Virus record (IMG/VR): IMGVR_UViG_3300020595_000038
Span: 1-61,478 of that record
Origin: a virus
Strand: one strand, 5' to 3'
DNA: 61,478 nucleotides
Shown: in pieces, positions 1 to 61,478 of the stretch
Numbering within the stretch: position 1 is the first letter of the stretch
How the letters are laid out: every line of letters starts with the position of its first letter
Notes under the pieces: model-generated
The model's database searches: none
Seen by the model: only the letters and a program-made list of their open reading frames with translations
What the model was told of the DNA's origin: nothing
Made by a program: the position numbers and the translations under genes

Positions 1-2224
1 TGATATAGTTATTTGAATCTTTGAAATTCATAGAACCACCCACAAAAGAAATATCAGATGCAGTTCCATTTACATCTAAACTTCCACCGAAAGTACCTCC
101 ATTTGCAGCAGACACAAAATCTGTAGGCAAAGTTTGATCTCCTGTATATCCTGCATCTGCATGATTTCCCCAACCATAGGCAGTATTCCAATTGTCTATT
201 CTACCTGTACTTACATATTTAGTAGTTGAGCCTCCTGGATAAATATTACCATCAGTAAAGTAATTACCATTATCTAAGTCTAACCATGCTAATTCATCTA
301 CACCTGAGTGACCCTTTGCAAAATCTGCATTTGCTTTACCAAAAGAAATTCTTCTATTGGATTGGTTTGGACCATATATCATTGTAGCCCAATCACTACT
401 AGTTCCGCTTGCGTTCCATAGCATCATACCATATGATGTAGTTCCACTGTCGTAAACTGTTATTCTATTTGCTGTGGTATCCTCAGCATTATTAGTTAAT
501 GCTAGTCTTGGTGATGTAATCGCATTAGTTACTGTACCACCATTAAATACTGTATCGTTATCTGTAGTAACATATCCTGCTGAGGAGTGATCTCCCCAAC
601 CATGTGCAGTATCGGCCTTTGTTCCCTGTGCACCTGTAGCAGCATCTGTAATACCAAAACCACTTAATGTAGTTGGTTTACTTGTTAATGATGCAAATGT
701 ATGTGAGTGATCTTTAGGTGCATATCCTGCTGAGGAGTGATCTCCCCAAGTGTATGCTGTTGCTCCTTCTGTTACATCTTGCTTTGCAAAATCTCCAGAG
801 GTCCATACATTATACCAAGATATATCTTTAGTGTTTTGTGTAGTTACACCATGAAATAATTCATGAGAATTATAATGCTGTAATAAAGCACCATAACCAC
901 CTTCCCCATCTCTTCTTCCTAATACATGGTAGTAACCATGACTAGACAATGGGTTGTTATAACTAGAAGGTTGAATCATTGTTGAATACCCACTAGGCTT
1001 ATTATAGTCTTCTAGTTCGTCAAACAACAATGTACTGTGTACCATTTTATTGAAACGCAGATCATCTCTTTCTTTTTTGTATACTGGATCTAATTCTGTT
1101 TCAACACCTGAAGATGTTACATATCCTGCATCGGCATGATTACCCCAACCATGTGCTGTAACACCCTTGGCTATATCTGCTTCTGTAAAATTATCTGAAG
1201 TCCATACTTCTGCCCATTTTTCTTGCCATGTACCACTTTGTTTGCTTCTTATAAAAAGATTGTTTGTGTGAAAATCATGGTATGATTGAACTGCCCAATC
1301 TGATGAATCCCAATACTTAGTAGTTAGTAAACCATCTGATGCACCTGATGGATCATCATTAGCCTCGCTAACATCCCATACATGAATACCTGATTGAGTT
1401 ATTGTATCTGCATTTGCTTTAAGTCTTGGGTTTAATTTTAAATACCTGCCATCATGATTATGACTAGGTAAGGCAGTTAAATATCCTTCTGTTCCATGGT
1501 CTCCCCAACCATGTGCAGCATTCCAATTAGAAACCATTAGGTTATCACCAGTAACATTTCCATCGGCAATAATACTTCTTGTTAGAAGTGTATCATCAGT
1601 TCCCCTAACCTTTAGCCAAGTTGCCGTATATAATGCGTCAGAGGCATTCCATAATAAAGAATATGTACCTGTAAAATCATCGGTTGAATTCCACTTAAGT
1701 CTTTTATTATCTAGTGTGCCACTTGTGATGTCTGTAGCAGCATGATTGTGACTTGGTAGAGCAGTTAAATATTCGGCTTTTGAGTGGTCACCCCAACCAT
1801 AGGCTGTAACTCCTTTTGACACCTCATCAACAGTAAAATCACCAGTATTATGATACTTCTTCCAAGTAGACCAGGAACTATTATAACCCCTTGAATAAAG
1901 AAGACCACTTTGAAAATGAGTTGCTAGTTGACCAGTAACATTACCGCCATTACCAAAAGTTGATATAGCGTAGTGATGGTTTGTTGGATTTAAAGCATTA
2001 GGATTTACCCTTCTAGAAGAAGGTGTAAAATAATCAGGAGTTTCTCCATCGGATAGTTGTTTTACAACCGGTGAAGAATTAGTTAAGTATCCTTCGCTTG
2101 CGTGATTACCCCAACCATAGGCAGTATCCCATTGTATAGAATCCCCACCGCCTGTTTTAGAAATTTTACCATCTACATCTAGGTCACCTGCAACTTCTAA
2201 CGAGTGTATGAATTCTATAGCCAT
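1..2224 (-). CDS. Giant tail fibre, N-terminal part (cut by window end)
   Basis: The frame is open on the minus strand from an ATG at 2224 to the window edge, with no stop. It begins MAIEFIHSLEVAGDLDVDGK and then repeats the motif A(Y/H)GWG(N/D)H(A/S)xxGY about seven times, a repeat seen in fibrous tail proteins of marine phages. It follows the gene at 2240-3400 after 15 bases and shares a similar first eight residues, which may be a common virion-attachment peptide. The C-terminal part of a fibre with the same repeats runs off the other end of the window (56546-61478), so the two are probably one gene. The direct join is one base out of frame. Expected role: host-receptor contact at the tail. 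Confidence 0.85.
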   Translation of the reverse strand, partial: MAIEFIHSLEVAGDLDVDGKISKTGGGDSIQWDTAYGWGNHASEGYLTNSSPVVKQLSDGETPDYFTPSSRRVNPNALNPTNHHYAISTFGNGGNVTGQLATHFQSGLLYSRGYNSSWSTWKKYHNTGDFTVDEVSKGVTAYGWGDHSKAEYLTALPSHNHAATDITSGTLDNKRLKWNSTDDFTGTYSLLWNASDALYTATWLKVRGTDDTLLTRSIIADGNVTGDNLMVSNWNAAHGWGDHGTEGYLTALPSHNHDGRYLKLNPRLKANADTITQSGIHVWDVSEANDDPSGASDGLLTTKYWDSSDWAVQSYHDFHTNNLFIRSKQSGTWQEKWAEVWTSDNFTEADIAKGVTAHGWGNHADAGYVTSSGVETELDPVYKKERDDLRFNKMVHSTLLFDELEDYNKPSGYSTMIQPSSYNNPLSSHGYYHVLGRRDGEGGYGALLQHYNSHELFHGVTTQNTKDISWYNVWTSGDFAKQDVTEGATAYTWGDHSSAGYAPKDHSHTFASLTSKPTTLSGFGITDAATGAQGTKADTAHGWGDHSSAGYVTTDNDTVFNGGTVTNAITSPRLALTNNAEDTTANRITVYDSGTTSYGMMLWNASGTSSDWATMIYGPNQSNRRISFGKANADFAKGHSGVDELAWLDLDNGNYFTDGNIYPGGSTTKYVSTGRIDNWNTAYGWGNHADAGYTGDQTLPTDFVSAANGGTFGGSLDVNGTASDISFVGGSMNFKDSNNYI

Positions 2225-2239
2225 GCCTTATTGTTTTTT

Positions 2240-3400
2240 TTATGAGGCAGCAGAAATAACGTTTATTGTAATAGAATCTTTCTCTACGTTCTTTGCGAAA
2301 TCCACCTTTACTGATTTACCATCTACAATAGTAACATCAGCGTAAATCATTTTCTTTTTCAAGAATAAGGAAACAACTACATTTTCTGTTCCTAATCCAT
2401 GTTCAAACGTAAAAGTATTTGCTGCTGCTAGTTCGGGGAATATTCCGTTTGCTGCTTTGTTTTTTACTGTATCTAAGGCAATTGATATATCACCTAAATT
2501 TGACATAGTTCCAGAACCAGTAACATCTCCTGTAAGAGTTATCGTAGGGTCTGCAACATTAAAGTCTAATCTTCCATTAGTGTCGTCATAAGAAACTGCA
2601 ATACCTGATTGTGAACTACCAGTTTCACCAGTACCGCCTACCATTGCACCAACAACATCTTCTATTTGCTCGTCTGTTCTTACTTGAGAAGTTAAAGCAA
2701 TTTTTCCATCTGCATCTGGTAAAACTATTTTTCTGTCAGCACTTGGTTCTTCAATAGAAAGAACTGTTTCAAACTCATCGGCAGTTGCTCCTTCAAATAC
2801 AAAGGCATTTGTTACATTTACCTCTGTAGAATTTACAGAAACTGTATCCCCTTGGACTGTAAGGTTTCCTTTTATAATTACATTACCACTTGAATCAATA
2901 TTTCCAAATGCAACATTATCTTCAGGAGCAACTGCTTGCCCAATAGAAATCTCTCCGGCTGCTGATACATCAACTCCTGTACCTCCTGATATATACGCTT
3001 GTACATCTGCATCAGTATATTGGGTGATAGTGGTAGCGATCTCGCCATTAACAACTGTAATTCCTGTACCCTGTGAAAAATGTGCTCTTACTTCAGTAGC
3101 ACTTGGTCCTGTATAAGTAAATACACCTGTAGTATCGTCATAACTTAAAGAGCCATCACCACCTGAATCGGTAACACTTAAGGCGGCTGTTACTTCCGCA
3201 ATAGTTAATTTCTCTCCTAGACTGATCCATTCTTTGCCATCAAAGCATTGAAATTGATCTGTAGTACTGTTATAAATTACTTGTCCTGCAATCGCATCAT
3301 CCCCAAGAGTAGTTCTCTGGGTTGTAGTCATATTGTCTATAACTACAGATTTTATCTGATTTTGATTGAGATTAATATGATGTAAAAAATCTATCGCCAT
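2240..3400 (-). CDS. Fibre-like virion protein
   Basis: A 386-residue beta-rich, Gly/Thr/Asp-rich protein beginning MAIDFLHHINLNQNQIKS. The middle (about residues 175-235) has the pattern of phage fibre shafts: a 'GNLTVQGDTVSVNSTEVNV' strand followed by 'KIVLPDADGKIAL'. The last 50 residues (HGLGTENVVVSLFLKKKMIY...) resemble the C-terminus of the next gene upstream (3407-4624), suggesting a shared terminal beta-domain. It lies in the late minus-strand unit between another fibre-like protein and the giant fibre. Expected role: tail fibre or fibre-base protein. The family is inferred from composition and position. Confidence 0.7.
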   Translation of the reverse strand: MAIDFLHHINLNQNQIKSVVIDNMTTTQRTTLGDDAIAGQVIYNSTTDQFQCFDGKEWISLGEKLTIAEVTAALSVTDSGGDGSLSYDDTTGVFTYTGPSATEVRAHFSQGTGITVVNGEIATTITQYTDADVQAYISGGTGVDVSAAGEISIGQAVAPEDNVAFGNIDSSGNVIIKGNLTVQGDTVSVNSTEVNVTNAFVFEGATADEFETVLSIEEPSADRKIVLPDADGKIALTSQVRTDEQIEDVVGAMVGGTGETGSSQSGIAVSYDDTNGRLDFNVADPTITLTGDVTGSGTMSNLGDISIALDTVKNKAANGIFPELAAANTFTFEHGLGTENVVVSLFLKKKMIYADVTIVDGKSVKVDFAKNVEKDSITINVISAAS

Positions 3401-3406
3401 GGTGTA

Positions 3407-4624
3407 TTAATTTAGGTAAGCCTTCCCTGAGACTTTGGTGTTAAATGTTATTTTAATGATGTTCAAATTTACGTATTCTACCTCCGCATACATAATATTT
3501 TCATAGTCGTCAACGAGTGTGACTGAAGGTTTTTTATTAAGGCTATGTATAATCTCCCATTCTTTGTTAGAAGTTGGAAAAGTTTTTTCGTATGTTTTAA
3601 AAGGATTGTATTCAGGTACGTTTGTTAATCTCCCATAATTAACTGTTACCGCATATATTTGTGGACTAACTGAAACTATTTTTTCTAGAGTGTGCTCTCT
3701 TGGAACATCATTTCTTAAAACCGATAATATATCTCTTAAAATATCAGTGTTATCATCATCTATTAGATCTGAATCTAACCTTCTTACTAATAGATCAAAA
3801 TTTGTAATGACAAATTCTAAATTATCAGAATATCTTTTATGTAAATTAGAGTTATAACCATCATAAGTCTCTATTAAGTTTCTTAAGGTTCCAAAATAAG
3901 ATAACATCTCTACTTTAGTAGGGACCTTATATACTTTTAAGGACTCTGTTTTTTTGTATTCCGCAATTACTGTAGCCCAATTAAAATTAGTACTAGTGTA
4001 TGTGGCAGTAACTGTTGTATTTACAGTATACCTAGCATCATGATAAAAGCCATCTGTATCTACAATATTATACTCTCTAGAGGCTGCATCTAAACCTGTG
4101 CTAGTTTTATTGGATATACTTGATCCAGATACTATATTGGATGCACTAAACACTCTATTAACACTGTTTAGAGTATAGTTAGTTACGTTGTAATTAGGAG
4201 TTGTATCCTTTAGTTTAATTAAAGGGCTGAACTCATCTATATCTTGAAAAGATGTTAATGTAATTTTACTAAAATTAAAGTTGTAAGACTTGATTTTTAT
4301 AGGTGCTGAATCCTCTTTTATATAAAAGGAGTATTCAACTTTATAAGTTCCCTGACTTACTTGACCATCTGTTGAAGAAAGAGGTAAAATGTACTCAAAT
4401 ACATTTAAGTTACTTGAGGTTCCAGATATGTCTGCGACACCTCCTGCTTGATGGTTTCTTATTATGCCATCCGGTCTTGTTATTTTTATAAATATTTTGA
4501 CTTCATTCTGTGCTGCACTATATGTAGACGTGTCTGTAATCTTCAACGTAGGAGTCGAAGTCAAGTCAAACTGCATTGAAAAATCGACAGTTACATTGCC
4601 TATACTATTAGAAAAACTACTCAT
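3407..4624 (-). CDS. Virion protein, probable fibre/baseplate component
   Basis: A 405-residue protein. The N-terminal 120 residues look like a beta-sandwich domain (TLKITDTSTYS... VKIFIKITRPDG... GTYKVEYSFYI). The middle (about 215-310) is helical and rich in charged residues. The C-terminus (HSLNKKPSVTLVDDYENIMY...) matches in pattern the end of the protein at 2240-3400, a terminal beta-domain common in phage fibres. A hairpin terminator lies just upstream (4639-4676), separating it from the gene at 4697-5518, so it may have its own promoter or rely on read-through. I do not recognise a named family. Confidence 0.6.
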   Translation of the reverse strand: MSSFSNSIGNVTVDFSMQFDLTSTPTLKITDTSTYSAAQNEVKIFIKITRPDGIIRNHQAGGVADISGTSSNLNVFEYILPLSSTDGQVSQGTYKVEYSFYIKEDSAPIKIKSYNFNFSKITLTSFQDIDEFSPLIKLKDTTPNYNVTNYTLNSVNRVFSASNIVSGSSISNKTSTGLDAASREYNIVDTDGFYHDARYTVNTTVTATYTSTNFNWATVIAEYKKTESLKVYKVPTKVEMLSYFGTLRNLIETYDGYNSNLHKRYSDNLEFVITNFDLLVRRLDSDLIDDDNTDILRDILSVLRNDVPREHTLEKIVSVSPQIYAVTVNYGRLTNVPEYNPFKTYEKTFPTSNKEWEIIHSLNKKPSVTLVDDYENIMYAEVEYVNLNIIKITFNTKVSGKAYLN

Positions 4625-4638
4625 ACATTTTAAAGAAT

Positions 4639-4676
4639 AAAAAAAGCCGGCCTCAGTTTACACATTGGCCGACTTT
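4639..4676 (-). terminator. Rho-independent terminator
   Basis: On the minus strand AGTCGGCC pairs with GGCCGGCT (8 bp, one G-U) around a 15-base loop, followed by a run of T. It sits immediately downstream of the gene at 4697-5518. Confidence 0.8.
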
Positions 4677-4696
4677 CAAAACAAACCAACAACAAA

Positions 4697-5518
4697 TTAT
4701 TTAAGCAATTTTACGATTTCTTCGTAAACTAATTCACCATTTTTGTTACTCAGAACGAAGTTAGTGAAGCCTTGCAGATAACTTGACTTGGTAGATCGTG
4801 GGACCTGGACAATTGTTTCTCCTGTTGCTACCCATGTAAAAGTACTTGTTGCTTTATCAAAGCGAATTACTTTTTTATCAATAGCAGATTTACACGTTGC
4901 TTGTATAGATTTATTCTTATCCTTACTTAATGTCATAAACGTGGTTGGATCTTTTTCAGCCATCACCTCTAATTCATCTCTTAGTATAGATATATCTCTC
5001 TTTTCATCTTTGTTTAAAGATGCTGTAAATTCTCTTACTTCAGCAGCAGAAAGTTCAGCAGCGACATTCATAGCGTCTCTACGTAGATTTCTTTGCTTTC
5101 TTGCATCAGTAGCCTTTTTCTTAGGTTGTACTAATTCAAATAAAGGAACTACACTTTTATCTCTATTTTCATTTGATTTATTATAATTACTTAACATTAA
5201 ATACTGAAAGATCTCTAGATCTCCAGTTTTACTACCTCTAAGTAACATTTTACCTTCTAACTCTTTGTAGAATGCTATAGTATTAAGAATAGGTTTTCCA
5301 CCAACTCCTAAGTTTTTAATAGCAGCAATATCTACATATTCTTCTGATACCGGATCATAAATACGATCAACTTTAGGCATCATTGCTACTGAAGGCATTA
5401 TTTTTTTGCCAGGGTTTTGAGGGTCATTCTTCACATTTAAATATTGGAAGACTTTAACCTCATCTCTTTTTAACATAGGTGGCTTCTCTATGTTATTGAA
5501 TTCTTTTGTTTTTATCAT
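4697..5518 (-). CDS. Unknown protein of the head module
   Basis: A 273-residue protein, not recognised. The first 120 residues are mixed (KVFQYLNVKNDPQNPGKKIM, GDLEIFQYLMLSNYN). Residues about 130-215 are strongly charged and helical with many K, R and E (KKKATDARKQRNLRRDAMN), and the C-terminal 60 residues have a compact beta/alpha pattern (TFTWVATGETIVQVP...). It lies directly after the major capsid gene and is framed by terminators on both sides (5532-5570 and 4639-4676), so it is its own transcription segment. A head accessory or capsid-associated role is suggested by position only. Confidence 0.6.
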   Translation of the reverse strand: MIKTKEFNNIEKPPMLKRDEVKVFQYLNVKNDPQNPGKKIMPSVAMMPKVDRIYDPVSEEYVDIAAIKNLGVGGKPILNTIAFYKELEGKMLLRGSKTGDLEIFQYLMLSNYNKSNENRDKSVVPLFELVQPKKKATDARKQRNLRRDAMNVAAELSAAEVREFTASLNKDEKRDISILRDELEVMAEKDPTTFMTLSKDKNKSIQATCKSAIDKKVIRFDKATSTFTWVATGETIVQVPRSTKSSYLQGFTNFVLSNKNGELVYEEIVKLLK

Positions 5519-5531
5519 AATTGTTGGTTTT

Positions 5532-5570
5532 AAAAAAAAAGAAGGGAGGGATTTCCTCCCCTCTTCTTAA
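5532..5570 (-). terminator. Strong rho-independent terminator after the capsid gene
   Basis: The minus-strand arms AAGAAGAGGGGAGG and CCTCCCTTCTT pair around a short AAAT loop and are followed by a run of nine T. It begins 12 bases after the stop of the major capsid gene. This is the classical position for a terminator that sets high capsid expression apart from downstream genes. Confidence 0.85.
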
Positions 5571-5582
5571 GGTTTATTATTA

Positions 5583-6899
5583 CTAAAATCCTGTTACAAG
5601 TGCACAGTGTTCTTTTCCTAAAACTTCTAGACCCATAATAGCCTGGTAGTTTACGTCAAGAATTGAATCAGCACTAGTTGGAGTTGGAGCAAGTCCACCT
5701 GTCAAAGTTTCTCTGAAAGAGAAGTTGTTTCCATCTCCTTCTAAGTAACGTACTTGCATGTAGTCTTGTGATCCACCACCACCGGCAGTTTTCACTTGTC
5801 CAGTAGGGATAAGGTAAATCTCACCTGATCCTGTTACTGTAGATCCTAGTTCATTATGATCAAGAATAGAAAGTTGTTTCTTATTCCATGTTCTACCATA
5901 TAAACTGAATTTATCAACACCTAAATCAATAGATTTTCCATCAACAGCAAAACGAGCACTAGTAAAACCAGTACCATCTAAACCATTTAATGCATTATCC
6001 ATTTTGATATTAGCATCAGTACCTAACCACATCCAGTAATCTTTTGGTGCTCTTGCTTTGTTAAGAGCCTTAGTAAGATCTGTTAATGTAGTAAGTACGT
6101 TTGTGTTAAAATCAAAAGGTGATCCTGATTCAAGGATACCACCTGATCTTAATTCTTCACGAAGACCATTAGTAGTCTGCACAGCGTTTCCACCTGCATC
6201 TGACATATCTCCTACAGATGCTCCTGAGTAGAAATCTCCTGATCCTTTACCAAACATCAATGAGTTAGAGATATCTCCTCTAAAACGTTGTAATGCTTCG
6301 TAAGTACCTTTGTACATGAAGTAAGGCTTACCTTTATACTCAACAGTGATTTTTGACGCTTTAGCAACATCAGAAATTCTGTATTTGTTTTTAAAGATTT
6401 GCACTCTGTTAGACTGCTTAGTTAACCCATACTTGATTGGATCTGGAGAACCAGAACCTTCACCTTGTGCATTCGAGAATACAACAAACTTATCTCCTGA
6501 AGCATCATAATCAGATGCAACACCTGCTCCATCTACTGGAGTAAATGTAATACCATTTGTTTCATGGATTGCTTGAATTAAGTATACGTTACCAGAAGCA
6601 CCCATCATCAAGTCACCAACTCTAGCATTACCTGCTGCTGATACTGTGATATCTGTTTGTTTTCCAGTTCCAGAACCTGCTTCTGAAATAGTGATTGTGT
6701 TATTTTTGTATAACGCTTCATTTACAAATGAGTGATATACTGGTTGGCTAGTAGGCTTTAATTTACCTAATGCCTGCATTACGTCAAGGAATCCTTCCTC
6801 TTCGTTTTGTACGTCTAAGACGCTTGACAAGATCTCACGTCCTTGCACAAATGAATGCTGCAAGAATGATAGAGAACTAATGTAATTAGAATTGTCCAT
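5583..6899 (-). CDS. Major capsid protein (HK97-type fold expected)
   Basis: A 438-residue protein directly downstream of an acidic scaffold gene and upstream of a strong terminator. This is the standard portal-scaffold-capsid order. The sequence has a helical N-arm (QHSFVQGREILSSVLDV), a beta-rich central region (ITISEAGSG... DKFVVFSNA), a segment consistent with the long spine helix (MYKGTYEALQRFRGDISNSL) and a typical hydrophobic capsid C-terminus (NYQAIMGLEVLGKEHCALVT). No cleavage site or crosslinking residues can be assigned by eye. It forms the icosahedral shell. Upstream of its ATG the leader is T/A-rich without a Shine-Dalgarno site. Confidence 0.85.
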   Translation of the reverse strand: MDNSNYISSLSFLQHSFVQGREILSSVLDVQNEEEGFLDVMQALGKLKPTSQPVYHSFVNEALYKNNTITISEAGSGTGKQTDITVSAAGNARVGDLMMGASGNVYLIQAIHETNGITFTPVDGAGVASDYDASGDKFVVFSNAQGEGSGSPDPIKYGLTKQSNRVQIFKNKYRISDVAKASKITVEYKGKPYFMYKGTYEALQRFRGDISNSLMFGKGSGDFYSGASVGDMSDAGGNAVQTTNGLREELRSGGILESGSPFDFNTNVLTTLTDLTKALNKARAPKDYWMWLGTDANIKMDNALNGLDGTGFTSARFAVDGKSIDLGVDKFSLYGRTWNKKQLSILDHNELGSTVTGSGEIYLIPTGQVKTAGGGGSQDYMQVRYLEGDGNNFSFRETLTGGLAPTPTSADSILDVNYQAIMGLEVLGKEHCALVTGF

Positions 6900-6921
6900 A
6901 TTTAATTTTTAAATTTTTTAA

Positions 6922-8073
6922 TTAACGAATTATTTTAACATCTGAGTCACCTCTACTCAGTGCACCAAAGAGTCCATCAAATGGGCTTTCAGGTGTTTTA
7001 TACTCTCTTGAACTTTTTGTAGGAGCAGTAGGATTCTTTAAATCAGAAACTACTTTTTCTTGTCCTAGTTCTTGTCCATGAGAAATAAGGGATGAATCAT
7101 AAACCTTAGGGTCAGAAGCATAAGCCAATACACGATACCACTTGTCAAAATCAACATTTCCCTTTTCATCTTGAAAAAGTGAGAAAAACTTATTGTTATC
7201 GATAGTCATTTCTTGTAACGATTCCGGGTTTTCCACTTCATAAGAAAATTTTTCATCACCATAAGAAATTAAAACACGCTTGTTATCCATCACGTCTTTA
7301 GTTATTTCATGAGATGAAACAGTTTCTGTCCATTTAGCACGTTGCTCTTCTTGGTTTACAGTTTCAGTTTCTTCAGTTTGTTCTTTGACAGGTTGAGTGA
7401 AGTTTTTCTGTTCGTCAACATACTTGTCTCTTAGTTTGGATGCATCTGCTGCCAGAAGTTCTTTACCAAGTTCCACTTCTTCCTCGTCAAATTTGTCTAC
7501 GTCTAAAGAGTACTTGTCAACTATTTCCCTAGTATACAATCTTTCGATTGCTCCCTTTGAAAGGGTAGGATTAGCCTGCTCTAGGTCACGTCTCATGACC
7601 AGTTCGTCAGACATTTCTGAATAGTTAACTGAAGTTGCCTCTAAATACGGAGTCAAGTTTCCAGTTTCATTATAATATTTGACTGCATCTTTAATGAAGT
7701 CATCTTTAAATTGAGCACTTGATGAATCTCTCATCCTTTTGTACTCGTCAAAAAAGTCCTCTAAAGTTTCGACTGTTCCTCCGCTAAGTTCTTTTGAAAT
7801 ACTATCTAGTTGTTCAAAAAACTCAACTTGGGTTTTACCCGAATCTTTATCAAAAGCCTCTGGAGTTTCCTCTGGTGCTTCTGGAGTTTCTACTGGTTCT
7901 TCTGCTTTCACAGGTTCTTCAGTAGTTTGTTCTTGCACGTCTTCAGTTGAATCGGTTGATTCCTCGGTTGGTGCTATTTCTTCTTGAGTCTCTTCTTGTG
8001 GTAATTCTACCGGTTGAGCCTCGCCATTTTCATCCACCACTTTGATTTCAGATAAATCGAATTCTTCTTCCAT
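6922..8073 (-). CDS. Capsid scaffold protein
   Basis: A 383-residue, highly acidic protein between the portal and major capsid genes. Residues 1-75 are dominated by Glu, Thr, Pro and Val (VELPQEETQEEIAPTEESTD) and must be disordered. The middle is charged helix (ISKELSGGTVETLEDFFDEY) and the C-terminus turns basic (TKSSREYKTPESPF...SDVKIIR), as expected for the capsid-binding end of scaffolds. It would guide procapsid assembly and leave before DNA packaging. No protease domain is visible. The role is assigned from composition and gene order. Confidence 0.75.
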   Translation of the reverse strand: MEEEFDLSEIKVVDENGEAQPVELPQEETQEEIAPTEESTDSTEDVQEQTTEEPVKAEEPVETPEAPEETPEAFDKDSGKTQVEFFEQLDSISKELSGGTVETLEDFFDEYKRMRDSSSAQFKDDFIKDAVKYYNETGNLTPYLEATSVNYSEMSDELVMRRDLEQANPTLSKGAIERLYTREIVDKYSLDVDKFDEEEVELGKELLAADASKLRDKYVDEQKNFTQPVKEQTEETETVNQEEQRAKWTETVSSHEITKDVMDNKRVLISYGDEKFSYEVENPESLQEMTIDNNKFFSLFQDEKGNVDFDKWYRVLAYASDPKVYDSSLISHGQELGQEKVVSDLKNPTAPTKSSREYKTPESPFDGLFGALSRGDSDVKIIR

Positions 8074-8100
8074 AATTATAATTTGTTTGTTGTTTGTTAA

Positions 8101-10431
8101 TTATTGCTGCATTGGTTGTTGTGGCATTGCTGTAGGCTGTTGTTGGGCCATTGCCTGTTGTTCTTCTTGAGCACCCATTGCAAATGCTTCTTTAGTTGGT
8201 AAATTATCCATTAAGTTTCTTTCAGCAGATCCTTCCTCTCTCATTCCGGCTAACTCCATTTCAAACTCATACTTTTCTTTTTGTAATTGAGATTGAAGTT
8301 GTGCTTTTAACTTTTCCATTTCCATCTTGCCTTCCATTTCCATTTGCAAAGTCTGTTGTTTAGACTGTTCTGCCGCTTGAGCAGATTGCTGTTGGATTTG
8401 ACCATTCATTTGCTGTTGCTTTTCAGCATTAGCCTGAGCCTCTTCTTTTTTCTTTTTAATTCTATAAGACAAAACTTGTTGTGCCTGCTTAAGATTTGTT
8501 ATCTGCTCTATGTATACTGCATCTTCAAAATCTACCTGACCTTGAGCAACACTATTTTGTAGTATTCCCATAAGTCTAGCCTTTACCTCTTCTGTTGGAC
8601 GATCTTCAATCTTTACACCAAATTCATGCTTTGAAACACTTGGTGATAACTTAAAGAATTCCATTGTATTTCTTCCAAGAGCACGAACATAACCTTCAAT
8701 TGGTTTTTTCTTTACCGAGTCTTGCAACCTTACAATAACAGCAGACGCTAGTCTTTCTAATAATCTTCTTTCTCCTTGCTCAATGTGAGCCAAAGCATTG
8801 TTAGTTGCTTGTGCAGCCAATTTTGCTGTAGTTGTTAAAGATCTTGCATCTGGAGTAGAACCATCAGTAAATTCATTAAGACCAGTAATCTGTCTTATCA
8901 TTTCTATGTTGTTCTGAATTACCTGGTAATACGTCATAGCATCTCTACCTAGGCCATTCTCCAATTCTTCTATTGGCTTATAGTTTGTTGCTTTTCCACC
9001 AATGTCATTCTTTCTATAAACGAGTGTACCTGTCTTATTAAATAAGTCAATTACATCCATAGGCTTCATTTGATTACCTCCGGCTCCTAGAGGAATATCC
9101 TCTAATGCACCGAGTTCGATCATAATCCCCTTAGGTCTCGCTTGATTAATTGTGTTTTGAAGTCTATACCATGATATCTGAATTTGATCAGCAATAGGTA
9201 TTAATTGTTCCATTATACCTAATGGCTTCATGTTATGAAAATCTGGAGCGAAAATATGATACGACAAGTCTGTATCCATAAGATTAGACTTAACTCTTTT
9301 CATATCTGAACACATGCCGTAATCATAACAATATTCTGAATCTACAATCCAGGAAATTTTATATACTGTCTTATAAGAAGACCTTACATATTTATTTTTT
9401 CTTTTATTCTGGCTATTATATCCTGCTCTACCAAATCTCTTATTACCTCTTCTATCTACTCTAGATTCGTGAACCATTTGATCAACAGAAAAGAATTCCA
9501 TTTCTAGAACAAGTATTTTACTGTCATCGTAATTTTTAGAAAACGCATTATTGGATGTATTCATCCTTGTAGATCCTTTTCTACCAGAAAACCTTTCAGA
9601 AATATCTTGATATTCTTTTTCGTCAAACTGACTTCCTGCTCTTTGCTTTAAATCAGCAATAGACATTTCTTTTACCTCTCCTATATGTATCTTGTCAGAA
9701 AAATCTCTTTTGTTACAATGAGATACTAATAAATTACCAGGACTTACTACTCTAATTTTAACAGCACCATTACTATCTATGTATTCTTTATATCCGGCTA
9801 CCCCAAAATCAAAAAGATATTCATTTATCTGTTTTCTTTTCTCTTCCATATCATTTGTATGAAAGATTAAGTCAATACCTTGTTCCATTTCAATAGCAGC
9901 GTTATGCTTATATGTAAAATTCATATGCATTTCTAACTCCTCGTCATTTACTGGATCTCCCGGCTTACCTTTTAAAGCACTAAATTCTTCCATACCCGGC
10001 ATGCTTTGAGCAGCGGTATTTCTTAAATCCATTGTGGCTTTTTTGGTTTTGTAATACTTTTCAACATCTGACTGAGCCATTGCATCAATAGGAGTGGCTG
10101 TGATATTGTATTCTGTTTTGCTTAATTTACCTAATGCTATTCTTCTAAATTTAGGAACAATAGGTAATACAGTCCAATCTATAGCGAACCAACTTTCATT
10201 ATCGGTTTCGTCAACATTTAAAAGGCCTTTGTATTTATTAACGGATTGATTTCCTTGAGCATAATCTTTTATCTTAGGATAAGTCCCACGATTATTATGA
10301 AATGATTGTGTGCCATGATTTGTATAATCAGACCATGATGCTTTTGCATATGACAAACACCAATCCTTACCCTTTAAACTAGGGTCAATATTATGATTTG
10401 GATAGTTTGCTTTACCTTCGTGTTTTATCAT
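8101..10431 (-). CDS. Portal protein
   Basis: A 776-residue protein whose start overlaps the terminase stop (ATGA), as is common for portal genes. The core has the portal pattern: a long alpha/beta clip and wing region (residues 60-400), then the stem/crown helices (MEQLIPIADQIQISWYRLQN, QVIQNNIEMIRQITGLNEFT). The last 130 residues are very Gln/Glu-rich coiled coil (QQQMNGQIQQQSAQAAEQSK) ending in a Gln/Pro/Met tail. The size is close to that of crAss-like portals. It forms the dodecameric channel at one capsid vertex and docks the terminase. Confidence 0.85.
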   Translation of the reverse strand: MIKHEGKANYPNHNIDPSLKGKDWCLSYAKASWSDYTNHGTQSFHNNRGTYPKIKDYAQGNQSVNKYKGLLNVDETDNESWFAIDWTVLPIVPKFRRIALGKLSKTEYNITATPIDAMAQSDVEKYYKTKKATMDLRNTAAQSMPGMEEFSALKGKPGDPVNDEELEMHMNFTYKHNAAIEMEQGIDLIFHTNDMEEKRKQINEYLFDFGVAGYKEYIDSNGAVKIRVVSPGNLLVSHCNKRDFSDKIHIGEVKEMSIADLKQRAGSQFDEKEYQDISERFSGRKGSTRMNTSNNAFSKNYDDSKILVLEMEFFSVDQMVHESRVDRRGNKRFGRAGYNSQNKRKNKYVRSSYKTVYKISWIVDSEYCYDYGMCSDMKRVKSNLMDTDLSYHIFAPDFHNMKPLGIMEQLIPIADQIQISWYRLQNTINQARPKGIMIELGALEDIPLGAGGNQMKPMDVIDLFNKTGTLVYRKNDIGGKATNYKPIEELENGLGRDAMTYYQVIQNNIEMIRQITGLNEFTDGSTPDARSLTTTAKLAAQATNNALAHIEQGERRLLERLASAVIVRLQDSVKKKPIEGYVRALGRNTMEFFKLSPSVSKHEFGVKIEDRPTEEVKARLMGILQNSVAQGQVDFEDAVYIEQITNLKQAQQVLSYRIKKKKEEAQANAEKQQQMNGQIQQQSAQAAEQSKQQTLQMEMEGKMEMEKLKAQLQSQLQKEKYEFEMELAGMREEGSAERNLMDNLPTKEAFAMGAQEEQQAMAQQQPTAMPQQPMQQ

Positions 10432-12413
10432 CCGACCTTGAACTTTTTAAACATTGTTTTTGCTTCTACTAGATTTCCTTTTGTATGAAAATTTCTTAAT
10501 AGAATATTTTTGTCTGCTATAAGAGTATATCCTGCTGCCATGGCTGCATCAAATTTTGTTGTTTTACTTATATCAAATTCTAACCAATCTTTTAACAATT
10601 CTGGATAGCAAACTTTTTCTATATTACTTTCTATATACTCTTCCGTTACTTCTGCAATTTGCTGATGTGTTCTCACAGATCCACTCATTCCAGGTTTCGT
10701 ACTACCAGGTAAATACATTAAGAAGGAAGCATAACCTCTATCTTCAAAATAATTCTTTATACCAATCTTGTTATCTTCAAACAGAAGTTGACAAGAATAA
10801 TAGTGACAGCACTTTAAAACATCTTCATAAAATTGTCTTGCGGTGCTTGGTCGGTAAATGTATTCAACTATAAATGAACTATCGTAAAAATTTGATACTG
10901 AGTTGTGCTTCTTGTATACGTAAAAGGCTCCGTTAGATCTTCTCTGATCTACTGTACTATCATGATCATAAGGATCACAACCAATTACAAACTCACCCTT
11001 CCTAGTTGGTAGATAATTCTTTCCTCTTTTAATAACTATATTAGCATCTTTAGCATCATCAAAAAGATAGGTTACATTGAACCTTCCGTTTGACATAGGT
11101 TTAAACTCTACGTGACCAGTTTCTCTTTCTCCAACCCACTCAAAGTTTCCTCTTGTGTATAGGTTTTCATTCCAGGATATTCGATCTATTTGATCGTTTA
11201 ATTTCATTGCATTAAATAAAGATTTCTCCCCATCTATTCTAAAAGCCTCTTCAATCGTAAATGGATTCCTTCTAATAATACTCGACAAAGCACGATCATC
11301 ATTGACAAGATTTGCACGTTCAGCCAAATAATAGTCCTTAGCACGTTCTTCATCTGCATGACCATATTTATCGAAGTATAAGGTTTTATATGAGGGAGTA
11401 AAGAATCGAAATAATCCACTGGGAGTTCTACCATGTACATTTCTATCTTCTTGATTACTGTTGTCCCATAGCCTTTTAAATGACTCACCACCTGATTCCA
11501 TTTCCTCAACAGTGGTTGTGTAAAGTAATTTTCCAATATACTCACCATCCAATTCCGAACAGAAGCGTACAACGTTATGCCTTTCCCAGACATCCACTTC
11601 CATAGTTTTCCCAACCTCGTCACCAAGGTATCTGTGTAATTTTGTTCCATCATATCCATATTTTTCTGAACTCTTCCAATCAATTTGGCTTTCAAGTTCT
11701 GGTTTACCTAAATCTTCTAACGATTTCTTTCCTCTTTTTGTAGTTCTATAAAATCTTAATTCCGATGTTGGGGTGACCCCTTTAGACTGATCATATACTG
11801 GTCTAAAGAAATCTGGTAGTTTTTTAAAAGGCCCTACAATAGACTTTGCAAATACATTGTTTTTAGCATCACTTGCTGTTTTAGACTGTATACCTCCATT
11901 CTTGTTTTTAGATCTTGATATCAAATCAAACATAAACACACCGGCTCTTACTGTCTTTCCCTGCCTACGTTTTGTTAACTCTATCATGCCTAATGAGTTA
12001 GGATCATTAATAGTTGCTTGTAAAAAATAAAAATACTCCTGATCTACTTTTCTAAAACTAGGGTATCCTATATCTATTTTCCACCAATTTAAAAAAAGGT
12101 AATGCATACCGGTTAAGTATTCAGCCTTACCATTATTCATAAACCAAACTCCATTTAACCTTCTATCCCATTCTTGAGATCTAAAGTTTTCTAACTCCAC
12201 ATCAAAAAAATCTTTATCCTCTGCTTGACGCAATAATTCAGCGTTTCTTTTATATGTATAGTTTTCAGGCAACTCAGTTCTTATCCAAACCTGATCTGAC
12301 TTTATAGAAGAACTAGTTATTATAGGTCTCTTCTCTTCTTCTTTAGAAATTACATTAAACACCTTTCCTTTTGGCGGCAACGTAAAATCTACTCCTTGAA
12401 TGTTTACTATCAT
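10428..12413 (-). CDS. terL: Terminase large subunit
   Basis: A 661-residue DNA-packaging motor. The ATPase domain has a Walker A variant 'LTKRRQGKTVRAG' (about residues 143-155) and a Walker B with catalytic Glu in 'HRYLGDEVGKT'. The C-terminal RNase H-like nuclease shows the three acidic positions: 'VIGCDPYDHD', 'LLFEDNKIG' and 'KFDAAMAAG'. The segment 'YLFLNWWKIDIGYPSFRKVD' before Walker A is typical of terminases from Bacteroidetes podoviruses as I remember them. Start and stop overlap the neighbours by four bases on each side, so translation is coupled with the portal and the upstream gene. Confidence 0.93.
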   Translation of the reverse strand: MIVNIQGVDFTLPPKGKVFNVISKEEEKRPIITSSSIKSDQVWIRTELPENYTYKRNAELLRQAEDKDFFDVELENFRSQEWDRRLNGVWFMNNGKAEYLTGMHYLFLNWWKIDIGYPSFRKVDQEYFYFLQATINDPNSLGMIELTKRRQGKTVRAGVFMFDLISRSKNKNGGIQSKTASDAKNNVFAKSIVGPFKKLPDFFRPVYDQSKGVTPTSELRFYRTTKRGKKSLEDLGKPELESQIDWKSSEKYGYDGTKLHRYLGDEVGKTMEVDVWERHNVVRFCSELDGEYIGKLLYTTTVEEMESGGESFKRLWDNSNQEDRNVHGRTPSGLFRFFTPSYKTLYFDKYGHADEERAKDYYLAERANLVNDDRALSSIIRRNPFTIEEAFRIDGEKSLFNAMKLNDQIDRISWNENLYTRGNFEWVGERETGHVEFKPMSNGRFNVTYLFDDAKDANIVIKRGKNYLPTRKGEFVIGCDPYDHDSTVDQRRSNGAFYVYKKHNSVSNFYDSSFIVEYIYRPSTARQFYEDVLKCCHYYSCQLLFEDNKIGIKNYFEDRGYASFLMYLPGSTKPGMSGSVRTHQQIAEVTEEYIESNIEKVCYPELLKDWLEFDISKTTKFDAAMAAGYTLIADKNILLRNFHTKGNLVEAKTMFKKFKVG

Positions 12414-13006
12414 AAATTAGCAATGAATTCTGGTGTTAACCTTTTATCTGCTTTTATTGTCTTCAATAACTCTTGATCTTCTCCATAAAGTTTTTGATAA
12501 TACGCATCTAACCTATCATTGATGGTGTTTAAATCATCCATGATTTTAGATTTTATTTGTAACGCTTGTAATATATCTTTGTCTTTATCCCCTTCTACAG
12601 GACTTAATAATTTTTTCTGGTATTCAAAAAACGTCTGCTCATTGGATACTATCATTGACCAAATTCGATTGTTTTGTTTTCTTAAAAACTCATCAACCAT
12701 ATCCTTTAATTGATCCGAAAGAAAGAAAAACATATCATGCAATTTCTCATTATCCTTAACTAAGTCGAATCCGGCTAGAATTGCGGCTTGTTCTTTTCTT
12801 ATTTTAAGATCAGGAAATTGTTCTTTCATTGGAGTGTTTTGATCATATACATACAGAACATATGCAATCATCTGATCGTCAGCAGATTGAAAACTGCTAA
12901 ACATTTTCATTTTAGGATACTTTTTTTGTAATGATCCTTTAACCTTAAATGGGTTAAATATCATCTTCCTAAAGTCTTCAGTGTTGAAGATTTCTGTTAA
13001 AGACAT
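12410..13006 (-). CDS. First gene of the head operon; small terminase candidate by position
   Basis: A 198-residue protein from the ATG at 13006. An ATG at 13054 in the same frame would add 16 residues with little coding character. It is helical and charged, with 'KSKIMDDLNTINDRLDAYYQ' near the C-terminus giving a coiled-coil-like stretch. It overlaps terL by four bases and is the first gene of the late unit, where a small terminase subunit usually sits. I see no clear helix-turn-helix, so that role is an inference from position only. The region upstream (13007-13243) is a divergent promoter region. Confidence 0.6.
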   Translation of the reverse strand: MSLTEIFNTEDFRKMIFNPFKVKGSLQKKYPKMKMFSSFQSADDQMIAYVLYVYDQNTPMKEQFPDLKIRKEQAAILAGFDLVKDNEKLHDMFFFLSDQLKDMVDEFLRKQNNRIWSMIVSNEQTFFEYQKKLLSPVEGDKDKDILQALQIKSKIMDDLNTINDRLDAYYQKLYGEDQELLKTIKADKRLTPEFIANL

Positions 13007-13243
13007 ATTGTTGGTTTTGGTAAAAATATAAGAATTACATGGGCTAGGTATCAAATTTTACCACTCGCTTTCATTACACTGTTCTGGGTACAAAATTTTT
13101 AGTCTATAACTACAGGCAACTATTATATTTACGCTTTGTTGATTGAAGCATTATCGTTTAATTGACAGATAATTATACCAAAAGATTAATTAGAATCAAA
13201 GTGACCTTGAAATAATAGTAGGTCCATAAAAAAAAGAATTTCA
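13007..13243. promoter_or_regulatory. Divergent intergenic region between head operon and membrane cassette
   Basis: This 237-base AT-rich gap lies between two divergently read units and must carry promoters for both. On the plus strand a near-consensus element TACGCTTTG (about 13131-13139) resembles the Bacteroidetes -7 box TAnnTTTG with one extra base. I found no perfect box on the minus strand. No open frame of note is present. Confidence 0.45.
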
Positions 13244-13549
13244 ATGGCTCATGAAATAAATGAAAAAACCAAGGTCATGTTAGACCTAAAGACTATTGGG
13301 ATTATAGTGTCATTCACTATTAGTTTGGCAACAATGTGGTTCTCGCTACAGGCTGACATCCAGAAAGCAATGAATTCTCCTGCCCCTGAAGTCTCTAAAA
13401 TAGAATTTTCATACAAGGATGAATTAATTAGATCTACAGTTGAAGGTGTTCAATCTGACGTTAACAATATTAAAGATGATATCAATGAGATTAAAAATCA
13501 TTTAGAAAAAATGGATGCTCGTCTCTATGAATTAACAACGAGAAAATGA
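13244..13549 (+). CDS. Single-pass membrane protein with coiled-coil tail
   Basis: A 101-residue protein. Residues 12-35 (DLKTIGIIVSFTISLATMWF) form one membrane segment, followed by a soluble tail with a heptad-like helix (VNNIKDDINEIKNHLEKMDA). It closely parallels the protein at 34294-34596 in the lysis cassette in both length and layout (KxxVxLDxKT + membrane segment + coiled coil), so the two are probably paralogues. Its stop overlaps the next start (ATGA). Possible roles are membrane anchor, holin accessory or spanin-like partner; none is proven. Confidence 0.65.
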   Translation: MAHEINEKTKVMLDLKTIGIIVSFTISLATMWFSLQADIQKAMNSPAPEVSKIEFSYKDELIRSTVEGVQSDVNNIKDDINEIKNHLEKMDARLYELTTRK

Positions 13550-13887
13550 AAAAGATAACACTTATATTATTGTTATTTATTGGGTTCCAGGCTTATAGCC
13601 AAGAATATAAAGATAATATAAGTATATGTCAATTTTCATCTAGTTTCACTTCCGATGCAGATCTAGACTTAAGGGTATTTAAGAATAACTTCTTCTATAA
13701 TTTTAAAATAGAAAAAGATAAAAAAATATTTGATGCAGAAGAGGTTAAGTACTTGCCTACAGTTATTGTTTTTTCAAACGGAAAAGAAATTTTAAGATTA
13801 GAAAGCGGTATTAGCATGAAACTCCCAGAAGATTCTGAGAAACAAATAAAAGAAAAAGTCAACTCACTTATAGAAAGCAAGTTTTAA
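13546..13887 (+). CDS. Secreted thioredoxin-fold-like protein without CxxC
   Basis: A 113-residue protein with a signal peptide (MKKITLILLLFIGFQAYSQ, cleavage likely after S-Q). The mature part reads like a thioredoxin fold: an early strand 'NISICQFSSSF', then 'YLPTVIVFSNGKEILRLES', matching the thioredoxin pattern in which a cis-Pro-Thr segment is followed by a strand and 'nGkev.r'. The active-site CxxC is absent (only one Cys), so redox activity is unlikely. It overlaps the preceding gene by four bases and precedes the beta-barrel gene by three. I recall similar secreted pairs in uncultured marine flavobacterial phages. Function unknown; periplasmic action is expected. Confidence 0.6.
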   Translation: MKKITLILLLFIGFQAYSQEYKDNISICQFSSSFTSDADLDLRVFKNNFFYNFKIEKDKKIFDAEEVKYLPTVIVFSNGKEILRLESGISMKLPEDSEKQIKEKVNSLIESKF

Positions 13888-13890
13888 AGC

Positions 13891-14964
13891 ATGAAAAATA
13901 TATTATTAATTCTAGTGCTCTTTAGCACTTCCCTTAATGCACAAGTAATTAAAGAGATCTTTAAGTATAGCACTGTCTTTGGCAGTTATACAGAAAGCAG
14001 TCCATTAACACAGACATCACAATATTTTGTAACACAAGGGGGCGACCTTATTGATGTTACACCAGAGCAATCAAATGACTATATGGTAACATTAGGTATT
14101 AGAAAGATTGCAAGAATGGATTATGAAAACAAAGCAGAAAGGTTTTATGATGGCACTGAGTCATTGTCTTCTTTATCTAGTAACGTAGGTGCTATAAAAG
14201 GATTAGAATATTTATTTCAATATTCAAAAGGATCTCAACAGAACAGAAAATTTCAAAGTCAAAGATACTTTATAAGATACATTGCTAAATACTGGGTTGC
14301 TAAAGTTGAAATGCAACAAAATGGTTTAATAAATTTAGATTATAAAACTGCTGACCTTAGATTGAGATTACCAATTGGTAAAAAGTTTAGTGTTTCAGCA
14401 GGAGCAGCAATAAGAACTCATTTACCTTATGGTTTTTCACCAATTGCATCATACTTAGAAGATCTTCCTTGGTGGGATTTAGCATATGAGTATGGCTATC
14501 AAGATAATTACTATGGTATTGATTATGATAATGATGGTGAGTTAGATAACTATGATTGGTGGTGGTCTAATCAAGATGGAGAAAGAGTTGCAGACACAGA
14601 TTTAGATTTCCGTAGAAATGATTATGAAGATATTGTTAATGATTATAATTCTACCGAGTTAAACGCTATTGGAACTCTAGGAACCTTAAGTGCTGTGATC
14701 GGTGCTGATTATTATCATTTCAGAGACAAGTGGTGGATTCATACCTGGGGTAATGTTTATCCAAAGCATCAACACATACTTGGTAATGAGGCTTACAGTT
14801 ATGAAACATTTATAGGAAAAGATAACTGGACAGATTACAATTACGGAGTTATTTTTGGATGGAACATAAGCAAAAACATAGGAATATTTACTGAGTACGA
14901 AAAAACTAGTTTCTGGGATAAGAACTTAGTCTTTCTTAAAGCCGGTATAAACTTTAGATTATAA
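13891..14964 (+). CDS. Exported outer-membrane beta-barrel-like protein
   Basis: A 357-residue protein with a signal peptide (MKNILLILVLFSTSLNAQ). The mature chain alternates polar and hydrophobic residues as in a beta-barrel (FIRYIAKYWVAKVEMQ, ADLRLRLPIGKKFSVSAGA, NYGVIFGWNISKNIGIFTEY) and ends in a strand 'LKAGINFRL' with aromatic/hydrophobic spacing like a barrel-insertion signal. Residues about 210-220 hold a calcium-loop-like DYDNDGELDNYD rich in Asp and Trp. A phage gene for a host outer-membrane protein suggests a change of the host surface, such as receptor masking, superinfection exclusion or nutrient uptake. It could also be a periplasmic lysis factor. Confidence 0.6.
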   Translation: MKNILLILVLFSTSLNAQVIKEIFKYSTVFGSYTESSPLTQTSQYFVTQGGDLIDVTPEQSNDYMVTLGIRKIARMDYENKAERFYDGTESLSSLSSNVGAIKGLEYLFQYSKGSQQNRKFQSQRYFIRYIAKYWVAKVEMQQNGLINLDYKTADLRLRLPIGKKFSVSAGAAIRTHLPYGFSPIASYLEDLPWWDLAYEYGYQDNYYGIDYDNDGELDNYDWWWSNQDGERVADTDLDFRRNDYEDIVNDYNSTELNAIGTLGTLSAVIGADYYHFRDKWWIHTWGNVYPKHQHILGNEAYSYETFIGKDNWTDYNYGVIFGWNISKNIGIFTEYEKTSFWDKNLVFLKAGINFRL

Positions 14965-14968
14965 CATT

Positions 14969-15463
14969 ATGGATGAAGAAGAATTAAAAGAAATACAAGC
15001 AAAACTTGTATACTTAAAAGAATCTGGCCAACATCACAAAGCATGGAAGTTAAACCAGAAAATGAAAAAGGCTATTGCAAAGGCTAAGTATAACGAGACG
15101 AAAAAACCTAGTAAGTTTAAATCTATATTCAAGAAAAGTGTAGACGCTGTTAAAGAAGTTGCATCAGATGTTATAGATGGTGCTCCTGATGTTATTGAAA
15201 AAGCAAAAGAGGTTGTTTCAAATGCTGCTGAAAAAGTAATTCAAAAAACTCCGGTTGTTGAAGAGGATAAACCTAAAGTAACAAGAACTACCCTTTCGGG
15301 TGCTACTGGACTAGCGTATGAAGGTGGAACAAGTGATGAAATAACAAAAAATGGAACAGTCTACAAACGAGGTGAAGATGGTTATGATGCAGTAGCAAAA
15401 GAACTCTTAGCACAAAAAGCAGCACTGGACGAGAAGAGAAAAACGATTAAAAAGAAAAAATAA
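14969..15463 (+). CDS. Lys/Ala-rich helical protein, unknown
   Basis: A 164-residue protein. The N-terminal 60 residues are charged helix (ELKEIQAKLVYLKESGQHHK), residues 60-95 are an Ala/Val/Lys amphipathic repeat (VSNAAEKVIQK), and the C-terminal part has 'GATGLAYEGGTSDEITKNGT' followed by a very basic end (KRKTIKKKK). It starts four bases after the beta-barrel stop and is three bases from the next gene. Not recognised; the composition suggests a DNA- or membrane-surface-binding, possibly packaged, protein. Confidence 0.55.
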   Translation: MDEEELKEIQAKLVYLKESGQHHKAWKLNQKMKKAIAKAKYNETKKPSKFKSIFKKSVDAVKEVASDVIDGAPDVIEKAKEVVSNAAEKVIQKTPVVEEDKPKVTRTTLSGATGLAYEGGTSDEITKNGTVYKRGEDGYDAVAKELLAQKAALDEKRKTIKKKK

Positions 15464-15465
15464 GC

Positions 15466-15708
15466 ATGGCAGCAAAAAGAGACTATAAAGCCGAGTACAA
15501 AAAGTTTCAGTCTTCCCCTGCGATGATAAGATACAGGACCCTACTTAAAAAGTACAATAGAGATAAAGGTACTTATGGTAATGGCGATGGTTTAGATGCT
15601 TCTCATAAAAATGGTAAAATAGTTGGCTTTGAATTATCATCTATAAATAAAGGAAGAAAAGAAAAGAGTAGACTTCCAAAGAAAAACAACAATAGTAGAA
15701 CCGCTTAA
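15466..15708 (+). CDS. Small basic protein, HNH-like remnant pattern
   Basis: An 80-residue protein starting MAAKRDYKAEYKKFQSSPAM, rich in Lys and Arg. The middle 'GNGDGLDASHKNGKIVGFEL' with 'SINKGRKEKSRL' resembles a small protein family I recall from marine podoviruses, in which an HNH-like 'GDGkdv.HkdGn' core is kept. Here only one His is in place, so nuclease activity is doubtful. It is part of the tightly packed run of tiny genes from 14969 to 16533. Confidence 0.55.
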   Translation: MAAKRDYKAEYKKFQSSPAMIRYRTLLKKYNRDKGTYGNGDGLDASHKNGKIVGFELSSINKGRKEKSRLPKKNNNSRTA

Positions 15709-15721
15709 ACAACAAATTATT

Positions 15722-15871
15722 ATGAGTAACAGTGTAGAATTAAGAAAAACAGAAAAAAAAGACCATTACAGACTTCTTATAAATGGAACCGATGTAACTG
15801 GAGTACAAGAAAAAGAAATATTTAGGCATATACTGGAAGTATTAGACAAAGGTATCGATGCCGGTCATTAA
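15722..15871 (+). CDS. Small unknown protein (49 aa)
   Basis: The ATG at 15722 opens a 49-codon frame beginning MSNSVELRKTEKKDHYRLLI and ending GIDAGH. It starts 13 bases after the previous stop within a run of co-directional small genes. The balanced beta/alpha composition (LINGTDVTGVQEKEIFRHIL) looks like a real protein. Not recognised. Confidence 0.45.
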   Translation: MSNSVELRKTEKKDHYRLLINGTDVTGVQEKEIFRHILEVLDKGIDAGH

Positions 15872-15882
15872 ATAAATAAATT

Positions 15883-15951
15883 ATGTTATACAAAAAAATT
15901 AAAAAAGTCAAGGACAAACCAAAGACTTCAAAACCAAAACCTAAATATTAA
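15883..15951 (+). CDS. Tiny Lys/Pro-rich peptide (22 aa)
   Basis: The ATG at 15883 gives MLYKKIKKVKDKPKTSKPKP plus KY, half of whose residues are Lys. It has a proper position between two small genes (11 bases after one, 5 before the next). It could be translated, or could simply be a leader; low certainty. Confidence 0.3.
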   Translation: MLYKKIKKVKDKPKTSKPKPKY

Positions 15952-15956
15952 AAATT

Positions 15957-16166
15957 ATGGGATTACCAATATTAGCAATTGCAAAAGTTGCAAAATTAGC
16001 AAAAGGAGCAACGGCAGCAGCAAAAGCAGCAAAGGCAGCGAAAGCAGCAGCAAGAGCGAAAAAACTAGCAAGTACATTTGGAAACAAGAATGGTAAAGCA
16101 ACTAAAACAGTAGCAGCAAGTGACGTTAATTATAACGCAATTGGTGACGCAATTAAAAACGCTTAG
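15957..16166 (+). CDS. Ala/Lys-rich amphipathic peptide (69 aa)
   Basis: A 69-residue protein. Residues 5-40 are built from Ala-Lys repeats (AKAAKAAKAAARAKK) forming one long cationic amphipathic helix, followed by a short polar tail. Such helices bind membranes or nucleic acid. It lies in the small-gene run, two bases before the next start. The Ala-rich composition is reinforced by GCA/GCG-rich DNA, unlike the AT-rich surroundings. Confidence 0.5.
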   Translation: MGLPILAIAKVAKLAKGATAAAKAAKAAKAAARAKKLASTFGNKNGKATKTVAASDVNYNAIGDAIKNA

Positions 16167-16168
16167 AG

Positions 16169-16342
16169 ATGGCAGATGTAGACTTGACAAAACAAGTGGA
16201 AGAGTTAGAGATATTAAAGTCAATGACTTCAGATTTTGGGGAGCAGATGGAAATTGCTGATAAGATACATAACCTAACTATGAAAATTAATGGAGTTAAA
16301 CCAACAGATTCTTATATTGACTGTATTGGTTGTGGCTCATAA
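16169..16342 (+). CDS. Small acidic protein ending in CxxC (57 aa)
   Basis: The ATG at 16169 opens 57 codons: MADVDLTKQVEELEILKSMT, then a helical middle, ending 'DSYIDCIGCGS'. The terminal Cys-Ile-Gly-Cys could bind metal or form a disulfide. I recall small marine-phage proteins with a similar Cys-Gly-Cys tail, but cannot name a family. It begins two bases after the previous stop. Confidence 0.45.
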   Translation: MADVDLTKQVEELEILKSMTSDFGEQMEIADKIHNLTMKINGVKPTDSYIDCIGCGS

Positions 16343-16353
16343 AAATTAAAAAT

Positions 16354-16533
16354 ATGGCAGAAGATAATATAGTATCTATATCAGATCAACAAACAGTTGA
16401 TGTACTAGCAATAAGAAAACTAGAGTTATTACTAGATGTTATGTCTTGCTTAGAAAGTGCCAACGCACCTGAACTTTATGGTGTGAAACTTACTGTGATC
16501 GACAAGATCGAACGTATCGTAAGTAACCTATAA
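16354..16533 (+). CDS. Small unknown protein (59 aa)
   Basis: The start was chosen at the ATG 16354 (MAEDNIVSISDQQTVDVLAI). The upstream ATG at 16330 lies inside the previous gene. It is an acidic helical protein (KLELLLDVMSCLESANAPEL) and the last gene of the plus-strand run. Its 3' end overlaps the convergent small frame at 16528-16689 by six bases. Confidence 0.5.
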   Translation: MAEDNIVSISDQQTVDVLAIRKLELLLDVMSCLESANAPELYGVKLTVIDKIERIVSNL

Positions 16534-16689
16534 ATTATCCAATAAAACTTGTAGTCCTGGTATACTAGGATGATATGGATGTTCTAACTTAAGTTTTAGA
16601 ATCTTATTCACTATGTCTTGTTTAGACATTTGTGGTACAGGCATTTTAGTCTGAGTTCCAGGTTCAGTAGATGTTTTGTATTCTTTCAT
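16528..16689 (-). CDS. Small unknown protein (53 aa)
   Basis: A minus-strand frame from the ATG at 16689, overlapping the end of the HNH gene by 26 bases: MKEYKTSTEPGTQTKMPVPQ, then helical 'DIVNKILKLKLEHPYHPSIP' and a short tail. Proline and helix content look protein-like. It would be the last gene of the minus-strand nuclease/chaperonin block. Confidence 0.4.
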   Translation of the reverse strand: MKEYKTSTEPGTQTKMPVPQMSKQDIVNKILKLKLEHPYHPSIPGLQVLLDNL

Positions 16690-16921
16690 GGTGCATAGTT
16701 ATTAGCATTCGTTTAAATTGTTTCTTATCTCCAAAGTAACTGTGACATTCCCTACACAACGCTTGCAAATTTTCGGGGGTATCCTTTTCTTTAGATCCGC
16801 CCATTCCTCTTGGGTGTATATGATGAATATCTACAGCAGTTCTATCACACACCTCACATCCAATCCAATCTCCTGGTTCGATACAAAATGATTCGTGATA
16901 TACTTTAGTGTGATTTTTCAT
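16664..16921 (-). CDS. HNH endonuclease
   Basis: An 85-residue protein with a complete HNH core: 'CEVCDRTAVDIHHIHPRGMG' followed by 'ENLQALCRECHSYFG'. The two Cys pairs (CxxC and CxxCH) form the structural zinc site, and the His-His with Asn is the catalytic set. Its length fits the small free-standing HNH proteins found beside phage packaging or recombination genes. The start overlaps the neighbouring membrane gene (ATGA). Possible roles are a packaging-associated nick or a homing enzyme; no intron or intein was seen. Confidence 0.85.
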   Translation of the reverse strand: MKNHTKVYHESFCIEPGDWIGCEVCDRTAVDIHHIHPRGMGGSKEKDTPENLQALCRECHSYFGDKKQFKRMLITMHHERIQNIY

Positions 16922-17181
16922 AGTGTAAATAAATATATTCCGTATCCGATAATAACATTTAAATTAACAGCAACGATGTTCCATTGCTTTGCAATAAATA
17001 CCTGTGGTAATGACAACAAGCCTCCAATTAGATAGGTGTATGCCCCAACATCATCCACTTTGAGTAGGTATGGTGACATCATAATAAACGCTGTTCCCAT
17101 GTATCCCAATCTCTGAGAAATTTTTTCTAGGGGGGTAAGTCTTCGTGGTTTAACTAAACGCTTTAAAAAGTTTTTAATCAT
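16918..17181 (-). CDS. Small membrane protein
   Basis: The start was set at the ATG 17181 (MIKNFLKRLVKPRRLTPLEK), which overlaps the upstream stop as ATGA; a longer frame begins at 17211. A basic amphipathic N-terminus is followed by two or three membrane helices (GYMGTAFIMMSPYLL, YTYLIGGLLSLPQVFIA, IVAVNLNVIIGYGIYLFTL). Unknown function; an inner-membrane location is expected. Confidence 0.5.
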   Translation of the reverse strand: MIKNFLKRLVKPRRLTPLEKISQRLGYMGTAFIMMSPYLLKVDDVGAYTYLIGGLLSLPQVFIAKQWNIVAVNLNVIIGYGIYLFTL

Positions 17182-17339
17182 GACCAAACGATTTGTATAA
17201 TAAGTACACACAACACTGCAACACCAATTATAGATAACGCTAGTATATCTATGTCTTGAAGTTGGTACGGCTTTCTTTTACTAACTCTGTTTACCCACTC
17301 TTGTAATGTTTCTCCCGGTTTTCTTTTTAGTCTACTCAT
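17178..17339 (-). CDS. Small single-pass membrane protein (53 aa)
   Basis: Start at the ATG 17339 (MSRLKRKPGETLQEWVNRVS), chosen over 17432 because the latter would lie deep inside the nuclease gene. A soluble basic segment is followed by one membrane helix near the C-terminus (ALSIIGVAVLCVLIIQIVW). It overlaps both neighbours by a few bases, so the four genes are translationally coupled. Confidence 0.5.
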   Translation of the reverse strand: MSRLKRKPGETLQEWVNRVSKRKPYQLQDIDILALSIIGVAVLCVLIIQIVWS

Positions 17340-17901
17340 CTTCGATTTTTTTTTCGGGGGTATTAAGATCTGGGGTGACATATCTGTACTGTCGCTTATC
17401 CACCTTAAATTCAAAATATTTGTTTCTGTCATTAATCGTTACTACCGGCCATGTCTTAATCTTCTCCTTCTCAAAATTCATTAACATATACCTGTGATCT
17501 GATAGGAATAAAACAAACAATACAAAGTCAACATCCAACTTATCTATTGTAAACATATTTACCTTCAGGGATCTCTCACAACCCTTAACATCTATTCTCT
17601 TTCCATCAACTATAAGATCAGGATCACTTACACCTTTTTCCTTAACAAATGCTGAGGTTGTGTAATTAATGCCTTTTAAATCATAATGATGCCTTACTAA
17701 AAGTTCCCCTAATATTCCTTTGAAGTCGGTGTAGAACTCATTGTCTACAGGTTCATCAAATAAAATAGGGTGCTTGTACTTGTAACTTCTAGACTTCCAA
17801 TAAAGTTTTTTGTAGTGGTCACGATTTGCCATGACTCTTGTGTCAACGTATAATTTTGCATGATTGAATATGCAGTCTGGTATGCTATATATTGCGTCCA
17901 T
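17332..17901 (-). CDS. PD-(D/E)XK nuclease-like protein
   Basis: A 189-residue protein with the spaced catalytic residues of the PD-(D/E)XK fold: Glu in 'FKGILGELLVRHHY' (about residue 66), Asp in 'GVSDPDLIVDG' and the D-x-K of 'KRIDVKGCERS' (about residues 103-105). Strands flank these as expected (VDFVLFVLFLSDHRYML). It overlaps the GroES-like gene by 17 bases. Likely role: DNA repair, host DNA breakdown or restriction-like cutting. Specificity cannot be judged by eye. Confidence 0.65.
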   Translation of the reverse strand: MDAIYSIPDCIFNHAKLYVDTRVMANRDHYKKLYWKSRSYKYKHPILFDEPVDNEFYTDFKGILGELLVRHHYDLKGINYTTSAFVKEKGVSDPDLIVDGKRIDVKGCERSLKVNMFTIDKLDVDFVLFVLFLSDHRYMLMNFEKEKIKTWPVVTINDRNKYFEFKVDKRQYRYVTPDLNTPEKKIEDE

Positions 17902-18523
17902 TAAGTTCCTTCCCTAAAATATCTGATTGATGCATTACGTAATATTCAACACCCTCGATTTTGTTTAGAAAAGAGTTACGTTCGTGAAATCTCACAGTAT
18001 CTCCGTTATTTAAACCAAGTTCTTCTTTGCCTTTCAATGGTGTACCTATGTGCCTTACGTAACCTTTGTCTTCGCTACGCTTGGGTGGTCCCATGATAAT
18101 AGATCCAATTTTTTCCTCTTCCATGTAAGGCTCGATAAGAACGTGATTGGCAATAGCAGTCAAAGATCCACCTCGTACAAAACAGAAGCATTCTTCTAAG
18201 TCCGCTAAATAAACATCATCCTCTCCGGTAATAAGATTGTCTTTACTCACAGTTAGATAATTGAAGTAAGCCATATCGCCTACTTGCATCTCCTGTTTTA
18301 TAAAACTACCATTAGTGCTTTTACACCACTCTCCTCTAGGTAAAGCCACGACCTCTCCACATATTGTTACGTGATGTTCTGGATTGTATGATACATCTAA
18401 GTATAGTTTATTGCCTCCTGAAAATTCAACCTCATCGTTGTATTTCTTAGAAACTTTAACCGCTATTCTTTGCCCAATCATATTCATTGGTGCTAAGATA
18501 AATAAAGATGAACCTTCGTGCAT
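17885..18523 (-). CDS. Two-domain GroES-like co-chaperonin
   Basis: The open frame reaches an ATG at 18592. I favour the ATG at 18523 (MHEGSSLFILAPMNMIGQRI), with 18487 also possible. The C-terminal half has the Cpn10 pattern: 'ANHVLIEPYMEEEKIGSIIM' (first strand and mobile loop), 'KGYVRHIGTPLKGKEE', 'NNGDTVRFHER' and 'YYVMHQSDILG'. The N-terminal half shows the same plan again: 'GQRIAVKVSK', a loop, 'VTICGEVVALPRG', 'QVGDMAYFNYLTV'. Two fused Cpn10 domains recall chloroplast Cpn20. It would cap host GroEL or a variant ring to fold capsid proteins, as T4 gp31 does. Its 3' end overlaps the nuclease gene. Confidence 0.65.
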   Translation of the reverse strand: MHEGSSLFILAPMNMIGQRIAVKVSKKYNDEVEFSGGNKLYLDVSYNPEHHVTICGEVVALPRGEWCKSTNGSFIKQEMQVGDMAYFNYLTVSKDNLITGEDDVYLADLEECFCFVRGGSLTAIANHVLIEPYMEEEKIGSIIMGPPKRSEDKGYVRHIGTPLKGKEELGLNNGDTVRFHERNSFLNKIEGVEYYVMHQSDILGKELNGRNI

Positions 18524-19130
18524 AAAGTTATTAACAAAAGAAGTTAACAGAGATATACACTGGTGGACATACTGGCTAGCATAGGTAGACAAAATGGCTA
18601 GCCTTTCTATAATATATATATAATATATTTAATATACTATATAATATACTAGTATTATAAATTAAACTAATATTATACATCTTTTGAGTAGTTGCATTTT
18701 TTTTTAGGTTCTAAGATCATTAAAAAAACAGACCGGCATAATACCATTTAAAATTAATTAAAGTTCCTTACATTTGCTCAGAAGGGCATTGTAGATGTTT
18801 TTGTGGTATAACACCTAATATATGGTGGGCCAGAGGCAAATGGGAGAATGGGAATGAAAGACCGGGTACATGGCAAAAAAACGTTTTAAAGATCGAATTA
18901 GTCCACTTAGGACTAGCAACAACCCACCCCTACCTACTGACCCTCAGTCTGTTATACATTTACACAGGCCTATTATATCACCAGGATGCATTTTGTCCTG
19001 GACATTTTGTAAGAAAGGAAACGTTACGGATCCGATCAATGCCTAAATGAATTTGAATTGACGTGGTTACGTTAACGATGCAATGCTGTGCAAGAATTCT
19101 TACAAAACAAATCAAACAAAATATAGTAAC
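18524..19130. other. Gene-poor AT-rich region, possible origin or control region
   Basis: No convincing gene was found in these 607 bases. Positions 18600-18680 are almost pure A/T with alternating TATA runs. At 18769-18776 TACATTTG matches the Bacteroidetes -7 box, but no -33 TTG is visible. CATTTGC (18771-18777) and GCAAATG (18836-18842) could pair. Around 18980-19000 CCAGGA and TCCTGG form a hairpin with a 9-base loop. TGGCTAGC occurs twice near 18573-18601. The stretch divides divergent minus and plus units and could hold a replication origin, promoters or an untranslated RNA. Confidence 0.4.
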
Positions 19131-19265
19131 ATGAATGACATAAGAAATAGACTAAGCCAAGGACGTGACGAGGAGCATGTACAACGCAATCTAATAGTCC
19201 AAGGTTGGACGATCATTGCCGGTCTAATATGTATGATCATTGTAATAATCTTAGGTCAATGGTAG
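19131..19265 (+). CDS. Small membrane protein (44 aa)
   Basis: Start at the ATG 19131 (MNDIRNRLSQGRDEEHVQRN); an in-frame ATG at 19083 would add 16 residues. One membrane helix fills the C-terminus (WTIIAGLICMIIVIILGQW). The stop overlaps the next start (ATGGTAG), so the pair is coupled. Function unknown. Confidence 0.5.
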   Translation: MNDIRNRLSQGRDEEHVQRNLIVQGWTIIAGLICMIIVIILGQW

Positions 19266-19648
19266 TAGCGAAAAAGATAGTCGAACTCTTCAGCCATCAA
19301 CGTGCAGTAAATAAGTATATCAAGTCTTTGGACAATGAACTACAGTACAGAACTGTAATGGTATTTCTAGCATGTGCAATACGTGAGAGTGAATGTAAAT
19401 CGTCCTTCACCTTCTATACAATGCCACAGGTAATAAGTCTATGTGATCAGATGGATTGGTTAAGTAGTAAGCAGAACCAATACCCGGTGTACAGGGAACA
19501 CAAGAAGTTGATCGAACTAGGTTTCGTGGATAGGTTAACAAAGAAAGAATCTTACAAGGGACAACAGTTTTGTATTACAATATCCGGAAGACTACAAGTC
19601 CGTAGACTATACAATTACCTTATACGTGATCTTTATACTCCCCTATAG
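19259..19648 (+). CDS. Winged-helix-like DNA-binding protein candidate
   Basis: Start at the ATG 19259 (MVVAKKIVELFSHQRAVNKY), overlapping the upstream stop; 129 residues. The helical N-terminus is followed by a wHTH-like part: 'MPQVISLCDQMDWLSSKQNQ' (possible recognition region), 'REHKKLIELGFVDRLTKKES' and a beta wing 'GQQFCITISGRLQVRRLY'. This suits a transcription regulator or replication initiator. It lies next to the repeated ATCGTGC sites and the early promoter, which it might bind; that link is inference. Confidence 0.5.
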   Translation: MVVAKKIVELFSHQRAVNKYIKSLDNELQYRTVMVFLACAIRESECKSSFTFYTMPQVISLCDQMDWLSSKQNQYPVYREHKKLIELGFVDRLTKKESYKGQQFCITISGRLQVRRLYNYLIRDLYTPL

Positions 19649-19730
19649 TAATTCTATAAGGTCACCCCAAAATGATGTGATAAGAAAACCCCAAAACCTT
19701 TACACGATACGGATCATATGTAAAGCACAT

Positions 19731-19807
19731 TGCCTGGTAGTTCAATTGGATAGAACAACAGACTTCTAATCTGTAGGTTGAGAGTTCGAGCCTCTCCCAG
19801 GTAACCA
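19731..19807 (+). tRNA. tRNA-Arg (anticodon UCU)
   Basis: A full 77-base cloverleaf: acceptor TGCCTGG/CCAGGTA, D-stem GTTC/GAAC, anticodon stem ACAGA/TCTGT with loop CTTCTAA (anticodon TCT), T-stem GAGAG/CTCTC with loop TTCGAGC, discriminator A and encoded CCA. All stems pair, with one G-U in the acceptor. It reads AGA codons, which are abundant in the phage genes here. It lies in a gene-poor stretch just upstream of the early promoter. Confidence 0.93.
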
Positions 19808-19829
19808 AAATTACCCTCGTTAAATTGAT

Positions 19830-19857
19830 CCAGGTAATACTTACATGTGTTACCTGG
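19830..19857 (+). repeat. Hairpin repeating the tRNA end sequences
   Basis: CCAGGTAA and TTACCTGG form a perfect 8-bp hairpin with a 12-base loop. CCAGGTAA also occurs at the tRNA 3' end (19798-19805), and CCTGGTAG occurs both in the tRNA 5' end (19733-19740) and here (19853-19860). It may be a decayed tRNA duplicate, a processing signal or an att-site relic. Confidence 0.45.
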
Positions 19858-19919
19858 TAGCACGAACCCTTACCCAATTCATAGTAATTACCCCCCAAAA
19901 AAAATCTCGGGCGGACGAA

Positions 19920-19954
19920 ATAGTGCGAAAATCGTGCGTGATTTACTATCGTGC
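19920..19954 (+). promoter_or_regulatory. Iteron-like repeats AT(A/C)GTGC
   Basis: Three copies of a seven-base word lie at 19920-19926 (ATAGTGC), 19931-19937 and 19948-19954 (both ATCGTGC), spaced 11 and 17 bases. They sit 80-110 bases upstream of the early promoter, followed by T-rich DNA. They could be operators or replication iterons. Confidence 0.4.
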
Positions 19955-20030
19955 AAAAAGTTTTTTAAAGTTTTTTTCCTAGCGTTTACAGGTTGTACAG
20001 AGGTATTTACTAAAAAAAGTGTTATTCACA

Positions 20031-20063
20031 TTTGGTTGTTAATAAAAAAGGTTGTTATATTTG
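20031..20063 (+). promoter_or_regulatory. Early promoter, Bacteroidetes type
   Basis: TTTG at 20031-20034 and TATATTTG at 20056-20063 match the Bacteroidetes -33/-7 consensus (TTTG ... TAnnTTTG), with 21 bases between them. The expected start is near 20070. The first transcribed bases contain a hairpin CGAGT-ATGAC-ACTCG. It would drive the operon from 20133. Confidence 0.7.
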
Positions 20064-20132
20064 TACCATCGTTCAACGAGTATGACACTCGAAACGCTTA
20101 TTAACTGAATATCAATTATTTAAACTGAAATT

Positions 20133-20378
20133 ATGAATTACTTAAGTACAGAACTGCAAACAGAATACCTTCCAAACTTCATAGGTATCAATGTCCACAA
20201 CGCTAGAATATCATACAGTAATTGGGGCGAGCATGGTGTTGATTTCAACTACTACAAAGATCCTTCTGATCCATTCAATCAACTATTTCAAGAAGATTTA
20301 CATAAGCCTTTTGCAGGCGGTACAGAATTTACTAGCAAAAAAGAAGCCTTAAGATTTATTAACTCTGTAAACCAATAA
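20133..20378 (+). CDS. First early-operon protein, unknown (81 aa)
   Basis: An 81-residue protein starting MNYLSTELQTEYLPNFIGIN, with aromatic-rich 'NARISYSNWGEHGVDFNYYK' and a charged C-terminus. Not recognised. It is the first gene after the early promoter, about 65 bases downstream of the expected start, preceded by the leader motif ATTTAAACT (20118-20126). Early position suggests host takeover or defence inhibition; no domain supports this. Confidence 0.6.
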   Translation: MNYLSTELQTEYLPNFIGINVHNARISYSNWGEHGVDFNYYKDPSDPFNQLFQEDLHKPFAGGTEFTSKKEALRFINSVNQ

Positions 20379-20381
20379 GCC

Positions 20382-20450
20382 ATGATCTTAATAGCAATCG
20401 CATTACCAATCGGATTAGCCGCAGCCTTCTTAAGAAGCAACAATTATTAA
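20382..20450 (+). CDS. Tiny hydrophobic peptide (22 aa)
   Basis: The ATG at 20382, three bases after the previous stop, gives MILIAIALPIGLAAAFLRSN plus NY. It forms one membrane helix with a short polar end. It could be a membrane micropeptide. Its support is position and composition only. Confidence 0.35.
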   Translation: MILIAIALPIGLAAAFLRSNNY

Positions 20451-20486
20451 CTACCAATTTAATTTAAACTATTCAATATTATTATT

Positions 20487-20762
20487 ATGACAAATTCAAA
20501 TTACAACACCACAGCAAGATTCGACAGACATTCAAACTTCAATCCAATGATGATGTCTTTCATTCAAACAACGATCAACAACTTACGTAACGGAGGCTTC
20601 AGAGCATCTGACCTGGTTAACTCTCTTTACGGAATCTACGATGGTTATTACTACACGAACCTTAGAGCAGAAGCAGATCGTTTATATTCTCATGATATTT
20701 TCATGCTTAGAGATCTACATGCAATAGCAGACACCCTGGACAACATTACAGCCCAGGCTTAA
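20487..20762 (+). CDS. Unknown early protein (91 aa)
   Basis: A 91-residue protein starting MTNSNYNTTARFDRHSNFNP. It is helical, with repeated aromatic residues (YGIYDGYYYTNLRAEADRLY). It is preceded at 16 bases by the leader motif ATTTAAACT (20462-20470) and followed directly by the first hammerhead ribozyme, whose stem I begins at the stop codon. Not recognised. Confidence 0.6.
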   Translation: MTNSNYNTTARFDRHSNFNPMMMSFIQTTINNLRNGGFRASDLVNSLYGIYDGYYYTNLRAEADRLYSHDIFMLRDLHAIADTLDNITAQA

Positions 20763-20816
20763 GATCACTGATGAGCCTGTGAGATCCAGGCGAAACTTCC
20801 TCCGGGAAGTCTGATT
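20763..20816 (+). ncRNA. Type I hammerhead ribozyme 1
   Basis: All the conserved core is present: CUGAUGA (20768-20774), stem II GCCUG/CAGGC (20775-20779 with 20787-20791, loop UGAGAUC), GAAA (20792-20795), and stem III ACUUCC/GGAAGU with loop UCCG (20795-20810). The predicted cleavage follows the C at 20811 in GUC. Stem I pairs GAUCA (20763-20767) with UGAUU (20812-20816). Stem I is open, so the form is type I. It lies between the early genes ending at 20762 and starting at 20840, so self-cleavage would cut the polycistronic mRNA. Confidence 0.9.
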
Positions 20817-20839
20817 AATACTAATTTAAACTAAGCAAT

Positions 20840-21175
20840 ATGAATACTGCAACAATTAAAAATGAATTAAAAGAGTACCTAAATGATTTTGTCGCTGACA
20901 ACAACGATGTTAAATGGAATAGCGAAGACAACGATTTACACCAGGAGGCATTTAACCAGGACTATTATTTAATTGGTTACTACAATTGTAATCAATGGCT
21001 AGAGAGTCACGACATCAATATTTTTGATGGTCTCAACTTTGTGCAAGATTACGAAAGAGAGAATTTTGGTGCTGAATCTGTTAGATCTTATCAAGATTCT
21101 GAAGCCCTGGTAAACATGATTACTTACATAATAGGCGAAGAAATAGTAAACGAATTATACACACAAACAATTTAA
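20840..21175 (+). CDS. Acidic early protein, unknown (111 aa)
   Basis: A 111-residue, strongly acidic protein (NTATIKNELKEYLNDFVADN, VKWNSEDNDLHQEAFNQDYY) with a helical C-terminus. The ATG follows the motif ATTTAAACT (20824-20832) and a CAAT leader. It starts 28 bases after the ribozyme cleavage site, so its message would have a fresh 5'-OH end. Acidic early phage proteins are often DNA mimics, but no such fold can be claimed here. Confidence 0.6.
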   Translation: MNTATIKNELKEYLNDFVADNNDVKWNSEDNDLHQEAFNQDYYLIGYYNCNQWLESHDINIFDGLNFVQDYERENFGAESVRSYQDSEALVNMITYIIGEEIVNELYTQTI

Positions 21176-21185
21176 ACTCAACAAT

Positions 21186-21443
21186 ATGAAAAACAATAAA
21201 ATATTACAGGAACACAGTACAGGAGACCTAATGGCAGAACTAAAGTCAAGAGGAAAATTTATAGACAATCTTTGGACAACACAAGATGTATTTGGAAGGT
21301 ATGATTGTACTGAAGCCGAAGCACAAGAAGTGCTATACGATGCACTAACCAACGATTCAACAATGGAGCAGATTTGGTTTGCTATAGACTTGGCTGCATA
21401 CGATAATGAATTAACTGAAAGAGAGGAGGCTAACAATGGATAG
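21186..21443 (+). CDS. Unknown early protein (85 aa)
   Basis: An 85-residue protein: MKNNKILQEHSTGDLMAELK, then 'FGRYDCTEAEAQEVLYDALT', acidic and helical. It is preceded by the ATTTAAACT leader (21170-21178). Its last codons contain an AGGAGG Shine-Dalgarno site (21424-21429) for the next gene, with which it overlaps by eight bases. The C-terminal half (LYDALTNDSTMEQIWFAIDL) looks like a small helical domain. Not recognised. Confidence 0.6.
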   Translation: MKNNKILQEHSTGDLMAELKSRGKFIDNLWTTQDVFGRYDCTEAEAQEVLYDALTNDSTMEQIWFAIDLAAYDNELTEREEANNG

Positions 21444-21753
21444 TATTAATATAATTACAGCAAATGATTATTATAACGGATTGATAGCAGAATACATGGA
21501 TATGATTTTTGATGATAACGACAAGTCAATGATGATAGTAAAAACCCCACAAGGTAATGATATCATATACCTTGATGAACTTAAATACCACACCTCTTGG
21601 GATTGGCTCATGCCTGTAGTAGGAAAAATAAGTCGAGATGAAAGGTTTCTTGATAACGAATACAGAGAGACCCTATTGGATGTCGTTCCTTATGGACGTA
21701 TTCAAGATGTCGTAGATGCAGTAGCAAATTTCATTCTACACGTAAAAAAATAA
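21436..21753 (+). CDS. Unknown early protein (105 aa)
   Basis: A 105-residue protein: MDSINIITANDYYNGLIAEY, 'SMMIVKTPQGNDIIYLDELK', 'VVPYGRIQDVVDAVANFILH'. The start is well supported by an AGGAGG six bases upstream, unusual for this genome. It has an alpha/beta composition. It is followed at once by the second hammerhead ribozyme. Not recognised. Confidence 0.6.
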   Translation: MDSINIITANDYYNGLIAEYMDMIFDDNDKSMMIVKTPQGNDIIYLDELKYHTSWDWLMPVVGKISRDERFLDNEYRETLLDVVPYGRIQDVVDAVANFILHVKK

Positions 21754-21754
21754 A

Positions 21755-21806
21755 ACAAACTGACGAGCCTGTGAGATCCAGGCGAAACGCTGAGAAGCGT
21801 CTTTGT
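21755..21806 (+). ncRNA. Type I hammerhead ribozyme 2
   Basis: Core CUGACGA (21760-21766), stem II GCCUG/CAGGC with loop UGAGAUC (21767-21783), GAAA (21784-21787), and stem III ACGCU/AGCGU closed by a GAGA tetraloop (21787-21800). The predicted cut follows the C at 21801 (GUC). Stem I pairs ACAAA (21755-21759) with UUUGU (21802-21806). Stem II and its loop are identical to ribozyme 1, while stems I and III differ in sequence yet still pair. This is compensatory change between two copies. Confidence 0.92.
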
Positions 21807-21826
21807 ATAACTAAAAAACAATTACA

Positions 21827-22258
21827 ATGCAGACTATTGAAAACCTTAATGCGATTATCAAATTAAACAAAGCCTTAAAAAACCACGATTGGTATTACGA
21901 AAGATCAGAAGATCCTAGAGTATATAGAAATGGTAGATCACAACGTAACGAGTTAAATATTCTTATGACTGCTATAGGTAATAAGTCTCTTGCTCTCTCC
22001 CTATACAATAAAGCATGTCCTTGGATTGAGATCATTGAATCTGATGAGGTCACCCCGGATCGTTTCAGCATGAGAGAACAAGCACAGGAATTAATAGACA
22101 ATGGAGACTCTACAGAAAAAGCAGAGGGATTTGGAATGATGAGAGTTTTGGATGCGATTATGGATGCTATTGAATATGAAGCAGACAAAGAAGAGGAGCA
22201 GCCAACAGACAGCGATTGTCTTGATCAGATTTACGCAATCTTAAACACCTCAGTATAA
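21827..22258 (+). CDS. Unknown early protein (143 aa)
   Basis: A 143-residue protein starting MQTIENLNAIIKLNKALKNH, helical, with an acidic C-terminus (EADKEEEQPTDSDCLDQIYA). It contains one copy of the over-represented octamer GGTCACCC (22048-22055), encoding Val-Thr-Pro with codons rare in this AT-rich genome. It begins 25 bases after the second ribozyme's cleavage site and shares one base with the next gene (TAATG). Confidence 0.6.
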   Translation: MQTIENLNAIIKLNKALKNHDWYYERSEDPRVYRNGRSQRNELNILMTAIGNKSLALSLYNKACPWIEIIESDEVTPDRFSMREQAQELIDNGDSTEKAEGFGMMRVLDAIMDAIEYEADKEEEQPTDSDCLDQIYAILNTSV

Positions 22259-22566
22259 TGGAAACTTTAAATATTATTAGACAACAGGTAACTACTAGAG
22301 GCGGAGGTATAGAAATATGCCTAGAAAATCAGGGTTATCCAGGAGAAAAAATGACAGCCTACCAAAACTATTTAGGAGGTGGAATTTTAGGTAGAATTGG
22401 TAACGATTGTACAATTAAAAATTGGGATGAGTCTAAACACCTGGTAGATCTCGCAGACAGTTTAGCAAAGATCATGCACAGGATGACAGCACCAATTTAT
22501 TTACAAGGTGAGGAACTTGAGCAAACATATAGTCAAAATCAATCTATGCCAATAAGTGCATACTAA
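22258..22566 (+). CDS. Unknown early protein (102 aa)
   Basis: A 102-residue protein: METLNIIRQQVTTRGGGIEI, a Gly-rich 'QNYLGGGILGRIGNDCTIKN', then 'ESKHLVDLADSLAKIMHRMT' helix and a Gln/Ser-rich end. It starts within the previous stop (TAATG), so it is coupled. The composition suits a small globular beta/alpha protein. Not recognised. Confidence 0.55.
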   Translation: METLNIIRQQVTTRGGGIEICLENQGYPGEKMTAYQNYLGGGILGRIGNDCTIKNWDESKHLVDLADSLAKIMHRMTAPIYLQGEELEQTYSQNQSMPISAY

Positions 22567-22577
22567 AATCAAAAACA

Positions 22578-22724
22578 ATGGCAGTTATAACAAGTAAAAA
22601 ACTAACAGAAGTCCAGGATCAATTAATAGATCTTGGATGGGAGACACAGAGAATGTCATCCTCGGGAATAGAATCCTATAATAAATTATGTAGAATATTT
22701 AATGTTGAAGAAGTAGAATTATGA
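22578..22724 (+). CDS. Small unknown protein (48 aa)
   Basis: The ATG at 22578 gives MAVITSKKLTEVQDQLIDLG, then 'WETQRMSSSGIESYNKLCRI' and FNVEEVEL. Its stop overlaps the next ATG as ATGA, a strong sign of real translation. Not recognised. Confidence 0.5.
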   Translation: MAVITSKKLTEVQDQLIDLGWETQRMSSSGIESYNKLCRIFNVEEVEL

Positions 22725-23086
22725 AACAAGAACAAGAGCAAGTATTTTACAGCGTAACGAAAGCAGTGATCTACGGACAGTTAATGCTTGAAGCGTTAGA
22801 CGATATTAAGGAACTATCAATTTTCAAGCACTCCTTAAAGCATAAGGTGAACCAGGTAGAAAAGGAATTGGAAAAGGAATTGGAAAAGTATATTAATCTG
22901 TTCGCTGAAAACGATGAGCAGTTTTATATGAATATCCAAAACCATATAGACAATTTAGTAACTAAACTTTCAATGCTAGGAGTCGAAGAACTTCCATTGG
23001 TAGCGAAGATCATTGATGAATACATTAACGATAAGGAACATTGGAAAGAGAACTTAACAATACAATTCAAACAATTAAATTCATAA
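22721..23086 (+). CDS. Coiled-coil early protein (121 aa)
   Basis: A 121-residue, mainly helical protein. Residues 44-57 repeat Glu-Lys-Glu-Leu (VEKELEKELEKYINLFAEND), and the DNA there carries a short tandem repeat (GGAATTGGAAAA twice, about 22864-22887). A coiled-coil oligomer is likely. It overlaps the 48-residue gene by four bases. Function unknown. Confidence 0.55.
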   Translation: MKQEQEQVFYSVTKAVIYGQLMLEALDDIKELSIFKHSLKHKVNQVEKELEKELEKYINLFAENDEQFYMNIQNHIDNLVTKLSMLGVEELPLVAKIIDEYINDKEHWKENLTIQFKQLNS

Positions 23087-23088
23087 GC

Positions 23089-23325
23089 ATGGGAACCAAT
23101 ATTAAAATGGGAAAGTTTATAAAAACGAATGTCCTTGACACGATCTCCAGGAAATATAAATATGATCCGGATCGATCTCTTGTTTATTTAAAAGAGATAA
23201 CAGCACAACTTCTAGAGGTTCAAGCCCTGGTAGATGAAACGACAGTGTACATGAATGATGTACTTGACATTAAAGAAAGAATACTAGCACAAGAATTTTT
23301 AACAAGACAAGGGGATGAGCAGTAA
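23089..23325 (+). CDS. Unknown early protein (78 aa)
   Basis: The start was placed at the ATG 23089 (MGTNIKMGKFIKTNVLDTIS), two bases after the previous stop. A longer frame from 23041 lies inside that gene. It is helical: 'DRSLVYLKEITAQLLEVQAL', 'VYMNDVLDIKERILAQEFLT'. It overlaps the next small gene by 11 bases. Not recognised. Confidence 0.5.
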   Translation: MGTNIKMGKFIKTNVLDTISRKYKYDPDRSLVYLKEITAQLLEVQALVDETTVYMNDVLDIKERILAQEFLTRQGDEQ

Positions 23326-23488
23326 AGAAGATCAAGAGTTAAAAGCACAAATAAAAGAGATGTTTCCTAAAGGAACAAGTGAGCAATTTATAAACAATAT
23401 GTTTCACAGTTTAAGAGGTAAAAAAATGATATGGGATACTTTTTCTATGAACGATAGTAAAAATATAACAAAGAAGTTCACAGATTAA
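23315..23488 (+). CDS. Small unknown protein (57 aa)
   Basis: The ATG at 23315 opens 57 codons: MSSKEDQELKAQIKEMFPKG, 'TSEQFINNMFHSLRGKKMIW', then a Lys/Asn-rich end. It is preceded by GGGG and overlaps the previous gene by 11 bases. It may be a small alpha-helical protein. About 65 bases without a gene follow before the DnaA-like gene. Confidence 0.45.
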   Translation: MSSKEDQELKAQIKEMFPKGTSEQFINNMFHSLRGKKMIWDTFSMNDSKNITKKFTD

Positions 23489-23555
23489 ATATAAATAATG
23501 CTTAATTTAGCATTGTCAGACGATGAACGAAAGTTAAAAATTAATTAATACTCAA

Positions 23556-24125
23556 ATGAAAAAAGATATGACCACAGTAAACCACGATATAGATATTATT
23601 TGCGATGCAGTAGCAGTAGTAACTAAAGCAGATCCGCACGCTAAAGATAGAGCAAGAGAAAATGTTGATGCCAGGAGAATTGTTTATAAAATATGTAGAG
23701 AGATGTTGAACCTTACTTATATAAGGATATCAAAATATTTCAACAACAATCACGCTACAGTATTGCATGGTCTTAAACATTTTGATGCTTTATTTGAAAC
23801 GGATAAGGAATTTAGAAGGAATTACAATGCAGTGATGCAAGTAATATCTAGTGTAGAATTTGATAGCAACATCATTGACAGTCAAGATATCCTTGTCGAT
23901 TTTGTAAACTTAAAAACAGAGTCAATGGATATTAAACAAAAATATGAGATGCTGTTAAGATCCCTACATTTTAAAGTTACAGATAAAGTAGACGAGTTGC
24001 TTTCCCCAATCGATAATGAATTGTTACATAAGATAATTCAAGACGACAACTGTTCAAAGGATTTACAGCGTACTATTGGTAAAGTCTTGCAAGTAAAAGT
24101 AAAAAACATTATCTTAACACCCTAG
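23556..24125 (+). CDS. DnaA domain-IV-like DNA-binding protein
   Basis: A 189-residue protein. Residues about 12-90 match the C-terminal DNA-binding domain of DnaA: 'ARRIVYKICREMLNLTYIRI' (conserved helix), then 'SKYFNNNHATVLHGLKHFDA', in which N-H-A-T-V-L-H corresponds to the DnaA signature D-H-T-T-V-L-H that contacts DnaA boxes. There is no AAA+ ATPase domain. The remaining 100 residues are helical and unknown. It may bind an origin or compete with host DnaA. The stop codon lies inside the first hairpin of the structured region at 24122-24250. Confidence 0.75.
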   Translation: MKKDMTTVNHDIDIICDAVAVVTKADPHAKDRARENVDARRIVYKICREMLNLTYIRISKYFNNNHATVLHGLKHFDALFETDKEFRRNYNAVMQVISSVEFDSNIIDSQDILVDFVNLKTESMDIKQKYEMLLRSLHFKVTDKVDELLSPIDNELLHKIIQDDNCSKDLQRTIGKVLQVKVKNIILTP

Positions 24126-24250
24126 TTATCATTTAACTAGCGTACAAGTCTGATTACATAGATGTAGTCGGCACATAGAAATACGATTGTAAACAAAATA
24201 AAGATGATCGGGTCATAAGAAATCCTATGTCTGTCAACTTACAATTGTAT
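24122..24250 (+). other. Structured intergenic region, candidate RNA element or recombination site
   Basis: Three hairpins lie in a row: CTAGTTA/TAACTAG (24122-24128 with 24134-24140), CTGATTAC/GTAGTCGG (24150-24157 with 24064+100, i.e. 24164-24171, two G-U) and a 12-bp stem between 24181-24192 and 24239-24250 (one G-U). Also ACATAG (24173-24178) can pair with CTATGT (24225-24230) inside the loop of the third stem, a pseudoknot. There is no open frame of note and no T-run. It could be a riboregulator of the next gene, an untranslated RNA, or att/arm sites of the nearby recombinase. Confidence 0.5.
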
Positions 24251-24268
24251 CATTATTAACTAAACAAA

Positions 24269-24526
24269 ATGAGAAATAAGAAGAAACAACCAAGGAGGCA
24301 AAGATCGCAAGACATCTTTAGAAAAAAAGCACACGCATTACTTCAAATTCCGGAAATACCAACTACAGAGGTATGTCAGTATATCTACGGAACCAAAGCC
24401 AAGAAGAGTACATTAAACCAAAAGAAAACAGGAGCATCTCCCCTATTTTTTGAGGAGTCATGCAAGATTATAGAATACTATAGTCTTGTAGCCGATAAGA
24501 TAGATGAGATCATCGATGACGATTAG
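24269..24526 (+). CDS. Small basic HTH-like protein, excisionase/regulator candidate
   Basis: An 85-residue protein with a very basic N-terminus (MRNKKKQPRRQRSQDIFRKK). It is followed by what reads as a helix-turn-helix (IPTTEVCQYIYGTKAKKSTL) and an acidic helix at the end (YYSLVADKIDEIIDDD). Its place between the structured region and a tyrosine recombinase fits a recombination directionality factor or regulator. That assignment rests on context and composition, not on a recognised family. Confidence 0.5.
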   Translation: MRNKKKQPRRQRSQDIFRKKAHALLQIPEIPTTEVCQYIYGTKAKKSTLNQKKTGASPLFFEESCKIIEYYSLVADKIDEIIDDD

Positions 24527-24580
24527 ATAACTCTAGTTAGTTCTATAACCCACATAACACAATTTTAAAAAAACCTTTCT

Positions 24581-25531
24581 ATGAATACAGGCAGTTTTAT
24601 CTCATTACTTAAGCAAGTCATTACTCTATTAGAGGATGGATCTATTTTAAACTATGGTAAGAAGTTTTCCAATCTTACTATTACCTCTTATAGACAAGTG
24701 TATAATCAGATGACTGCCTATAAGTTTAACTTTGACATAGAGAGTTTAGATCTTAATAACGTTAACAATAGAAAGGATAGACTTAAGGTCACCCGAAATT
24801 TACAGTCACATGTAAATAAATATCTAAATCTTATGTTGGACGATTGTAAACACCATAACACTAGAAAAACACACCTTAAGATCATACGAACTACACTTAA
24901 GAAAGCAGAAGCATATTACGGATATATGTTCCCAGGGCTACAAAGTATGAGAGAGTTACAAACAGAAGTCATTGCATTAGATCCAACACAGGTAGAGTTA
25001 ATACATAACAACAACCCGGGAATCGAACTCGAAGATGTTTGGTACTATACCAGGCTAATGCTATACTCTTGCATGAGGGTAAGTGATTTGGTAAACTTCC
25101 AGGCATCATCCGATGGAAGCGAAGTTACTATTATAACTAAAAAAGGAATCGGATCTATATCATCTTTCTATTTACCAAAAGATGTTCGTGATTTCCTGGA
25201 GGGGAAGGGATCTTTTTCTCATTCTCAACAATACTTTAGAGTTCAACTTAAAACGTTGCTTAAATCCTATAAACAATTACACGAAAAGAAAATAGTATAT
25301 ACTTATGATCACAATGGGAATCCTGTGCATGAGGAAAAATTTCTTTACGACATTATAACTCCACACAAATTAAGAGCAAGCGGAATTACTTACCACTTAT
25401 CAAAAGGCTTAAGTGAAATAGAGGCAAGGAATATTAGCGGTCACACAAATGGATCAACAGCATTCTACAGATACGTAAAGCACTCTAATAAATCTTCCAT
25501 AGAAAAACAAAAAAAATACTCAACATTATAA
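24581..25531 (+). CDS. Tyrosine recombinase 1
   Basis: A 316-residue protein. The catalytic domain is complete: Arg I in 'LMLYSCMRVSDLVNF', Lys in 'ITKKGIGS', His-x-x-Arg in 'TPHKLRASGITYHLS', Gly-His in 'EARNISGHTNGS' and the nucleophile Tyr in 'TAFYRYVKHS'. The N-terminal 110 residues are a helical core-binding domain. Two recombinases in one phage are unusual; the second is at 32309-33568. This one lies inside the early operon after the DnaA-like and HTH genes, so it may resolve replication products rather than integrate. A 25-base palindrome follows its stop by 21 bases. Confidence 0.88.
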   Translation: MNTGSFISLLKQVITLLEDGSILNYGKKFSNLTITSYRQVYNQMTAYKFNFDIESLDLNNVNNRKDRLKVTRNLQSHVNKYLNLMLDDCKHHNTRKTHLKIIRTTLKKAEAYYGYMFPGLQSMRELQTEVIALDPTQVELIHNNNPGIELEDVWYYTRLMLYSCMRVSDLVNFQASSDGSEVTIITKKGIGSISSFYLPKDVRDFLEGKGSFSHSQQYFRVQLKTLLKSYKQLHEKKIVYTYDHNGNPVHEEKFLYDIITPHKLRASGITYHLSKGLSEIEARNISGHTNGSTAFYRYVKHSNKSSIEKQKKYSTL

Positions 25532-25552
25532 TTACCGATATTTAGCACGAAT

Positions 25553-25577
25553 GTTAACAAGTTAATAACTTATTAAC
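25553..25577. repeat. 25-base palindrome after recombinase 1
   Basis: The outer arms GTTAA and TTAAC and the inner arms AAGTTAATAACTT make a 25-base near-perfect palindrome with one mismatched pair. It lies in the 155-base gap after recombinase 1, in AT-rich DNA that also holds TACATTTA, close to a -7 box. It could be a recombinase core site, an operator or an origin element. Confidence 0.6.
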
Positions 25578-25686
25578 AACACTATAGTTCAAGTAGTATA
25601 TAATTGTCATACATTTACCTAAGTATTATATAACTAATCAATATTAGACATTACAATTACCACGACATGAAATACCTATTAAGCAC

Positions 25687-25944
25687 ATGGTCAGATTTGA
25701 CTACGAGAACAAAGAAATTATTCATGATCGTAAGAGATTTTCATTAAGAGATTTCAAAATATTTATGCTTACCTATCACGAACAGATATGCATGGACAGT
25801 AGGATCAAAGACTGGAAATTTGACTGGGAATCCATCTTATTCCACGCTAGAAAATATTATATAGTAAATTTTTATTTAAACAATTTAAAAAACCAACAAA
25901 CAAATGAAACTGAAACGAAAACTGAAAAAAACATCAATAGGTAG
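25687..25944 (+). CDS. Unknown protein (85 aa)
   Basis: An 85-residue protein: MVRFDYENKEIIHDRKRFSL, 'RDFKIFMLTYHEQICMDSRI', 'FDWESILFHARKYYIVNFYL', then a Thr/Glu/Lys-rich tail. A short alternative frame of 26 codons starts at 25667 in another phase, but has no follow-through. It overlaps the next gene by 41 bases. Not recognised; it is the first gene after recombinase 1 in the recombination segment. Confidence 0.5.
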   Translation: MVRFDYENKEIIHDRKRFSLRDFKIFMLTYHEQICMDSRIKDWKFDWESILFHARKYYIVNFYLNNLKNQQTNETETKTEKNINR

Positions 25945-26437
25945 AGGAGTAGATATCGTGCCATGGATTGAAAGATTAAACTATTTTAATGATTACTTTA
26001 GACCGGAGGGCTATACCCTACAAACTGAGATAGTTGACATGAACGATAGTATTATTGTTATGACAGGAAAAGTTTATAATTCTGAACAGGTGATAGTGGC
26101 AGATGGCATAGCACACAAGAAATCCAACGAACCTTTCTCTTATCAGAAATGCCAATCCGGAGCCTTGAATCGTGCATTATTTATACTTGGAATAGTAGAT
26201 AGCGGAGAGGATTCTATAATGGATGAAGACGAAGCGAAAGAACTTCAAAGGAACAAAGCATCAAATGGATCAGATATATACCAATCTATGTTGGCATATG
26301 TAACTGTGGATTACACCGCTGTTGAAAAGCGAATACCTGCTAACAAATCACTCTTAACTAGTGATCAGATCAAGGAATTAAAAGCCCTGATCAATGCCGA
26401 GAAATCTAAAAAGGCAATAGCACAAGCAAGCAAATAA
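25904..26437 (+). CDS. Rad52/Sak-like single-strand annealing protein candidate
   Basis: A 177-residue protein. After a basic start it reads 'VPWIERLNYFNDYFRPEGYT', strands 'LQTEIVDMNDSIIVMTGKVY', 'EQVIVADGIAHKK', then 'SYQKCQSGALNRALFILGIV'. This order (helix; strands; Lys-x-x-x-x-x-A-L-x-R-A-L-x-x-x-G) resembles the Rad52-type annealases of phages. The C-terminal 70 residues are a helical tail. It lies two genes upstream of a YqaJ exonuclease and in the same operon as an SSB-like protein, the usual set for phage homologous recombination. The family is not certain. Confidence 0.5.
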   Translation: MKLKRKLKKTSIGRGVDIVPWIERLNYFNDYFRPEGYTLQTEIVDMNDSIIVMTGKVYNSEQVIVADGIAHKKSNEPFSYQKCQSGALNRALFILGIVDSGEDSIMDEDEAKELQRNKASNGSDIYQSMLAYVTVDYTAVEKRIPANKSLLTSDQIKELKALINAEKSKKAIAQASK

Positions 26438-26444
26438 ATATTTA

Positions 26445-26508
26445 GGGAGGCCTCAAGCCAACAAGAATTATTAGTAAGAGCATCCGCACTTACCAGGCCT
26501 CCCTTTTT
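26445..26508 (+). terminator. Composite terminator/attenuator
   Basis: GGGAGGCCT (26445-26453) pairs perfectly with AGGCCTCCC (26495-26503), followed by TTTTT. The long loop carries an inner stem GTAAG/CTTAC. It lies between the annealase candidate and the RHH-exonuclease pair in the same direction, so it would reduce rather than end transcription of the operon. Confidence 0.8.
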
Positions 26509-26521
26509 CTAAAATGAAATG

Positions 26522-26674
26522 ATGAAAAGAGGAATTACAGAGAAATTATCAACTAGAATTACTTTTAGACTTACACCAAGAGAGGTTCAGAAACTACACA
26601 TGGCATGTGTATCAAAGAACAAAAATATATCTGAAGTAATTAGAGAGTCACTAAAACAAACCTGTGAAATATGA
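26522..26674 (+). CDS. Ribbon-helix-helix regulator (50 aa)
   Basis: The ATG at 26522 opens 50 codons: MKRGITEKLSTRITFRLTPR, then EVQKLHMACVSKNKNISEVI and RESLKQTCEI. A strand with alternating residues (TRITFRLTP) and two helices with 'NISEVIRESL' fit the Arc/MetJ ribbon-helix-helix fold. It follows the terminator by 13 bases and overlaps the exonuclease start (ATGA). It may repress this segment. Confidence 0.7.
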   Translation: MKRGITEKLSTRITFRLTPREVQKLHMACVSKNKNISEVIRESLKQTCEI

Positions 26675-27696
26675 GCAAGATAACTAGAATACCAACAGCC
26701 AACTTACCTTACGCAGAGTGGGTTGCATTAAGAAAAACATTAGTATATAAAGGAATGGTCGGAGGATCTGATGCCTCTACCTTATTAGGACTTAATCCCT
26801 GGACATCCAAGATCACAAGATGGAATCAGTCTGTAGGTACAGCCAACATGAAAAACATAGACAACGAGATTATGTTTCATGGTAGGTTGTTAGAAGATTA
26901 TGTGGCTGATCTATGGCAGTATTGGACAGGAGATCCAATTGAAATGATAGATAACTATCAAAGCAAAACTAAATTAAGAAAGTCCATCAGAAGAAATTCA
27001 ATTTTCATTAATGAGAAGTACCCTTTCTTGTTTGCTAACATTGATAGACAAATAACAAAGCACGATGAGATGTCCGGTAGAGGTGTATTGGAGATCAAAA
27101 CAATCTCAGGATACAATGCAGATAAATGGGAAGGCGGAATACCTCCTTACTACATAGCACAGATCCAATTATATATGCTTGTTTTAGGATATGACTACGG
27201 ACAGTTTGCTTTCCTGAAGGATGGAAGGCATATGGATGTTTTTACTGTTGAGGCTAATCAAAACATACAAGAAACTATTCTTATTGAAGGAGAAAAGTTT
27301 TATAACAGTGTCCAGGAAGCAAGAGGTATCATTGATATTGAAGGGGTTCAAGGAAACACTAATGATGCTTACAGACTTATATCTCATTTAGAGCCGGATG
27401 TTGAGAATGAGTACAAGGTTGACCTAGATCAGTTCTTATCTTTTAAGCATAAAGCAATGCTAGATAGAGTTAAGATAGACTCTGACGAAGAAATAACCGA
27501 ACTGACTCAGAGTTACATTCAATTTAGAGAGGATGAAAAGGTTGCAAAGTCCGGGAAACAATTGGCGATGCAACAGATCAAACAAATATTACTACACAGA
27601 CAGGCACAAGAAGTGGATTTTGGTGATAGTGGTAGAATCGTTTGGGGAAAGACCTTTAACGTAAGATACAAGGACGTAAAAAAACTAAACTTTTAA
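26671..27696 (+). CDS. YqaJ-type recombinase exonuclease
   Basis: A 341-residue protein with the PD-(D/E)XK motifs of the YqaJ/lambda-exonuclease family: 'VGGSDASTLLGLNPWTSKIT' (entry motif), Glu in 'MFHGRLLEDYVADLW', Asp in 'FLFANIDRQI', E-x-K in 'GVLEIKTISG' and Gln in 'PPYYIAQIQLYMLVLGYDYG'. The C-terminal third is helical. It resects double-strand ends to make 3' single strands for an annealing protein, here probably the gene at 25904-26437. Start overlap with the RHH gene suggests coupled translation. Confidence 0.88.
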   Translation: MSKITRIPTANLPYAEWVALRKTLVYKGMVGGSDASTLLGLNPWTSKITRWNQSVGTANMKNIDNEIMFHGRLLEDYVADLWQYWTGDPIEMIDNYQSKTKLRKSIRRNSIFINEKYPFLFANIDRQITKHDEMSGRGVLEIKTISGYNADKWEGGIPPYYIAQIQLYMLVLGYDYGQFAFLKDGRHMDVFTVEANQNIQETILIEGEKFYNSVQEARGIIDIEGVQGNTNDAYRLISHLEPDVENEYKVDLDQFLSFKHKAMLDRVKIDSDEEITELTQSYIQFREDEKVAKSGKQLAMQQIKQILLHRQAQEVDFGDSGRIVWGKTFNVRYKDVKKLNF

Positions 27697-27697
27697 G

Positions 27698-28063
27698 ATG
27701 AAATTACTAGATATTAAAAAAGGAATACTAAATAACCTAGCAGTTAGAAACTCACACACTCTAGAGGTAGATCCTGTATTGGAAGGCAACTCATATTTTG
27801 GACTATGCATTTTTGTAGGTGTATCAAGGATGTTCAACTTCTCTAAGGAAGAGATCCAGGAGTTTTTGTATGAACCAATGTCTCATGTTGAGTTTTTAGA
27901 AGAAAAGTTTTTGTCAATATTGGATACATACTTTAACACTAAAGAACCTAGTATAACAACTAAAGGTTTTTACACTAAAACTAACTTAATATTAAATCAT
28001 ATCAGACTTGAGCATCAAAAATCAGTTTCTCTTGCAGATATAATTAAAGATAAAATCAAATGA
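27698..28063 (+). CDS. Unknown protein of the recombination operon (121 aa)
   Basis: A 121-residue protein: MKLLDIKKGILNNLAVRNSH, 'YFGLCIFVGVSRMFNFSKEE', 'IQEFLYEPMSHVEFLEEKFL', 'NLILNHIRLEHQKSVSLADI'. Helical, with an 'SLADIIKDKIK' end. It begins one base after the exonuclease stop and overlaps the next start by four bases. The central part might be a small HTH (FSKEEIQEFLYEP), but this is not secure. Confidence 0.55.
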   Translation: MKLLDIKKGILNNLAVRNSHTLEVDPVLEGNSYFGLCIFVGVSRMFNFSKEEIQEFLYEPMSHVEFLEEKFLSILDTYFNTKEPSITTKGFYTKTNLILNHIRLEHQKSVSLADIIKDKIK

Positions 28064-28323
28064 ATATAACTGTACTAGGACAAATAAAATTTATGTCCGA
28101 ACCTAAAGAAGTAAATGGAACAGATGGAGAAAGACATTCATTTAAAACTATATGGTTAAAAACTTTGGAAGACTCATACATTGCTGTCAACTGTTGGGAT
28201 GATTTTATTAAAAAAACTGATGGGTTTAAGTTATCAGAAATTGTAACACTTGATTGTAAGATAGAGTCACATAGAAATAAGAAAAACCCTTTGCTGTTCT
28301 ACCATAAAATATTACTAAGATGA
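28060..28323 (+). CDS. Possible small OB-fold protein (87 aa)
   Basis: An 87-residue protein whose strands follow an OB-fold order: 'MNITVLGQIKFMSEPKEV', 'RHSFKTIWLKTLEDSYIAVN', 'SEIVTLDCKIESHRNKK', 'LLFYHKILLR'. This is similar in layout to the SSB-like protein at 31350-31733 but shorter and without an acidic tail. It overlaps the genes on both sides by four bases. A role beside replication proteins, such as an SSB variant or primosome helper, is plausible. Confidence 0.45.
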   Translation: MNITVLGQIKFMSEPKEVNGTDGERHSFKTIWLKTLEDSYIAVNCWDDFIKKTDGFKLSEIVTLDCKIESHRNKKNPLLFYHKILLR

Positions 28324-28934
28324 TTAGATCTACAACAATTATATATGAAGTGCTTAGGAAACACGACCTGTCTCCATTAGCATACATGTTGTGCGATCTG
28401 ATATACAAATACACATCAGTAGATGGGTTTTGCGATAAAACACTAACAGATCTAGCGGAGGAGTTAAACTCTTCATCTAGGACTATGAGTAGATATATGA
28501 CAGAGTTATCAGAGAAAGGCACTGTTGAGAACATAGGCACTAAAGCACATCCAAAGTTTAGAACTACTCCCCTTTGGTTTGATGTTGCAGTATCCGAGAG
28601 CAATGCAAAGATATCTCTTGAATATCAGAAGGTATGTAAGGAAGTTATATCCTACCTAAATGAGAGATTTAACCATAAATACAACCCAAGAACTTATGAG
28701 AAGAGATTTAAAAGCATCTTATCTAAAAAGTTTGATGGTGAGTTAGTCACAGGATCACAGATGGTAGATGTATTTGTGTGGTGTAAAGAAAATTGGAGCC
28801 AAAAATATCAGTCCTCTGTTACTCCTGAGGTAATCTTTGGTAACAAATTCGTAGAGAAGTATCTAATACAATATAAAGAGTGGGAGACAACGAGTAAGGT
28901 CACCCCCAACAGAAGAAACGTAGCAATAATATGA
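28320..28934 (+). CDS. Replication-initiation-like winged-helix protein
   Basis: A 204-residue protein. Residues about 10-85 are a winged helix (HDLSPLAYMLCDLIYKYTSV, 'TLTDLAEELNSSSRTMSRYM', wing 'GTVENIGTKAHPKFRTTPLW'). Residues about 100-190 carry a domain common in phage replication-organising proteins: 'VISYLNERFNHKYNP...EKRFKSILSKKFDGEL' and 'DVFVWCKENWSQKYQS...PEVIFGNKF', the Phg_2220_C-type pattern. It should recognise the origin and load the primase-helicase encoded next, with which it overlaps by four bases. It contains a GGTCACCC octamer at 28898-28905. Confidence 0.7.
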   Translation: MIRSTTIIYEVLRKHDLSPLAYMLCDLIYKYTSVDGFCDKTLTDLAEELNSSSRTMSRYMTELSEKGTVENIGTKAHPKFRTTPLWFDVAVSESNAKISLEYQKVCKEVISYLNERFNHKYNPRTYEKRFKSILSKKFDGELVTGSQMVDVFVWCKENWSQKYQSSVTPEVIFGNKFVEKYLIQYKEWETTSKVTPNRRNVAII

Positions 28935-30655
28935 GCGATAATTTATCTAAACTGCAAGACATTGGCATTGAAGTCAATGGAAATAGTAACTCAGAACCTC
29001 AAAAGACTAAATGTCCTAAGTGTTCACACGATAGAAGAAAGAATAAGAATGAAAAATGCCTTAGGGTATGGGTAGAGACAGGAACTTATTACTGTCATCA
29101 CTGCGGAGATAACGGATCTGTTGCTGAGTATGAGACTAAGTATGAGATGCCTGTTGTAAAAGCATCTGCATTAAGTGACAAGGTGTTAAAGTTTTTTAAG
29201 GACAGAGGAATAAACGAAAGCACAATAGAATACTTTGGAGTTACCGAGGGTGTAGAGTATATGCCTCAGGTGTCTGCTGAAAGACCTGTTATACAATTCA
29301 ATTACATAAGAAAAGGTAGAAGGATCAATATTAAATTTAGAGATTCACAGAAGAACTTTAAATTAAATAAAGGATCTGAGTTGATCATGTATGGTCTCGA
29401 CTTAATCAAACCGGCTTCCTGGTGTATTATAACTGAAGGAGAGTTTGATGCTATGGCTTTTTATGAGGCCGGATCACAGGAAGGAAGACTTATGTTCGCT
29501 TGTTCTGTACCTAATGGTGCATCAACCGGAAATCAAAACCTCACATACTTAGATAATAGTATTGATGAGTTTGAAAATAAAGAAAAAATATACCTGGCTT
29601 TAGATAATGATGCTCCAGGTATTAAATTAAGAGATGAATTATCGAGAAGGCTTGGAAAAGAAAGAGTCTGGTTAGTAAGTTTTCCAGATGGATGTAAGGA
29701 TGCCAATGATGTTTTACTTAAACATGGATCAAAAGAACTAACTAACTGTATTGATCAAGCAAAACCCTTTCCCCTGGAAGGTGTAAGTAAAGCATCAGAT
29801 TCTCGATCTGAAATACACAACTTATATAATCATGGTATGCCTAAGGGAGATACTATTGGATATGAAAAGTTTGACGAGTTAATGTCTTGGAGACCAGGTG
29901 AATTTACTTTAGTAACAGGAGTCCCTGGACATGGTAAGTCTAGTTTTGTAGATCAAGTTGCTATAGAATTAGCAAAGAAGGGAAGGAAGTTTGGAATATT
30001 TTCTGCTGAGAAACAACCAATTAAAGTACATGTTGCTGAACTTATTGAGAAGTATTCAGGTAAAAGGTTTGGTAAAGGATCTATAGATAATTTACAACCT
30101 GAGGAATTAGATCCGGCTATTGACTTCATAAATGATCACTTCTTTTTTATAAATCTAAAAGACAACGATCTAACTGTTGATGGGATTTTAAACAAAGGAA
30201 AGGAATTAGTCAAAAAACTAGGTATAGACTTTTTAATCATAGATAATTGGGCATTCGTAGAGCATAAGATTGAACGAGGAATGAATGAGCATCAGTATAC
30301 AGGTATGCAGTTGTCTAAAATAAAAATATTTAAAGAGTCATTTGATTGTGGTGTAGTGTTAGTTGCTCACCCACAGAAACTTAAGAAGGAAAATGGGAAG
30401 GTTGAAGTCGCTTCAGGTTACAGCGTAAGTGGTTCTTCCCACTTCTTTAACAAAGTAGATAATGGTATTACTGTTTATCGAGATTTTGAAAAAGAACTTG
30501 TAGAGGTACATGTATGGAAAGTCAGGTGGAGGTTTACCGGTAAGACAGGTATGCAGGAATTTAAATATAATTTAACAACAACGTGCTACAATGAATACAG
30601 CGACAATGGGCAAGAGACAGCACCGGGGCAATTCCCGAAGTTTAGAGGACAATAA
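28931..30655 (+). CDS. Primase-helicase (T7 gp4/Twinkle-like)
   Basis: A 574-residue replication protein with four parts in order: a zinc-binding primase finger (CPKCSHDRRKNKNEKC plus 'YYCHHCGDNG', residues about 23-58); a TOPRIM domain ('WCIITEGEFDAMAFYEAG' with Glu and 'YLALDNDAPGIKL' with D-x-D); a linker; and a RecA-type helicase with Walker A 'VTGVPGHGKSSFVDQVA' and Walker B 'FLIIDNWAFVEH'. It unwinds the fork and lays primers. The phage encodes no visible DNA polymerase, so it must work with the host enzyme. The 3' end overlaps the next gene by about 50 bases. Confidence 0.92.
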   Translation: MSDNLSKLQDIGIEVNGNSNSEPQKTKCPKCSHDRRKNKNEKCLRVWVETGTYYCHHCGDNGSVAEYETKYEMPVVKASALSDKVLKFFKDRGINESTIEYFGVTEGVEYMPQVSAERPVIQFNYIRKGRRINIKFRDSQKNFKLNKGSELIMYGLDLIKPASWCIITEGEFDAMAFYEAGSQEGRLMFACSVPNGASTGNQNLTYLDNSIDEFENKEKIYLALDNDAPGIKLRDELSRRLGKERVWLVSFPDGCKDANDVLLKHGSKELTNCIDQAKPFPLEGVSKASDSRSEIHNLYNHGMPKGDTIGYEKFDELMSWRPGEFTLVTGVPGHGKSSFVDQVAIELAKKGRKFGIFSAEKQPIKVHVAELIEKYSGKRFGKGSIDNLQPEELDPAIDFINDHFFFINLKDNDLTVDGILNKGKELVKKLGIDFLIIDNWAFVEHKIERGMNEHQYTGMQLSKIKIFKESFDCGVVLVAHPQKLKKENGKVEVASGYSVSGSSHFFNKVDNGITVYRDFEKELVEVHVWKVRWRFTGKTGMQEFKYNLTTTCYNEYSDNGQETAPGQFPKFRGQ

Positions 30656-30935
30656 TCAGAACTTACACCGGGTATCTTGGACCACAAATAAATGGGGCGG
30701 CAAGATCGGTAAGCAAGAAAAGTTTGATAGCGGTCAACTTTTACGTCTTGCTAACATAGATGAGATTGTTCCTGGTAAAGAAGAATACTTCATGAGGCCC
30801 AATGCACATGGTGAAGATTATTATTTAATCTATAAAGGATTTGATAAATCAACAGAGTACAAGGACATACAAAGTTTTGTAAAGCACAAGATGATTTATG
30901 TTTATAAGGATTTTAATAAATATGGCAAACACTAA
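30606..30935 (+). CDS. Unknown protein beside primase-helicase (109 aa)
   Basis: The start was set at the ATG 30606 (MGKRQHRGNSRSLEDNNQNL); another in-frame ATG lies at 30591. 109 residues: a basic disordered N-terminus, then 'KFDSGQLLRLANIDEIVPGK', 'YFMRPNAHGEDYYLIYKGFD' and 'VYKDFNKYGKH'. The beta-rich centre is unrecognised. It overlaps the primase-helicase and the resolvase-like gene, so it is fully embedded in the operon. Confidence 0.5.
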   Translation: MGKRQHRGNSRSLEDNNQNLHRVSWTTNKWGGKIGKQEKFDSGQLLRLANIDEIVPGKEEYFMRPNAHGEDYYLIYKGFDKSTEYKDIQSFVKHKMIYVYKDFNKYGKH

Positions 30936-31269
30936 CAGAAACAAAGGACACAATTACGAAAGACAATTGGTCAAAGACTTTAAAGAATTAGGATTTACAG
31001 ATTGCGTTACCTCAAGGTATGGATCTAAGATGTTGGATGATCGTGGTATAGATCTAATGAACACAGGACCATTTGTGATACAAGCAAAATGCTACAAGAG
31101 AAACCCACAGTATAAAAAAGTATTAGCGGACATGGTTATACAGCCAACAGATGTCCCTATTATTTTTCATAAAGCACCAGGAGGAAAAGAATATTGCATC
31201 CTACACAAAGAGGATATGATGGAACTTCTACAAATGCTAATTAGTAATAAGATTATAAATACACCATAA
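30922..31269 (+). CDS. PD-(D/E)XK Holliday-junction-resolvase-like nuclease
   Basis: Start at the ATG 30922 (MANTNRNKGHNYERQLVKDF); a longer frame from 30898 lies inside the previous gene. 115 residues with the Hjc/VRR-type arrangement: Glu in 'GHNYERQLVKDFKELGF', 'CVTSRYGSKMLDDRGIDLM' with the metal Asp, and 'GPFVIQAKCYKR', in which Q-x-K replaces the usual E-x-K. Final strands 'VPIIFHKAPGGKEYCILHKE' complete the core. Likely role: branch cutting during recombination or before packaging. The Gln at the catalytic site is a variation known in some members. Confidence 0.65.
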   Translation: MANTNRNKGHNYERQLVKDFKELGFTDCVTSRYGSKMLDDRGIDLMNTGPFVIQAKCYKRNPQYKKVLADMVIQPTDVPIIFHKAPGGKEYCILHKEDMMELLQMLISNKIINTP

Positions 31270-31271
31270 TA

Positions 31272-31317
31272 ACTGAAAAAGTCCTGAAATATTTTCAGGC
31301 GAGAAGTGTCAAAACTT
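31272..31317 (+). other. Two-hairpin leader of the SSB-like gene
   Basis: CCTGAAA pairs with TTTCAGG (7 bp, 3-base loop), then GAAGT with ACTTC (5 bp, 6-base loop), in the 80-base gap before the gene at 31350. The order recalls a hammerhead, but CUGAAAA and GAGA replace CUGANGA and GAAA, so catalysis is not expected. It could be an autoregulatory site bound by the SSB-like protein or a decayed ribozyme. Confidence 0.4.
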
Positions 31318-31349
31318 CTGAATATATATAACACTTTAATTATTTAATT

Positions 31350-31733
31350 ATGTCAAATTCATTAGAATTACAAGGTCGCATCAAAAACATCTCAGATGCA
31401 GTAACCATTCAAACCCAAAAGGGAGACATTGAAAAAAGAGTATTAACAGTTGAACTTGGTGGAGACACTCAGTATCCTGTAGAGTATCCTGTTGAAGCAA
31501 TCGGGGCTAAAGCAAATTTGTTTAGTGCTTACAAAGAAGGAGATGAAGTATCAGTTTCTATTAACCTTAGAAGTTACAGAGATCGTAATGGAGAGTTAAG
31601 AACGGCTAATGCTAATGCATGGAAGATCACTTATGCAGATGGAAACATTCCAAATGGAAAGGCAAAATCTCATGAGCAGAAAGTTGAAAACTTTGTCAAC
31701 GGAAAGCAAGAAGGTGCTGATTTACCATTCTAA
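31350..31733 (+). CDS. SSB-like OB-fold protein (DUF3127 type)
   Basis: A 127-residue protein: 'MSNSLELQGRIKNISDAV' opens an OB-fold of the DUF3127 type common in Bacteroidetes and their phages, continuing 'KRVLTVELGGDTQYPVEYPV', 'YKEGDEVSVSINLRSYRDRN' and 'NANAWKITYADG'. The disordered C-terminus ends in acidic-hydrophobic 'GADLPF', the type of tip by which bacterial SSB binds partner proteins (D-D-I-P-F in E. coli). It should cover single-stranded DNA in replication and recombination. It follows a structured leader. Confidence 0.8.
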   Translation: MSNSLELQGRIKNISDAVTIQTQKGDIEKRVLTVELGGDTQYPVEYPVEAIGAKANLFSAYKEGDEVSVSINLRSYRDRNGELRTANANAWKITYADGNIPNGKAKSHEQKVENFVNGKQEGADLPF

Positions 31734-31736
31734 TTA

Positions 31737-32072
31737 ATGGATACTAGAGAAAAAATTGAGAGGGTTGGTGCTGAAATCATCAGCCTTCTCATCTCTAAAA
31801 ACGCTGACTATGGTGATAGTGCTACATCACCGATCAATGTTTTTAGTGAGGGCAATGCAGTAGTTTCCTTATGTGCTAGGATAGATGATAAATTATCTAG
31901 AATTAAACAGAAAGGAATATATGATAAGACTGAAGATACTGTTAAAGATCTTACAGGATACCTAATACTTTTGTTGATCGCTTTGAAAGATCAAAAACAG
32001 CCAACAGAGGATATGAAGAATAGAAACAAACCTTTTAGAGATCATTCTGGATGGTTTTCAAATCACACTTAA
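31737..32072 (+). CDS. DUF1599-like nucleotide-metabolism-associated protein
   Basis: A 111-residue protein with the pattern 'ISLLISKNADYGDSATSPIN' and 'LCARIDDKLSRIKQKGIYDK', then 'DTVKDLTGYLILLLIALKDQ'. K-N-x-D-Y-G-D followed by I-x-D-K-x-x-R and a D-L-x-x-Y helix is characteristic of the DUF1599 family, related to all-alpha NTP pyrophosphohydrolases or base-modification helpers in phages. Activity is not established for the family. It starts three bases after the SSB-like gene. Confidence 0.65.
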   Translation: MDTREKIERVGAEIISLLISKNADYGDSATSPINVFSEGNAVVSLCARIDDKLSRIKQKGIYDKTEDTVKDLTGYLILLLIALKDQKQPTEDMKNRNKPFRDHSGWFSNHT

Positions 32073-32083
32073 ACCATAAAAAA

Positions 32084-32296
32084 ATGGCACACGATATTCA
32101 CGCTATTGAAGAAGCAATTAGTCTATTAAAAAAAGATGGTTACATAGTCTATAAGAGATCTACAAAAAGTCCAAGGATCTACGATACACTTGGTATAAGT
32201 AAACTTATAAGTATTACAAAGAAAGAAGAAGATCTAAGTGAAAAAAGAATGAATATTATTGGGCAAAATGGGAATGATGGCTTGCATTACAAATAA
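32084..32296 (+). CDS. Last early-operon protein, unknown (70 aa)
   Basis: Start at the ATG 32084 (MAHDIHAIEEAISLLKKDGY); a longer frame from 32051 lies inside the DUF1599 gene. It has a helix-strand pattern with a basic 'YIVYKRSTKSPRIYDTLGIS' and a charged end. It closes the plus-strand early operon, 12 bases from the convergent end of the integrase gene. No terminator hairpin is visible between them. Confidence 0.5.
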   Translation: MAHDIHAIEEAISLLKKDGYIVYKRSTKSPRIYDTLGISKLISITKKEEDLSEKRMNIIGQNGNDGLHYK

Positions 32297-32308
32297 TGTA
32301 ATCATCTC

Positions 32309-33568
32309 CTAGTGCTTCAATTTATCCTTCAGCATTTTAAACATATCATTCACTCTGTATTTTTCTAAAATGTCAGAGTGATATTTTGTATACTTTTCTA
32401 GCATCTGTGGTGCTTGAGTATCTTTGTAATGTACTGAAATAGTATTGTCGTTTTGATACATGAGTTCTCTCATGTCAGCATCTGGAACACTAAGTATAGA
32501 TCCTGTTGTTTGAAATGCTTTTCTTACAGACTTAAAGGGATGCCCAGTAATTACTTTAAACCTGCGTTGTATTTTCGTCCAGAAAGTTAAGTCTTTACCT
32601 CCACCTAAAGGGAAAATAGACTCACATGTTGGATCAATCATATTATTTAATAAAGATATAATTTCCTCAATAGGATCTAACCCCATGTAAACCAGACCCA
32701 TTTTATTAGTTTTTGATCTATTATGTTTGTACACCATGTTCTTTTCACCAAATGAAAATCTTTCTGTATTTTCATAGGTCGAGTCTACAAATCTATCCAT
32801 TGATAACAAAAGAATATCACGAATATAAAGTCCTCTCATTGAGAACAGCAATAAGTAAGTTAAAATAGAGGTAACAGAAAATTCAAATTCATTATTGTTA
32901 ACGTCTAGACCATTAATAACCTTGATTAAATCTTCAGACCTCATCCATTTTGGTTCTAGTTTTTTAGAAGCAACAGTTCTGACGTATGAAAAAGAAGTAA
33001 ATGTAATCTCATCTTTTACTGCATGGTTATGAACTGCTTTTGCAACTCTCCTGTATGAATTAAATGAAGCAGGACTTCTTTGTAGTTCTTTAAATTTATC
33101 TTTTAGTTTTAACCAATTATTTTTATCAGCCAATTCTTCAAACGTAATTTTTCTAGTACCATTAAAATGTGTTGCAATCGTACACATTTGCCCTCTGTAA
33201 GAATTAAAAGTATTTTCTTTAATTTGATTTTTAAGATGTTGATCCATGTATGAAACAATATCGTTCAAACGAGACCCACCTAAAAGCCTATTGCGAGCCT
33301 CTTCGTATGTCAAAACAGCGAAAGTATTTTGATCATAGAGTTCATTAACAGTCCTACTTAATTTTTTTAGTTTTTTATTTACTAAGTCATAGTAAGGATG
33401 ATTGGGTTTAAGTCTTTTGTTTCTATTATCCCAATGTTTTTTAATTACTTTTATTTTAGTGGGAATTTTTTTATCAAACTGTTTGGTTTTAAAACGAACA
33501 TGTAATAATACAGATCCATCTTTATTTGTTTCATTTCTAGTACATATTGTTAATGCCATGGTTCCCAA
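32309..33568 (-). CDS. Tyrosine recombinase 2, Bacteroidetes-type integrase
   Basis: A 419-residue protein from the ATG at 33568 (an ATG at 33559 is also possible). The N-terminal arm-binding domain (MALTICTRNETNKDGSVLLH, a strand pair typical of Bacteroidetes integrases) is followed by a SAM-like core-binding domain ('SYMDQHLKNQIKENTFNSYR'). The catalytic domain shows Arg I in 'LLLFSMRGLYIRDIL', Lys in 'RSKTNKMGLVYMG', 'HPFKSVRKAFQTTGS' as the H/S-x-x-R box, and Tyr in 'QMLEKYTKYH'. It should integrate the phage into the host chromosome. Its upstream region holds a promoter, an operator-like palindrome and repeated GTTCCC sites. Confidence 0.85.
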   Translation of the reverse strand: MGTMALTICTRNETNKDGSVLLHVRFKTKQFDKKIPTKIKVIKKHWDNRNKRLKPNHPYYDLVNKKLKKLSRTVNELYDQNTFAVLTYEEARNRLLGGSRLNDIVSYMDQHLKNQIKENTFNSYRGQMCTIATHFNGTRKITFEELADKNNWLKLKDKFKELQRSPASFNSYRRVAKAVHNHAVKDEITFTSFSYVRTVASKKLEPKWMRSEDLIKVINGLDVNNNEFEFSVTSILTYLLLFSMRGLYIRDILLLSMDRFVDSTYENTERFSFGEKNMVYKHNRSKTNKMGLVYMGLDPIEEIISLLNNMIDPTCESIFPLGGGKDLTFWTKIQRRFKVITGHPFKSVRKAFQTTGSILSVPDADMRELMYQNDNTISVHYKDTQAPQMLEKYTKYHSDILEKYRVNDMFKMLKDKLKH

Positions 33569-33601
33569 TTTGTTCCCTTAAGTATATTATACTACTTTTA
33601 G

Positions 33602-33613
33602 GTGGTTGACCAC
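33602..33613. promoter_or_regulatory. Operator-like palindrome GTGGT-TG-ACCAC
   Basis: Perfect 5-bp arms around two bases, between the putative integrase promoter and the integrase start. It could be a repressor or integrase autoregulation site. Confidence 0.4.
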
Positions 33614-33664
33614 TAAGTTATGCACAATTTAAAAAAACCAGAGAAGATGTTATTAACATTAGGG

Positions 33665-33697
33665 CAAAGTTATTGTATGTTTGGGGCGATAAAACAA
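33665..33697 (-). promoter_or_regulatory. Integrase promoter
   Basis: On the minus strand TAACTTTG (plus 33665-33672) matches the -7 box TAnnTTTG, and TTG (plus 33695-33697) lies 22 bases upstream as a -33 element. Expected start near 33658, giving a 90-base leader. A second box, TATATTTG, occurs further upstream near 33733 on the same strand. Confidence 0.5.
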
Positions 33698-33801
33698 CGA
33701 AATACTAATTATTAATCATTGTTAATTATAGTCAAATATACGACTTAATTTTAGATATTTACCCTGTTAGAAAGGGTTTAGAAGTATTTTTGATATTTCT
33801 T

Positions 33802-33830
33802 GTTTGTTCCCTAATTTGGGACACAAGTCT
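33802..33830. repeat. Imperfect palindrome with TTTGTTCCC half-sites, attP candidate
   Basis: CTTGTTTGTTCCC and GGGACACAAG flank TAATTT, making an inverted repeat of about 29 bases. The word GTTCCC(T)AATTTG recurs beside the integrase start (33558-33579), and TGTTTGTTCCC recurs at about 55820-55831. The 289-base gap between integrase and holin otherwise holds no gene. Confidence 0.45.
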
Positions 33831-33857
33831 ATTGTTAATAAGTTTGTCAGACGATTA

Positions 33858-34301
33858 CTACTTATGTCTGTTATCACCCATCACTTTTTCAATTCCACGA
33901 GAACCGAAGTATGCTCCAATAATTAAACTGAGGACTCCTGAGATTGCTTCTAATTGATAATCTAGATACCAACCAACAACATAACTGACTGAGAAAAATA
34001 TAAGCGTTAGAGGTCTTACATTAGCGGTTAACCATCCAGATGTTGAATCGGCTTCCCATCTTTTTGTAACTTCTTGCATCTCGATAATATCAAGTTCTAA
34101 AAGTTTAAGTGCTGTTTCTTTATCTTCTTTTGGTAGTACTTCAGGACTCTCTTTTTCGATCAAACTTTTAACCATACCTAATACACCGGCATCAGGCAAT
34201 ACATCACCTACTATACCTAATATAGATGGCACTTTGTTAATTAAAAATCTCCCCACCTTCGTGTCTTTAAATTTCTTTTTTGGTTTGCTCATGTCACTCA
34301 C
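33858..34301 (-). CDS. Holin, three-transmembrane type
   Basis: A 147-residue protein. After a basic start (MSDMSKPKKKFKDTKVGRFL) it has an amphipathic segment 'SILGIVGDVLPDAGVLGMVK', the conserved 'EMQEVTKRWEADSTSGWLTA' with Trp, then 'NVRPLTLIFFSVSYVVGWYL' and 'AISGVLSLIIGAYFGSRGIEK'. The R-W-E-A-D...N-V-R-P-L...G-A-Y-F-G-S-R-G signature is that of the 3TM holin family found in Bacteroidetes phages. It makes the inner-membrane hole that frees the amidase. It is the last gene of the late unit. Confidence 0.8.
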   Translation of the reverse strand: MSDMSKPKKKFKDTKVGRFLINKVPSILGIVGDVLPDAGVLGMVKSLIEKESPEVLPKEDKETALKLLELDIIEMQEVTKRWEADSTSGWLTANVRPLTLIFFSVSYVVGWYLDYQLEAISGVLSLIIGAYFGSRGIEKVMGDNRHK

Positions 34302-34596
34302 TTTTTATTTCTTTAATTAACTGCTGTAACTCCTCAATGTCTTTTTGTAAATACTCAATTCTTAAATCTTGCTTTGCATCATCCGGTAAAGCACCCATTT
34401 CACCTCTAGGCCACTTAATTCTAAACTCATCATTTAATGTTTGATTATATTCTAACCTTACAAGTGAATTATCTATTTCAGAAATTTTAGCGGTTAAATC
34501 AAACCATATACCTGCAATTGTTACAATACCTATAACAATACCAACTAACGTCTTGATATCTAATTTAACTTCTGATTTGTCAGATAATTCATTCAT
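34294..34596 (-). CDS. Single-pass membrane protein with coiled-coil tail, paralogue of 13244-13549
   Basis: A 100-residue protein: membrane segment at residues 13-33 (DIKTLVGIVIGIVTIAGIWF) and a coiled-coil C-terminus (YLQKDIEELQQLIKEIKSE). The K-S-x-V-x-L-D-x-K-T lead-in and lengths match the plus-strand gene at 13244-13549. It overlaps the holin gene by eight bases. In a lysis cassette it may act like an inner-membrane spanin or holin partner. No lipoprotein partner was found. Confidence 0.6.
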   Translation of the reverse strand: MNELSDKSEVKLDIKTLVGIVIGIVTIAGIWFDLTAKISEIDNSLVRLEYNQTLNDEFRIKWPRGEMGALPDDAKQDLRIEYLQKDIEELQQLIKEIKSE

Positions 34597-34756
34597 CGCC
34601 TTCCCACCATTTTATGTGCAGCATTATAAATATAAAGTACACGTTTAACTCATAACAATCTTCAACTTCATCAGGTGTATAGAATGACCAACCTAACATT
34701 GGACCAATCCTAAACCTTTCTGAAATTGCTACAACATAACCTAAATTATCGAACAT
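34589..34756 (-). CDS. Small membrane-associated lysis-cassette protein (55 aa)
   Basis: Start at the ATG 34756 (MFDNLGYVVAISERFRIGPM); the longer frame from 34873 lies within the amidase and is rejected. It has one or two hydrophobic stretches (LNVYFIFIMLHIKWW). It overlaps the amidase by 11 bases and the next gene by eight. I recall similar small proteins in flavobacterial phage lysis modules. Function unknown. Confidence 0.5.
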   Translation of the reverse strand: MFDNLGYVVAISERFRIGPMLGWSFYTPDEVEDCYELNVYFIFIMLHIKWWEGDE

Positions 34757-35171
34757 ATTTTTCCTGTATTGATTTGTATTCTTCTTGAGCATTAAAACTA
34801 GGACAAGCCTTTGAGGAGAAATTACAATGACCAAAAACCTCAGACCCTGGATAACTTGCACAAAGATAACCAACCAAGTATTCTAGGCTGTTAATTTGTG
34901 CATCCGTTCTAGTGTCTTTAGCATTCATATCAGCGTCTACTCCTCCTACATATGTTATGCCTATAGAAGTCTTATTGTGTCCCTTACAATGTGCCCCTGA
35001 TATCTCTATTGGTCGCCCCGAATTAATCTCACCATCTAATTGTACTACATAATGATATCCGATCTGTGACCAACCTCTTTTCTTATGCCACGAGTCGATA
35101 TCCCCCACCGATACGGCTCTTCCTTCAGGAGTTGCTGTACAATGAACTACAATCTTATCTATCTTTCTCAT
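34746..35171 (-). CDS. N-acetylmuramoyl-L-alanine amidase (T7 lysozyme type)
   Basis: Start at the ATG 35171 (MRKIDKIVVHCTATPEGRAV), two bases after the 2931-residue protein. A longer frame from 35243 lies inside that gene. 141 residues with Amidase_2 motifs: zinc His in 'VVHCTATPEG', 'WHKKRGWSQIGYHYVVQLDG', 'HCKGHNKTSIGITYVGG', then His and Cys zinc ligands with a Lys in 'FGHCNFSSKACPSF' (compare T7 lysozyme H17, H122, K128, C130). It cuts the amide bond of peptidoglycan at lysis. No signal peptide, so it needs the holin. Confidence 0.9.
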   Translation of the reverse strand: MRKIDKIVVHCTATPEGRAVSVGDIDSWHKKRGWSQIGYHYVVQLDGEINSGRPIEISGAHCKGHNKTSIGITYVGGVDADMNAKDTRTDAQINSLEYLVGYLCASYPGSEVFGHCNFSSKACPSFNAQEEYKSIQEKYVR

Positions 35172-35173
35172 AA

Positions 35174-38100
35174 TTAATCTAGTATTGTTTGTCTCCAAAC
35201 TTTTTGGTTTTTTAATTTTGATTTTGCTTGAGCCGCAGTCCACATTTTTGCTATTGCTTTTTTATGTATGCTTTGAGATTTTCCTGTGTGAGTTAAAATC
35301 TTATCATCCTTTTTACCTCGACCATTCATATACCTAACAAGCATCTTGCTAAACTCTAGCCCTGTTGTTTGTTGGTGTTGGTAAAGTTCTTCCGGCTCTA
35401 GGACTCTTAAATCTCTACCTACTCTTAGAGGACGATTTTGTATTTTACCAGGGTAAGCATTATATTTATCTAAATATGCCCATCGAGGATCTTCACCTCT
35501 TATACCTCTCCAATGAGTATAAGGTATTACAGTTTCTCCCGGGTAACTCTTAGCCTCTTCTCCAAAAGCATCTATCTTAGGTTTACCGAAAACTTGACTT
35601 AATCCTGCCGCATATAGTAAAGCATTTTTAGCATCACCTGCACTGTATGAATTAGCATCAAATATTTTAGTTGCCTGTCTAAATAGATTTGCATTCTGTG
35701 GAAGTGGTCGTAAAAGCGTACCACCTACAGATCTTATAGAAGACTTACCCATTCTTTGTAAAGTCCTTGTCATGTCATCATCACCAACTTTATTAGGATC
35801 GTACTGAGTACCTCTACCAGTAAATGATTTAGTTACTGCTTCTGTCATATCTTTTACAGATGTTAACACAGATGAATCCATAATTAAGTTAGCAGAGTTT
35901 GCATAAGCAATAAGCAATCTATCTTGCATGTCATCAAACACCTCACCTTTTCCTCCTGTCATTTTCATTGTCTCCATATAGTTTCCTATAATTGCAAGAG
36001 GTATTGATAATGGAATAATATTTCTATAATCCATTGTTGCATCTCCAATCTTTACAGTATAAGGAGGAAGTGGAGCGTTTTTCATATCACTTCTTGTGTA
36101 TGGGTTTGAATTGTTATATCCACCACCGCTTACTTCAAAGAAAGGATTCTCATCATCATCTTCATAAGCCATGGCCGCTAATGCCGCTAAACCTAAGAAT
36201 GATGTTGTACCAAAGTATGCTCTAGATAATTGCTCTTCTCTCATCCTAGTACCCTTATCACCCAATCCATCTTTAGTAGCATATGCTCTTGCTAATCCAA
36301 ATCCAGGAGTAACATCAATCATGTATTCTCCAATGGACCCGATTATACTTGTAAACGGCACAAAGGATTTTAATACAAGTTTACCTAAGAAACTTCTATC
36401 AGGATCATTAGATGCTTGTCTTATTTTATTTGCTACAAATGCAATAGGATGTGTATAGAAAGGACCTCCTCTGTTATCAATAAACACTTGAGCATTACTT
36501 GCCAAGTTGGCATCAGTTGCAATACCCTTTATTTCAGCCTCTTTCATGGCTTTCATAAATTCCTTAAACTCTTCTATTGTTCCATCAAACCCATCCTTCT
36601 CTTTCATAACTTCAAGTTCAGCATCAGACTTGTTTACAAAGTCTTCACTATACCTTTTAGCCATTGCCTCATGCATCAGTTCTCTTACTCTTACTACTTC
36701 AATATTACTAAAGTCAGTATCAGGATCTGCCTTACGCATTCTATCCATTAAAGCCTCCATCTCCTCTTTAGCATGTGTCTTAACCTCTGTTGCTAAATAA
36801 AGATCAGCAGCCCTTTGTCTTAACTCGTTTCTTGGAACTCCATCTTTTTGAAGTTGATCCAATAGATAATTATAGTATCTACCTTCATAACCAACCTTAC
36901 TTATGAATCTATCCGTAGAGTTTAAAAGCCTACCTACGAACTTATAATAGTTATAAGGATTCGCTTTACCACCTTTAAATTCTGTAGTCTCAAGAACATT
37001 ATATTGACCAGACTCATTATTTGATTCTGTGCCCTGATACTTATCTACTCTAGCACCATTCTTCATTATATCCATGGCCATATTATAACCTTGAGATAAG
37101 CCTCTTCTATTTGAGCCGTTTCCTATTTTTCTTATAAAATTTAAATACCCTCCAGTAAATATTCTATCAACTCTAGACATATCCATTAATGGCTGTAAAA
37201 CTATATTAGCACTACCTGAAGTAGCATTTAATACCTGAGTAGATGCTCCTGAAAGCATAGCCGCATACTGTAATGCAAAAAATGTGTCTTGCCATGAATA
37301 TGATGGTACTACTGAATCCATATACTTATACATAGATCTCATAGCAACATTAGCCAACTCACTATTCTCTGGAGATTCTTTAATTATTTCATGTAACTCT
37401 TGAATTTTTGCTCTTTGCTCTGGTGATAGTGTTGTACTTTCTAACTTAGTTTTTCTACCTCCAAACAGCCTATTAATAAAATGTCCAATACTTCCTCTTT
37501 TATCAAAGGCTTCATTAAACTTCTCCATCGCAATTTCAGTTCTATCTATCAAAGATGCACTAGTTTGTGCGGTCCAAGATCTTAGAGCAGCAGATGCTTG
37601 CCCGGATAAAGTTCCATCCTCTGCTAACTGAAACTCAATAGCCGACATTGTTTCTAATGCGTTGTCAATCTCAGATTGTGATGCTCCTTCAGATCTAAGT
37701 TTACTAACCTTTAATCCGTAGTGATGAAGTGCTGCTTGTCTAGCAAGTTGAACTCTAGGTAATTCCTTTATAGTTGGATTCTTTTTAAGTAAGTCTTTTA
37801 TAACTCCTTCATTCTCAAACCCTCCTTCTTGTTGATTAACTTGATCTATGATATCCTCCATAGTCTCCTGCATACTCATAGTCTCGTAATAGTTTGGATT
37901 TTCATTTACCCAATCATATACTTCAGACTTACCTACATCATCGTTCTTTGCTTTGTTAATTGAGTTTTCTTCAAACCCTCTTTGCTTCATGCCTTTAGTT
38001 CCCATAAATTTATTAAGGACTAAACGTGCTTCTTCGGTAGACAGTTCTTTACCATCTACTCGCTGAGAGTATGTTTTTATACCATAAAGTAATTTGGAAA

Positions 38101-41100
38101 CAGACGCACCCTTATCACTAAGAGTACTTAAGAATGAGGTTAACTGATCCGGAAGACTTTGTTTGTCTATTCTTCGGTGTTGGACCCCTGATATCGATCC
38201 GCCATCATCTGTCTGTACAGTTCCAGAGAAGCGGGATCCATCTCCTTCGTCTTGTTGTCTTTGTGCATCGATATTTGAATCGCCTTGTCCTGACTCGAAT
38301 TTTCTTCCCTTGGACTGGAAGTATTCCTTTGTACGTGTTTTGCTAGTTCCTTTAAATAAGTCTTTTGATCCATTTTCTATATTATTTAAGATTTCGTTGT
38401 ATTGATTATTATGAGCAACGAATGTATCTACATAATGGTTGTAAAAGTACAAAACATTCTCGTTGTTTTCCAAATTTAATTTAGTTTCTTGTGCACTATT
38501 ACTCCAGTCAGAAACTGCTTGCATTACATTTTCATCTGTAATATCTTCTTCATTTTCAAATACAAACTCTGGAACAAATTGATACTTAACACCTAAGACC
38601 TTATCTCCTGCTTCATTCGTTATAAAAGTATAACCGGAAATGTCTGTCTTTATTGGCCCTAATTGAACACCTTCCTTGTCTAAATTTTCTCTAGCAAAAG
38701 TAGATGCTTCTTCAAAACTCATAGGAGTTCTAAATTGCATTTCAACAGCAGGTCGAGCGTTTGGACGTTTAGCCAATTCTCTTTCCACACTTTCAGGATC
38801 CATTCTCTCATCAATTGGTAACACCTCTGATAAAAACACAGACTCTTGCTCATGTTTCTTTGCTGACTCTAATGCTCTTTTTAAAACAGGAGTCATATCT
38901 TGACCTGACTTAACAATCATCTCAGCATCAAAACTTCTTTCAGGATATATTAAGTATTGTCCTTGAGTTTTGTTAACCTTTAATGATACTAGGTCACCAT
39001 CTCTTAAATCGTTCTGAATTGATTGTCTTTCCTCTTCTATTATATCTAAGTTCTCTTTTGATTCTAATACAGGATCTGTATACTGATCTCTCTCTGTACT
39101 TAAACCTAAGTAATATCTAGTAATATCGCTCTTGCCTGCTTCTTCTCTGAAATCAGATTTCTTAGCAGCAGTACCTTTTGACCAACCTTTCTTTAACCAA
39201 AGATCTTTTTCAGCAAACCATAAGTATGCTTGAAGATCATCAGGATCCATTCCTAGTTTTTGAGAAGCATTTATTATTACTCCCTCTGCTAGTTGGTAAT
39301 CAGATACTCCACCTGCATCAGCAGCATAGACTCTCTCATCTACACCCTGTTCTGCTCGCTCTGCGATTCTATATCTATCTACATTACCATCGTAAATCAT
39401 TCTTCTAATGGTACGAGCAGCCCACAAATCAATCGTAGGATTGGTTGTCATCCCTACTACATTCTCATAGAAGTTGTTAGTTTTGCTTTGTTGAGTTTGT
39501 TTAAGCCATATACCTGCCAATACTTTAGCAGCAGCAGGACTATTGATGCCGTACAACTTAGTAGGATTGTCTGTTCTAAATAAAGGATTTGCCTTTGGAT
39601 ATAGGTTTAATAATTTCCTTTTGGTTTCATTAATATCTTTTGGATCAGGCTTTATTCTTGACTCGCTGTATGCTGTCTTGCCTTGTTTTTTTAGAGCATT
39701 GACTGCTCTTCCTTTATATTCATTGAAAAACTCATTAAGTTCTTCTTCGTTTTCAAACTGTTCAACACGATCTATAAAGTCTTTGTATTCTTCAATGTAC
39801 TTATCATATGCTCCTTTTGAATATGCTTCTAAGGCTTGTGTTGCATACTTATAGTTCTGCTGAACATCAGTCTGACCTGAAGTAGCACCTAACAATCTCC
39901 CAAAGAAATTAGTTCTTCCACCAAAAGTATTTCTCATACTAATATGTAAGTCCTTATACCATCCTAATCCTTTGACTACTTCTGGTACATCTTTATTCGC
40001 ATTAAACTCCTCTACAATTTTATCTCCAATCTGATCAACTTTTTCTTCTACACTTCCTTTTAAATGTTTATTAATTCCATTTACTAAAGAATATGATTGA
40101 CCTGAAATCTTTACTTGTAACTTACCACTTTTAGTTTTCTTAAACTGATACTTTCCATCCTTCATGACTGGATTTAACTCCGCTAAAGTAGGGTCGCTGC
40201 CTAAAGTTTCTTTTAGGTTATTAAACTCTTTTATTGCCTCACGCTCTGGATTTTTATATCTCTGTGCATCAATAGCATCTATATCTATACTTTCTTTTTT
40301 AGAGTCTGGATCTATATTAGTAGCAGACATAATTTTCTCTGCACTAGAATTTATAACAGCATCTAAACTAGTTGTTTGTATATCAAAGTCTGCTTCCGTT
40401 GGTAGGTTTAAAGCAGATTTAATAATTTCTTTTACCTGGCTTATAATCTTTTCAAACTCTGATTGTCTCTTAGGATCTTTAAATATTTTAGCACTCTTTT
40501 CTCCTATTGCTTGAACTAATGCTTCGTTTAAGGCCCTGTCTCCGTATCCGTTTTTGACAGCATCTTTATGAAATTTAGTTCCCTTGATTAGAGACATTGC
40601 TTTCTTATGTGCCTCCGGATTTAACTCCGCTAACATATCTTCCCATATATGAGCGAACTCATGTATAGGCGTATCTAATGTTGCAAGTTCAGGGTTAATA
40701 AAAATCTCGTTAGTAGTTCGGTTTCTAAAACCTTTATTTTTACTAGGATCTAATCCATTCTCCCTTGCTTTTTCATTAAAGGCCTCCTGATCTAGAGTGA
40801 CAGTAGATCCTTTAAATACTCTTTGAAAATGATTGGCTAACTTTTTAATGTCACTAAAGACATCTCCTGTTTCAGGATCAATACCAGATATTTGAGGTTT
40901 TTGATCAGTCTTAGTTTTAGAATCCGATTTAGTTTTAGAATCACTTTTAAAACTGTTAGGATCTTGTTTTACCAATTTACCATCTACAACTTTATATATA
41001 TCATAGTTGGACATATCCCTTGCAGGAGTATTAGGTTTTGGTACAACAATACCTCTGCTTTCTTTTCGAGTTGCTTTATTTACTTTATTATTATTAGGTT

Positions 41101-43969
41101 GCCAGTTGTCTGGATCTACTGTTCCAGGCTTAGAAACCACAACATATCCACCTTCAACATTCTTTACAGTGTTTGAATAAATACCTCCTTCTTGAAAGTT
41201 TGGTGCTCCATCTTTACCATTGGCCTTAGCAACGTTAAATGAAGTCTCTCCTTTAGGTGCAACCCCTTCAGTAAAACTACCTTCAGTTTCTCTTTTACCC
41301 TTGATCTGACCTCCATTAACCCAGTTCTCAACAGCCTCTCGACTTTTTGTTTTGTGAGTAACTACATCAGAACCATATTTTTCAGGAACATTTTCTACTT
41401 CTATTGTTTCCTCTACAAAAAGTTCAACTTCATTTTCAACTTTTGGTGATAGTGGTTTTAGTATTTGATCTAATTCTTTATCAGCATCAGATTGTTCTTC
41501 TTTTGATACTTGAATCTCCTGTTCATTAAAGACTCTTATTTGTTTCTGACCTCTGTTATATGCAGCGGCCATACGTTTCATTCCATCTAAAACATTTCCT
41601 TGTTCATCAATAACAGCAGGAGCATTCTTTTGCTTGCCATCATATTCCATGTCAGGATTTTCATCTACAAACTTCTTGAATTCTTTATTTGTTTCATAAA
41701 GAGTTTCAAGGGTCACCCTCTTCATTTTAAAAGTTCTGTTCTGTATGTTCTCTAACTTTGATGCTAACTCTTTATCTGTTTTACTGTCTCCTACACTTTC
41801 AATAACAGAAACAACTTTACTACCATCAACAATAGAACCTGGTTTAGGCATACCACTTTTGATGTCTGCTTTTTTCTCCTCAACTATTGCTTTTGATTCA
41901 GGAGTTTGCGGAGCAGGTGAATTCATTTCATCATACACTAGAGCCGCTTCTTCAACTATCTGATTCATAGGAGTACCGGCATCCTTTAAAGGAGTAACAA
42001 TATTTTCATATTGTCTTGCTTTATCCAACATCCCTTCAGCAGTTTCTTTTGAAAAACTAGGATTCTTTTTCTTTAATTCTTTTTGAACTGATTTCTCAAA
42101 GTTTACAAAATCTAATCCTGCTGTAGTCCAGGCTTCTTTCTCCATTTGAGTTGATGACACACCCAAGTTTGGACTAGCCATTAATGTAGTTGCCGTTGCT
42201 GTAAGAATAAGTGTATTAATAAACTCATCTTTACCCATGAACTTATCTACACCATATATAGGCTCTGGAGATCTTTGATCATACTTGTATTTTTGGTAGT
42301 TTTCAAAACCACCTTGTACTAGTTCTTCTACTTCCTCTGAACTAACTTCTTTTATATATGCTTTACCACCTGCTTTTATAGCCATCTGTCTACTTCCGGA
42401 ATTTGCTAATACTTTAACCGCTTCTTTAGTAGCCTTACTACGTACACCCATCATTGCTGAAACACCTCTTCTTGCTAAAGGGTTATTAAATATCGCACCT
42501 GTAGCACCGGTAACCACACCTATACTTAAGGCCATTGCCTCTGCATCTTCTGGATCTACTCCTAATTCTCTTGCTTCTTTGTTTGTTTGGTGATATGATT
42601 TAAAGAATTGGTCACCCCCCATTACAGCACCTGCTGCTAATGATCCACCACCTGTATATGCTGCGGCTACAATTGCCGGAGCCATTTCTCCTACAGTCTT
42701 TAAAGTCATAGGTAAAATATACATTGGATTGTCTGCTAATGATGCACCTGCAACTTGATCTGGGATATAGGCAAACTGCCCAATTGCAGTGTCTTTCCAA
42801 TTATCAGAAGAAAAGAAATGTGAAATATTATCTGCTACATCTTCAATTTGTCTGTCAAATTTTTCGTCTTGAGCCGCTAAGGATGCATTTGTCTCATCTG
42901 AAGCAAGTGAACTTCCAATTGCATCTGCTAATAATACTCCCGGATTCAGTTTATCTCCATGCTTTCCAAAAAATTCAACTGCTCCACCTGCTAAGTCTCC
43001 TAAAGTCGATACAATTGCTCCTAAACCTACCATTACTGACGTGTCTAAGTAACCCGGTCCCATTGCACCACCTAAACCTGGTCCCATTGCACCACTAAGT
43101 CTCATGGTCTGCAACATATCTTTTGCTTCTGCTGAAACAAAATCTCCGTAATTGTTCTTTAAGTGATTATGATAACTTGTAGCCATGTCCTCGTGGGACT
43201 TGTACATCTTCATGAACGCTTCGTCTTCACGAAGTTCAGGCATATATTTAAAAAAATCAGCGTTTCTCTCTACATAATCATAAAGATTTGTATCATAGTT
43301 TTTTGCTATATATCTAAGAGCATTAACTTTAAACTTTGTTCCTTGAAAATTTCTTGCCTGTTTAGTAAACTCATAACTAGCCTTAGGATCAGAGAAATAA
43401 TCTTCCCCTTCCGCTAAGTCCCCACTATACTTATTTGTAAACTCTGGATCTGTTTGTCTTAAGACTTGACCAAACTGAATAAGGTTTTTCTTAACCGATT
43501 CATCAGTACCTTCTGGCATTAGGTTAGGGTTTGAAATAACACCATCTACCTCTTGATTATTATACATCTCTGTACCTTTATCAATAGATGCTTGTATCTT
43601 AGCCCACTTGCCTTGTGCGTTTTCCGGATTTACCTGAGAATTCACTACGTTAAGTGCTCCATTATTATTTTCGTATTCAGGAAACTGAACACCCTCTAAC
43701 TCTGGAAATAGGTTTGGAAACTTAGAATTTAATTCATCGCCTTCTTCGTAACGTCCTCTATTGAATGTATTACCCCATGTTACAGCATCTTGAAATTGCT
43801 CCTGATTTAAACCAGGAATAACATTTTGAATATCTGCAATTTGAAAGTTAGAAGAACTAGTTCCTCTTGCACGTCTTAATCTGTCTGCAAGAATAGTTAA
43901 TTGATCTTGTTTATCGTCTATACTTAAATCTACAAAAGGATCAACTCCTAAGATATCTTCGTCTTCCAT
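35174..43969 (-). CDS. Giant internal virion polyprotein with zincin and ParB-like domains
   Basis: A 2931-residue protein, the largest in the window, between internal virion proteins and the lysis cassette. Visible parts: a helical N-terminus; Gly-rich hydrophobic segments about 285-325 and 410-450; a ParB/Srx-like segment near 780-810 ('VIDEQGNVLDGMKRMAAAYN'); a zinc-metallopeptidase motif H-E-F-A-H at about 1103-1107 in 'LDTPIHEFAHIWEDMLAELN', with 'ALNEALVQAIGE' as a possible third ligand; and long helices. Near the C-terminus are membrane-like 'TSFLGLAALAAMAYED' and a basic end. It resembles phage polyvalent proteins ejected with DNA (T7 gp16-like position). Confidence 0.75.
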   Translation of the reverse strand: MEDEDILGVDPFVDLSIDDKQDQLTILADRLRRARGTSSSNFQIADIQNVIPGLNQEQFQDAVTWGNTFNRGRYEEGDELNSKFPNLFPELEGVQFPEYENNNGALNVVNSQVNPENAQGKWAKIQASIDKGTEMYNNQEVDGVISNPNLMPEGTDESVKKNLIQFGQVLRQTDPEFTNKYSGDLAEGEDYFSDPKASYEFTKQARNFQGTKFKVNALRYIAKNYDTNLYDYVERNADFFKYMPELREDEAFMKMYKSHEDMATSYHNHLKNNYGDFVSAEAKDMLQTMRLSGAMGPGLGGAMGPGYLDTSVMVGLGAIVSTLGDLAGGAVEFFGKHGDKLNPGVLLADAIGSSLASDETNASLAAQDEKFDRQIEDVADNISHFFSSDNWKDTAIGQFAYIPDQVAGASLADNPMYILPMTLKTVGEMAPAIVAAAYTGGGSLAAGAVMGGDQFFKSYHQTNKEARELGVDPEDAEAMALSIGVVTGATGAIFNNPLARRGVSAMMGVRSKATKEAVKVLANSGSRQMAIKAGGKAYIKEVSSEEVEELVQGGFENYQKYKYDQRSPEPIYGVDKFMGKDEFINTLILTATATTLMASPNLGVSSTQMEKEAWTTAGLDFVNFEKSVQKELKKKNPSFSKETAEGMLDKARQYENIVTPLKDAGTPMNQIVEEAALVYDEMNSPAPQTPESKAIVEEKKADIKSGMPKPGSIVDGSKVVSVIESVGDSKTDKELASKLENIQNRTFKMKRVTLETLYETNKEFKKFVDENPDMEYDGKQKNAPAVIDEQGNVLDGMKRMAAAYNRGQKQIRVFNEQEIQVSKEEQSDADKELDQILKPLSPKVENEVELFVEETIEVENVPEKYGSDVVTHKTKSREAVENWVNGGQIKGKRETEGSFTEGVAPKGETSFNVAKANGKDGAPNFQEGGIYSNTVKNVEGGYVVVSKPGTVDPDNWQPNNNKVNKATRKESRGIVVPKPNTPARDMSNYDIYKVVDGKLVKQDPNSFKSDSKTKSDSKTKTDQKPQISGIDPETGDVFSDIKKLANHFQRVFKGSTVTLDQEAFNEKARENGLDPSKNKGFRNRTTNEIFINPELATLDTPIHEFAHIWEDMLAELNPEAHKKAMSLIKGTKFHKDAVKNGYGDRALNEALVQAIGEKSAKIFKDPKRQSEFEKIISQVKEIIKSALNLPTEADFDIQTTSLDAVINSSAEKIMSATNIDPDSKKESIDIDAIDAQRYKNPEREAIKEFNNLKETLGSDPTLAELNPVMKDGKYQFKKTKSGKLQVKISGQSYSLVNGINKHLKGSVEEKVDQIGDKIVEEFNANKDVPEVVKGLGWYKDLHISMRNTFGGRTNFFGRLLGATSGQTDVQQNYKYATQALEAYSKGAYDKYIEEYKDFIDRVEQFENEEELNEFFNEYKGRAVNALKKQGKTAYSESRIKPDPKDINETKRKLLNLYPKANPLFRTDNPTKLYGINSPAAAKVLAGIWLKQTQQSKTNNFYENVVGMTTNPTIDLWAARTIRRMIYDGNVDRYRIAERAEQGVDERVYAADAGGVSDYQLAEGVIINASQKLGMDPDDLQAYLWFAEKDLWLKKGWSKGTAAKKSDFREEAGKSDITRYYLGLSTERDQYTDPVLESKENLDIIEEERQSIQNDLRDGDLVSLKVNKTQGQYLIYPERSFDAEMIVKSGQDMTPVLKRALESAKKHEQESVFLSEVLPIDERMDPESVERELAKRPNARPAVEMQFRTPMSFEEASTFARENLDKEGVQLGPIKTDISGYTFITNEAGDKVLGVKYQFVPEFVFENEEDITDENVMQAVSDWSNSAQETKLNLENNENVLYFYNHYVDTFVAHNNQYNEILNNIENGSKDLFKGTSKTRTKEYFQSKGRKFESGQGDSNIDAQRQQDEGDGSRFSGTVQTDDGGSISGVQHRRIDKQSLPDQLTSFLSTLSDKGASVSKLLYGIKTYSQRVDGKELSTEEARLVLNKFMGTKGMKQRGFEENSINKAKNDDVGKSEVYDWVNENPNYYETMSMQETMEDIIDQVNQQEGGFENEGVIKDLLKKNPTIKELPRVQLARQAALHHYGLKVSKLRSEGASQSEIDNALETMSAIEFQLAEDGTLSGQASAALRSWTAQTSASLIDRTEIAMEKFNEAFDKRGSIGHFINRLFGGRKTKLESTTLSPEQRAKIQELHEIIKESPENSELANVAMRSMYKYMDSVVPSYSWQDTFFALQYAAMLSGASTQVLNATSGSANIVLQPLMDMSRVDRIFTGGYLNFIRKIGNGSNRRGLSQGYNMAMDIMKNGARVDKYQGTESNNESGQYNVLETTEFKGGKANPYNYYKFVGRLLNSTDRFISKVGYEGRYYNYLLDQLQKDGVPRNELRQRAADLYLATEVKTHAKEEMEALMDRMRKADPDTDFSNIEVVRVRELMHEAMAKRYSEDFVNKSDAELEVMKEKDGFDGTIEEFKEFMKAMKEAEIKGIATDANLASNAQVFIDNRGGPFYTHPIAFVANKIRQASNDPDRSFLGKLVLKSFVPFTSIIGSIGEYMIDVTPGFGLARAYATKDGLGDKGTRMREEQLSRAYFGTTSFLGLAALAAMAYEDDDENPFFEVSGGGYNNSNPYTRSDMKNAPLPPYTVKIGDATMDYRNIIPLSIPLAIIGNYMETMKMTGGKGEVFDDMQDRLLIAYANSANLIMDSSVLTSVKDMTEAVTKSFTGRGTQYDPNKVGDDDMTRTLQRMGKSSIRSVGGTLLRPLPQNANLFRQATKIFDANSYSAGDAKNALLYAAGLSQVFGKPKIDAFGEEAKSYPGETVIPYTHWRGIRGEDPRWAYLDKYNAYPGKIQNRPLRVGRDLRVLEPEELYQHQQTTGLEFSKMLVRYMNGRGKKDDKILTHTGKSQSIHKKAIAKMWTAAQAKSKLKNQKVWRQTILD

Positions 43970-43972
43970 GTT

Positions 43973-45907
43973 TTATTTTTCTTGATTAAGATTAAACTCT
44001 CCTTGTCCTCCAGAGATTTCACTAATAAGTGCTGAAACTTTTATATTAGCAGTTTGTACCGGCCCGTATGATCCATCATCTTGCATTGCTCTATAAGACA
44101 ATACTCCATATTTTTTAGAGAATCTTCTTCCGGTATAGTTTCCATCTCTATCAAACTTCACGTACTTAACTTTTCGTTCTGTAACCTGCTTATTGTCTTT
44201 ATCTACTAATCCTTTAGACTCATGTCCTGTCTTAGCGAAGAAAGTATTTACAGGCAGTAGTGCTGCGTCAATTGCTTTATTATTATTATCAGCGTTATAA
44301 ATTGAGGTTTGTAACTCAGCCTTATCAAATGCACCTGCTTCTTGTGCTTGGTCTTCTGCTTGCTTTTGTTTTACAATTGCTGCTGCTTGACCTTTTTTTG
44401 TGACTCCAGTCTCCAATATTTGCTTATTGTTACTTGCATCTCTAGACAATACACCTTTCTTTTTTGCTATATGTTGCCAAGCATCATAATACTTCTGACC
44501 TCCTGCTCCTGATCCCCAAACTCCTTTAATATTTTGAACAAACTGATCTGCCGTTTTATCATTATAAACAGTATATTGTGCATCTCCATTTGCATCCGAT
44601 CCCTCAAAATACAGTGTTCTTTCTCCTGAATCCGGATCTATCTCCATATATGTTTTCGAAGGATAACCCCAAGTATCTTTCATAGCACCAGTGGCTAAAT
44701 CTTCTGTACTAAATCTTCCCAAGTTATATTTTCCTTTTTGGAAACTTGAAATGTCAAGCATTTGAGTCATGTTACCATCACCATTTGTATCAACCTGTGC
44801 AAAAGGAACCGACTCACTACCACCTGGTAACTGAGAAAGGTCTAGGTTTTTAAGTTGATCAACATTGTTAAGTAAGTTATTTACTACTTCTGCTTTAACT
44901 TGCAACTCCACCGCAGCACCACTTCCTGAACTAGGATCTTGTGGTCTATTTCTAAACTCTTTATCAGTCTTACTATCAATAGCCCCTCCAGGAGTTAATT
45001 TCTTCATCTCAGATAAAACAAACTGTTGCTCGTATGTTTCTTTGGCTGTTGCATTAAGTACTTCACCAGGATTAGAGTTTTCTTTATGCTGTTCGTTTAC
45101 ATAATCATCCATTAATGTTGCTGCTGCATCATCTATACCTCTATATAATTCTACTATCCCCATAGGAGGTAATTTTGTTTTATCAAAGGCAGGTACATAC
45201 ATTCGGTTTTTTGCATCATATGTATATCCTGTAACAAATTTCTGACCTCCTGTTGTAGTTGTGAAAGAAGCAAATTCAGAATTTACATTTCCTAAACCAC
45301 CTGTGTTTTCTATCTTCTGTACAATCTCTCCTAATTTACTTTGAAAGTCTGTTCTTACTACACCATCTTTAATATTCGTTTTATCGTTTTTAAAACTAGA
45401 TAGAGCATCTTGTATATTGGCACTTGATGTGTCAATACCTGTTCCTACTATGCCGTTTTCTTCATCACCATTAATTTGGTCGTGTAATCGTGCACTAAGA
45501 TTAGGATCATAGTATTTACTACTAGGATCAGCATCGAAATCAGTAGTAGTCCTTTCCATCTCTGTAGTAATCTTTGCTTGTTTAGCAACCATTACTCCTA
45601 ACTTTGCATTTGCCGAAGCCAGAGTAGATGCATAAGCCTTACTATAAGTAGGCATGTCTGTAAGTTGTTCTATATAACCTCCAATTTCATTTGCCATGTC
45701 ATCAGAAAAATGACCTGAAACAATACCATCTCTTAATTTTTGAGCCTGTTCAAACTTTTTGTTTTTTGCTTCAGTAACAACTTTTACATTGTTTTGTATA
45801 GCCTGGTTTAATTGAGCCGCACCTGCGTCTATAAAGCCCCCTCCAAAGAATTGACCTACGTTAACTTCTGTGCCTTGACCTAGTAATGTCGGTGTGTATT
45901 TTGCCAT
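43973..45907 (-). CDS. Internal virion protein candidate (644 aa)
   Basis: A 644-residue protein starting MAKYTPTLLGQGTEVNVGQF, Gln/Lys/Asp-rich and mostly helical. It has coiled-coil stretches (LNQAIQNNVKVVTEAKNKKF) and a C-terminal beta part (KVKYVKFDRDGNYTGRRFSK). It sits three bases before the giant polyprotein gene and after a 192-residue Ala/Met-rich protein. This three-gene set corresponds in position to the ejected inner-core proteins of podoviruses (T7 gp14-15-16). The role is assigned by this order, not by a recognised domain. Confidence 0.55.
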   Translation of the reverse strand: MAKYTPTLLGQGTEVNVGQFFGGGFIDAGAAQLNQAIQNNVKVVTEAKNKKFEQAQKLRDGIVSGHFSDDMANEIGGYIEQLTDMPTYSKAYASTLASANAKLGVMVAKQAKITTEMERTTTDFDADPSSKYYDPNLSARLHDQINGDEENGIVGTGIDTSSANIQDALSSFKNDKTNIKDGVVRTDFQSKLGEIVQKIENTGGLGNVNSEFASFTTTTGGQKFVTGYTYDAKNRMYVPAFDKTKLPPMGIVELYRGIDDAAATLMDDYVNEQHKENSNPGEVLNATAKETYEQQFVLSEMKKLTPGGAIDSKTDKEFRNRPQDPSSGSGAAVELQVKAEVVNNLLNNVDQLKNLDLSQLPGGSESVPFAQVDTNGDGNMTQMLDISSFQKGKYNLGRFSTEDLATGAMKDTWGYPSKTYMEIDPDSGERTLYFEGSDANGDAQYTVYNDKTADQFVQNIKGVWGSGAGGQKYYDAWQHIAKKKGVLSRDASNNKQILETGVTKKGQAAAIVKQKQAEDQAQEAGAFDKAELQTSIYNADNNNKAIDAALLPVNTFFAKTGHESKGLVDKDNKQVTERKVKYVKFDRDGNYTGRRFSKKYGVLSYRAMQDDGSYGPVQTANIKVSALISEISGGQGEFNLNQEK

Positions 45908-45919
45908 AGTATGTTTTGT

Positions 45920-46498
45920 TTATGCTATACCTTCTGCTGTTGCAGCAGACCCCATGTTGGCTAGACCTGCTCCTGCCTGGTTTAATCCACCAAAAGTCAT
46001 CTGTCTAGACATAGCGTCATTTGCTAAAGTTCCTTGTAGTTTCATTTTAAAAGGATCTAACTTATTTAATTTAAATGCTTGATCTTTTGCTTGGGCCATA
46101 TTAGTACCGGCCTCACGCATGTTAGATAATCTGTTTGCCCTTTCTTGTGCTCCAGACATTCTGTTTTTAATTAAAGCATCGTTTGTTCCTGCTTCTGCAC
46201 TCATACCAATTGCTAACTGATCCTCTAAAGAACCGGATGCTGATTGTGCTCTAGCAACAGAATTTTGTGCATTCGTAAACAAAGCGTTTTTCATGTCTTG
46301 TTGTTCTGACAATCTTCCATCTTTCATGTTACGAGTAAGTTCTAAATCTTGACTTATTTCTTTTGGAATTTCATACTGTGGTCTTTTAGCAAGTAAACTT
46401 TCCAATCTTCTTTGTCTCTTTTTTTTTCCAAATATTCCTGAGGCTGCTTGTGCTAAACCTCCAAGGGCTTGTATACCCCCTCCAATCATTCCTAACAT
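45920..46498 (-). CDS. Small internal virion protein candidate (gp14-like position)
   Basis: A 192-residue protein: Gly/Ala hydrophobic N-terminus (MLGMIGGGIQALGGLAQAAS), a basic patch 'KKKRQRRLESLLAKRPQYE', long Ala/Gln/Met helices and a Gly/Ala end (GGLNQAGAGLANMGSAATAE). Such a membrane-prone, helix-rich protein ahead of two larger internal proteins matches the smallest of the ejection proteins in podoviruses. It would help form the channel through the host envelope. Confidence 0.55.
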   Translation of the reverse strand: MLGMIGGGIQALGGLAQAASGIFGKKKRQRRLESLLAKRPQYEIPKEISQDLELTRNMKDGRLSEQQDMKNALFTNAQNSVARAQSASGSLEDQLAIGMSAEAGTNDALIKNRMSGAQERANRLSNMREAGTNMAQAKDQAFKLNKLDPFKMKLQGTLANDAMSRQMTFGGLNQAGAGLANMGSAATAEGIA

Positions 46499-46505
46499 AT
46501 CTTTA

Positions 46506-48053
46506 TTATTTTTTTGTTCTTGGTTGTCTATACTGTGGGATTGGCTCTTGTGTTGTGTGACCTTTACTTGTTATGTATCCTATATTAGAATGCTTAACCT
46601 CTAAGTCTTCCTGTCTAAAAGCCATAAATACTTTTATATATTGCCCCCTTAATTTTGTTCCTCTCATTAATCTATCTCCGTATGTAGAATTATCTCCTAC
46701 ATTTGGATCATTAGTATCTCCAAACATTTCTGAATAATAAGTTCCTTCTTTAAGAACATAATCTTTAGCATTAAGGTCACTATTCATAGTCCAGTTATCT
46801 ATCGTCTCAAATCTCGTAATCGTTGGTTTTGCGTTACCTTCCACAGCGTGTGTCATAAACACCTTAGGCTGAGATGATTGAACGTTTTCTACATACGATA
46901 CTTGCGTAGGATATCTACCATTGTAAAAGTAATTCTTCTTAGTGGAATCATCATGAATATATAACTGTCCATTTACAAAGGATGCAAATTCTGTTTTGTA
47001 CGTACAAAAATATTCAGGAGTAAAAGAATACCTAGTAGTCCATCTTTGTGCTCCCTCACTCCATGCTAGTGACGTTCTACTTCCTTCTTTTACAACTTCA
47101 GTTATCTCTTCAATCTTCTTAAATACCTGAACGTTCGTTTGCCAGGTATAACTACCGGCATTACTATTTTCATAAGTAAATTCTATTTGAGGGTTTGAGC
47201 CATGTGCACTAGTTATTGTTAACTCAAGCCCAGAATTAGAATATCCACTAGCCAAATCATTTTGTGAAAATATATTTGATTTTTGAAACCCTATTGCTAC
47301 GTCTAAATCAACCTTAGGTGTTATAGCAGTTCCTGCATCTATTATTTTAAAAATAACACCACCACCAAACACATCTCCAACGGAAACATTATCTGTTGTT
47401 GTTTGAGATCTAACTGCTCTTACTCTAAACGGATGATGTTTTGCTCTACCAAAATTACCACCTCCACCTGAATTAGGATTAAAAGACATGCTCTTAACAG
47501 GGGTTTTAGAGGAAAGAGTACTGGTTTCATATGATGCCCAGTAATTTTTAACTATAGCATAGGTATTATCTTTTCTTAATTTAGACCCTCCTTGTGATAT
47601 TATTACAGGATCCAGTTCAGCCATTAGGTTATATAGATTACCCAGTTCAACTGAACTTGGTAAAAACCAATCGTTATATGTTACTCCTGAAACAGTCCTT
47701 GTTATATCCGATGCTACTTTAGCCGCAGACGTTTCATGACCTGTTTGGTTTATAATTGCTGCTGTATTTAATTCTCCACTTGCATTAGTAGCACCTGCAT
47801 AATATTCTCCGTTTGGCTCATTATATGGTGCTCTAACATTACTCCAATGTATGTTCTCACTTTGAGCAATATTATATTCTGGACCCACACCTGTCATAGG
47901 AACAGTTACGCTATGCGGAGTTCCTTCATGTAAGTCAACTATATACACAGTCTTTCCTGTAGAGGTAGGCACATCATTGCTTATATCAAAAACTATTTTG
48001 ATTTCATCTCCGGGATTAAAGTCTGTGTCTAATATAAAACTACTACTTATCAT
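46506..48053 (-). CDS. Virion protein with DUF1566/C-type-lectin-like domain
   Basis: A 515-residue protein. Residues about 80-230 match the DUF1566/Lcl pattern of a C-type-lectin-like fold: 'NDWFLPSSVELGNLYNLMAE', 'KNYWASYETSTL', 'HPFRVRAVRS' and 'GDVFGGGVIFKIID'. The N-terminal part (VYIVDLHEGTPHSVTVPM) and the C-terminal 280 residues are beta-rich (YTWQTNVQVFKKIEEITEVV). Such domains occur on Bacteroidetes surface proteins and in phage ligand-binding proteins. It is placed between the nozzle and internal proteins. No reverse transcriptase is present to diversify it. Probable role: exterior attachment or decoration. Confidence 0.65.
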   Translation of the reverse strand: MISSSFILDTDFNPGDEIKIVFDISNDVPTSTGKTVYIVDLHEGTPHSVTVPMTGVGPEYNIAQSENIHWSNVRAPYNEPNGEYYAGATNASGELNTAAIINQTGHETSAAKVASDITRTVSGVTYNDWFLPSSVELGNLYNLMAELDPVIISQGGSKLRKDNTYAIVKNYWASYETSTLSSKTPVKSMSFNPNSGGGGNFGRAKHHPFRVRAVRSQTTTDNVSVGDVFGGGVIFKIIDAGTAITPKVDLDVAIGFQKSNIFSQNDLASGYSNSGLELTITSAHGSNPQIEFTYENSNAGSYTWQTNVQVFKKIEEITEVVKEGSRTSLAWSEGAQRWTTRYSFTPEYFCTYKTEFASFVNGQLYIHDDSTKKNYFYNGRYPTQVSYVENVQSSQPKVFMTHAVEGNAKPTITRFETIDNWTMNSDLNAKDYVLKEGTYYSEMFGDTNDPNVGDNSTYGDRLMRGTKLRGQYIKVFMAFRQEDLEVKHSNIGYITSKGHTTQEPIPQYRQPRTKK

Positions 48054-48058
48054 ATTTC

Positions 48059-51000
48059 TTAAGTTTTAATAATTGAAGCGGCTTGATAAACTTGACCAAA
48101 TACACTTACTGGTTCTGATGATCCTGTAAGATTAGGTATGCTAGCAAACGAACTTACTTTAAATGTTATATATCTAGAGATCCTATAATTAGCAGGTATA
48201 TATACTTGGATTGTATCAGATGCCTGATTATTTGTAAAAGAAACTGATACATTTTCCGACTCAATTAATGAATTATTTGAATCAGCAGTAACTTGTATCG
48301 AACCTGCTGCTATTCCTGTCTTTACATTTTTAGTAACATCTATACTCACATAACCTCCATCAGCAGAAACGCTACTAGAGTTTAATCTAAAACCTCCAAT
48401 ACCAATACTTGAACTACCAGTCGCTAATGTCTCTACAGTTCCATAAGATGTTCCTGCATCATTTTTAGCATATGCTCTCCAGTAATAAGTTGTATTATCC
48501 ACTAACAACACAGAACTACTTTCAAATAAATATGGGAAAGTACTTATAGTAGACTGAGGATTGGTGATAGTGATTACACCGCTTAGACCTATTGTAGGTG
48601 TAGCCTGAGTAGAACTGTATACAAATCCTCTCTGTGTTATACCATTAGTTCCTGCTGAAGATCCACCATTATCTGATATTACCCCACCAAAGGTATTTCT
48701 AAGTTGACTGTAAGACTTTGACTCTACTGTTGGTGATTTTGTGCTTGATGCTCCTGTTGAAGTCGCATTACATATACCATATTGAGTTCCGAAATCGGAA
48801 ATCAAATACGTTTTAGAATATACTATTGTATCTGCACTTATTCCAGTTATAGAATGATCTATGTCTGTTATAGCATCCGATGACACTACTTTGGTCACCC
48901 CGGATCCTCCGATAGTAGGACTAGTATTAGATGTTGAATAAACAAATCCATACTCCGATGCTGATGCTCTATTTAATGTGATGCTTGAATTTAAATCAAG
49001 ACCACTTGCAGTTATGTTGTCAACAATAATAACATCCACCTCAGGTCTTTTAAGAGGTCTGGTGTCGATAACGATAGAATCTATATCTTCACTTACTGAT
49101 GTTATTTTAATATCAAAACCTCCTGATTGATAACCTATTGAGCCAATCACATTTCCAACTACAGATATTCTGTTTGATGGTATTGCTGTGCATACACCTA
49201 ATGAGCATTCTGTGAAATTAGCAGTATTATTATTTCCGCTTCCTAATTGCCATGGGAAGTTAGATTCTCCTGGTATTGTTAAATTACCATTTGATATATC
49301 AAATTCTTTTTCCTCAAGAAATAAGGACTCTGATAGTGTTGCACCTGTTATTCTAAATGGTGTTGAGCCATTTAATACATTTCCATATAAATAACTAGAA
49401 TCGTTAGTGTAGTCAGTTACATTTGACACATTAACCTTCCCTGTAGATCCTTTAATTTCTCTATTTAATGCAATTTCAATAGTATCGATACTATCGCCAA
49501 AGACATTTGAAAATACAATTGATCCAGTTCCTGCTGTGAAATGACTATCAGAGTCTTGACTAAAACCTCCTGAACTAGCGTTTACCACAGTAATACCACT
49601 TCCTATTGGAGATGCAATAACATCTGAGGGTATAGTAAATGAATAAGGACTAGTAAAATTAAATGTCCCTACTCCATCTATAACTGTCATTTGTCCTGTT
49701 ATATTCCATGGAGACTTTACGATAACACTAACTACCTTGGTAGTAGGCTCTTCGCCTACGTTTATAATATCTATAACAGGAGTGTCTGGGTAATAAGCAT
49801 CTTCTTGTAGTGTTACAGTTGTTTCTCCTGTCTTAGGTAAACTTAAAATATATTCTGAATTATAATCGTCATATGTTCCTATAACAAAATTAGGCAGACT
49901 GTCTTGGACTATAATTTTAGACTTCTCTTTAAAAAATGTTTTCATTTTAACATCTCCAATTGCTAACAAACCATTAGCGTCATATTTAACTACAGTGTGA
50001 TTTTTAACATCAAACCAAAAAGCACTTCCTTCATTAATTGCAACTGACTCAGGGTGCATTGTTCCATAAGATCCTTTTAAGGTATTTATAGTTCCTATAA
50101 CACCAGATGAAACCGCTAAAAACTGTCCACCACTTGATGCTTGTTGTAATTGTTGTTCTCCTAGATATATTCCAGAAGTTTCGTTTTCTGATATCGCTAA
50201 CATTAAAGATCCGGTAGACTGTGTTTTACTAGTAACCTTTAAAGATCTTAATGGTCCAGTAGCATCATCTAATCTTTTCTCGTCTAAAGCACTAAACTTT
50301 GATAAGCCGTTTATTTTACCTCCTGGGATTTTTGTTTCGCTAAAAACAATACCTGTAGTTTTTATTTGACTACTAACCTCGGATGGCACTAAGTTTGGTT
50401 TACCTGTAATTTGAGTCCAGTTTAAAAAATAATCAGTACTAGGATTCATAGATTCTGCTGCATATGAATACTCATCAGGTAAGTCTACTCTAAAATCATG
50501 GTTAGTATCTACCTTTGCTTCTCCATCCCAGTTTTGCTCTAGATTACTTTTAATAATCATATGAACCAAGGTTCCATCCGATGTACTTACTTGAGTTGAA
50601 GTATTGTTATTTGTCTCTGAGTCAAGTATGTATATTTTATTCTTACCATTGTCCCCTGCTAAATCGATTGTACCTCTTCTAAAGAATATACGATGATCAG
50701 GATGAACAGCACATATTTTTTGACCAAAGTCAGATTCCCAAAAGAACTCTTCTATTGTAGGGTAATTCTGAGTTATTTCTGATGGTGACATCTCTACAGT
50801 CCATTCACGATTTTCATCGCCAAATGTCTTATTCTGATGCTCTTTCTGATGTAATTTAACATCACTGCCTTCCGCTATAGTTCCATTAGGAGGTGAAGTA
50901 ATTGTTGAATATGTAAAACTATTTACATTTCCTAGACCATCCCCTAAAGTTTTTCCATGAACTGCCCATTTTTCACCAACTGTATGTCCAGTCGTTGAAG

Positions 51001-53284
51001 CAAAAGTGATTTGAACTCCATATGCTAAAACTTGAGCACTACCTGTTATTGTAGTGGTATTCCCAAAAGGAGTATTTGTCATCCTTTCACTAGACTTTCT
51101 TGCCCTCCATTGAAATTGATCTGCACTACCTGAAGTAGAAGTTATCTTAATCTCAAATCTTCTGTCATTCGACCCTGAATAAACACCTAGTCCAGTGTTT
51201 GCGGTCATATCATTTAAACCCTGTCCATGAAAATATGAAAATCCTATATATGCTGTTCTTCCTTCAATAGGATCGTTATAGTCATTCGATGAGTATGCTG
51301 AACCCTCTGCAAAGTGCGGCTCTACATCAGATGTGTCAGCCTTTAAAGATCTTAAATAAACATCTCCAATTAGATTTCCTGTTGGCTCTGAGAATTCAGG
51401 CCTTTGATTGGGTTGTCTAAGAATTCTACCATTAAAACATTCATAATAAAATTCATTTGGTTGTATTTTATGTGGACTGTATATTTCATATACAATTGAA
51501 TAATCAACGTTTGCTAGTGATGTTTGAGATAAGTAGTTACCATCATTTAAATTAACTAAATTTGATTTTACATACTTACCTTCTTGTCCTGTTATTGCAA
51601 ACTCAACTACGTTGCTAGGTGTTATGAGTTTTATTCGGTCACCCTCTTGATAACTATATCCTTGCTTGTAAGATGTTAAATCTCCAAGACCAATCGCTAC
51701 ACCTTCATGTTTACCTGAGTAAGAAACAAATTCGTTCTGAGAAAAAGTTCCATTAGGACTGTTTGATATTCCCTGACTATCATTTTGAGTGTTTTCAGGA
51801 AATTCTTTTTCTATATTTACAGAAAACCCACCTGTAGAAGCAGTATTATAATATCTTACTTTATCAGAAAGATTTGATATTGTAAAGTCTTTTGTTAAGT
51901 TTTTAGTTCTAACTATAGCATAATATTCTGCCCAGTCTGGAATTTTATCTTTTAATGAATCGTTTAAAGTAAATCCTACAGATGAATTGTAAGTACTTAA
52001 TTGTATACCTCTTTCTGGAGTTATAACTTTTAACGTATCATCAGTCAAAACCCCTCCAGTTCTTCCTGCAAAATCAAAAAAAGCGATCCCTACCTGATAA
52101 GCAGATGAATGAGCAAAACCAACTTTTCCACCTCTATTTCTGTCGTATTGAGAAAAACTATCGGTAAAGTTTTGGCTTATTGTTTCTAAAGTAATATCCT
52201 CAGAGGTTATCTGGCTTGGATTTAACCTTCCTTCTTTAATGTTTCCTAAGAACAATCTATTTCTAGCAATACTTAGGGCCTCAGCCTCATAAGGAACTGT
52301 ATCGTATAATTTTATAGAGGAGACATCATCTACCGCAAATCCTAAAACATCGTTATAAAAATCTGCTGTAATAACACCTTGAGTACCAATTGTTTGTGCT
52401 GAAAAAACTGTAGCATGTGTTATGCTATCAAATTCCTTCCATATAAAATAAGATGTGTCATTATCAAATTTTACAGCAAACTGTACTTTATGTACATCTT
52501 GTGATACTCCATAACCTTCTGCCTCAAACCGAGGAAATTCTACCTTTATTTTCTTTGATACTTTATGATCCGTATCGTCCATATCTTGATTAGGATAATG
52601 GTGTGAAGCAGGTGAAAAGACACTTGTCTCACCATCCTTATATATGTATCTATATGCAAAAGTATGTGCTCTAGATTTTAAAAAGGATGTATCTCTTGTG
52701 CTATCTTCTTGAACTATTATGTTCAAAGGAAGCATTGGAGGCTTACGAATTAAAGTAATTATTGGTTTTTCAATTGGCTGTTGATATGCCTCTTCTGAAG
52801 TTACGTAGTCTATATTGTTTGTCGCAATACCTCTCTCTACATTTATTCTAAATGGCTCTCTTCCATCAACACCGGTCCAATATAATAAATCATCTATATA
52901 TGCTATACCTGTTATAGGCTTGTCTTTATTAAAGTTTAATCTATAAGCAGAAGACAAATTAGAATCAGTCAGAACCTTGTATATTGTCTCTAACTTAGAC
53001 TTATAACAATATATAGCACTTACTCCATAAGCCGCAACTAAAAAATAAAATATATCATTAGTAGTTGGATCTTCATAAGAACCAATAACTTTTGTGTCTT
53101 GTGAAAAACTCTGATTGTTAATTATTCGTCTTGTGCCATCTACATTAGAAAGAGACCCTGCTTTTCCTTCAGCGGAGGATACAACTCTTGCGTTTAACGC
53201 ATCTAAATTATCTTGGCCAGTTTGGGCAAATATAGAGTCATCAGTATTTAAACCTGCAATAAATGTTTTTTTTGTGTTCTCCAT
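48059..53284 (-). CDS. Tail nozzle/muzzle-like protein with appended beta-sandwich repeats
   Basis: A 1741-residue protein. The N-terminus 'FIAGLNTDDSIFAQTGQDNL' with 'ALNARVVSSAEGKAGSLSNV' and 'TGIAYIDDLLYWTGVDGREP' follows the beta-propeller nozzle proteins of podoviruses (T7 gp12-like; called stabilization or muzzle protein in crAss-like phages), which form the distal tail tube. Residues about 1450-1650 hold at least two Bacteroidetes-type FN3-like repeats: 'YGFVYSTSNTSPTIGGSG' and 'RGFVYSSTQATPTIGLSG... NTTYYWRAYAKNDAGTSYG'. A third unit ends the chain. It contains GGTCACCC at 48893 and 51637. Confidence 0.7.
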   Translation of the reverse strand: MENTKKTFIAGLNTDDSIFAQTGQDNLDALNARVVSSAEGKAGSLSNVDGTRRIINNQSFSQDTKVIGSYEDPTTNDIFYFLVAAYGVSAIYCYKSKLETIYKVLTDSNLSSAYRLNFNKDKPITGIAYIDDLLYWTGVDGREPFRINVERGIATNNIDYVTSEEAYQQPIEKPIITLIRKPPMLPLNIIVQEDSTRDTSFLKSRAHTFAYRYIYKDGETSVFSPASHHYPNQDMDDTDHKVSKKIKVEFPRFEAEGYGVSQDVHKVQFAVKFDNDTSYFIWKEFDSITHATVFSAQTIGTQGVITADFYNDVLGFAVDDVSSIKLYDTVPYEAEALSIARNRLFLGNIKEGRLNPSQITSEDITLETISQNFTDSFSQYDRNRGGKVGFAHSSAYQVGIAFFDFAGRTGGVLTDDTLKVITPERGIQLSTYNSSVGFTLNDSLKDKIPDWAEYYAIVRTKNLTKDFTISNLSDKVRYYNTASTGGFSVNIEKEFPENTQNDSQGISNSPNGTFSQNEFVSYSGKHEGVAIGLGDLTSYKQGYSYQEGDRIKLITPSNVVEFAITGQEGKYVKSNLVNLNDGNYLSQTSLANVDYSIVYEIYSPHKIQPNEFYYECFNGRILRQPNQRPEFSEPTGNLIGDVYLRSLKADTSDVEPHFAEGSAYSSNDYNDPIEGRTAYIGFSYFHGQGLNDMTANTGLGVYSGSNDRRFEIKITSTSGSADQFQWRARKSSERMTNTPFGNTTTITGSAQVLAYGVQITFASTTGHTVGEKWAVHGKTLGDGLGNVNSFTYSTITSPPNGTIAEGSDVKLHQKEHQNKTFGDENREWTVEMSPSEITQNYPTIEEFFWESDFGQKICAVHPDHRIFFRRGTIDLAGDNGKNKIYILDSETNNNTSTQVSTSDGTLVHMIIKSNLEQNWDGEAKVDTNHDFRVDLPDEYSYAAESMNPSTDYFLNWTQITGKPNLVPSEVSSQIKTTGIVFSETKIPGGKINGLSKFSALDEKRLDDATGPLRSLKVTSKTQSTGSLMLAISENETSGIYLGEQQLQQASSGGQFLAVSSGVIGTINTLKGSYGTMHPESVAINEGSAFWFDVKNHTVVKYDANGLLAIGDVKMKTFFKEKSKIIVQDSLPNFVIGTYDDYNSEYILSLPKTGETTVTLQEDAYYPDTPVIDIINVGEEPTTKVVSVIVKSPWNITGQMTVIDGVGTFNFTSPYSFTIPSDVIASPIGSGITVVNASSGGFSQDSDSHFTAGTGSIVFSNVFGDSIDTIEIALNREIKGSTGKVNVSNVTDYTNDSSYLYGNVLNGSTPFRITGATLSESLFLEEKEFDISNGNLTIPGESNFPWQLGSGNNNTANFTECSLGVCTAIPSNRISVVGNVIGSIGYQSGGFDIKITSVSEDIDSIVIDTRPLKRPEVDVIIVDNITASGLDLNSSITLNRASASEYGFVYSTSNTSPTIGGSGVTKVVSSDAITDIDHSITGISADTIVYSKTYLISDFGTQYGICNATSTGASSTKSPTVESKSYSQLRNTFGGVISDNGGSSAGTNGITQRGFVYSSTQATPTIGLSGVITITNPQSTISTFPYLFESSSVLLVDNTTYYWRAYAKNDAGTSYGTVETLATGSSSIGIGGFRLNSSSVSADGGYVSIDVTKNVKTGIAAGSIQVTADSNNSLIESENVSVSFTNNQASDTIQVYIPANYRISRYITFKVSSFASIPNLTGSSEPVSVFGQVYQAASIIKT

Positions 53285-53286
53285 CC

Positions 53287-54039
53287 TTAAGATTTGACAG
53301 CAGCATTCGTATGAGATCTTAAAGACTTAAGAACGTCATCCATAGTCAACTGATAATTTCTACTTCTATATCTTTTGTGAGAATGTATCCATTCTTCTTT
53401 AGCCATTAATTTATGATTCATAGGAATAGTTCTATCATGTTCTGAGAACCTCCATAAAATATATCTCTCAACTGCTTCTGCGGCATAAGCCGGCATTGTT
53501 GTAGCGTCTGAACTATTATCAGAAAAACCTGTAGTAACATAATCTAAAACAATTTCTTTGCATGTTCCAAGTGAAGGATCAAGCATAATTTTTTGTCTCT
53601 CAGGAATTACCATAAAGGAATTCTTGTAAGTAGGTTTATGACCAAAATGTCTTCCTACATGCTCGCCTTTGTCATTTGCACGATGTACATATCCCTCTGA
53701 ATTTATGATGCCTTCTCCTTCTACATCTGGAAAAGGTATTTGGTTACCATCACTATCCAAATTCATTAATCTATTAAAAGAGTGTTTTTCTATTAATTTT
53801 ATTACATACTGTCCATTTTCCCAACCTAATCTTATATAATCTACGTAGTCATCTGGTAAGGTTACTTCATTATTAGCATCCACTGCTAACCTTATAGACT
53901 TGGTTTTAAGCGAAGAATCATAATTAATTTCTTTTACAGCCTTTAAAGCATAATGTAAATAATGCATATAATAATGTATAGGCTTACCTGCTGTTAATAG
54001 AGCCGAACGTACTATCTCATTTACTGTGTATACTTTCAT
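53287..54039 (-). CDS. Head-tail adaptor/ring protein (tail tubular A-like)
   Basis: A 250-residue protein: 'VNEIVRSALLTAGKPIHYYM' helices, then 'NNEVTLPDDYVDYIRLGWEN' (the L-P-x-D-Y-V pattern of podovirus adaptor proteins), beta strands 'QKIMLDPSLGTCKEIVLDYV', and 'PAYAAEAVERYILWRFSEHD' helix with a basic end. It overlaps the 54036-54668 gene by four bases. It likely sits between portal and nozzle as a ring. The annotation rests on pattern and position. Confidence 0.6.
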   Translation of the reverse strand: MKVYTVNEIVRSALLTAGKPIHYYMHYLHYALKAVKEINYDSSLKTKSIRLAVDANNEVTLPDDYVDYIRLGWENGQYVIKLIEKHSFNRLMNLDSDGNQIPFPDVEGEGIINSEGYVHRANDKGEHVGRHFGHKPTYKNSFMVIPERQKIMLDPSLGTCKEIVLDYVTTGFSDNSSDATTMPAYAAEAVERYILWRFSEHDRTIPMNHKLMAKEEWIHSHKRYRSRNYQLTMDDVLKSLRSHTNAAVKS

Positions 54040-54668
54040 ATCTGACTATTTGAATCTGATGTCTTATCTACTTGCTTTGGTAGAGCACCAATTAATGTTA
54101 AGACTTCTTTTACCACAGCCTCTTCCATTTCAGCAGGAAGTGCGAGGTAATCGTATTCTCCTTGAATACTTGGATCTACAATTAATAATTGAATCCTTAC
54201 TTGAGACTTCTCATTCGTGGGTACGTCTGGAGTGAAATAAACATAACCTCCTTCTGCCCAATAACCTGAGTGAGTCTCTAAATATTGTAATTGATCTTGT
54301 TGACTTATTAAATTATACTGACCTGTTTGAAATGGTATATATTCTCTACTACAACTTAAATCAGTGACAGACCAAACCCCCATATTTCTAGGTAGTGATA
54401 TAGGAAAAACAGGTAGAATAGCATGTGAATAAGGCATGTTTGAATTAGGCGGATTAACGCTTACTATATATGTTGTAACTAAGGTGTGCGGAGGAAACAT
54501 TTCGCCTCCTGCCATATTCATACTTAAGTGCTCAGTCTTTAGTAATCTATTAATTACTTGACCAACCAATAAATTTATATCGTCTCTTGTTATATCTTTT
54601 TCATCATTTGGACTACCGCCTGAGTATAATCTTAATATTTGATCTGTTAACTTTCCTTTCGTTATCAT
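54036..54668 (-). CDS. Neck/ring virion protein (210 aa)
   Basis: A 210-residue protein: 'LTDQILRLYSGGSPNDEKDI' helix, 'DDINLLVGQVINRLLKTEHL', a beta-rich centre ('PHTLVTTYIVSVNPPNSNMP', 'LISQQDQLQYLETHSGYWAE') and a C-terminal helix 'LPAEMEEAVVKEVLTLIGAL'. The helix-beta-helix plan with an 'ALPAEMEEAVVKEVL' end is shared with podovirus connector proteins. It overlaps both neighbours by four bases. A second ring protein is the likely role. Confidence 0.55.
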   Translation of the reverse strand: MITKGKLTDQILRLYSGGSPNDEKDITRDDINLLVGQVINRLLKTEHLSMNMAGGEMFPPHTLVTTYIVSVNPPNSNMPYSHAILPVFPISLPRNMGVWSVTDLSCSREYIPFQTGQYNLISQQDQLQYLETHSGYWAEGGYVYFTPDVPTNEKSQVRIQLLIVDPSIQGEYDYLALPAEMEEAVVKEVLTLIGALPKQVDKTSDSNSQI

Positions 54669-55537
54669 AGTCCTGTTTGATTTTTAACCTCAGTATATTG
54701 AGTTACATTTAAATCCTCTAAGTGAACACCTAAAGCATTTAATGCTTTGTTAATGATGTCGTTTATACAGTCTTCTGGCCAATCCAAATTCCTACTACCA
54801 GGTAAAGTGTAGGTCGCCCCTGCATTAACTATTGTTCCATTGGGTAGGGTAAGTGTTGATCCTGCTGTAAATGTTGCTACAGTATTAGTAGGATTATGTA
54901 CTATTTTTCTTCCATCTACTACATGACTAAATAAAGGTGTTGTAGGTCTAGTTAAATACATTATATATCCTGAGTGTTCTATTTCTGGAAACAATTGTAT
55001 TTTTCTACCGGCATCTCCTAATATAGCGATTGGTGATAGTGCACTTGGTGCGGAAACTTGAGAAACAAGTCTATCTGCTAACTGATCTTCACTAACAACC
55101 TGTACAGGCTTAGAATAGGTTCTGTCTAATGTTCCTTGTGAATATGTTACAGCACCATCTGCAACAACATAACTGTTGTTTGTTGTATTATTTAAAGTTC
55201 CAACAACATACAATCCTAGTAGATGTAAATATTCTGGATTATTACCACCACCTGAGTTTGTGAAGTTACCTAAATCTAAAACACCATTAGCGTTTGCGGT
55301 AAATTGTCTTCGCATTTTAAAGTACCTAAGATCATCAGATATTTTCTGTGTCTGACCATAGGCAACTGGTGGAATAGGTCTACCGGGCTGATATTGTTTA
55401 GGATTGCCATACAATTCCATAAACTTAGACATCTGTCCTCGGTCTATAGCGGCATCAATATCATTATGCGATACATACCCGGTAGTTTCTTTATTTAGAA
55501 TAAAGACTATGTAATCATGAATCTCCTTTATCGTCAT
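54665..55537 (-). CDS. Neck/tail virion protein (290 aa)
   Basis: A 290-residue protein: 'MTIKEIHDYIVFILNKETTG', 'SHNDIDAAIDRGQMSKFMEL' helices, then a beta-rich body ('YLHLLGLYVVGTLNNTTNNS', 'GRKIQLFPEIEHSGYIMYLT') and a C-terminal helix 'WPEDCINDIINKALNALGVH'. It resembles the two downstream proteins in plan (helical ends, beta centre), so the three may be related ring or adaptor proteins. It overlaps the coiled-coil gene upstream by 23 bases. Confidence 0.55.
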   Translation of the reverse strand: MTIKEIHDYIVFILNKETTGYVSHNDIDAAIDRGQMSKFMELYGNPKQYQPGRPIPPVAYGQTQKISDDLRYFKMRRQFTANANGVLDLGNFTNSGGGNNPEYLHLLGLYVVGTLNNTTNNSYVVADGAVTYSQGTLDRTYSKPVQVVSEDQLADRLVSQVSAPSALSPIAILGDAGRKIQLFPEIEHSGYIMYLTRPTTPLFSHVVDGRKIVHNPTNTVATFTAGSTLTLPNGTIVNAGATYTLPGSRNLDWPEDCINDIINKALNALGVHLEDLNVTQYTEVKNQTGL

Positions 55538-55799
55538 CTTTTTCTACATTAGCAGAAGGTTGATCGACTATTTCTCCAGTTGTAACATCAATTTGAACTT
55601 CTCCATGTTCCTCTTTCAATTCTTCGGATAATTCTTGCATTTCCTTAGACACTTCACTAAAAGAATCTTGTAATTCCTTTACTCTGTTATCTACATTTTG
55701 CTGCATTAATTGTGTTTCACCAAGAGCGATTTTAATGTCAACCTGCTTCTTGTTAAGTTCTTGGATTTTATCCAAGTGTTCTGTGCTTACTTTTTTCAT
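55515..55799 (-). CDS. Coiled-coil protein (94 aa)
   Basis: A 94-residue protein. Residues 5-70 form one heptad-rich coiled coil (LDKIQELNKKQVDIKIALGE, 'VKELQDSFSEVSKEMQELSE'); the tail is acidic. It overlaps the next virion gene and follows a 104-base gap (55800-55903) carrying one TGTTTGTTCCC motif. It may be a small virion or assembly protein. Not recognised. Confidence 0.55.
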   Translation of the reverse strand: MKKVSTEHLDKIQELNKKQVDIKIALGETQLMQQNVDNRVKELQDSFSEVSKEMQELSEELKEEHGEVQIDVTTGEIVDQPSANVEKDDDKGDS

Positions 55800-55903
55800 C
55801 TGTTAAATATTTATTGTTAATGTTTGTTCCCACAAATAAAGGGGATATATACCAGTAAGTATACATTATTTATAATCGGAAGTTGAGTTGGGAGTATAGA
55901 GAA

Positions 55904-56197
55904 TTATTTCCTGATACCAGGGTCTTTTGGATCCTTTGGTTCTTCTTTACCACCTGCATCATGGTCATAATTATACCATTGAGAAAACCTATCTGGTTTT
56001 GGCCCATGACCTGGATATTCAGGACTGTTTACGTTTGTACGTTCGTAAGAAACTTGGCTACCGGCTTCATTACCTCCAAAAATAATATCCGAAAAAGATA
56101 CTACTCCCTGTTCTTTAAGTAGTAAGTCATAATCGTTAGATTCTTTTTCGTTAGATATACCCCTTAAACTTATTGGTCCTTCAGATGGTACTGCCAT
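55904..56197 (-). CDS. Small virion-type protein (97 aa)
   Basis: A 97-residue protein beginning 'MAVPSEGPISLRGISNEKES', an opening I recall in small structural proteins of marine phages (M-A-V-P-x-x-G-x-I-S-L). It continues 'VVSFSDIIFGGNEAGSQVSY' and ends in an Asp/Lys/Pro-rich tail. It is placed two bases after the 118-residue gene. Probably a minor tail or fibre-base component. Confidence 0.55.
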   Translation of the reverse strand: MAVPSEGPISLRGISNEKESNDYDLLLKEQGVVSFSDIIFGGNEAGSQVSYERTNVNSPEYPGHGPKPDRFSQWYNYDHDAGGKEEPKDPKDPGIRK

Positions 56198-56199
56198 TT

Positions 56200-56556
56200 T
56201 TAAATAGTTGTTTGAGGCTCTAATTTAACTATCCAAGGTGCTGAAGTTTGCTGAAATTTATTCTCTTCGGCTACTATGATTTGCTTATCAATAATTGTAA
56301 TAGCAATCGATCTCTCGTCTGTATCACTAACCCAAGGCTTGATGTTAGCCTCAACTAAATCATCAAATACAATGTAATCATCTCCAGGTAGATCCAGATC
56401 CTTAGTATATCTAAGAGATGCTTTTGTTCCTGATTCAGAAGTTCCTACCCATTCATACTCAACTCTAGTAACTAGATTCTCATAATCTTTATCACCATCC
56501 TTAAGAGTTGGAGCACAATACAATTCTACTATTTTTAATTCATAATTATTTGCCAT
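56200..56556 (-). CDS. Conserved-looking tail-associated protein (118 aa)
   Basis: A 118-residue protein: 'YELKIVELYCAPTLKDGDKD', 'NLVTRVEYEWVGTSESGTKA', 'YIVFDDLVEANIKPWVSDTD', 'RSIAITIIDKQIIVAEENKF', with beta strands alternating. The pattern (E-Y-x-W-x-G...; F-x-x-L...; W-V) resembles a small family found next to fibres in marine phages, whose role is unknown. Its start overlaps the tail-fibre stop by 11 bases, so it is coupled to the fibre gene. Confidence 0.55.
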   Translation of the reverse strand: MANNYELKIVELYCAPTLKDGDKDYENLVTRVEYEWVGTSESGTKASLRYTKDLDLPGDDYIVFDDLVEANIKPWVSDTDERSIAITIIDKQIIVAEENKFQQTSAPWIVKLEPQTTI

Positions 56557-59500
56557 GACACGTACACATTTTGAGTTTTAAATTATTTATTTGTTCTTGT
56601 TGTTCTTGAACTGCTCCTATTAATACTGAGACTAAGTGTTCGTAATCAACTGTTTTGTAAGTGGTTGTGGAACTATCCTCTAATCTTTCTTGATCTCTTA
56701 CAACTTCTGGTACAATTTCTTCTACCTCTTGTGCAATAAGTCCAATATTAGTTTTCCCTTTTCGTTCACCCGATTTCCATTGGTAACTTACAGGATGTAA
56801 TGACATCACTTTTTCTAAGTTGTTTTCTAAAGGCTTTATATTGGTTTTTAATCTTCTATCTGAAAAATCCCAAAATCCAACAATATCTGAGGCCATATGT
56901 AAAACACCTTTAGCGTTTACCTGCCCTCTTGTTTGGCCACCAGTCATAAACTGTATTGGATGACTTGACATTGTACCTATCTTACCTGCTCCATGACCTG
57001 TATGAGCATACATTGTAGTAATGATTCCATCACTAACAGATTTCACATCCAATCTAGCATGAGAAGATCCTGCAACATTTACTCTGGCATTCCAACCTCC
57101 ATCGTTACTTACACTTCCATGACCATTTCCAAACTCATTATAACTATTACTAAAGGTTTTAGATCCTGAAAGAGTTTCATTAGCACTTTTTACAGAATAA
57201 TCACTTGGTGTAAAGTTTTCTTCAGTCCAATATGACCAAACTTGCCTTTGAGTTCCACCTTCTAATCTAGAATATCTTGGCACTCCCCAGAAAGGTCGAA
57301 TATCTACAGTATTATAATAGGTTGAACCATTACCATGATTACCAATCCAATAATTTGCCCAACCTGAATACCCTGAAAAAGCACCAGAGGTTTGATAAAA
57401 AGTTCCTTCATCAGATCCATATCCAACTTCTGCTAATCCGTTTGCTTTATCTACTGTAGAAGAATTTACATTCGCTTGAGTAACGTAACCTGCTTTATCA
57501 ATAACAGCAGTAATTTCTTCATCGGAACGTTGAGTATTCGTATTAGTAGATGTAATAACACCTGTTGTTGCATTATATTGTGAATTCCCACTTGCTGATA
57601 TTTTACCTCTAACTTGTGCAGTAGTTAACTGAGTGTTGTTATCCGTTGTTTTATACCCTGCATCGGCATGATTACCCCATCCATGAGCAGTTTTTCCGTT
57701 AGCAACATCCGTTGTAGAGAAATGTCCTGAATCATGTATCTTTCTCCAGGCTTGCCAGGTTCCACTATTTTTACCTCTTGTGGATAGTTCTCCTGTTCTG
57801 AAATTACTAAATATTTGAGAAACCCAACTTGAACTATATGCTGCTACAAAAAGACCTCCATCAGCATAACCTGCATCAGATGATCCGTTTGTATAACCAG
57901 TCATATTACTGGTTGCACTATTTATTGCAATAGCATTACCACTATTTCTTGATGTAAACGTACTACCTGCAAAATTATAGGTAGTATTATTGTCCGTTGT
58001 TTTATACCCTGCATCGGCATGATTACCCCATCCATAAGCAGTGTTCCAGTTGCCTGAATTGTTAGTCAGGTTACCTGAATCCCATATCTTTTTATTTGTT
58101 CCCCAAACAGTATCACTTGTCGCTGTTCTTCTCCATAAGTGATCTCCAGAAAATATTAATTGCTCCTGTCTATGACTTGAGTGCCATGAACTCCACTTAG
58201 AAACTGTAAGTAATGCGTGCCATCCATCGCCACCAACTCCTGTGTCAGCATTGTTTTGGAAATCCCATTGAGCGTATCTATCATTATAGTATGAAGGTGC
58301 TCTTGCAGCACCTCTAGTGTCCGAAATATAAACCCTATCATTAGATGATGTTAGTGTACCTGTATTTTTAGTGAAACCAAATTTAGCAATATCTTCTTCA
58401 TTTAATTGAGTATTTGTATCGGTTTTGATATAACCCATTTCTCCGACTTGAGCATCAGTTAATTGAGTATTCGTATCCGTATAGGTTTTAATATAACCCA
58501 TTTCTTCAATTTGAGCATCGGTTAATTGAGTGTTTGTGTCTGTATACGATGTTAAATAATTTGCTTTTGAATGGTCACCCCAATCATATGCAGCATTCCA
58601 TTCTCCTGAATTCCCACCTGATGCTGTGACTACACCACTTGTCCATATATTACCTGACATTCCGATAGCAGCACCTGCTGTTCCGTTATTGACAAATACT
58701 ATTTGATGGCCACCTGCCATTGTTCCTCCTGTCTTATTGTTTGTATGTTTATAAGCGATACCATACAGATTACCAAAGTTAGTACCACTTGCATGGTTTT
58801 TATAACCTGTACCCATTGCCCATACATGGTCTGTTTTGGTAGAATCATATGTACCAAAAATACCTTCATCTCTTGCTGTAGAGACTAGTCCTCCTGAGAA
58901 TGAATCATCAGCATTACTTCTAAGGTATTTTGTATCTGTCTGATCAGTTATATCAAAATCTTTTATATATCCTGCACTAGCGTGATCTCCCCATCCGTAT
59001 GCTGTGTTCCAGTTATTGGACGTACCGCTTTTAGTTGTTATAACACCAGACATGTAACCACCAAGAGCAGATATATTTCCCCCTTCAGCAGCCCCAATTC
59101 TATTTCCATAGTACTCAAATTCAGAAATACCATAAGTTATATTTCCTGTTACAAAAGGAGCACTTGTTCTTGCCTTAAGAGTAAATTCAATATCTGTAGC
59201 GTAGTTGCCAATAGGCATAACCCCTCTAAGTTTAGCAGAACCTACTTTAGTTAAACTTGTTACTGGATACCAGTTACCATCTTTGTTTTTAACCCTTGCT
59301 GACCATGTTTCCGGGAAAGGACTAGAATAAAAACATATATCAAAGAAACCTGCACAGTATGTTATACCATTGTTGTTTTTATTTCCAGATTGTAAATACT
59401 GAAGGTTTATGTTATATACTTTAGTTTCACCTGCGGATGTTCCAAATAACCTATTTTGATTATACTCTTCAAAGTTTTGATTTGATAACTTCTTAGAAGC

Positions 59501-61478
59501 ACCTGCTTCAACAGTGCCATCAATAGTTACAACAAATCTATCCCATTTACCTGCCATTCTATTTGTTAGAATACCATCATGTAGTTTTTGACCTCCAAAT
59601 GGGTTAAAAGATTCGTTTGGTTCAGATATTCTAATATAGGAGGAATCGTGATTGTGTGCAGGTAAAGCAGTTAAATACCCTGCACTTGCATGATTTCCCC
59701 AACCATGGGCTGTGTTCCAGTTACTATTATTGTAGCCTGTTGTAGTAACTAAGCCTAATACACTAATAAAATTATCAGGAGTATAATATCTAATATAACC
59801 ATCTTGAGATGCGTATATTCTATTTATAGCAGTTTTGTTATTATTCCCACTAGTTGTGTTAATCCAACCTGCTTGTATATATCCGTTTGCGTCAGTACGA
59901 ACTACTTTGTTTGCCTCATTGTTACGTCCTGTGTGTAGGTCTAGACCATCTAAAAGATCAGAATCTGCGGCTTTACCATCAGTTGCTAAGTATCCAGTTA
60001 GATCCTGATCACCAGTATATCCTGCTTTTGAATGGTCACCCCAATCATATGCAGTATTCCATTCTCCTGAGTTTCCTCCAGTTGCGGCTATAGTTCCTGG
60101 TACTACAAGAGCATTAGTAGACTCTGTCCATTTTAAAAATGAATCTGCTCCAAAATACCCTCTAAGGTTGTCATTACCTGTACCCTCATTTAGAGAAAGT
60201 CTCTCATGAGTTACATTAATATTGTAATTATTTGGATGCCATGTTTTTATTTTAGGTACACTACCTGATATTAAAAACTCAATATGATTTGAACTTGTAC
60301 CACCTGCAAAAGTATTATTACAATACCAGGTTCCATTTTCATTCCAAAAAACAGCCACAGAAACCTGTTCCGTTCCTGTTCCTGATATGTGACCTGTCAT
60401 TCTATAAGCACCACCTGTTGGCAAAGCAGCACCATCACTTGTTACAAGTGTTGCAATCGTTGTAATGCTTGCTGCGTAAGTTTTACCCCATTCTTCTCTA
60501 CCAACAACTCCTGCTTGGGTTACTTTACCATTTACAGTTAAATCCCCTTTAACAGTTCCTCCACCTATAGGTAAATACAATCCATTATGATCTCCATGGT
60601 CTGTAGGTATTGTAGGTTTATTAAGTATTAATGCGTCTCCAGATGTAGCAGTCCAGTCTGCCTGAACGTTTTTTTCTGCGTCTGTTGGTGCATAAGAGTC
60701 TGGAACTGTAGGTATTGTAGGTTTGTTAAGTATTAATGCATCACCAGAAGTTGCAGTCCAGTTTGATTGAACGTTTTTTTCTGCGTCTGTTGGTGCGTGT
60801 GTTGCTTGTGAATGTGTGTATGCAGTATCCCAATTGCCTGAGTTGTTTGTAAAAACACCACTATGATATATAGTCCTCCATGGATTCCATTTTTGAGCAC
60901 TATCGGAGTTGTAACTTCTATAAGACAACCCACCTGCATCATTATTATAGGTAGAGTTTAATTGAAGAGAATAATTACTTGCTCCAATTCTTACAACTGG
61001 CCCACTATGTGGTGCATTGTTAGCATATGTGAAATCTACAGATTGATCAGTTTGCAAATCAGCATCCATTCCAGGATGTGTATTCCAACCATTGTCCCTA
61101 AGAAATTTAGTGCTATCAAGGCCATCAAGTTTCTGTGAATCTGCTGCTTTTGCAGTCTTCCCCAAATAATCGTCATCATGGTTGTGACCAGATGCTGCAT
61201 ATCCTCCGTTAGCGTGATCTCCCCATCCGTAGGCTGTGGCCCATTGTGATGACTTTCCATGAGATTTTGTAAAAATTTCTCCATCAACATGAAGACCATT
61301 TGATATATCCCACCTTGTATTCCCTTGATCCCAAATAAATTGAGCAGAGGTACTTGTCCCTCTTAGAACAGTTATACCACCAAGATTACTACTAGCAGCA
61401 CTTCCTCCTTTATTAAGTTCTATATTCTTATCTTCTACCTGTAGGGTAGCAGTATTTAATGTAGTTGTCGTTCCATTA
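56546..61478 (-). CDS. Giant tail fibre, C-terminal part with S74 chaperone (cut by window end)
   Basis: The frame is open to the window edge; upstream of the in-frame ATG at 61165 it continues as '...NGTTTTLNTATLQVEDKNIE', a known fibre-shaft pattern, so the gene is longer. It contains at least seven A(Y/H)xWG(N/D)H repeats, a 35-residue tandem repeat and a 21-residue repeat. The last about 110 residues are a Peptidase S74 intramolecular chaperone: 'WDFSDRRLKTNIKPLENNLE' (catalytic Ser before Asp), 'HPVSYQWKSGERKGKTNIGL', 'IAQEVEEIVPEVV'. This domain folds the fibre trimer and cuts itself off. With 1-2224 it would make about 2385 residues. Confidence 0.88.
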   Translation of the reverse strand, partial: NGTTTTLNTATLQVEDKNIELNKGGSAASSNLGGITVLRGTSTSAQFIWDQGNTRWDISNGLHVDGEIFTKSHGKSSQWATAYGWGDHANGGYAASGHNHDDDYLGKTAKAADSQKLDGLDSTKFLRDNGWNTHPGMDADLQTDQSVDFTYANNAPHSGPVVRIGASNYSLQLNSTYNNDAGGLSYRSYNSDSAQKWNPWRTIYHSGVFTNNSGNWDTAYTHSQATHAPTDAEKNVQSNWTATSGDALILNKPTIPTVPDSYAPTDAEKNVQADWTATSGDALILNKPTIPTDHGDHNGLYLPIGGGTVKGDLTVNGKVTQAGVVGREEWGKTYAASITTIATLVTSDGAALPTGGAYRMTGHISGTGTEQVSVAVFWNENGTWYCNNTFAGGTSSNHIEFLISGSVPKIKTWHPNNYNINVTHERLSLNEGTGNDNLRGYFGADSFLKWTESTNALVVPGTIAATGGNSGEWNTAYDWGDHSKAGYTGDQDLTGYLATDGKAADSDLLDGLDLHTGRNNEANKVVRTDANGYIQAGWINTTSGNNNKTAINRIYASQDGYIRYYTPDNFISVLGLVTTTGYNNSNWNTAHGWGNHASAGYLTALPAHNHDSSYIRISEPNESFNPFGGQKLHDGILTNRMAGKWDRFVVTIDGTVEAGASKKLSNQNFEEYNQNRLFGTSAGETKVYNINLQYLQSGNKNNNGITYCAGFFDICFYSSPFPETWSARVKNKDGNWYPVTSLTKVGSAKLRGVMPIGNYATDIEFTLKARTSAPFVTGNITYGISEFEYYGNRIGAAEGGNISALGGYMSGVITTKSGTSNNWNTAYGWGDHASAGYIKDFDITDQTDTKYLRSNADDSFSGGLVSTARDEGIFGTYDSTKTDHVWAMGTGYKNHASGTNFGNLYGIAYKHTNNKTGGTMAGGHQIVFVNNGTAGAAIGMSGNIWTSGVVTASGGNSGEWNAAYDWGDHSKANYLTSYTDTNTQLTDAQIEEMGYIKTYTDTNTQLTDAQVGEMGYIKTDTNTQLNEEDIAKFGFTKNTGTLTSSNDRVYISDTRGAARAPSYYNDRYAQWDFQNNADTGVGGDGWHALLTVSKWSSWHSSHRQEQLIFSGDHLWRRTATSDTVWGTNKKIWDSGNLTNNSGNWNTAYGWGNHADAGYKTTDNNTTYNFAGSTFTSRNSGNAIAINSATSNMTGYTNGSSDAGYADGGLFVAAYSSSWVSQIFSNFRTGELSTRGKNSGTWQAWRKIHDSGHFSTTDVANGKTAHGWGNHADAGYKTTDNNTQLTTAQVRGKISASGNSQYNATTGVITSTNTNTQRSDEEITAVIDKAGYVTQANVNSSTVDKANGLAEVGYGSDEGTFYQTSGAFSGYSGWANYWIGNHGNGSTYYNTVDIRPFWGVPRYSRLEGGTQRQVWSYWTEENFTPSDYSVKSANETLSGSKTFSNSYNEFGNGHGSVSNDGGWNARVNVAGSSHARLDVKSVSDGIITTMYAHTGHGAGKIGTMSSHPIQFMTGGQTRGQVNAKGVLHMASDIVGFWDFSDRRLKTNIKPLENNLEKVMSLHPVSYQWKSGERKGKTNIGLIAQEVEEIVPEVVRDQERLEDSSTTTYKTVDYEHLVSVLIGAVQEQQEQINNLKLKMCTCHGK
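58380..58550 (-). repeat. Short tandem repeat in the fibre (63-bp period)
   Basis: A 63-base unit (21 residues; core 'TDTNTQLTDAQ' then 'E(E/G)MGYIK') occurs about two and a half times. The copies have diverged slightly, so they can still be told apart. Confidence 0.75.
60601..60805 (-). repeat. Tandem repeat in the fibre (105-bp period)
   Basis: Two adjacent 105-base copies encode a 35-residue unit (core 'NWTATSGDALILNKPTIPT'). The DNA copies differ at a handful of sites. Such repeats invite recombination and assembly errors. Confidence 0.8.

Follow-up and report, generated by a model that had tools for sequence, protein, structure and literature searches.

A conserved gene trio of marine viruses, with a thioredoxin fold lacking CxxC and a predicted outer-membrane beta-barrel, as a candidate lysis-associated envelope unit

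In described phage systems, the disruption of the outer membrane that finishes lysis is the work of i-/o-spanins, prototyped by Rz/Rz1 of lambda, or of u-spanins of the T1 gp11 type. Other exported phage proteins, such as Cor and Llp, act in superinfection exclusion. According to the survey of Kongari et al. 2018 (PMC6139136), about 13% of the phage genomes surveyed have no identifiable spanin, including those of the Croceibacter phages P2559S/P2559Y and Bacteroides phage B124-14; the same survey leaves open how spanin-less phages breach the outer membrane and remarks, "an OMP could act as an o-spanin." A 2025 survey (PMC12596118) has Bacteroidetes phages using u-spanins (USP) exclusively, and in the main text of a study of Baltic Flavobacterium phages (PMC7077304) the terms lysis, holin, spanin, and outer membrane are absent. 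Here we report an envelope module of marine viruses for which we found no description in the literature searched: among the works listed on spanins, flavobacterial lysis, phage barrels, and exclusion, no title or beginning of an abstract describes such a trio.

We analyzed a 61,478-bp virus record, hereafter the window, whose terminase is 31 to 32% identical to terminases of Elemovirus (Flavobacterium phages) and of an uncultured podovirus. Croceibacter, named above, is also a flavobacterium. From the letters of the window alone, two adjacent genes had been read as a cassette of a secreted thioredoxin-like protein and an outer-membrane barrel. Both lie where that reading placed them and both belong to the cassette, but the pair is not the whole unit, since a third gene belongs with it (Table 1). 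The three, here called F4, F9, and the barrel, are consecutive plus-strand genes divergent from the TerS-like, TerL, and portal genes, and the F4 stop overlaps the F9 start by 4 bp (ATGA). That the genes are read away from the head operon holds for the window but is local, because many relatives are co-directional with structural or lysis genes. Signal peptides, transmembrane (TM) segments, and lipoboxes were called with our own hydropathy rules, not SignalP. By these rules, the clear signal peptides ascribed to both genes were recovered as signal-peptide-like N termini, the only ones among the likely genes of the window; two further matches, with 51 and 55 aa, come from ORFs antisense to long genes. 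The same rules found no lipobox in F9, the barrel, or any likely gene of the window, and when all its ORFs were scanned with relaxed lipobox rules, there were five matches of 36 to 59 aa, each antisense to a long gene.

Table 1. Positions of the trio, of its sequence features, and of the lysis cassette in the window
Feature	Position	Strand	Description	Basis
F4	13244..13549	+	101 aa; predicted inner-membrane coiled-coil partner	hydropathy scan, alignment
F9	13546..13887	+	113 aa; exported thioredoxin fold (most likely) without CxxC; "LPT" cis-Pro motif retained	
F9 signal-peptide-like N terminus MKKITLILLLFIGFQAYSQ	13546..13602	+	without lipobox	sequence, rule-based scan
F9 C-terminal Lys-Phe tail codons	13879..13884	+	tail found solely in F9 proteins with a barrel partner	
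Barrel	13891..14964	+	357 aa; exported, predicted 12-stranded outer-membrane beta-barrel; 85-residue conserved insert between strands 7 and 8	
Barrel signal-peptide-like N terminus MKNILLILVLFSTSLNAQ	13891..13944	+		sequence, rule-based scan
EF-hand/dockerin-like Asp loop DYDNDGELDNYD	14521..14556	+	in barrel insert; putative calcium-binding site	
F4' (F4 paralogue)	34294..34596	-	inside the window's own lysis cassette	
Holin	33858..34292	-	phrog_3427	
Endolysin (amidase)	34746..35171	-	phrog_822	

A profile scan of IMG/VR recovered 125 relatives of the barrel, of which the best 80 were kept; these comprise 61 distinct barrel sequences. Of these best 80 of 125 loci, 75 carry F9 and 71 carry F4, and every locus in which F9 (5 loci) or F4 (9 loci) is missing ends before the expected position of the gene. 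This recount used all ORFs, as a greedy choice of ORFs had hidden overlapping genes, with F4 masked by antisense ORFs in several loci. F4, F9, and the barrel thus form a strict module. Their order is constant save in three loci, namely, L178 (barrel-F4-F9) and L189/L190 (F4-barrel-F9). Across 53 loci with distinct barrels, pairwise distances of the three proteins are correlated (Spearman coefficients of 0.83 for F9 and the barrel, 0.66 for F4 and F9, and 0.62 for F4 and the barrel), and none of 500 permutations reached values as high. All three genes are under purifying selection: compared with locus L005, dN/dS is 0.047 for F4 and 0.055 for F9, both with dS near saturation, and 0.077 for the barrel, with 0.039 for TerL as a yardstick.

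By shared neighbors, the 80 barrel loci fall into 10 gene neighborhoods, or contexts, a number that is approximate because they were joined by single linkage on at least two shared neighbor families. The barrel tree requires 10 context changes for the 9 contexts present in it, and the module appears to have moved between neighborhoods rarely but more than once. Not all members of the window's lineage carry the trio, and in several phages it lies between neck/connector and tail genes. The latter placement raises the possibility that the products are virion parts or take part in DNA ejection, which we consider highly improbable: the predicted signal peptides and beta-barrel fold imply export ahead of virion assembly, and the neck/tail neighborhood often also carries an endolysin and a holin. 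A virion component was dropped from consideration.

Searches of the PDB with a profile of 18 F9 members recovered thioredoxins, with the best E values for TXNDC5 (2e-7) and yeast Trx1 (1.8e-6). Two distant relatives, L189 and L182, pass the 23.5-bit cutoff of PF00085 (31.7 and 27.3 bits), and the F9 of the window itself scores 13.5 bits, below that cutoff. All 34 diverse members compared have the cis-Pro residue (Pro71), and a CxxC motif occurs in none of the 70 distinct relatives, a few of which are truncated. Taken together, the profile match, the invariant cis-Pro, and the missing CxxC indicate that F9 is most likely an exported thioredoxin fold without redox activity, much as the original prediction had it; a redox-active F9 was dropped on the same count of CxxC. 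F9 hence shares its fold and cis-Pro motif with the thioredoxin superfamily but differs from it in the loss of CxxC, in its predicted secretion, and in an aromatic C-terminal tail that is tied to the barrel. With one truncated sequence (L058) set aside, 69 of the 70 distinct F9 proteins could be scored for this tail, which is present in 59 of 59 with a barrel and in 0 of 10 without one. It consists of K, R, or Q followed by F or W, mostly KF, with one further Asn in three of the 59. The barrel-less F9 proteins form two groups of the tree at most; the best count is two changes, and a single origin is possible. We infer that the tail may dock on the barrel.

AlphaFold2 models of the barrel computed with 11 and then with 30 relatives (mean pLDDT of 75.4 and 79.3; pTM of 0.66 for both) each have 12 long strands, with the 85-residue insert (residues 178 to 262) separating strands 7 and 8. 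The solved-structure neighbors listed for it by Foldseek and VIA-align are nearly all membrane beta-barrels, by E value NanC, FapF, and EspP, along with CymA (Z of 11.9; rmsd of 5.8 over 212 aligned residues). No solved relative stands far above the other barrels in these searches, and query-normalized TM-scores are low for the PDB entries listed (0.19 to 0.35), too low to fix the exact barrel class. In BFVD, viral protein A0A516LKJ4 matches the barrel with TM-scores of 0.78/0.81 and 27% identity; some other phage barrels on the same list are annotated as porins. On the strength of both models and their structural neighbors, the product is probably a 12-stranded outer-membrane beta-barrel, an outer-membrane barrel having been foreseen from the window alone. 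As predicted, it has in common with NanC, KdgM, NalP, EspP, and CymA a barrel fold of about 12 to 14 strands but differs from them in the lack of any sequence match, in the insert with its Asp loop, and in its obligatory partners.

Column identity in the barrel averages 52% over 30 diverse members, and the C-terminal residue in 62 distinct sequences is Leu in 41, Arg in 15, and Phe in 3. Within the insert, 34 of 85 positions are at least 90% identical across neighborhoods, among the highest shares of any barrel segment; strand counting in the models would place the insert at the outer face. The calcium-loop-like acidic patch noted earlier recurs as an Asp loop in 61 of the 62 distinct barrels, where positions 1, 5, and 9 are Asp and position 12 is Asp or Asn (the full form, DxDxDGxxDxxDWxW, in 41), a spacing that we take to be like that of EF-hand and dockerin loops. 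The loop may bind calcium.

Alternatively, the barrel could weaken the outer membrane, either as a pore or as a calcium-dependent hydrolase, and F9 and F4 would then be its chaperone or regulator and not a mechanical bridge. Its 12 strands and Asp loop resemble OMPLA (PldA), a 12-stranded barrel with a His-Ser-Asn catalytic triad, its best structural neighbors include the CymA channel and the NanC porin, and many of its polar residues are invariant, including His177, His284, and His293. Nevertheless, no catalytic motif was identified, and a stand-alone pore or enzyme needs no strictly co-conserved inner-membrane coiled-coil protein; we consider this explanation unlikely. An OMPLA-like phospholipase in particular was considered and dropped; 11 barrel members gave no Pfam match, and no conserved H-x-S...N pattern was seen by eye in the barrel alignment.

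F4 has a single N-terminal TM segment, at about residues 18 to 35 by eye (the best hydropathy window is 11 to 27), and a C-terminal half that is heptad-rich, also by eye. Its paralogue F4' (27% identity; E of 5e-9 in a single comparison) sits between the amidase and the holin of the window's own lysis cassette. Homologues of F4' occur in Pelagibacter phages; of the two neighborhoods opened, that in HTVC027P has a peptidase M15 nearby, and in that of HTVC121P an annotated lysozyme lies about 2 kb from the homologue. A match of an F4' protein to the Rz-like family phrog_739 is at chance level (E of 0.044).

We examined the linkage of the trio to lysis genes in 18 barrel-bearing records of 31 to 63 kb (completeness not given) of our own choosing, comprising the window, G008, G010, G014, and 14 records from another set of 22, with G032 to G035, G037, G045, G047, and G048 omitted; they are not independent, and context 3 contributes only one of its five records. 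An endolysin lies at most 304 bp from the trio in 8 of the 18, on either side and of three types: a peptidase M15 in G027, G039, G041, and G042, a phrog_822-type amidase in G040 and G043, and an L178-type amidase in G014 and G046. PHROGs names all eight as lysis, that of G014 only at an E value of 5e-5; G014 belongs to the terminase lineage of the window (TerL E of 1.3e-244). By our own arithmetic, chance would place an endolysin beside the trio in about 1 to 2% of cases per record. The window, G008, and G010 have their endolysin 19 to 20 kb from the trio and in the opposite orientation; a distance of 14 to 31 kb separates the trio from the nearest lysis gene found in G028 to G031, G038, and G044, and in G036 the profiles used found none. 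Over the 10 contexts, a lysis gene lies within 1.5 kb of the trio in 5 when families with seeds that PHROGs names as lysis are counted, and in 6 when families with two TM segments (holin-like) or with a lipobox and a TM segment (u-spanin-like) are added, these two being named by topology with no PHROG match. Context 0 alone has such a gene in 22 of 27 loci.

Barrel-less loci outside the closest relatives of the window point the same way. In L193, L194, and L195, an F4-F9 pair is followed by a gene with a lipobox and a C-terminal TM segment, with nothing between them in L193, a 190-aa ORF in L194, and an M15 endolysin in L195. Upstream of TerS, in 54 of 80 TerL loci chosen for their upstream DNA, we found F4 in 29 and F15 in 15, never both, and neither in 10. 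F15 is a small TM protein whose Elemovirus homologue (38% identity) directly precedes an annotated D-alanyl-D-alanine carboxypeptidase, likely an endolysin. The best-supported reading of these data is that the trio may be a late, lysis-associated envelope-spanning unit. The suggestion made from the window alone that the genes support lysis has thereby gained comparative backing from the endolysin adjacency, the F4 paralogue in the lysis cassette, and the u-spanin-like genes after three barrel-less pairs.

The same neighborhoods bear on two other explanations. The first, which had been proposed alongside lysis, is superinfection exclusion or receptor masking, in which the trio would remodel the surface of the infected cell and block binding or injection by rivals or progeny. 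Exported phage proteins with such action are known, as mentioned above, and Cor, Llp, and prophage porins such as Lc are, like the predicted products of the trio, exported to the envelope; a lipoprotein within the L165 cassette weakly matches the Cor family (phrog_1119; E of 0.032). The window encodes two integrase-like recombinases, so that lysogenic expression is possible, and the optional occurrence of the trio within its lineage would also fit. Against this, the trio lies among late genes with endolysins directly adjacent in the eight records above, whereas for Cor, Llp, and Lc-type proteins we know of no endolysin linkage. Moreover, these act as single proteins, whereas the trio adds coiled-coil and thioredoxin-like partners, and masking needs no coiled-coil partner in the inner membrane. 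The insert, which would lie at the outer face, is among the most conserved segments of the barrel, which is unexpected of a fast-evolving receptor mimic. On balance, exclusion has a low probability in our estimation.

The second explanation is uptake or envelope maintenance during infection by a porin and its periplasmic partner, with no tie to lysis. It draws on the porin-like neighbors in the structure searches and on the porin annotations in BFVD; however, the neighborhoods that could be named are lysis or structural, none metabolic, and it strikes us as very unlikely. A nutrient-uptake porin was considered and dropped.

Returning to the lysis-associated reading, we tentatively propose, with somewhat less than even confidence, that the trio is a late envelope bridge that acts as spanins do, in a host that the relatives suggest belongs to the Bacteroidota. 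F4 would be anchored in the inner membrane with its coiled coil in the periplasm. F9 would be an adaptor in the periplasm, a thioredoxin fold that no longer performs redox chemistry and that binds F4 on one side and, via its aromatic tail, the barrel on the other. The barrel, whose conserved insert would carry a calcium loop, would anchor the unit in the outer membrane. After the holin and endolysin had breached the inner membrane and cleared away the cell wall, this bridge would destabilize or pull the outer membrane and so finish lysis. The products are thus predicted to occupy the inner membrane, the intermembrane space, and the outer membrane, and may aid phage exit through the last of these.

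Compared with lambda Rz/Rz1, the trio shows several likenesses, namely, the single N-terminal TM segment and heptad-rich part of F4, the overlap of adjacent genes at ATGA, an outer partner predicted in the outer membrane, and proximity to lysis genes in many phages. It differs in having a predicted integral barrel in place of a lipoprotein as the outer partner, and in having a third partner, with a thioredoxin fold, that is predicted to be periplasmic. The u-spanins are linked to it through the three barrel-less loci in which u-spanin-like genes come after F4-F9, but the barrel has neither a lipobox nor a C-terminal TM segment and can coexist with a u-spanin-like gene. Judged as a spanin class, neither F9 nor the barrel has the form of a spanin outer component (a lipoprotein, or a lipobox with a C-terminal TM segment), and the holin/endolysin linkage of spanins is found in 8 of the 18 records, the window itself not among them. 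Lysis proteins usually diverge fast, and the well-conserved barrel is in that regard a point against a lysis role.

A u-spanin-like gene accompanies the trio in one neighborhood, context 3 (10 loci; 5 of 22 records), and G039 has the trio plus a 63-aa ORF with a lipobox and a TM segment. Because both coexist there, the trio is not a simple replacement for a u-spanin. Such a gene is present in G036 and G039 and absent from the other 16 of the 18 records, a count that leans low on such genes because only one of the five context-3 records was scanned; two doubtful lipobox matches are a 99-aa protein without a C-terminal TM segment (G031) and an antisense ORF (G046). The scan recognized both u-spanin-like positive controls. 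By our rules, neither an exported barrel nor a lipoprotein was found in G009 and G001 (F4-F9 only; G001 is a 47-kb record) or in G005 (F15), for which reason an outer-membrane component looks dispensable in these three members of the window's lineage. We therefore rejected the argument that the barrel must be the spanin of the window for want of another. The barrel-less record G018 encodes an Asn-rich lipoprotein.

If the bridge reading is true, the trio would exemplify the "OMP acting as o-spanin" that the 2018 survey proposes as a possible answer for spanin-less phages (PMC6139136), and its barrel may be an o-spanin of the kind for which that survey left room. It is on this account a candidate answer to how the spanin-less phages, about 13% of genomes in the survey, breach the outer membrane. 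The more far-reaching version, a first barrel-based envelope-spanning lysis machine that is a non-lipoprotein, three-part counterpart of spanins and is mobile, being placed by any endolysin in marine phages, is doubtful. For comparison, the trio offers three defined genes, an order of partners, the KF tail, and relatives with and without the barrel. Even if its role should be exclusion and not lysis, the trio would, as predicted, couple a coiled-coil protein of the inner membrane obligatorily to a thioredoxin without redox function and to a barrel of the outer membrane, a combination seen in 10 viral neighborhoods.

Beyond IMG/VR, sequence searches recovered little. The barrel is without a significant match in Pfam (0 of 11 members and 0 of 3 distant members), in PHROGs, where the F9 and barrel of the window gave only E values of 0.067 to 0.2, and in a collection of 50,697 phage records, in which tblastn with the barrel and F9 of the window, or with two distant barrels and one F4, found nothing; the barrel profile gave only weak matches, with E values of 0.041 and above, among PDB sequences. 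Another F9 query gave two weak, short tblastn matches in phage records, one of them annotated as thioredoxin. A host origin of the barrel, sought in genome contigs and by these sequence searches, was not found at the sensitivity used, since the searches were null and the sole contig recovered looks phage-derived. Of two profile scans of genome contigs, the first gave none and the second gave this one, a 3.6-kb MAG contig with the gene order M15 endolysin-F4-F9-barrel.

A small number of phages from the lineage of the window encode an Asn-rich lipoprotein (F50) 3' of the gene for the exported thioredoxin-fold protein F9, and carry a second copy of F4, the inner-membrane coiled-coil gene, farther along; F50 is a candidate o-spanin, the outer-membrane lipoprotein partner of two-component spanins. 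The Elemovirus phages of Flavobacterium and a podovirus relative encode, close to the terminase and endolysin genes, a protein whose N-terminal segment is hydrophobic and in which a C-terminal stretch appears by eye to be beta-strand-like; this protein is perhaps a single-piece bridge joining both membranes.

The family of F4', the F4 paralogue within the window's lysis cassette, carries a WPRGxMGxLPxDA-like motif and is common to the window's phage group and Pelagibacter phages, thus representing a lysis-linked gene common to different host phyla.

A small exported protein (cluster B46) is a recurrent insertion between F9 and the predicted outer-membrane barrel, the order F9, B46, barrel being found in L124, L126, L142, L145, L147, and L157; similar proteins were recognized by eye in two longer records that carry the barrel. 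We take B46 to resemble the YfiM/DUF2279 family; one protein of this type, searched against Pfam at 0.01, gave no match.

Among other genes of the window, a 2,931-aa ORF contains an HEFAH motif, which is characteristic of zinc metallopeptidases. The window also encodes a GroES-like co-chaperonin; in Elemovirus, the terminase gene is flanked by a GroES gene, with a GroEL gene ~6 kb beyond. Finally, the window, a single phage record, combines two integrase-like genes with a tRNA-Arg, suggesting a possible temperate lifestyle or DNA inversion.

Coordinates of the features discussed
Feature	Record	Position	Strand	Remarks
2,931-aa ORF	window	35174-43969	-	adjoins amidase gene
GroES-like co-chaperonin	window	17885-18592	-	phrog_13932, E 7.7e-12
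Tyrosine-recombinase/integrase-like	window	24581-25531	+	phrog_1, E 1.6e-13
Tyrosine-recombinase/integrase-like	window	32309-33568	-	phrog_1, E 2.7e-6
tRNA-Arg	window	19731-19807
F4' family	MN698241.1 (L111)	9830-10252
F4' family	MH598803.1 (L112)
F50 lipoprotein	L055	3907-4278
F50 lipoprotein	L057	3536-3895
F50 lipoprotein	L165	4609-4980
F50 lipoprotein	L104	13089-13448
N-terminal hydrophobic segment protein	L008	6105-6650
N-terminal hydrophobic segment protein	L007	3350-3973
B46-similar	L226 (G031)	3160-3489
B46-similar	L233 (G042)	14568-14900
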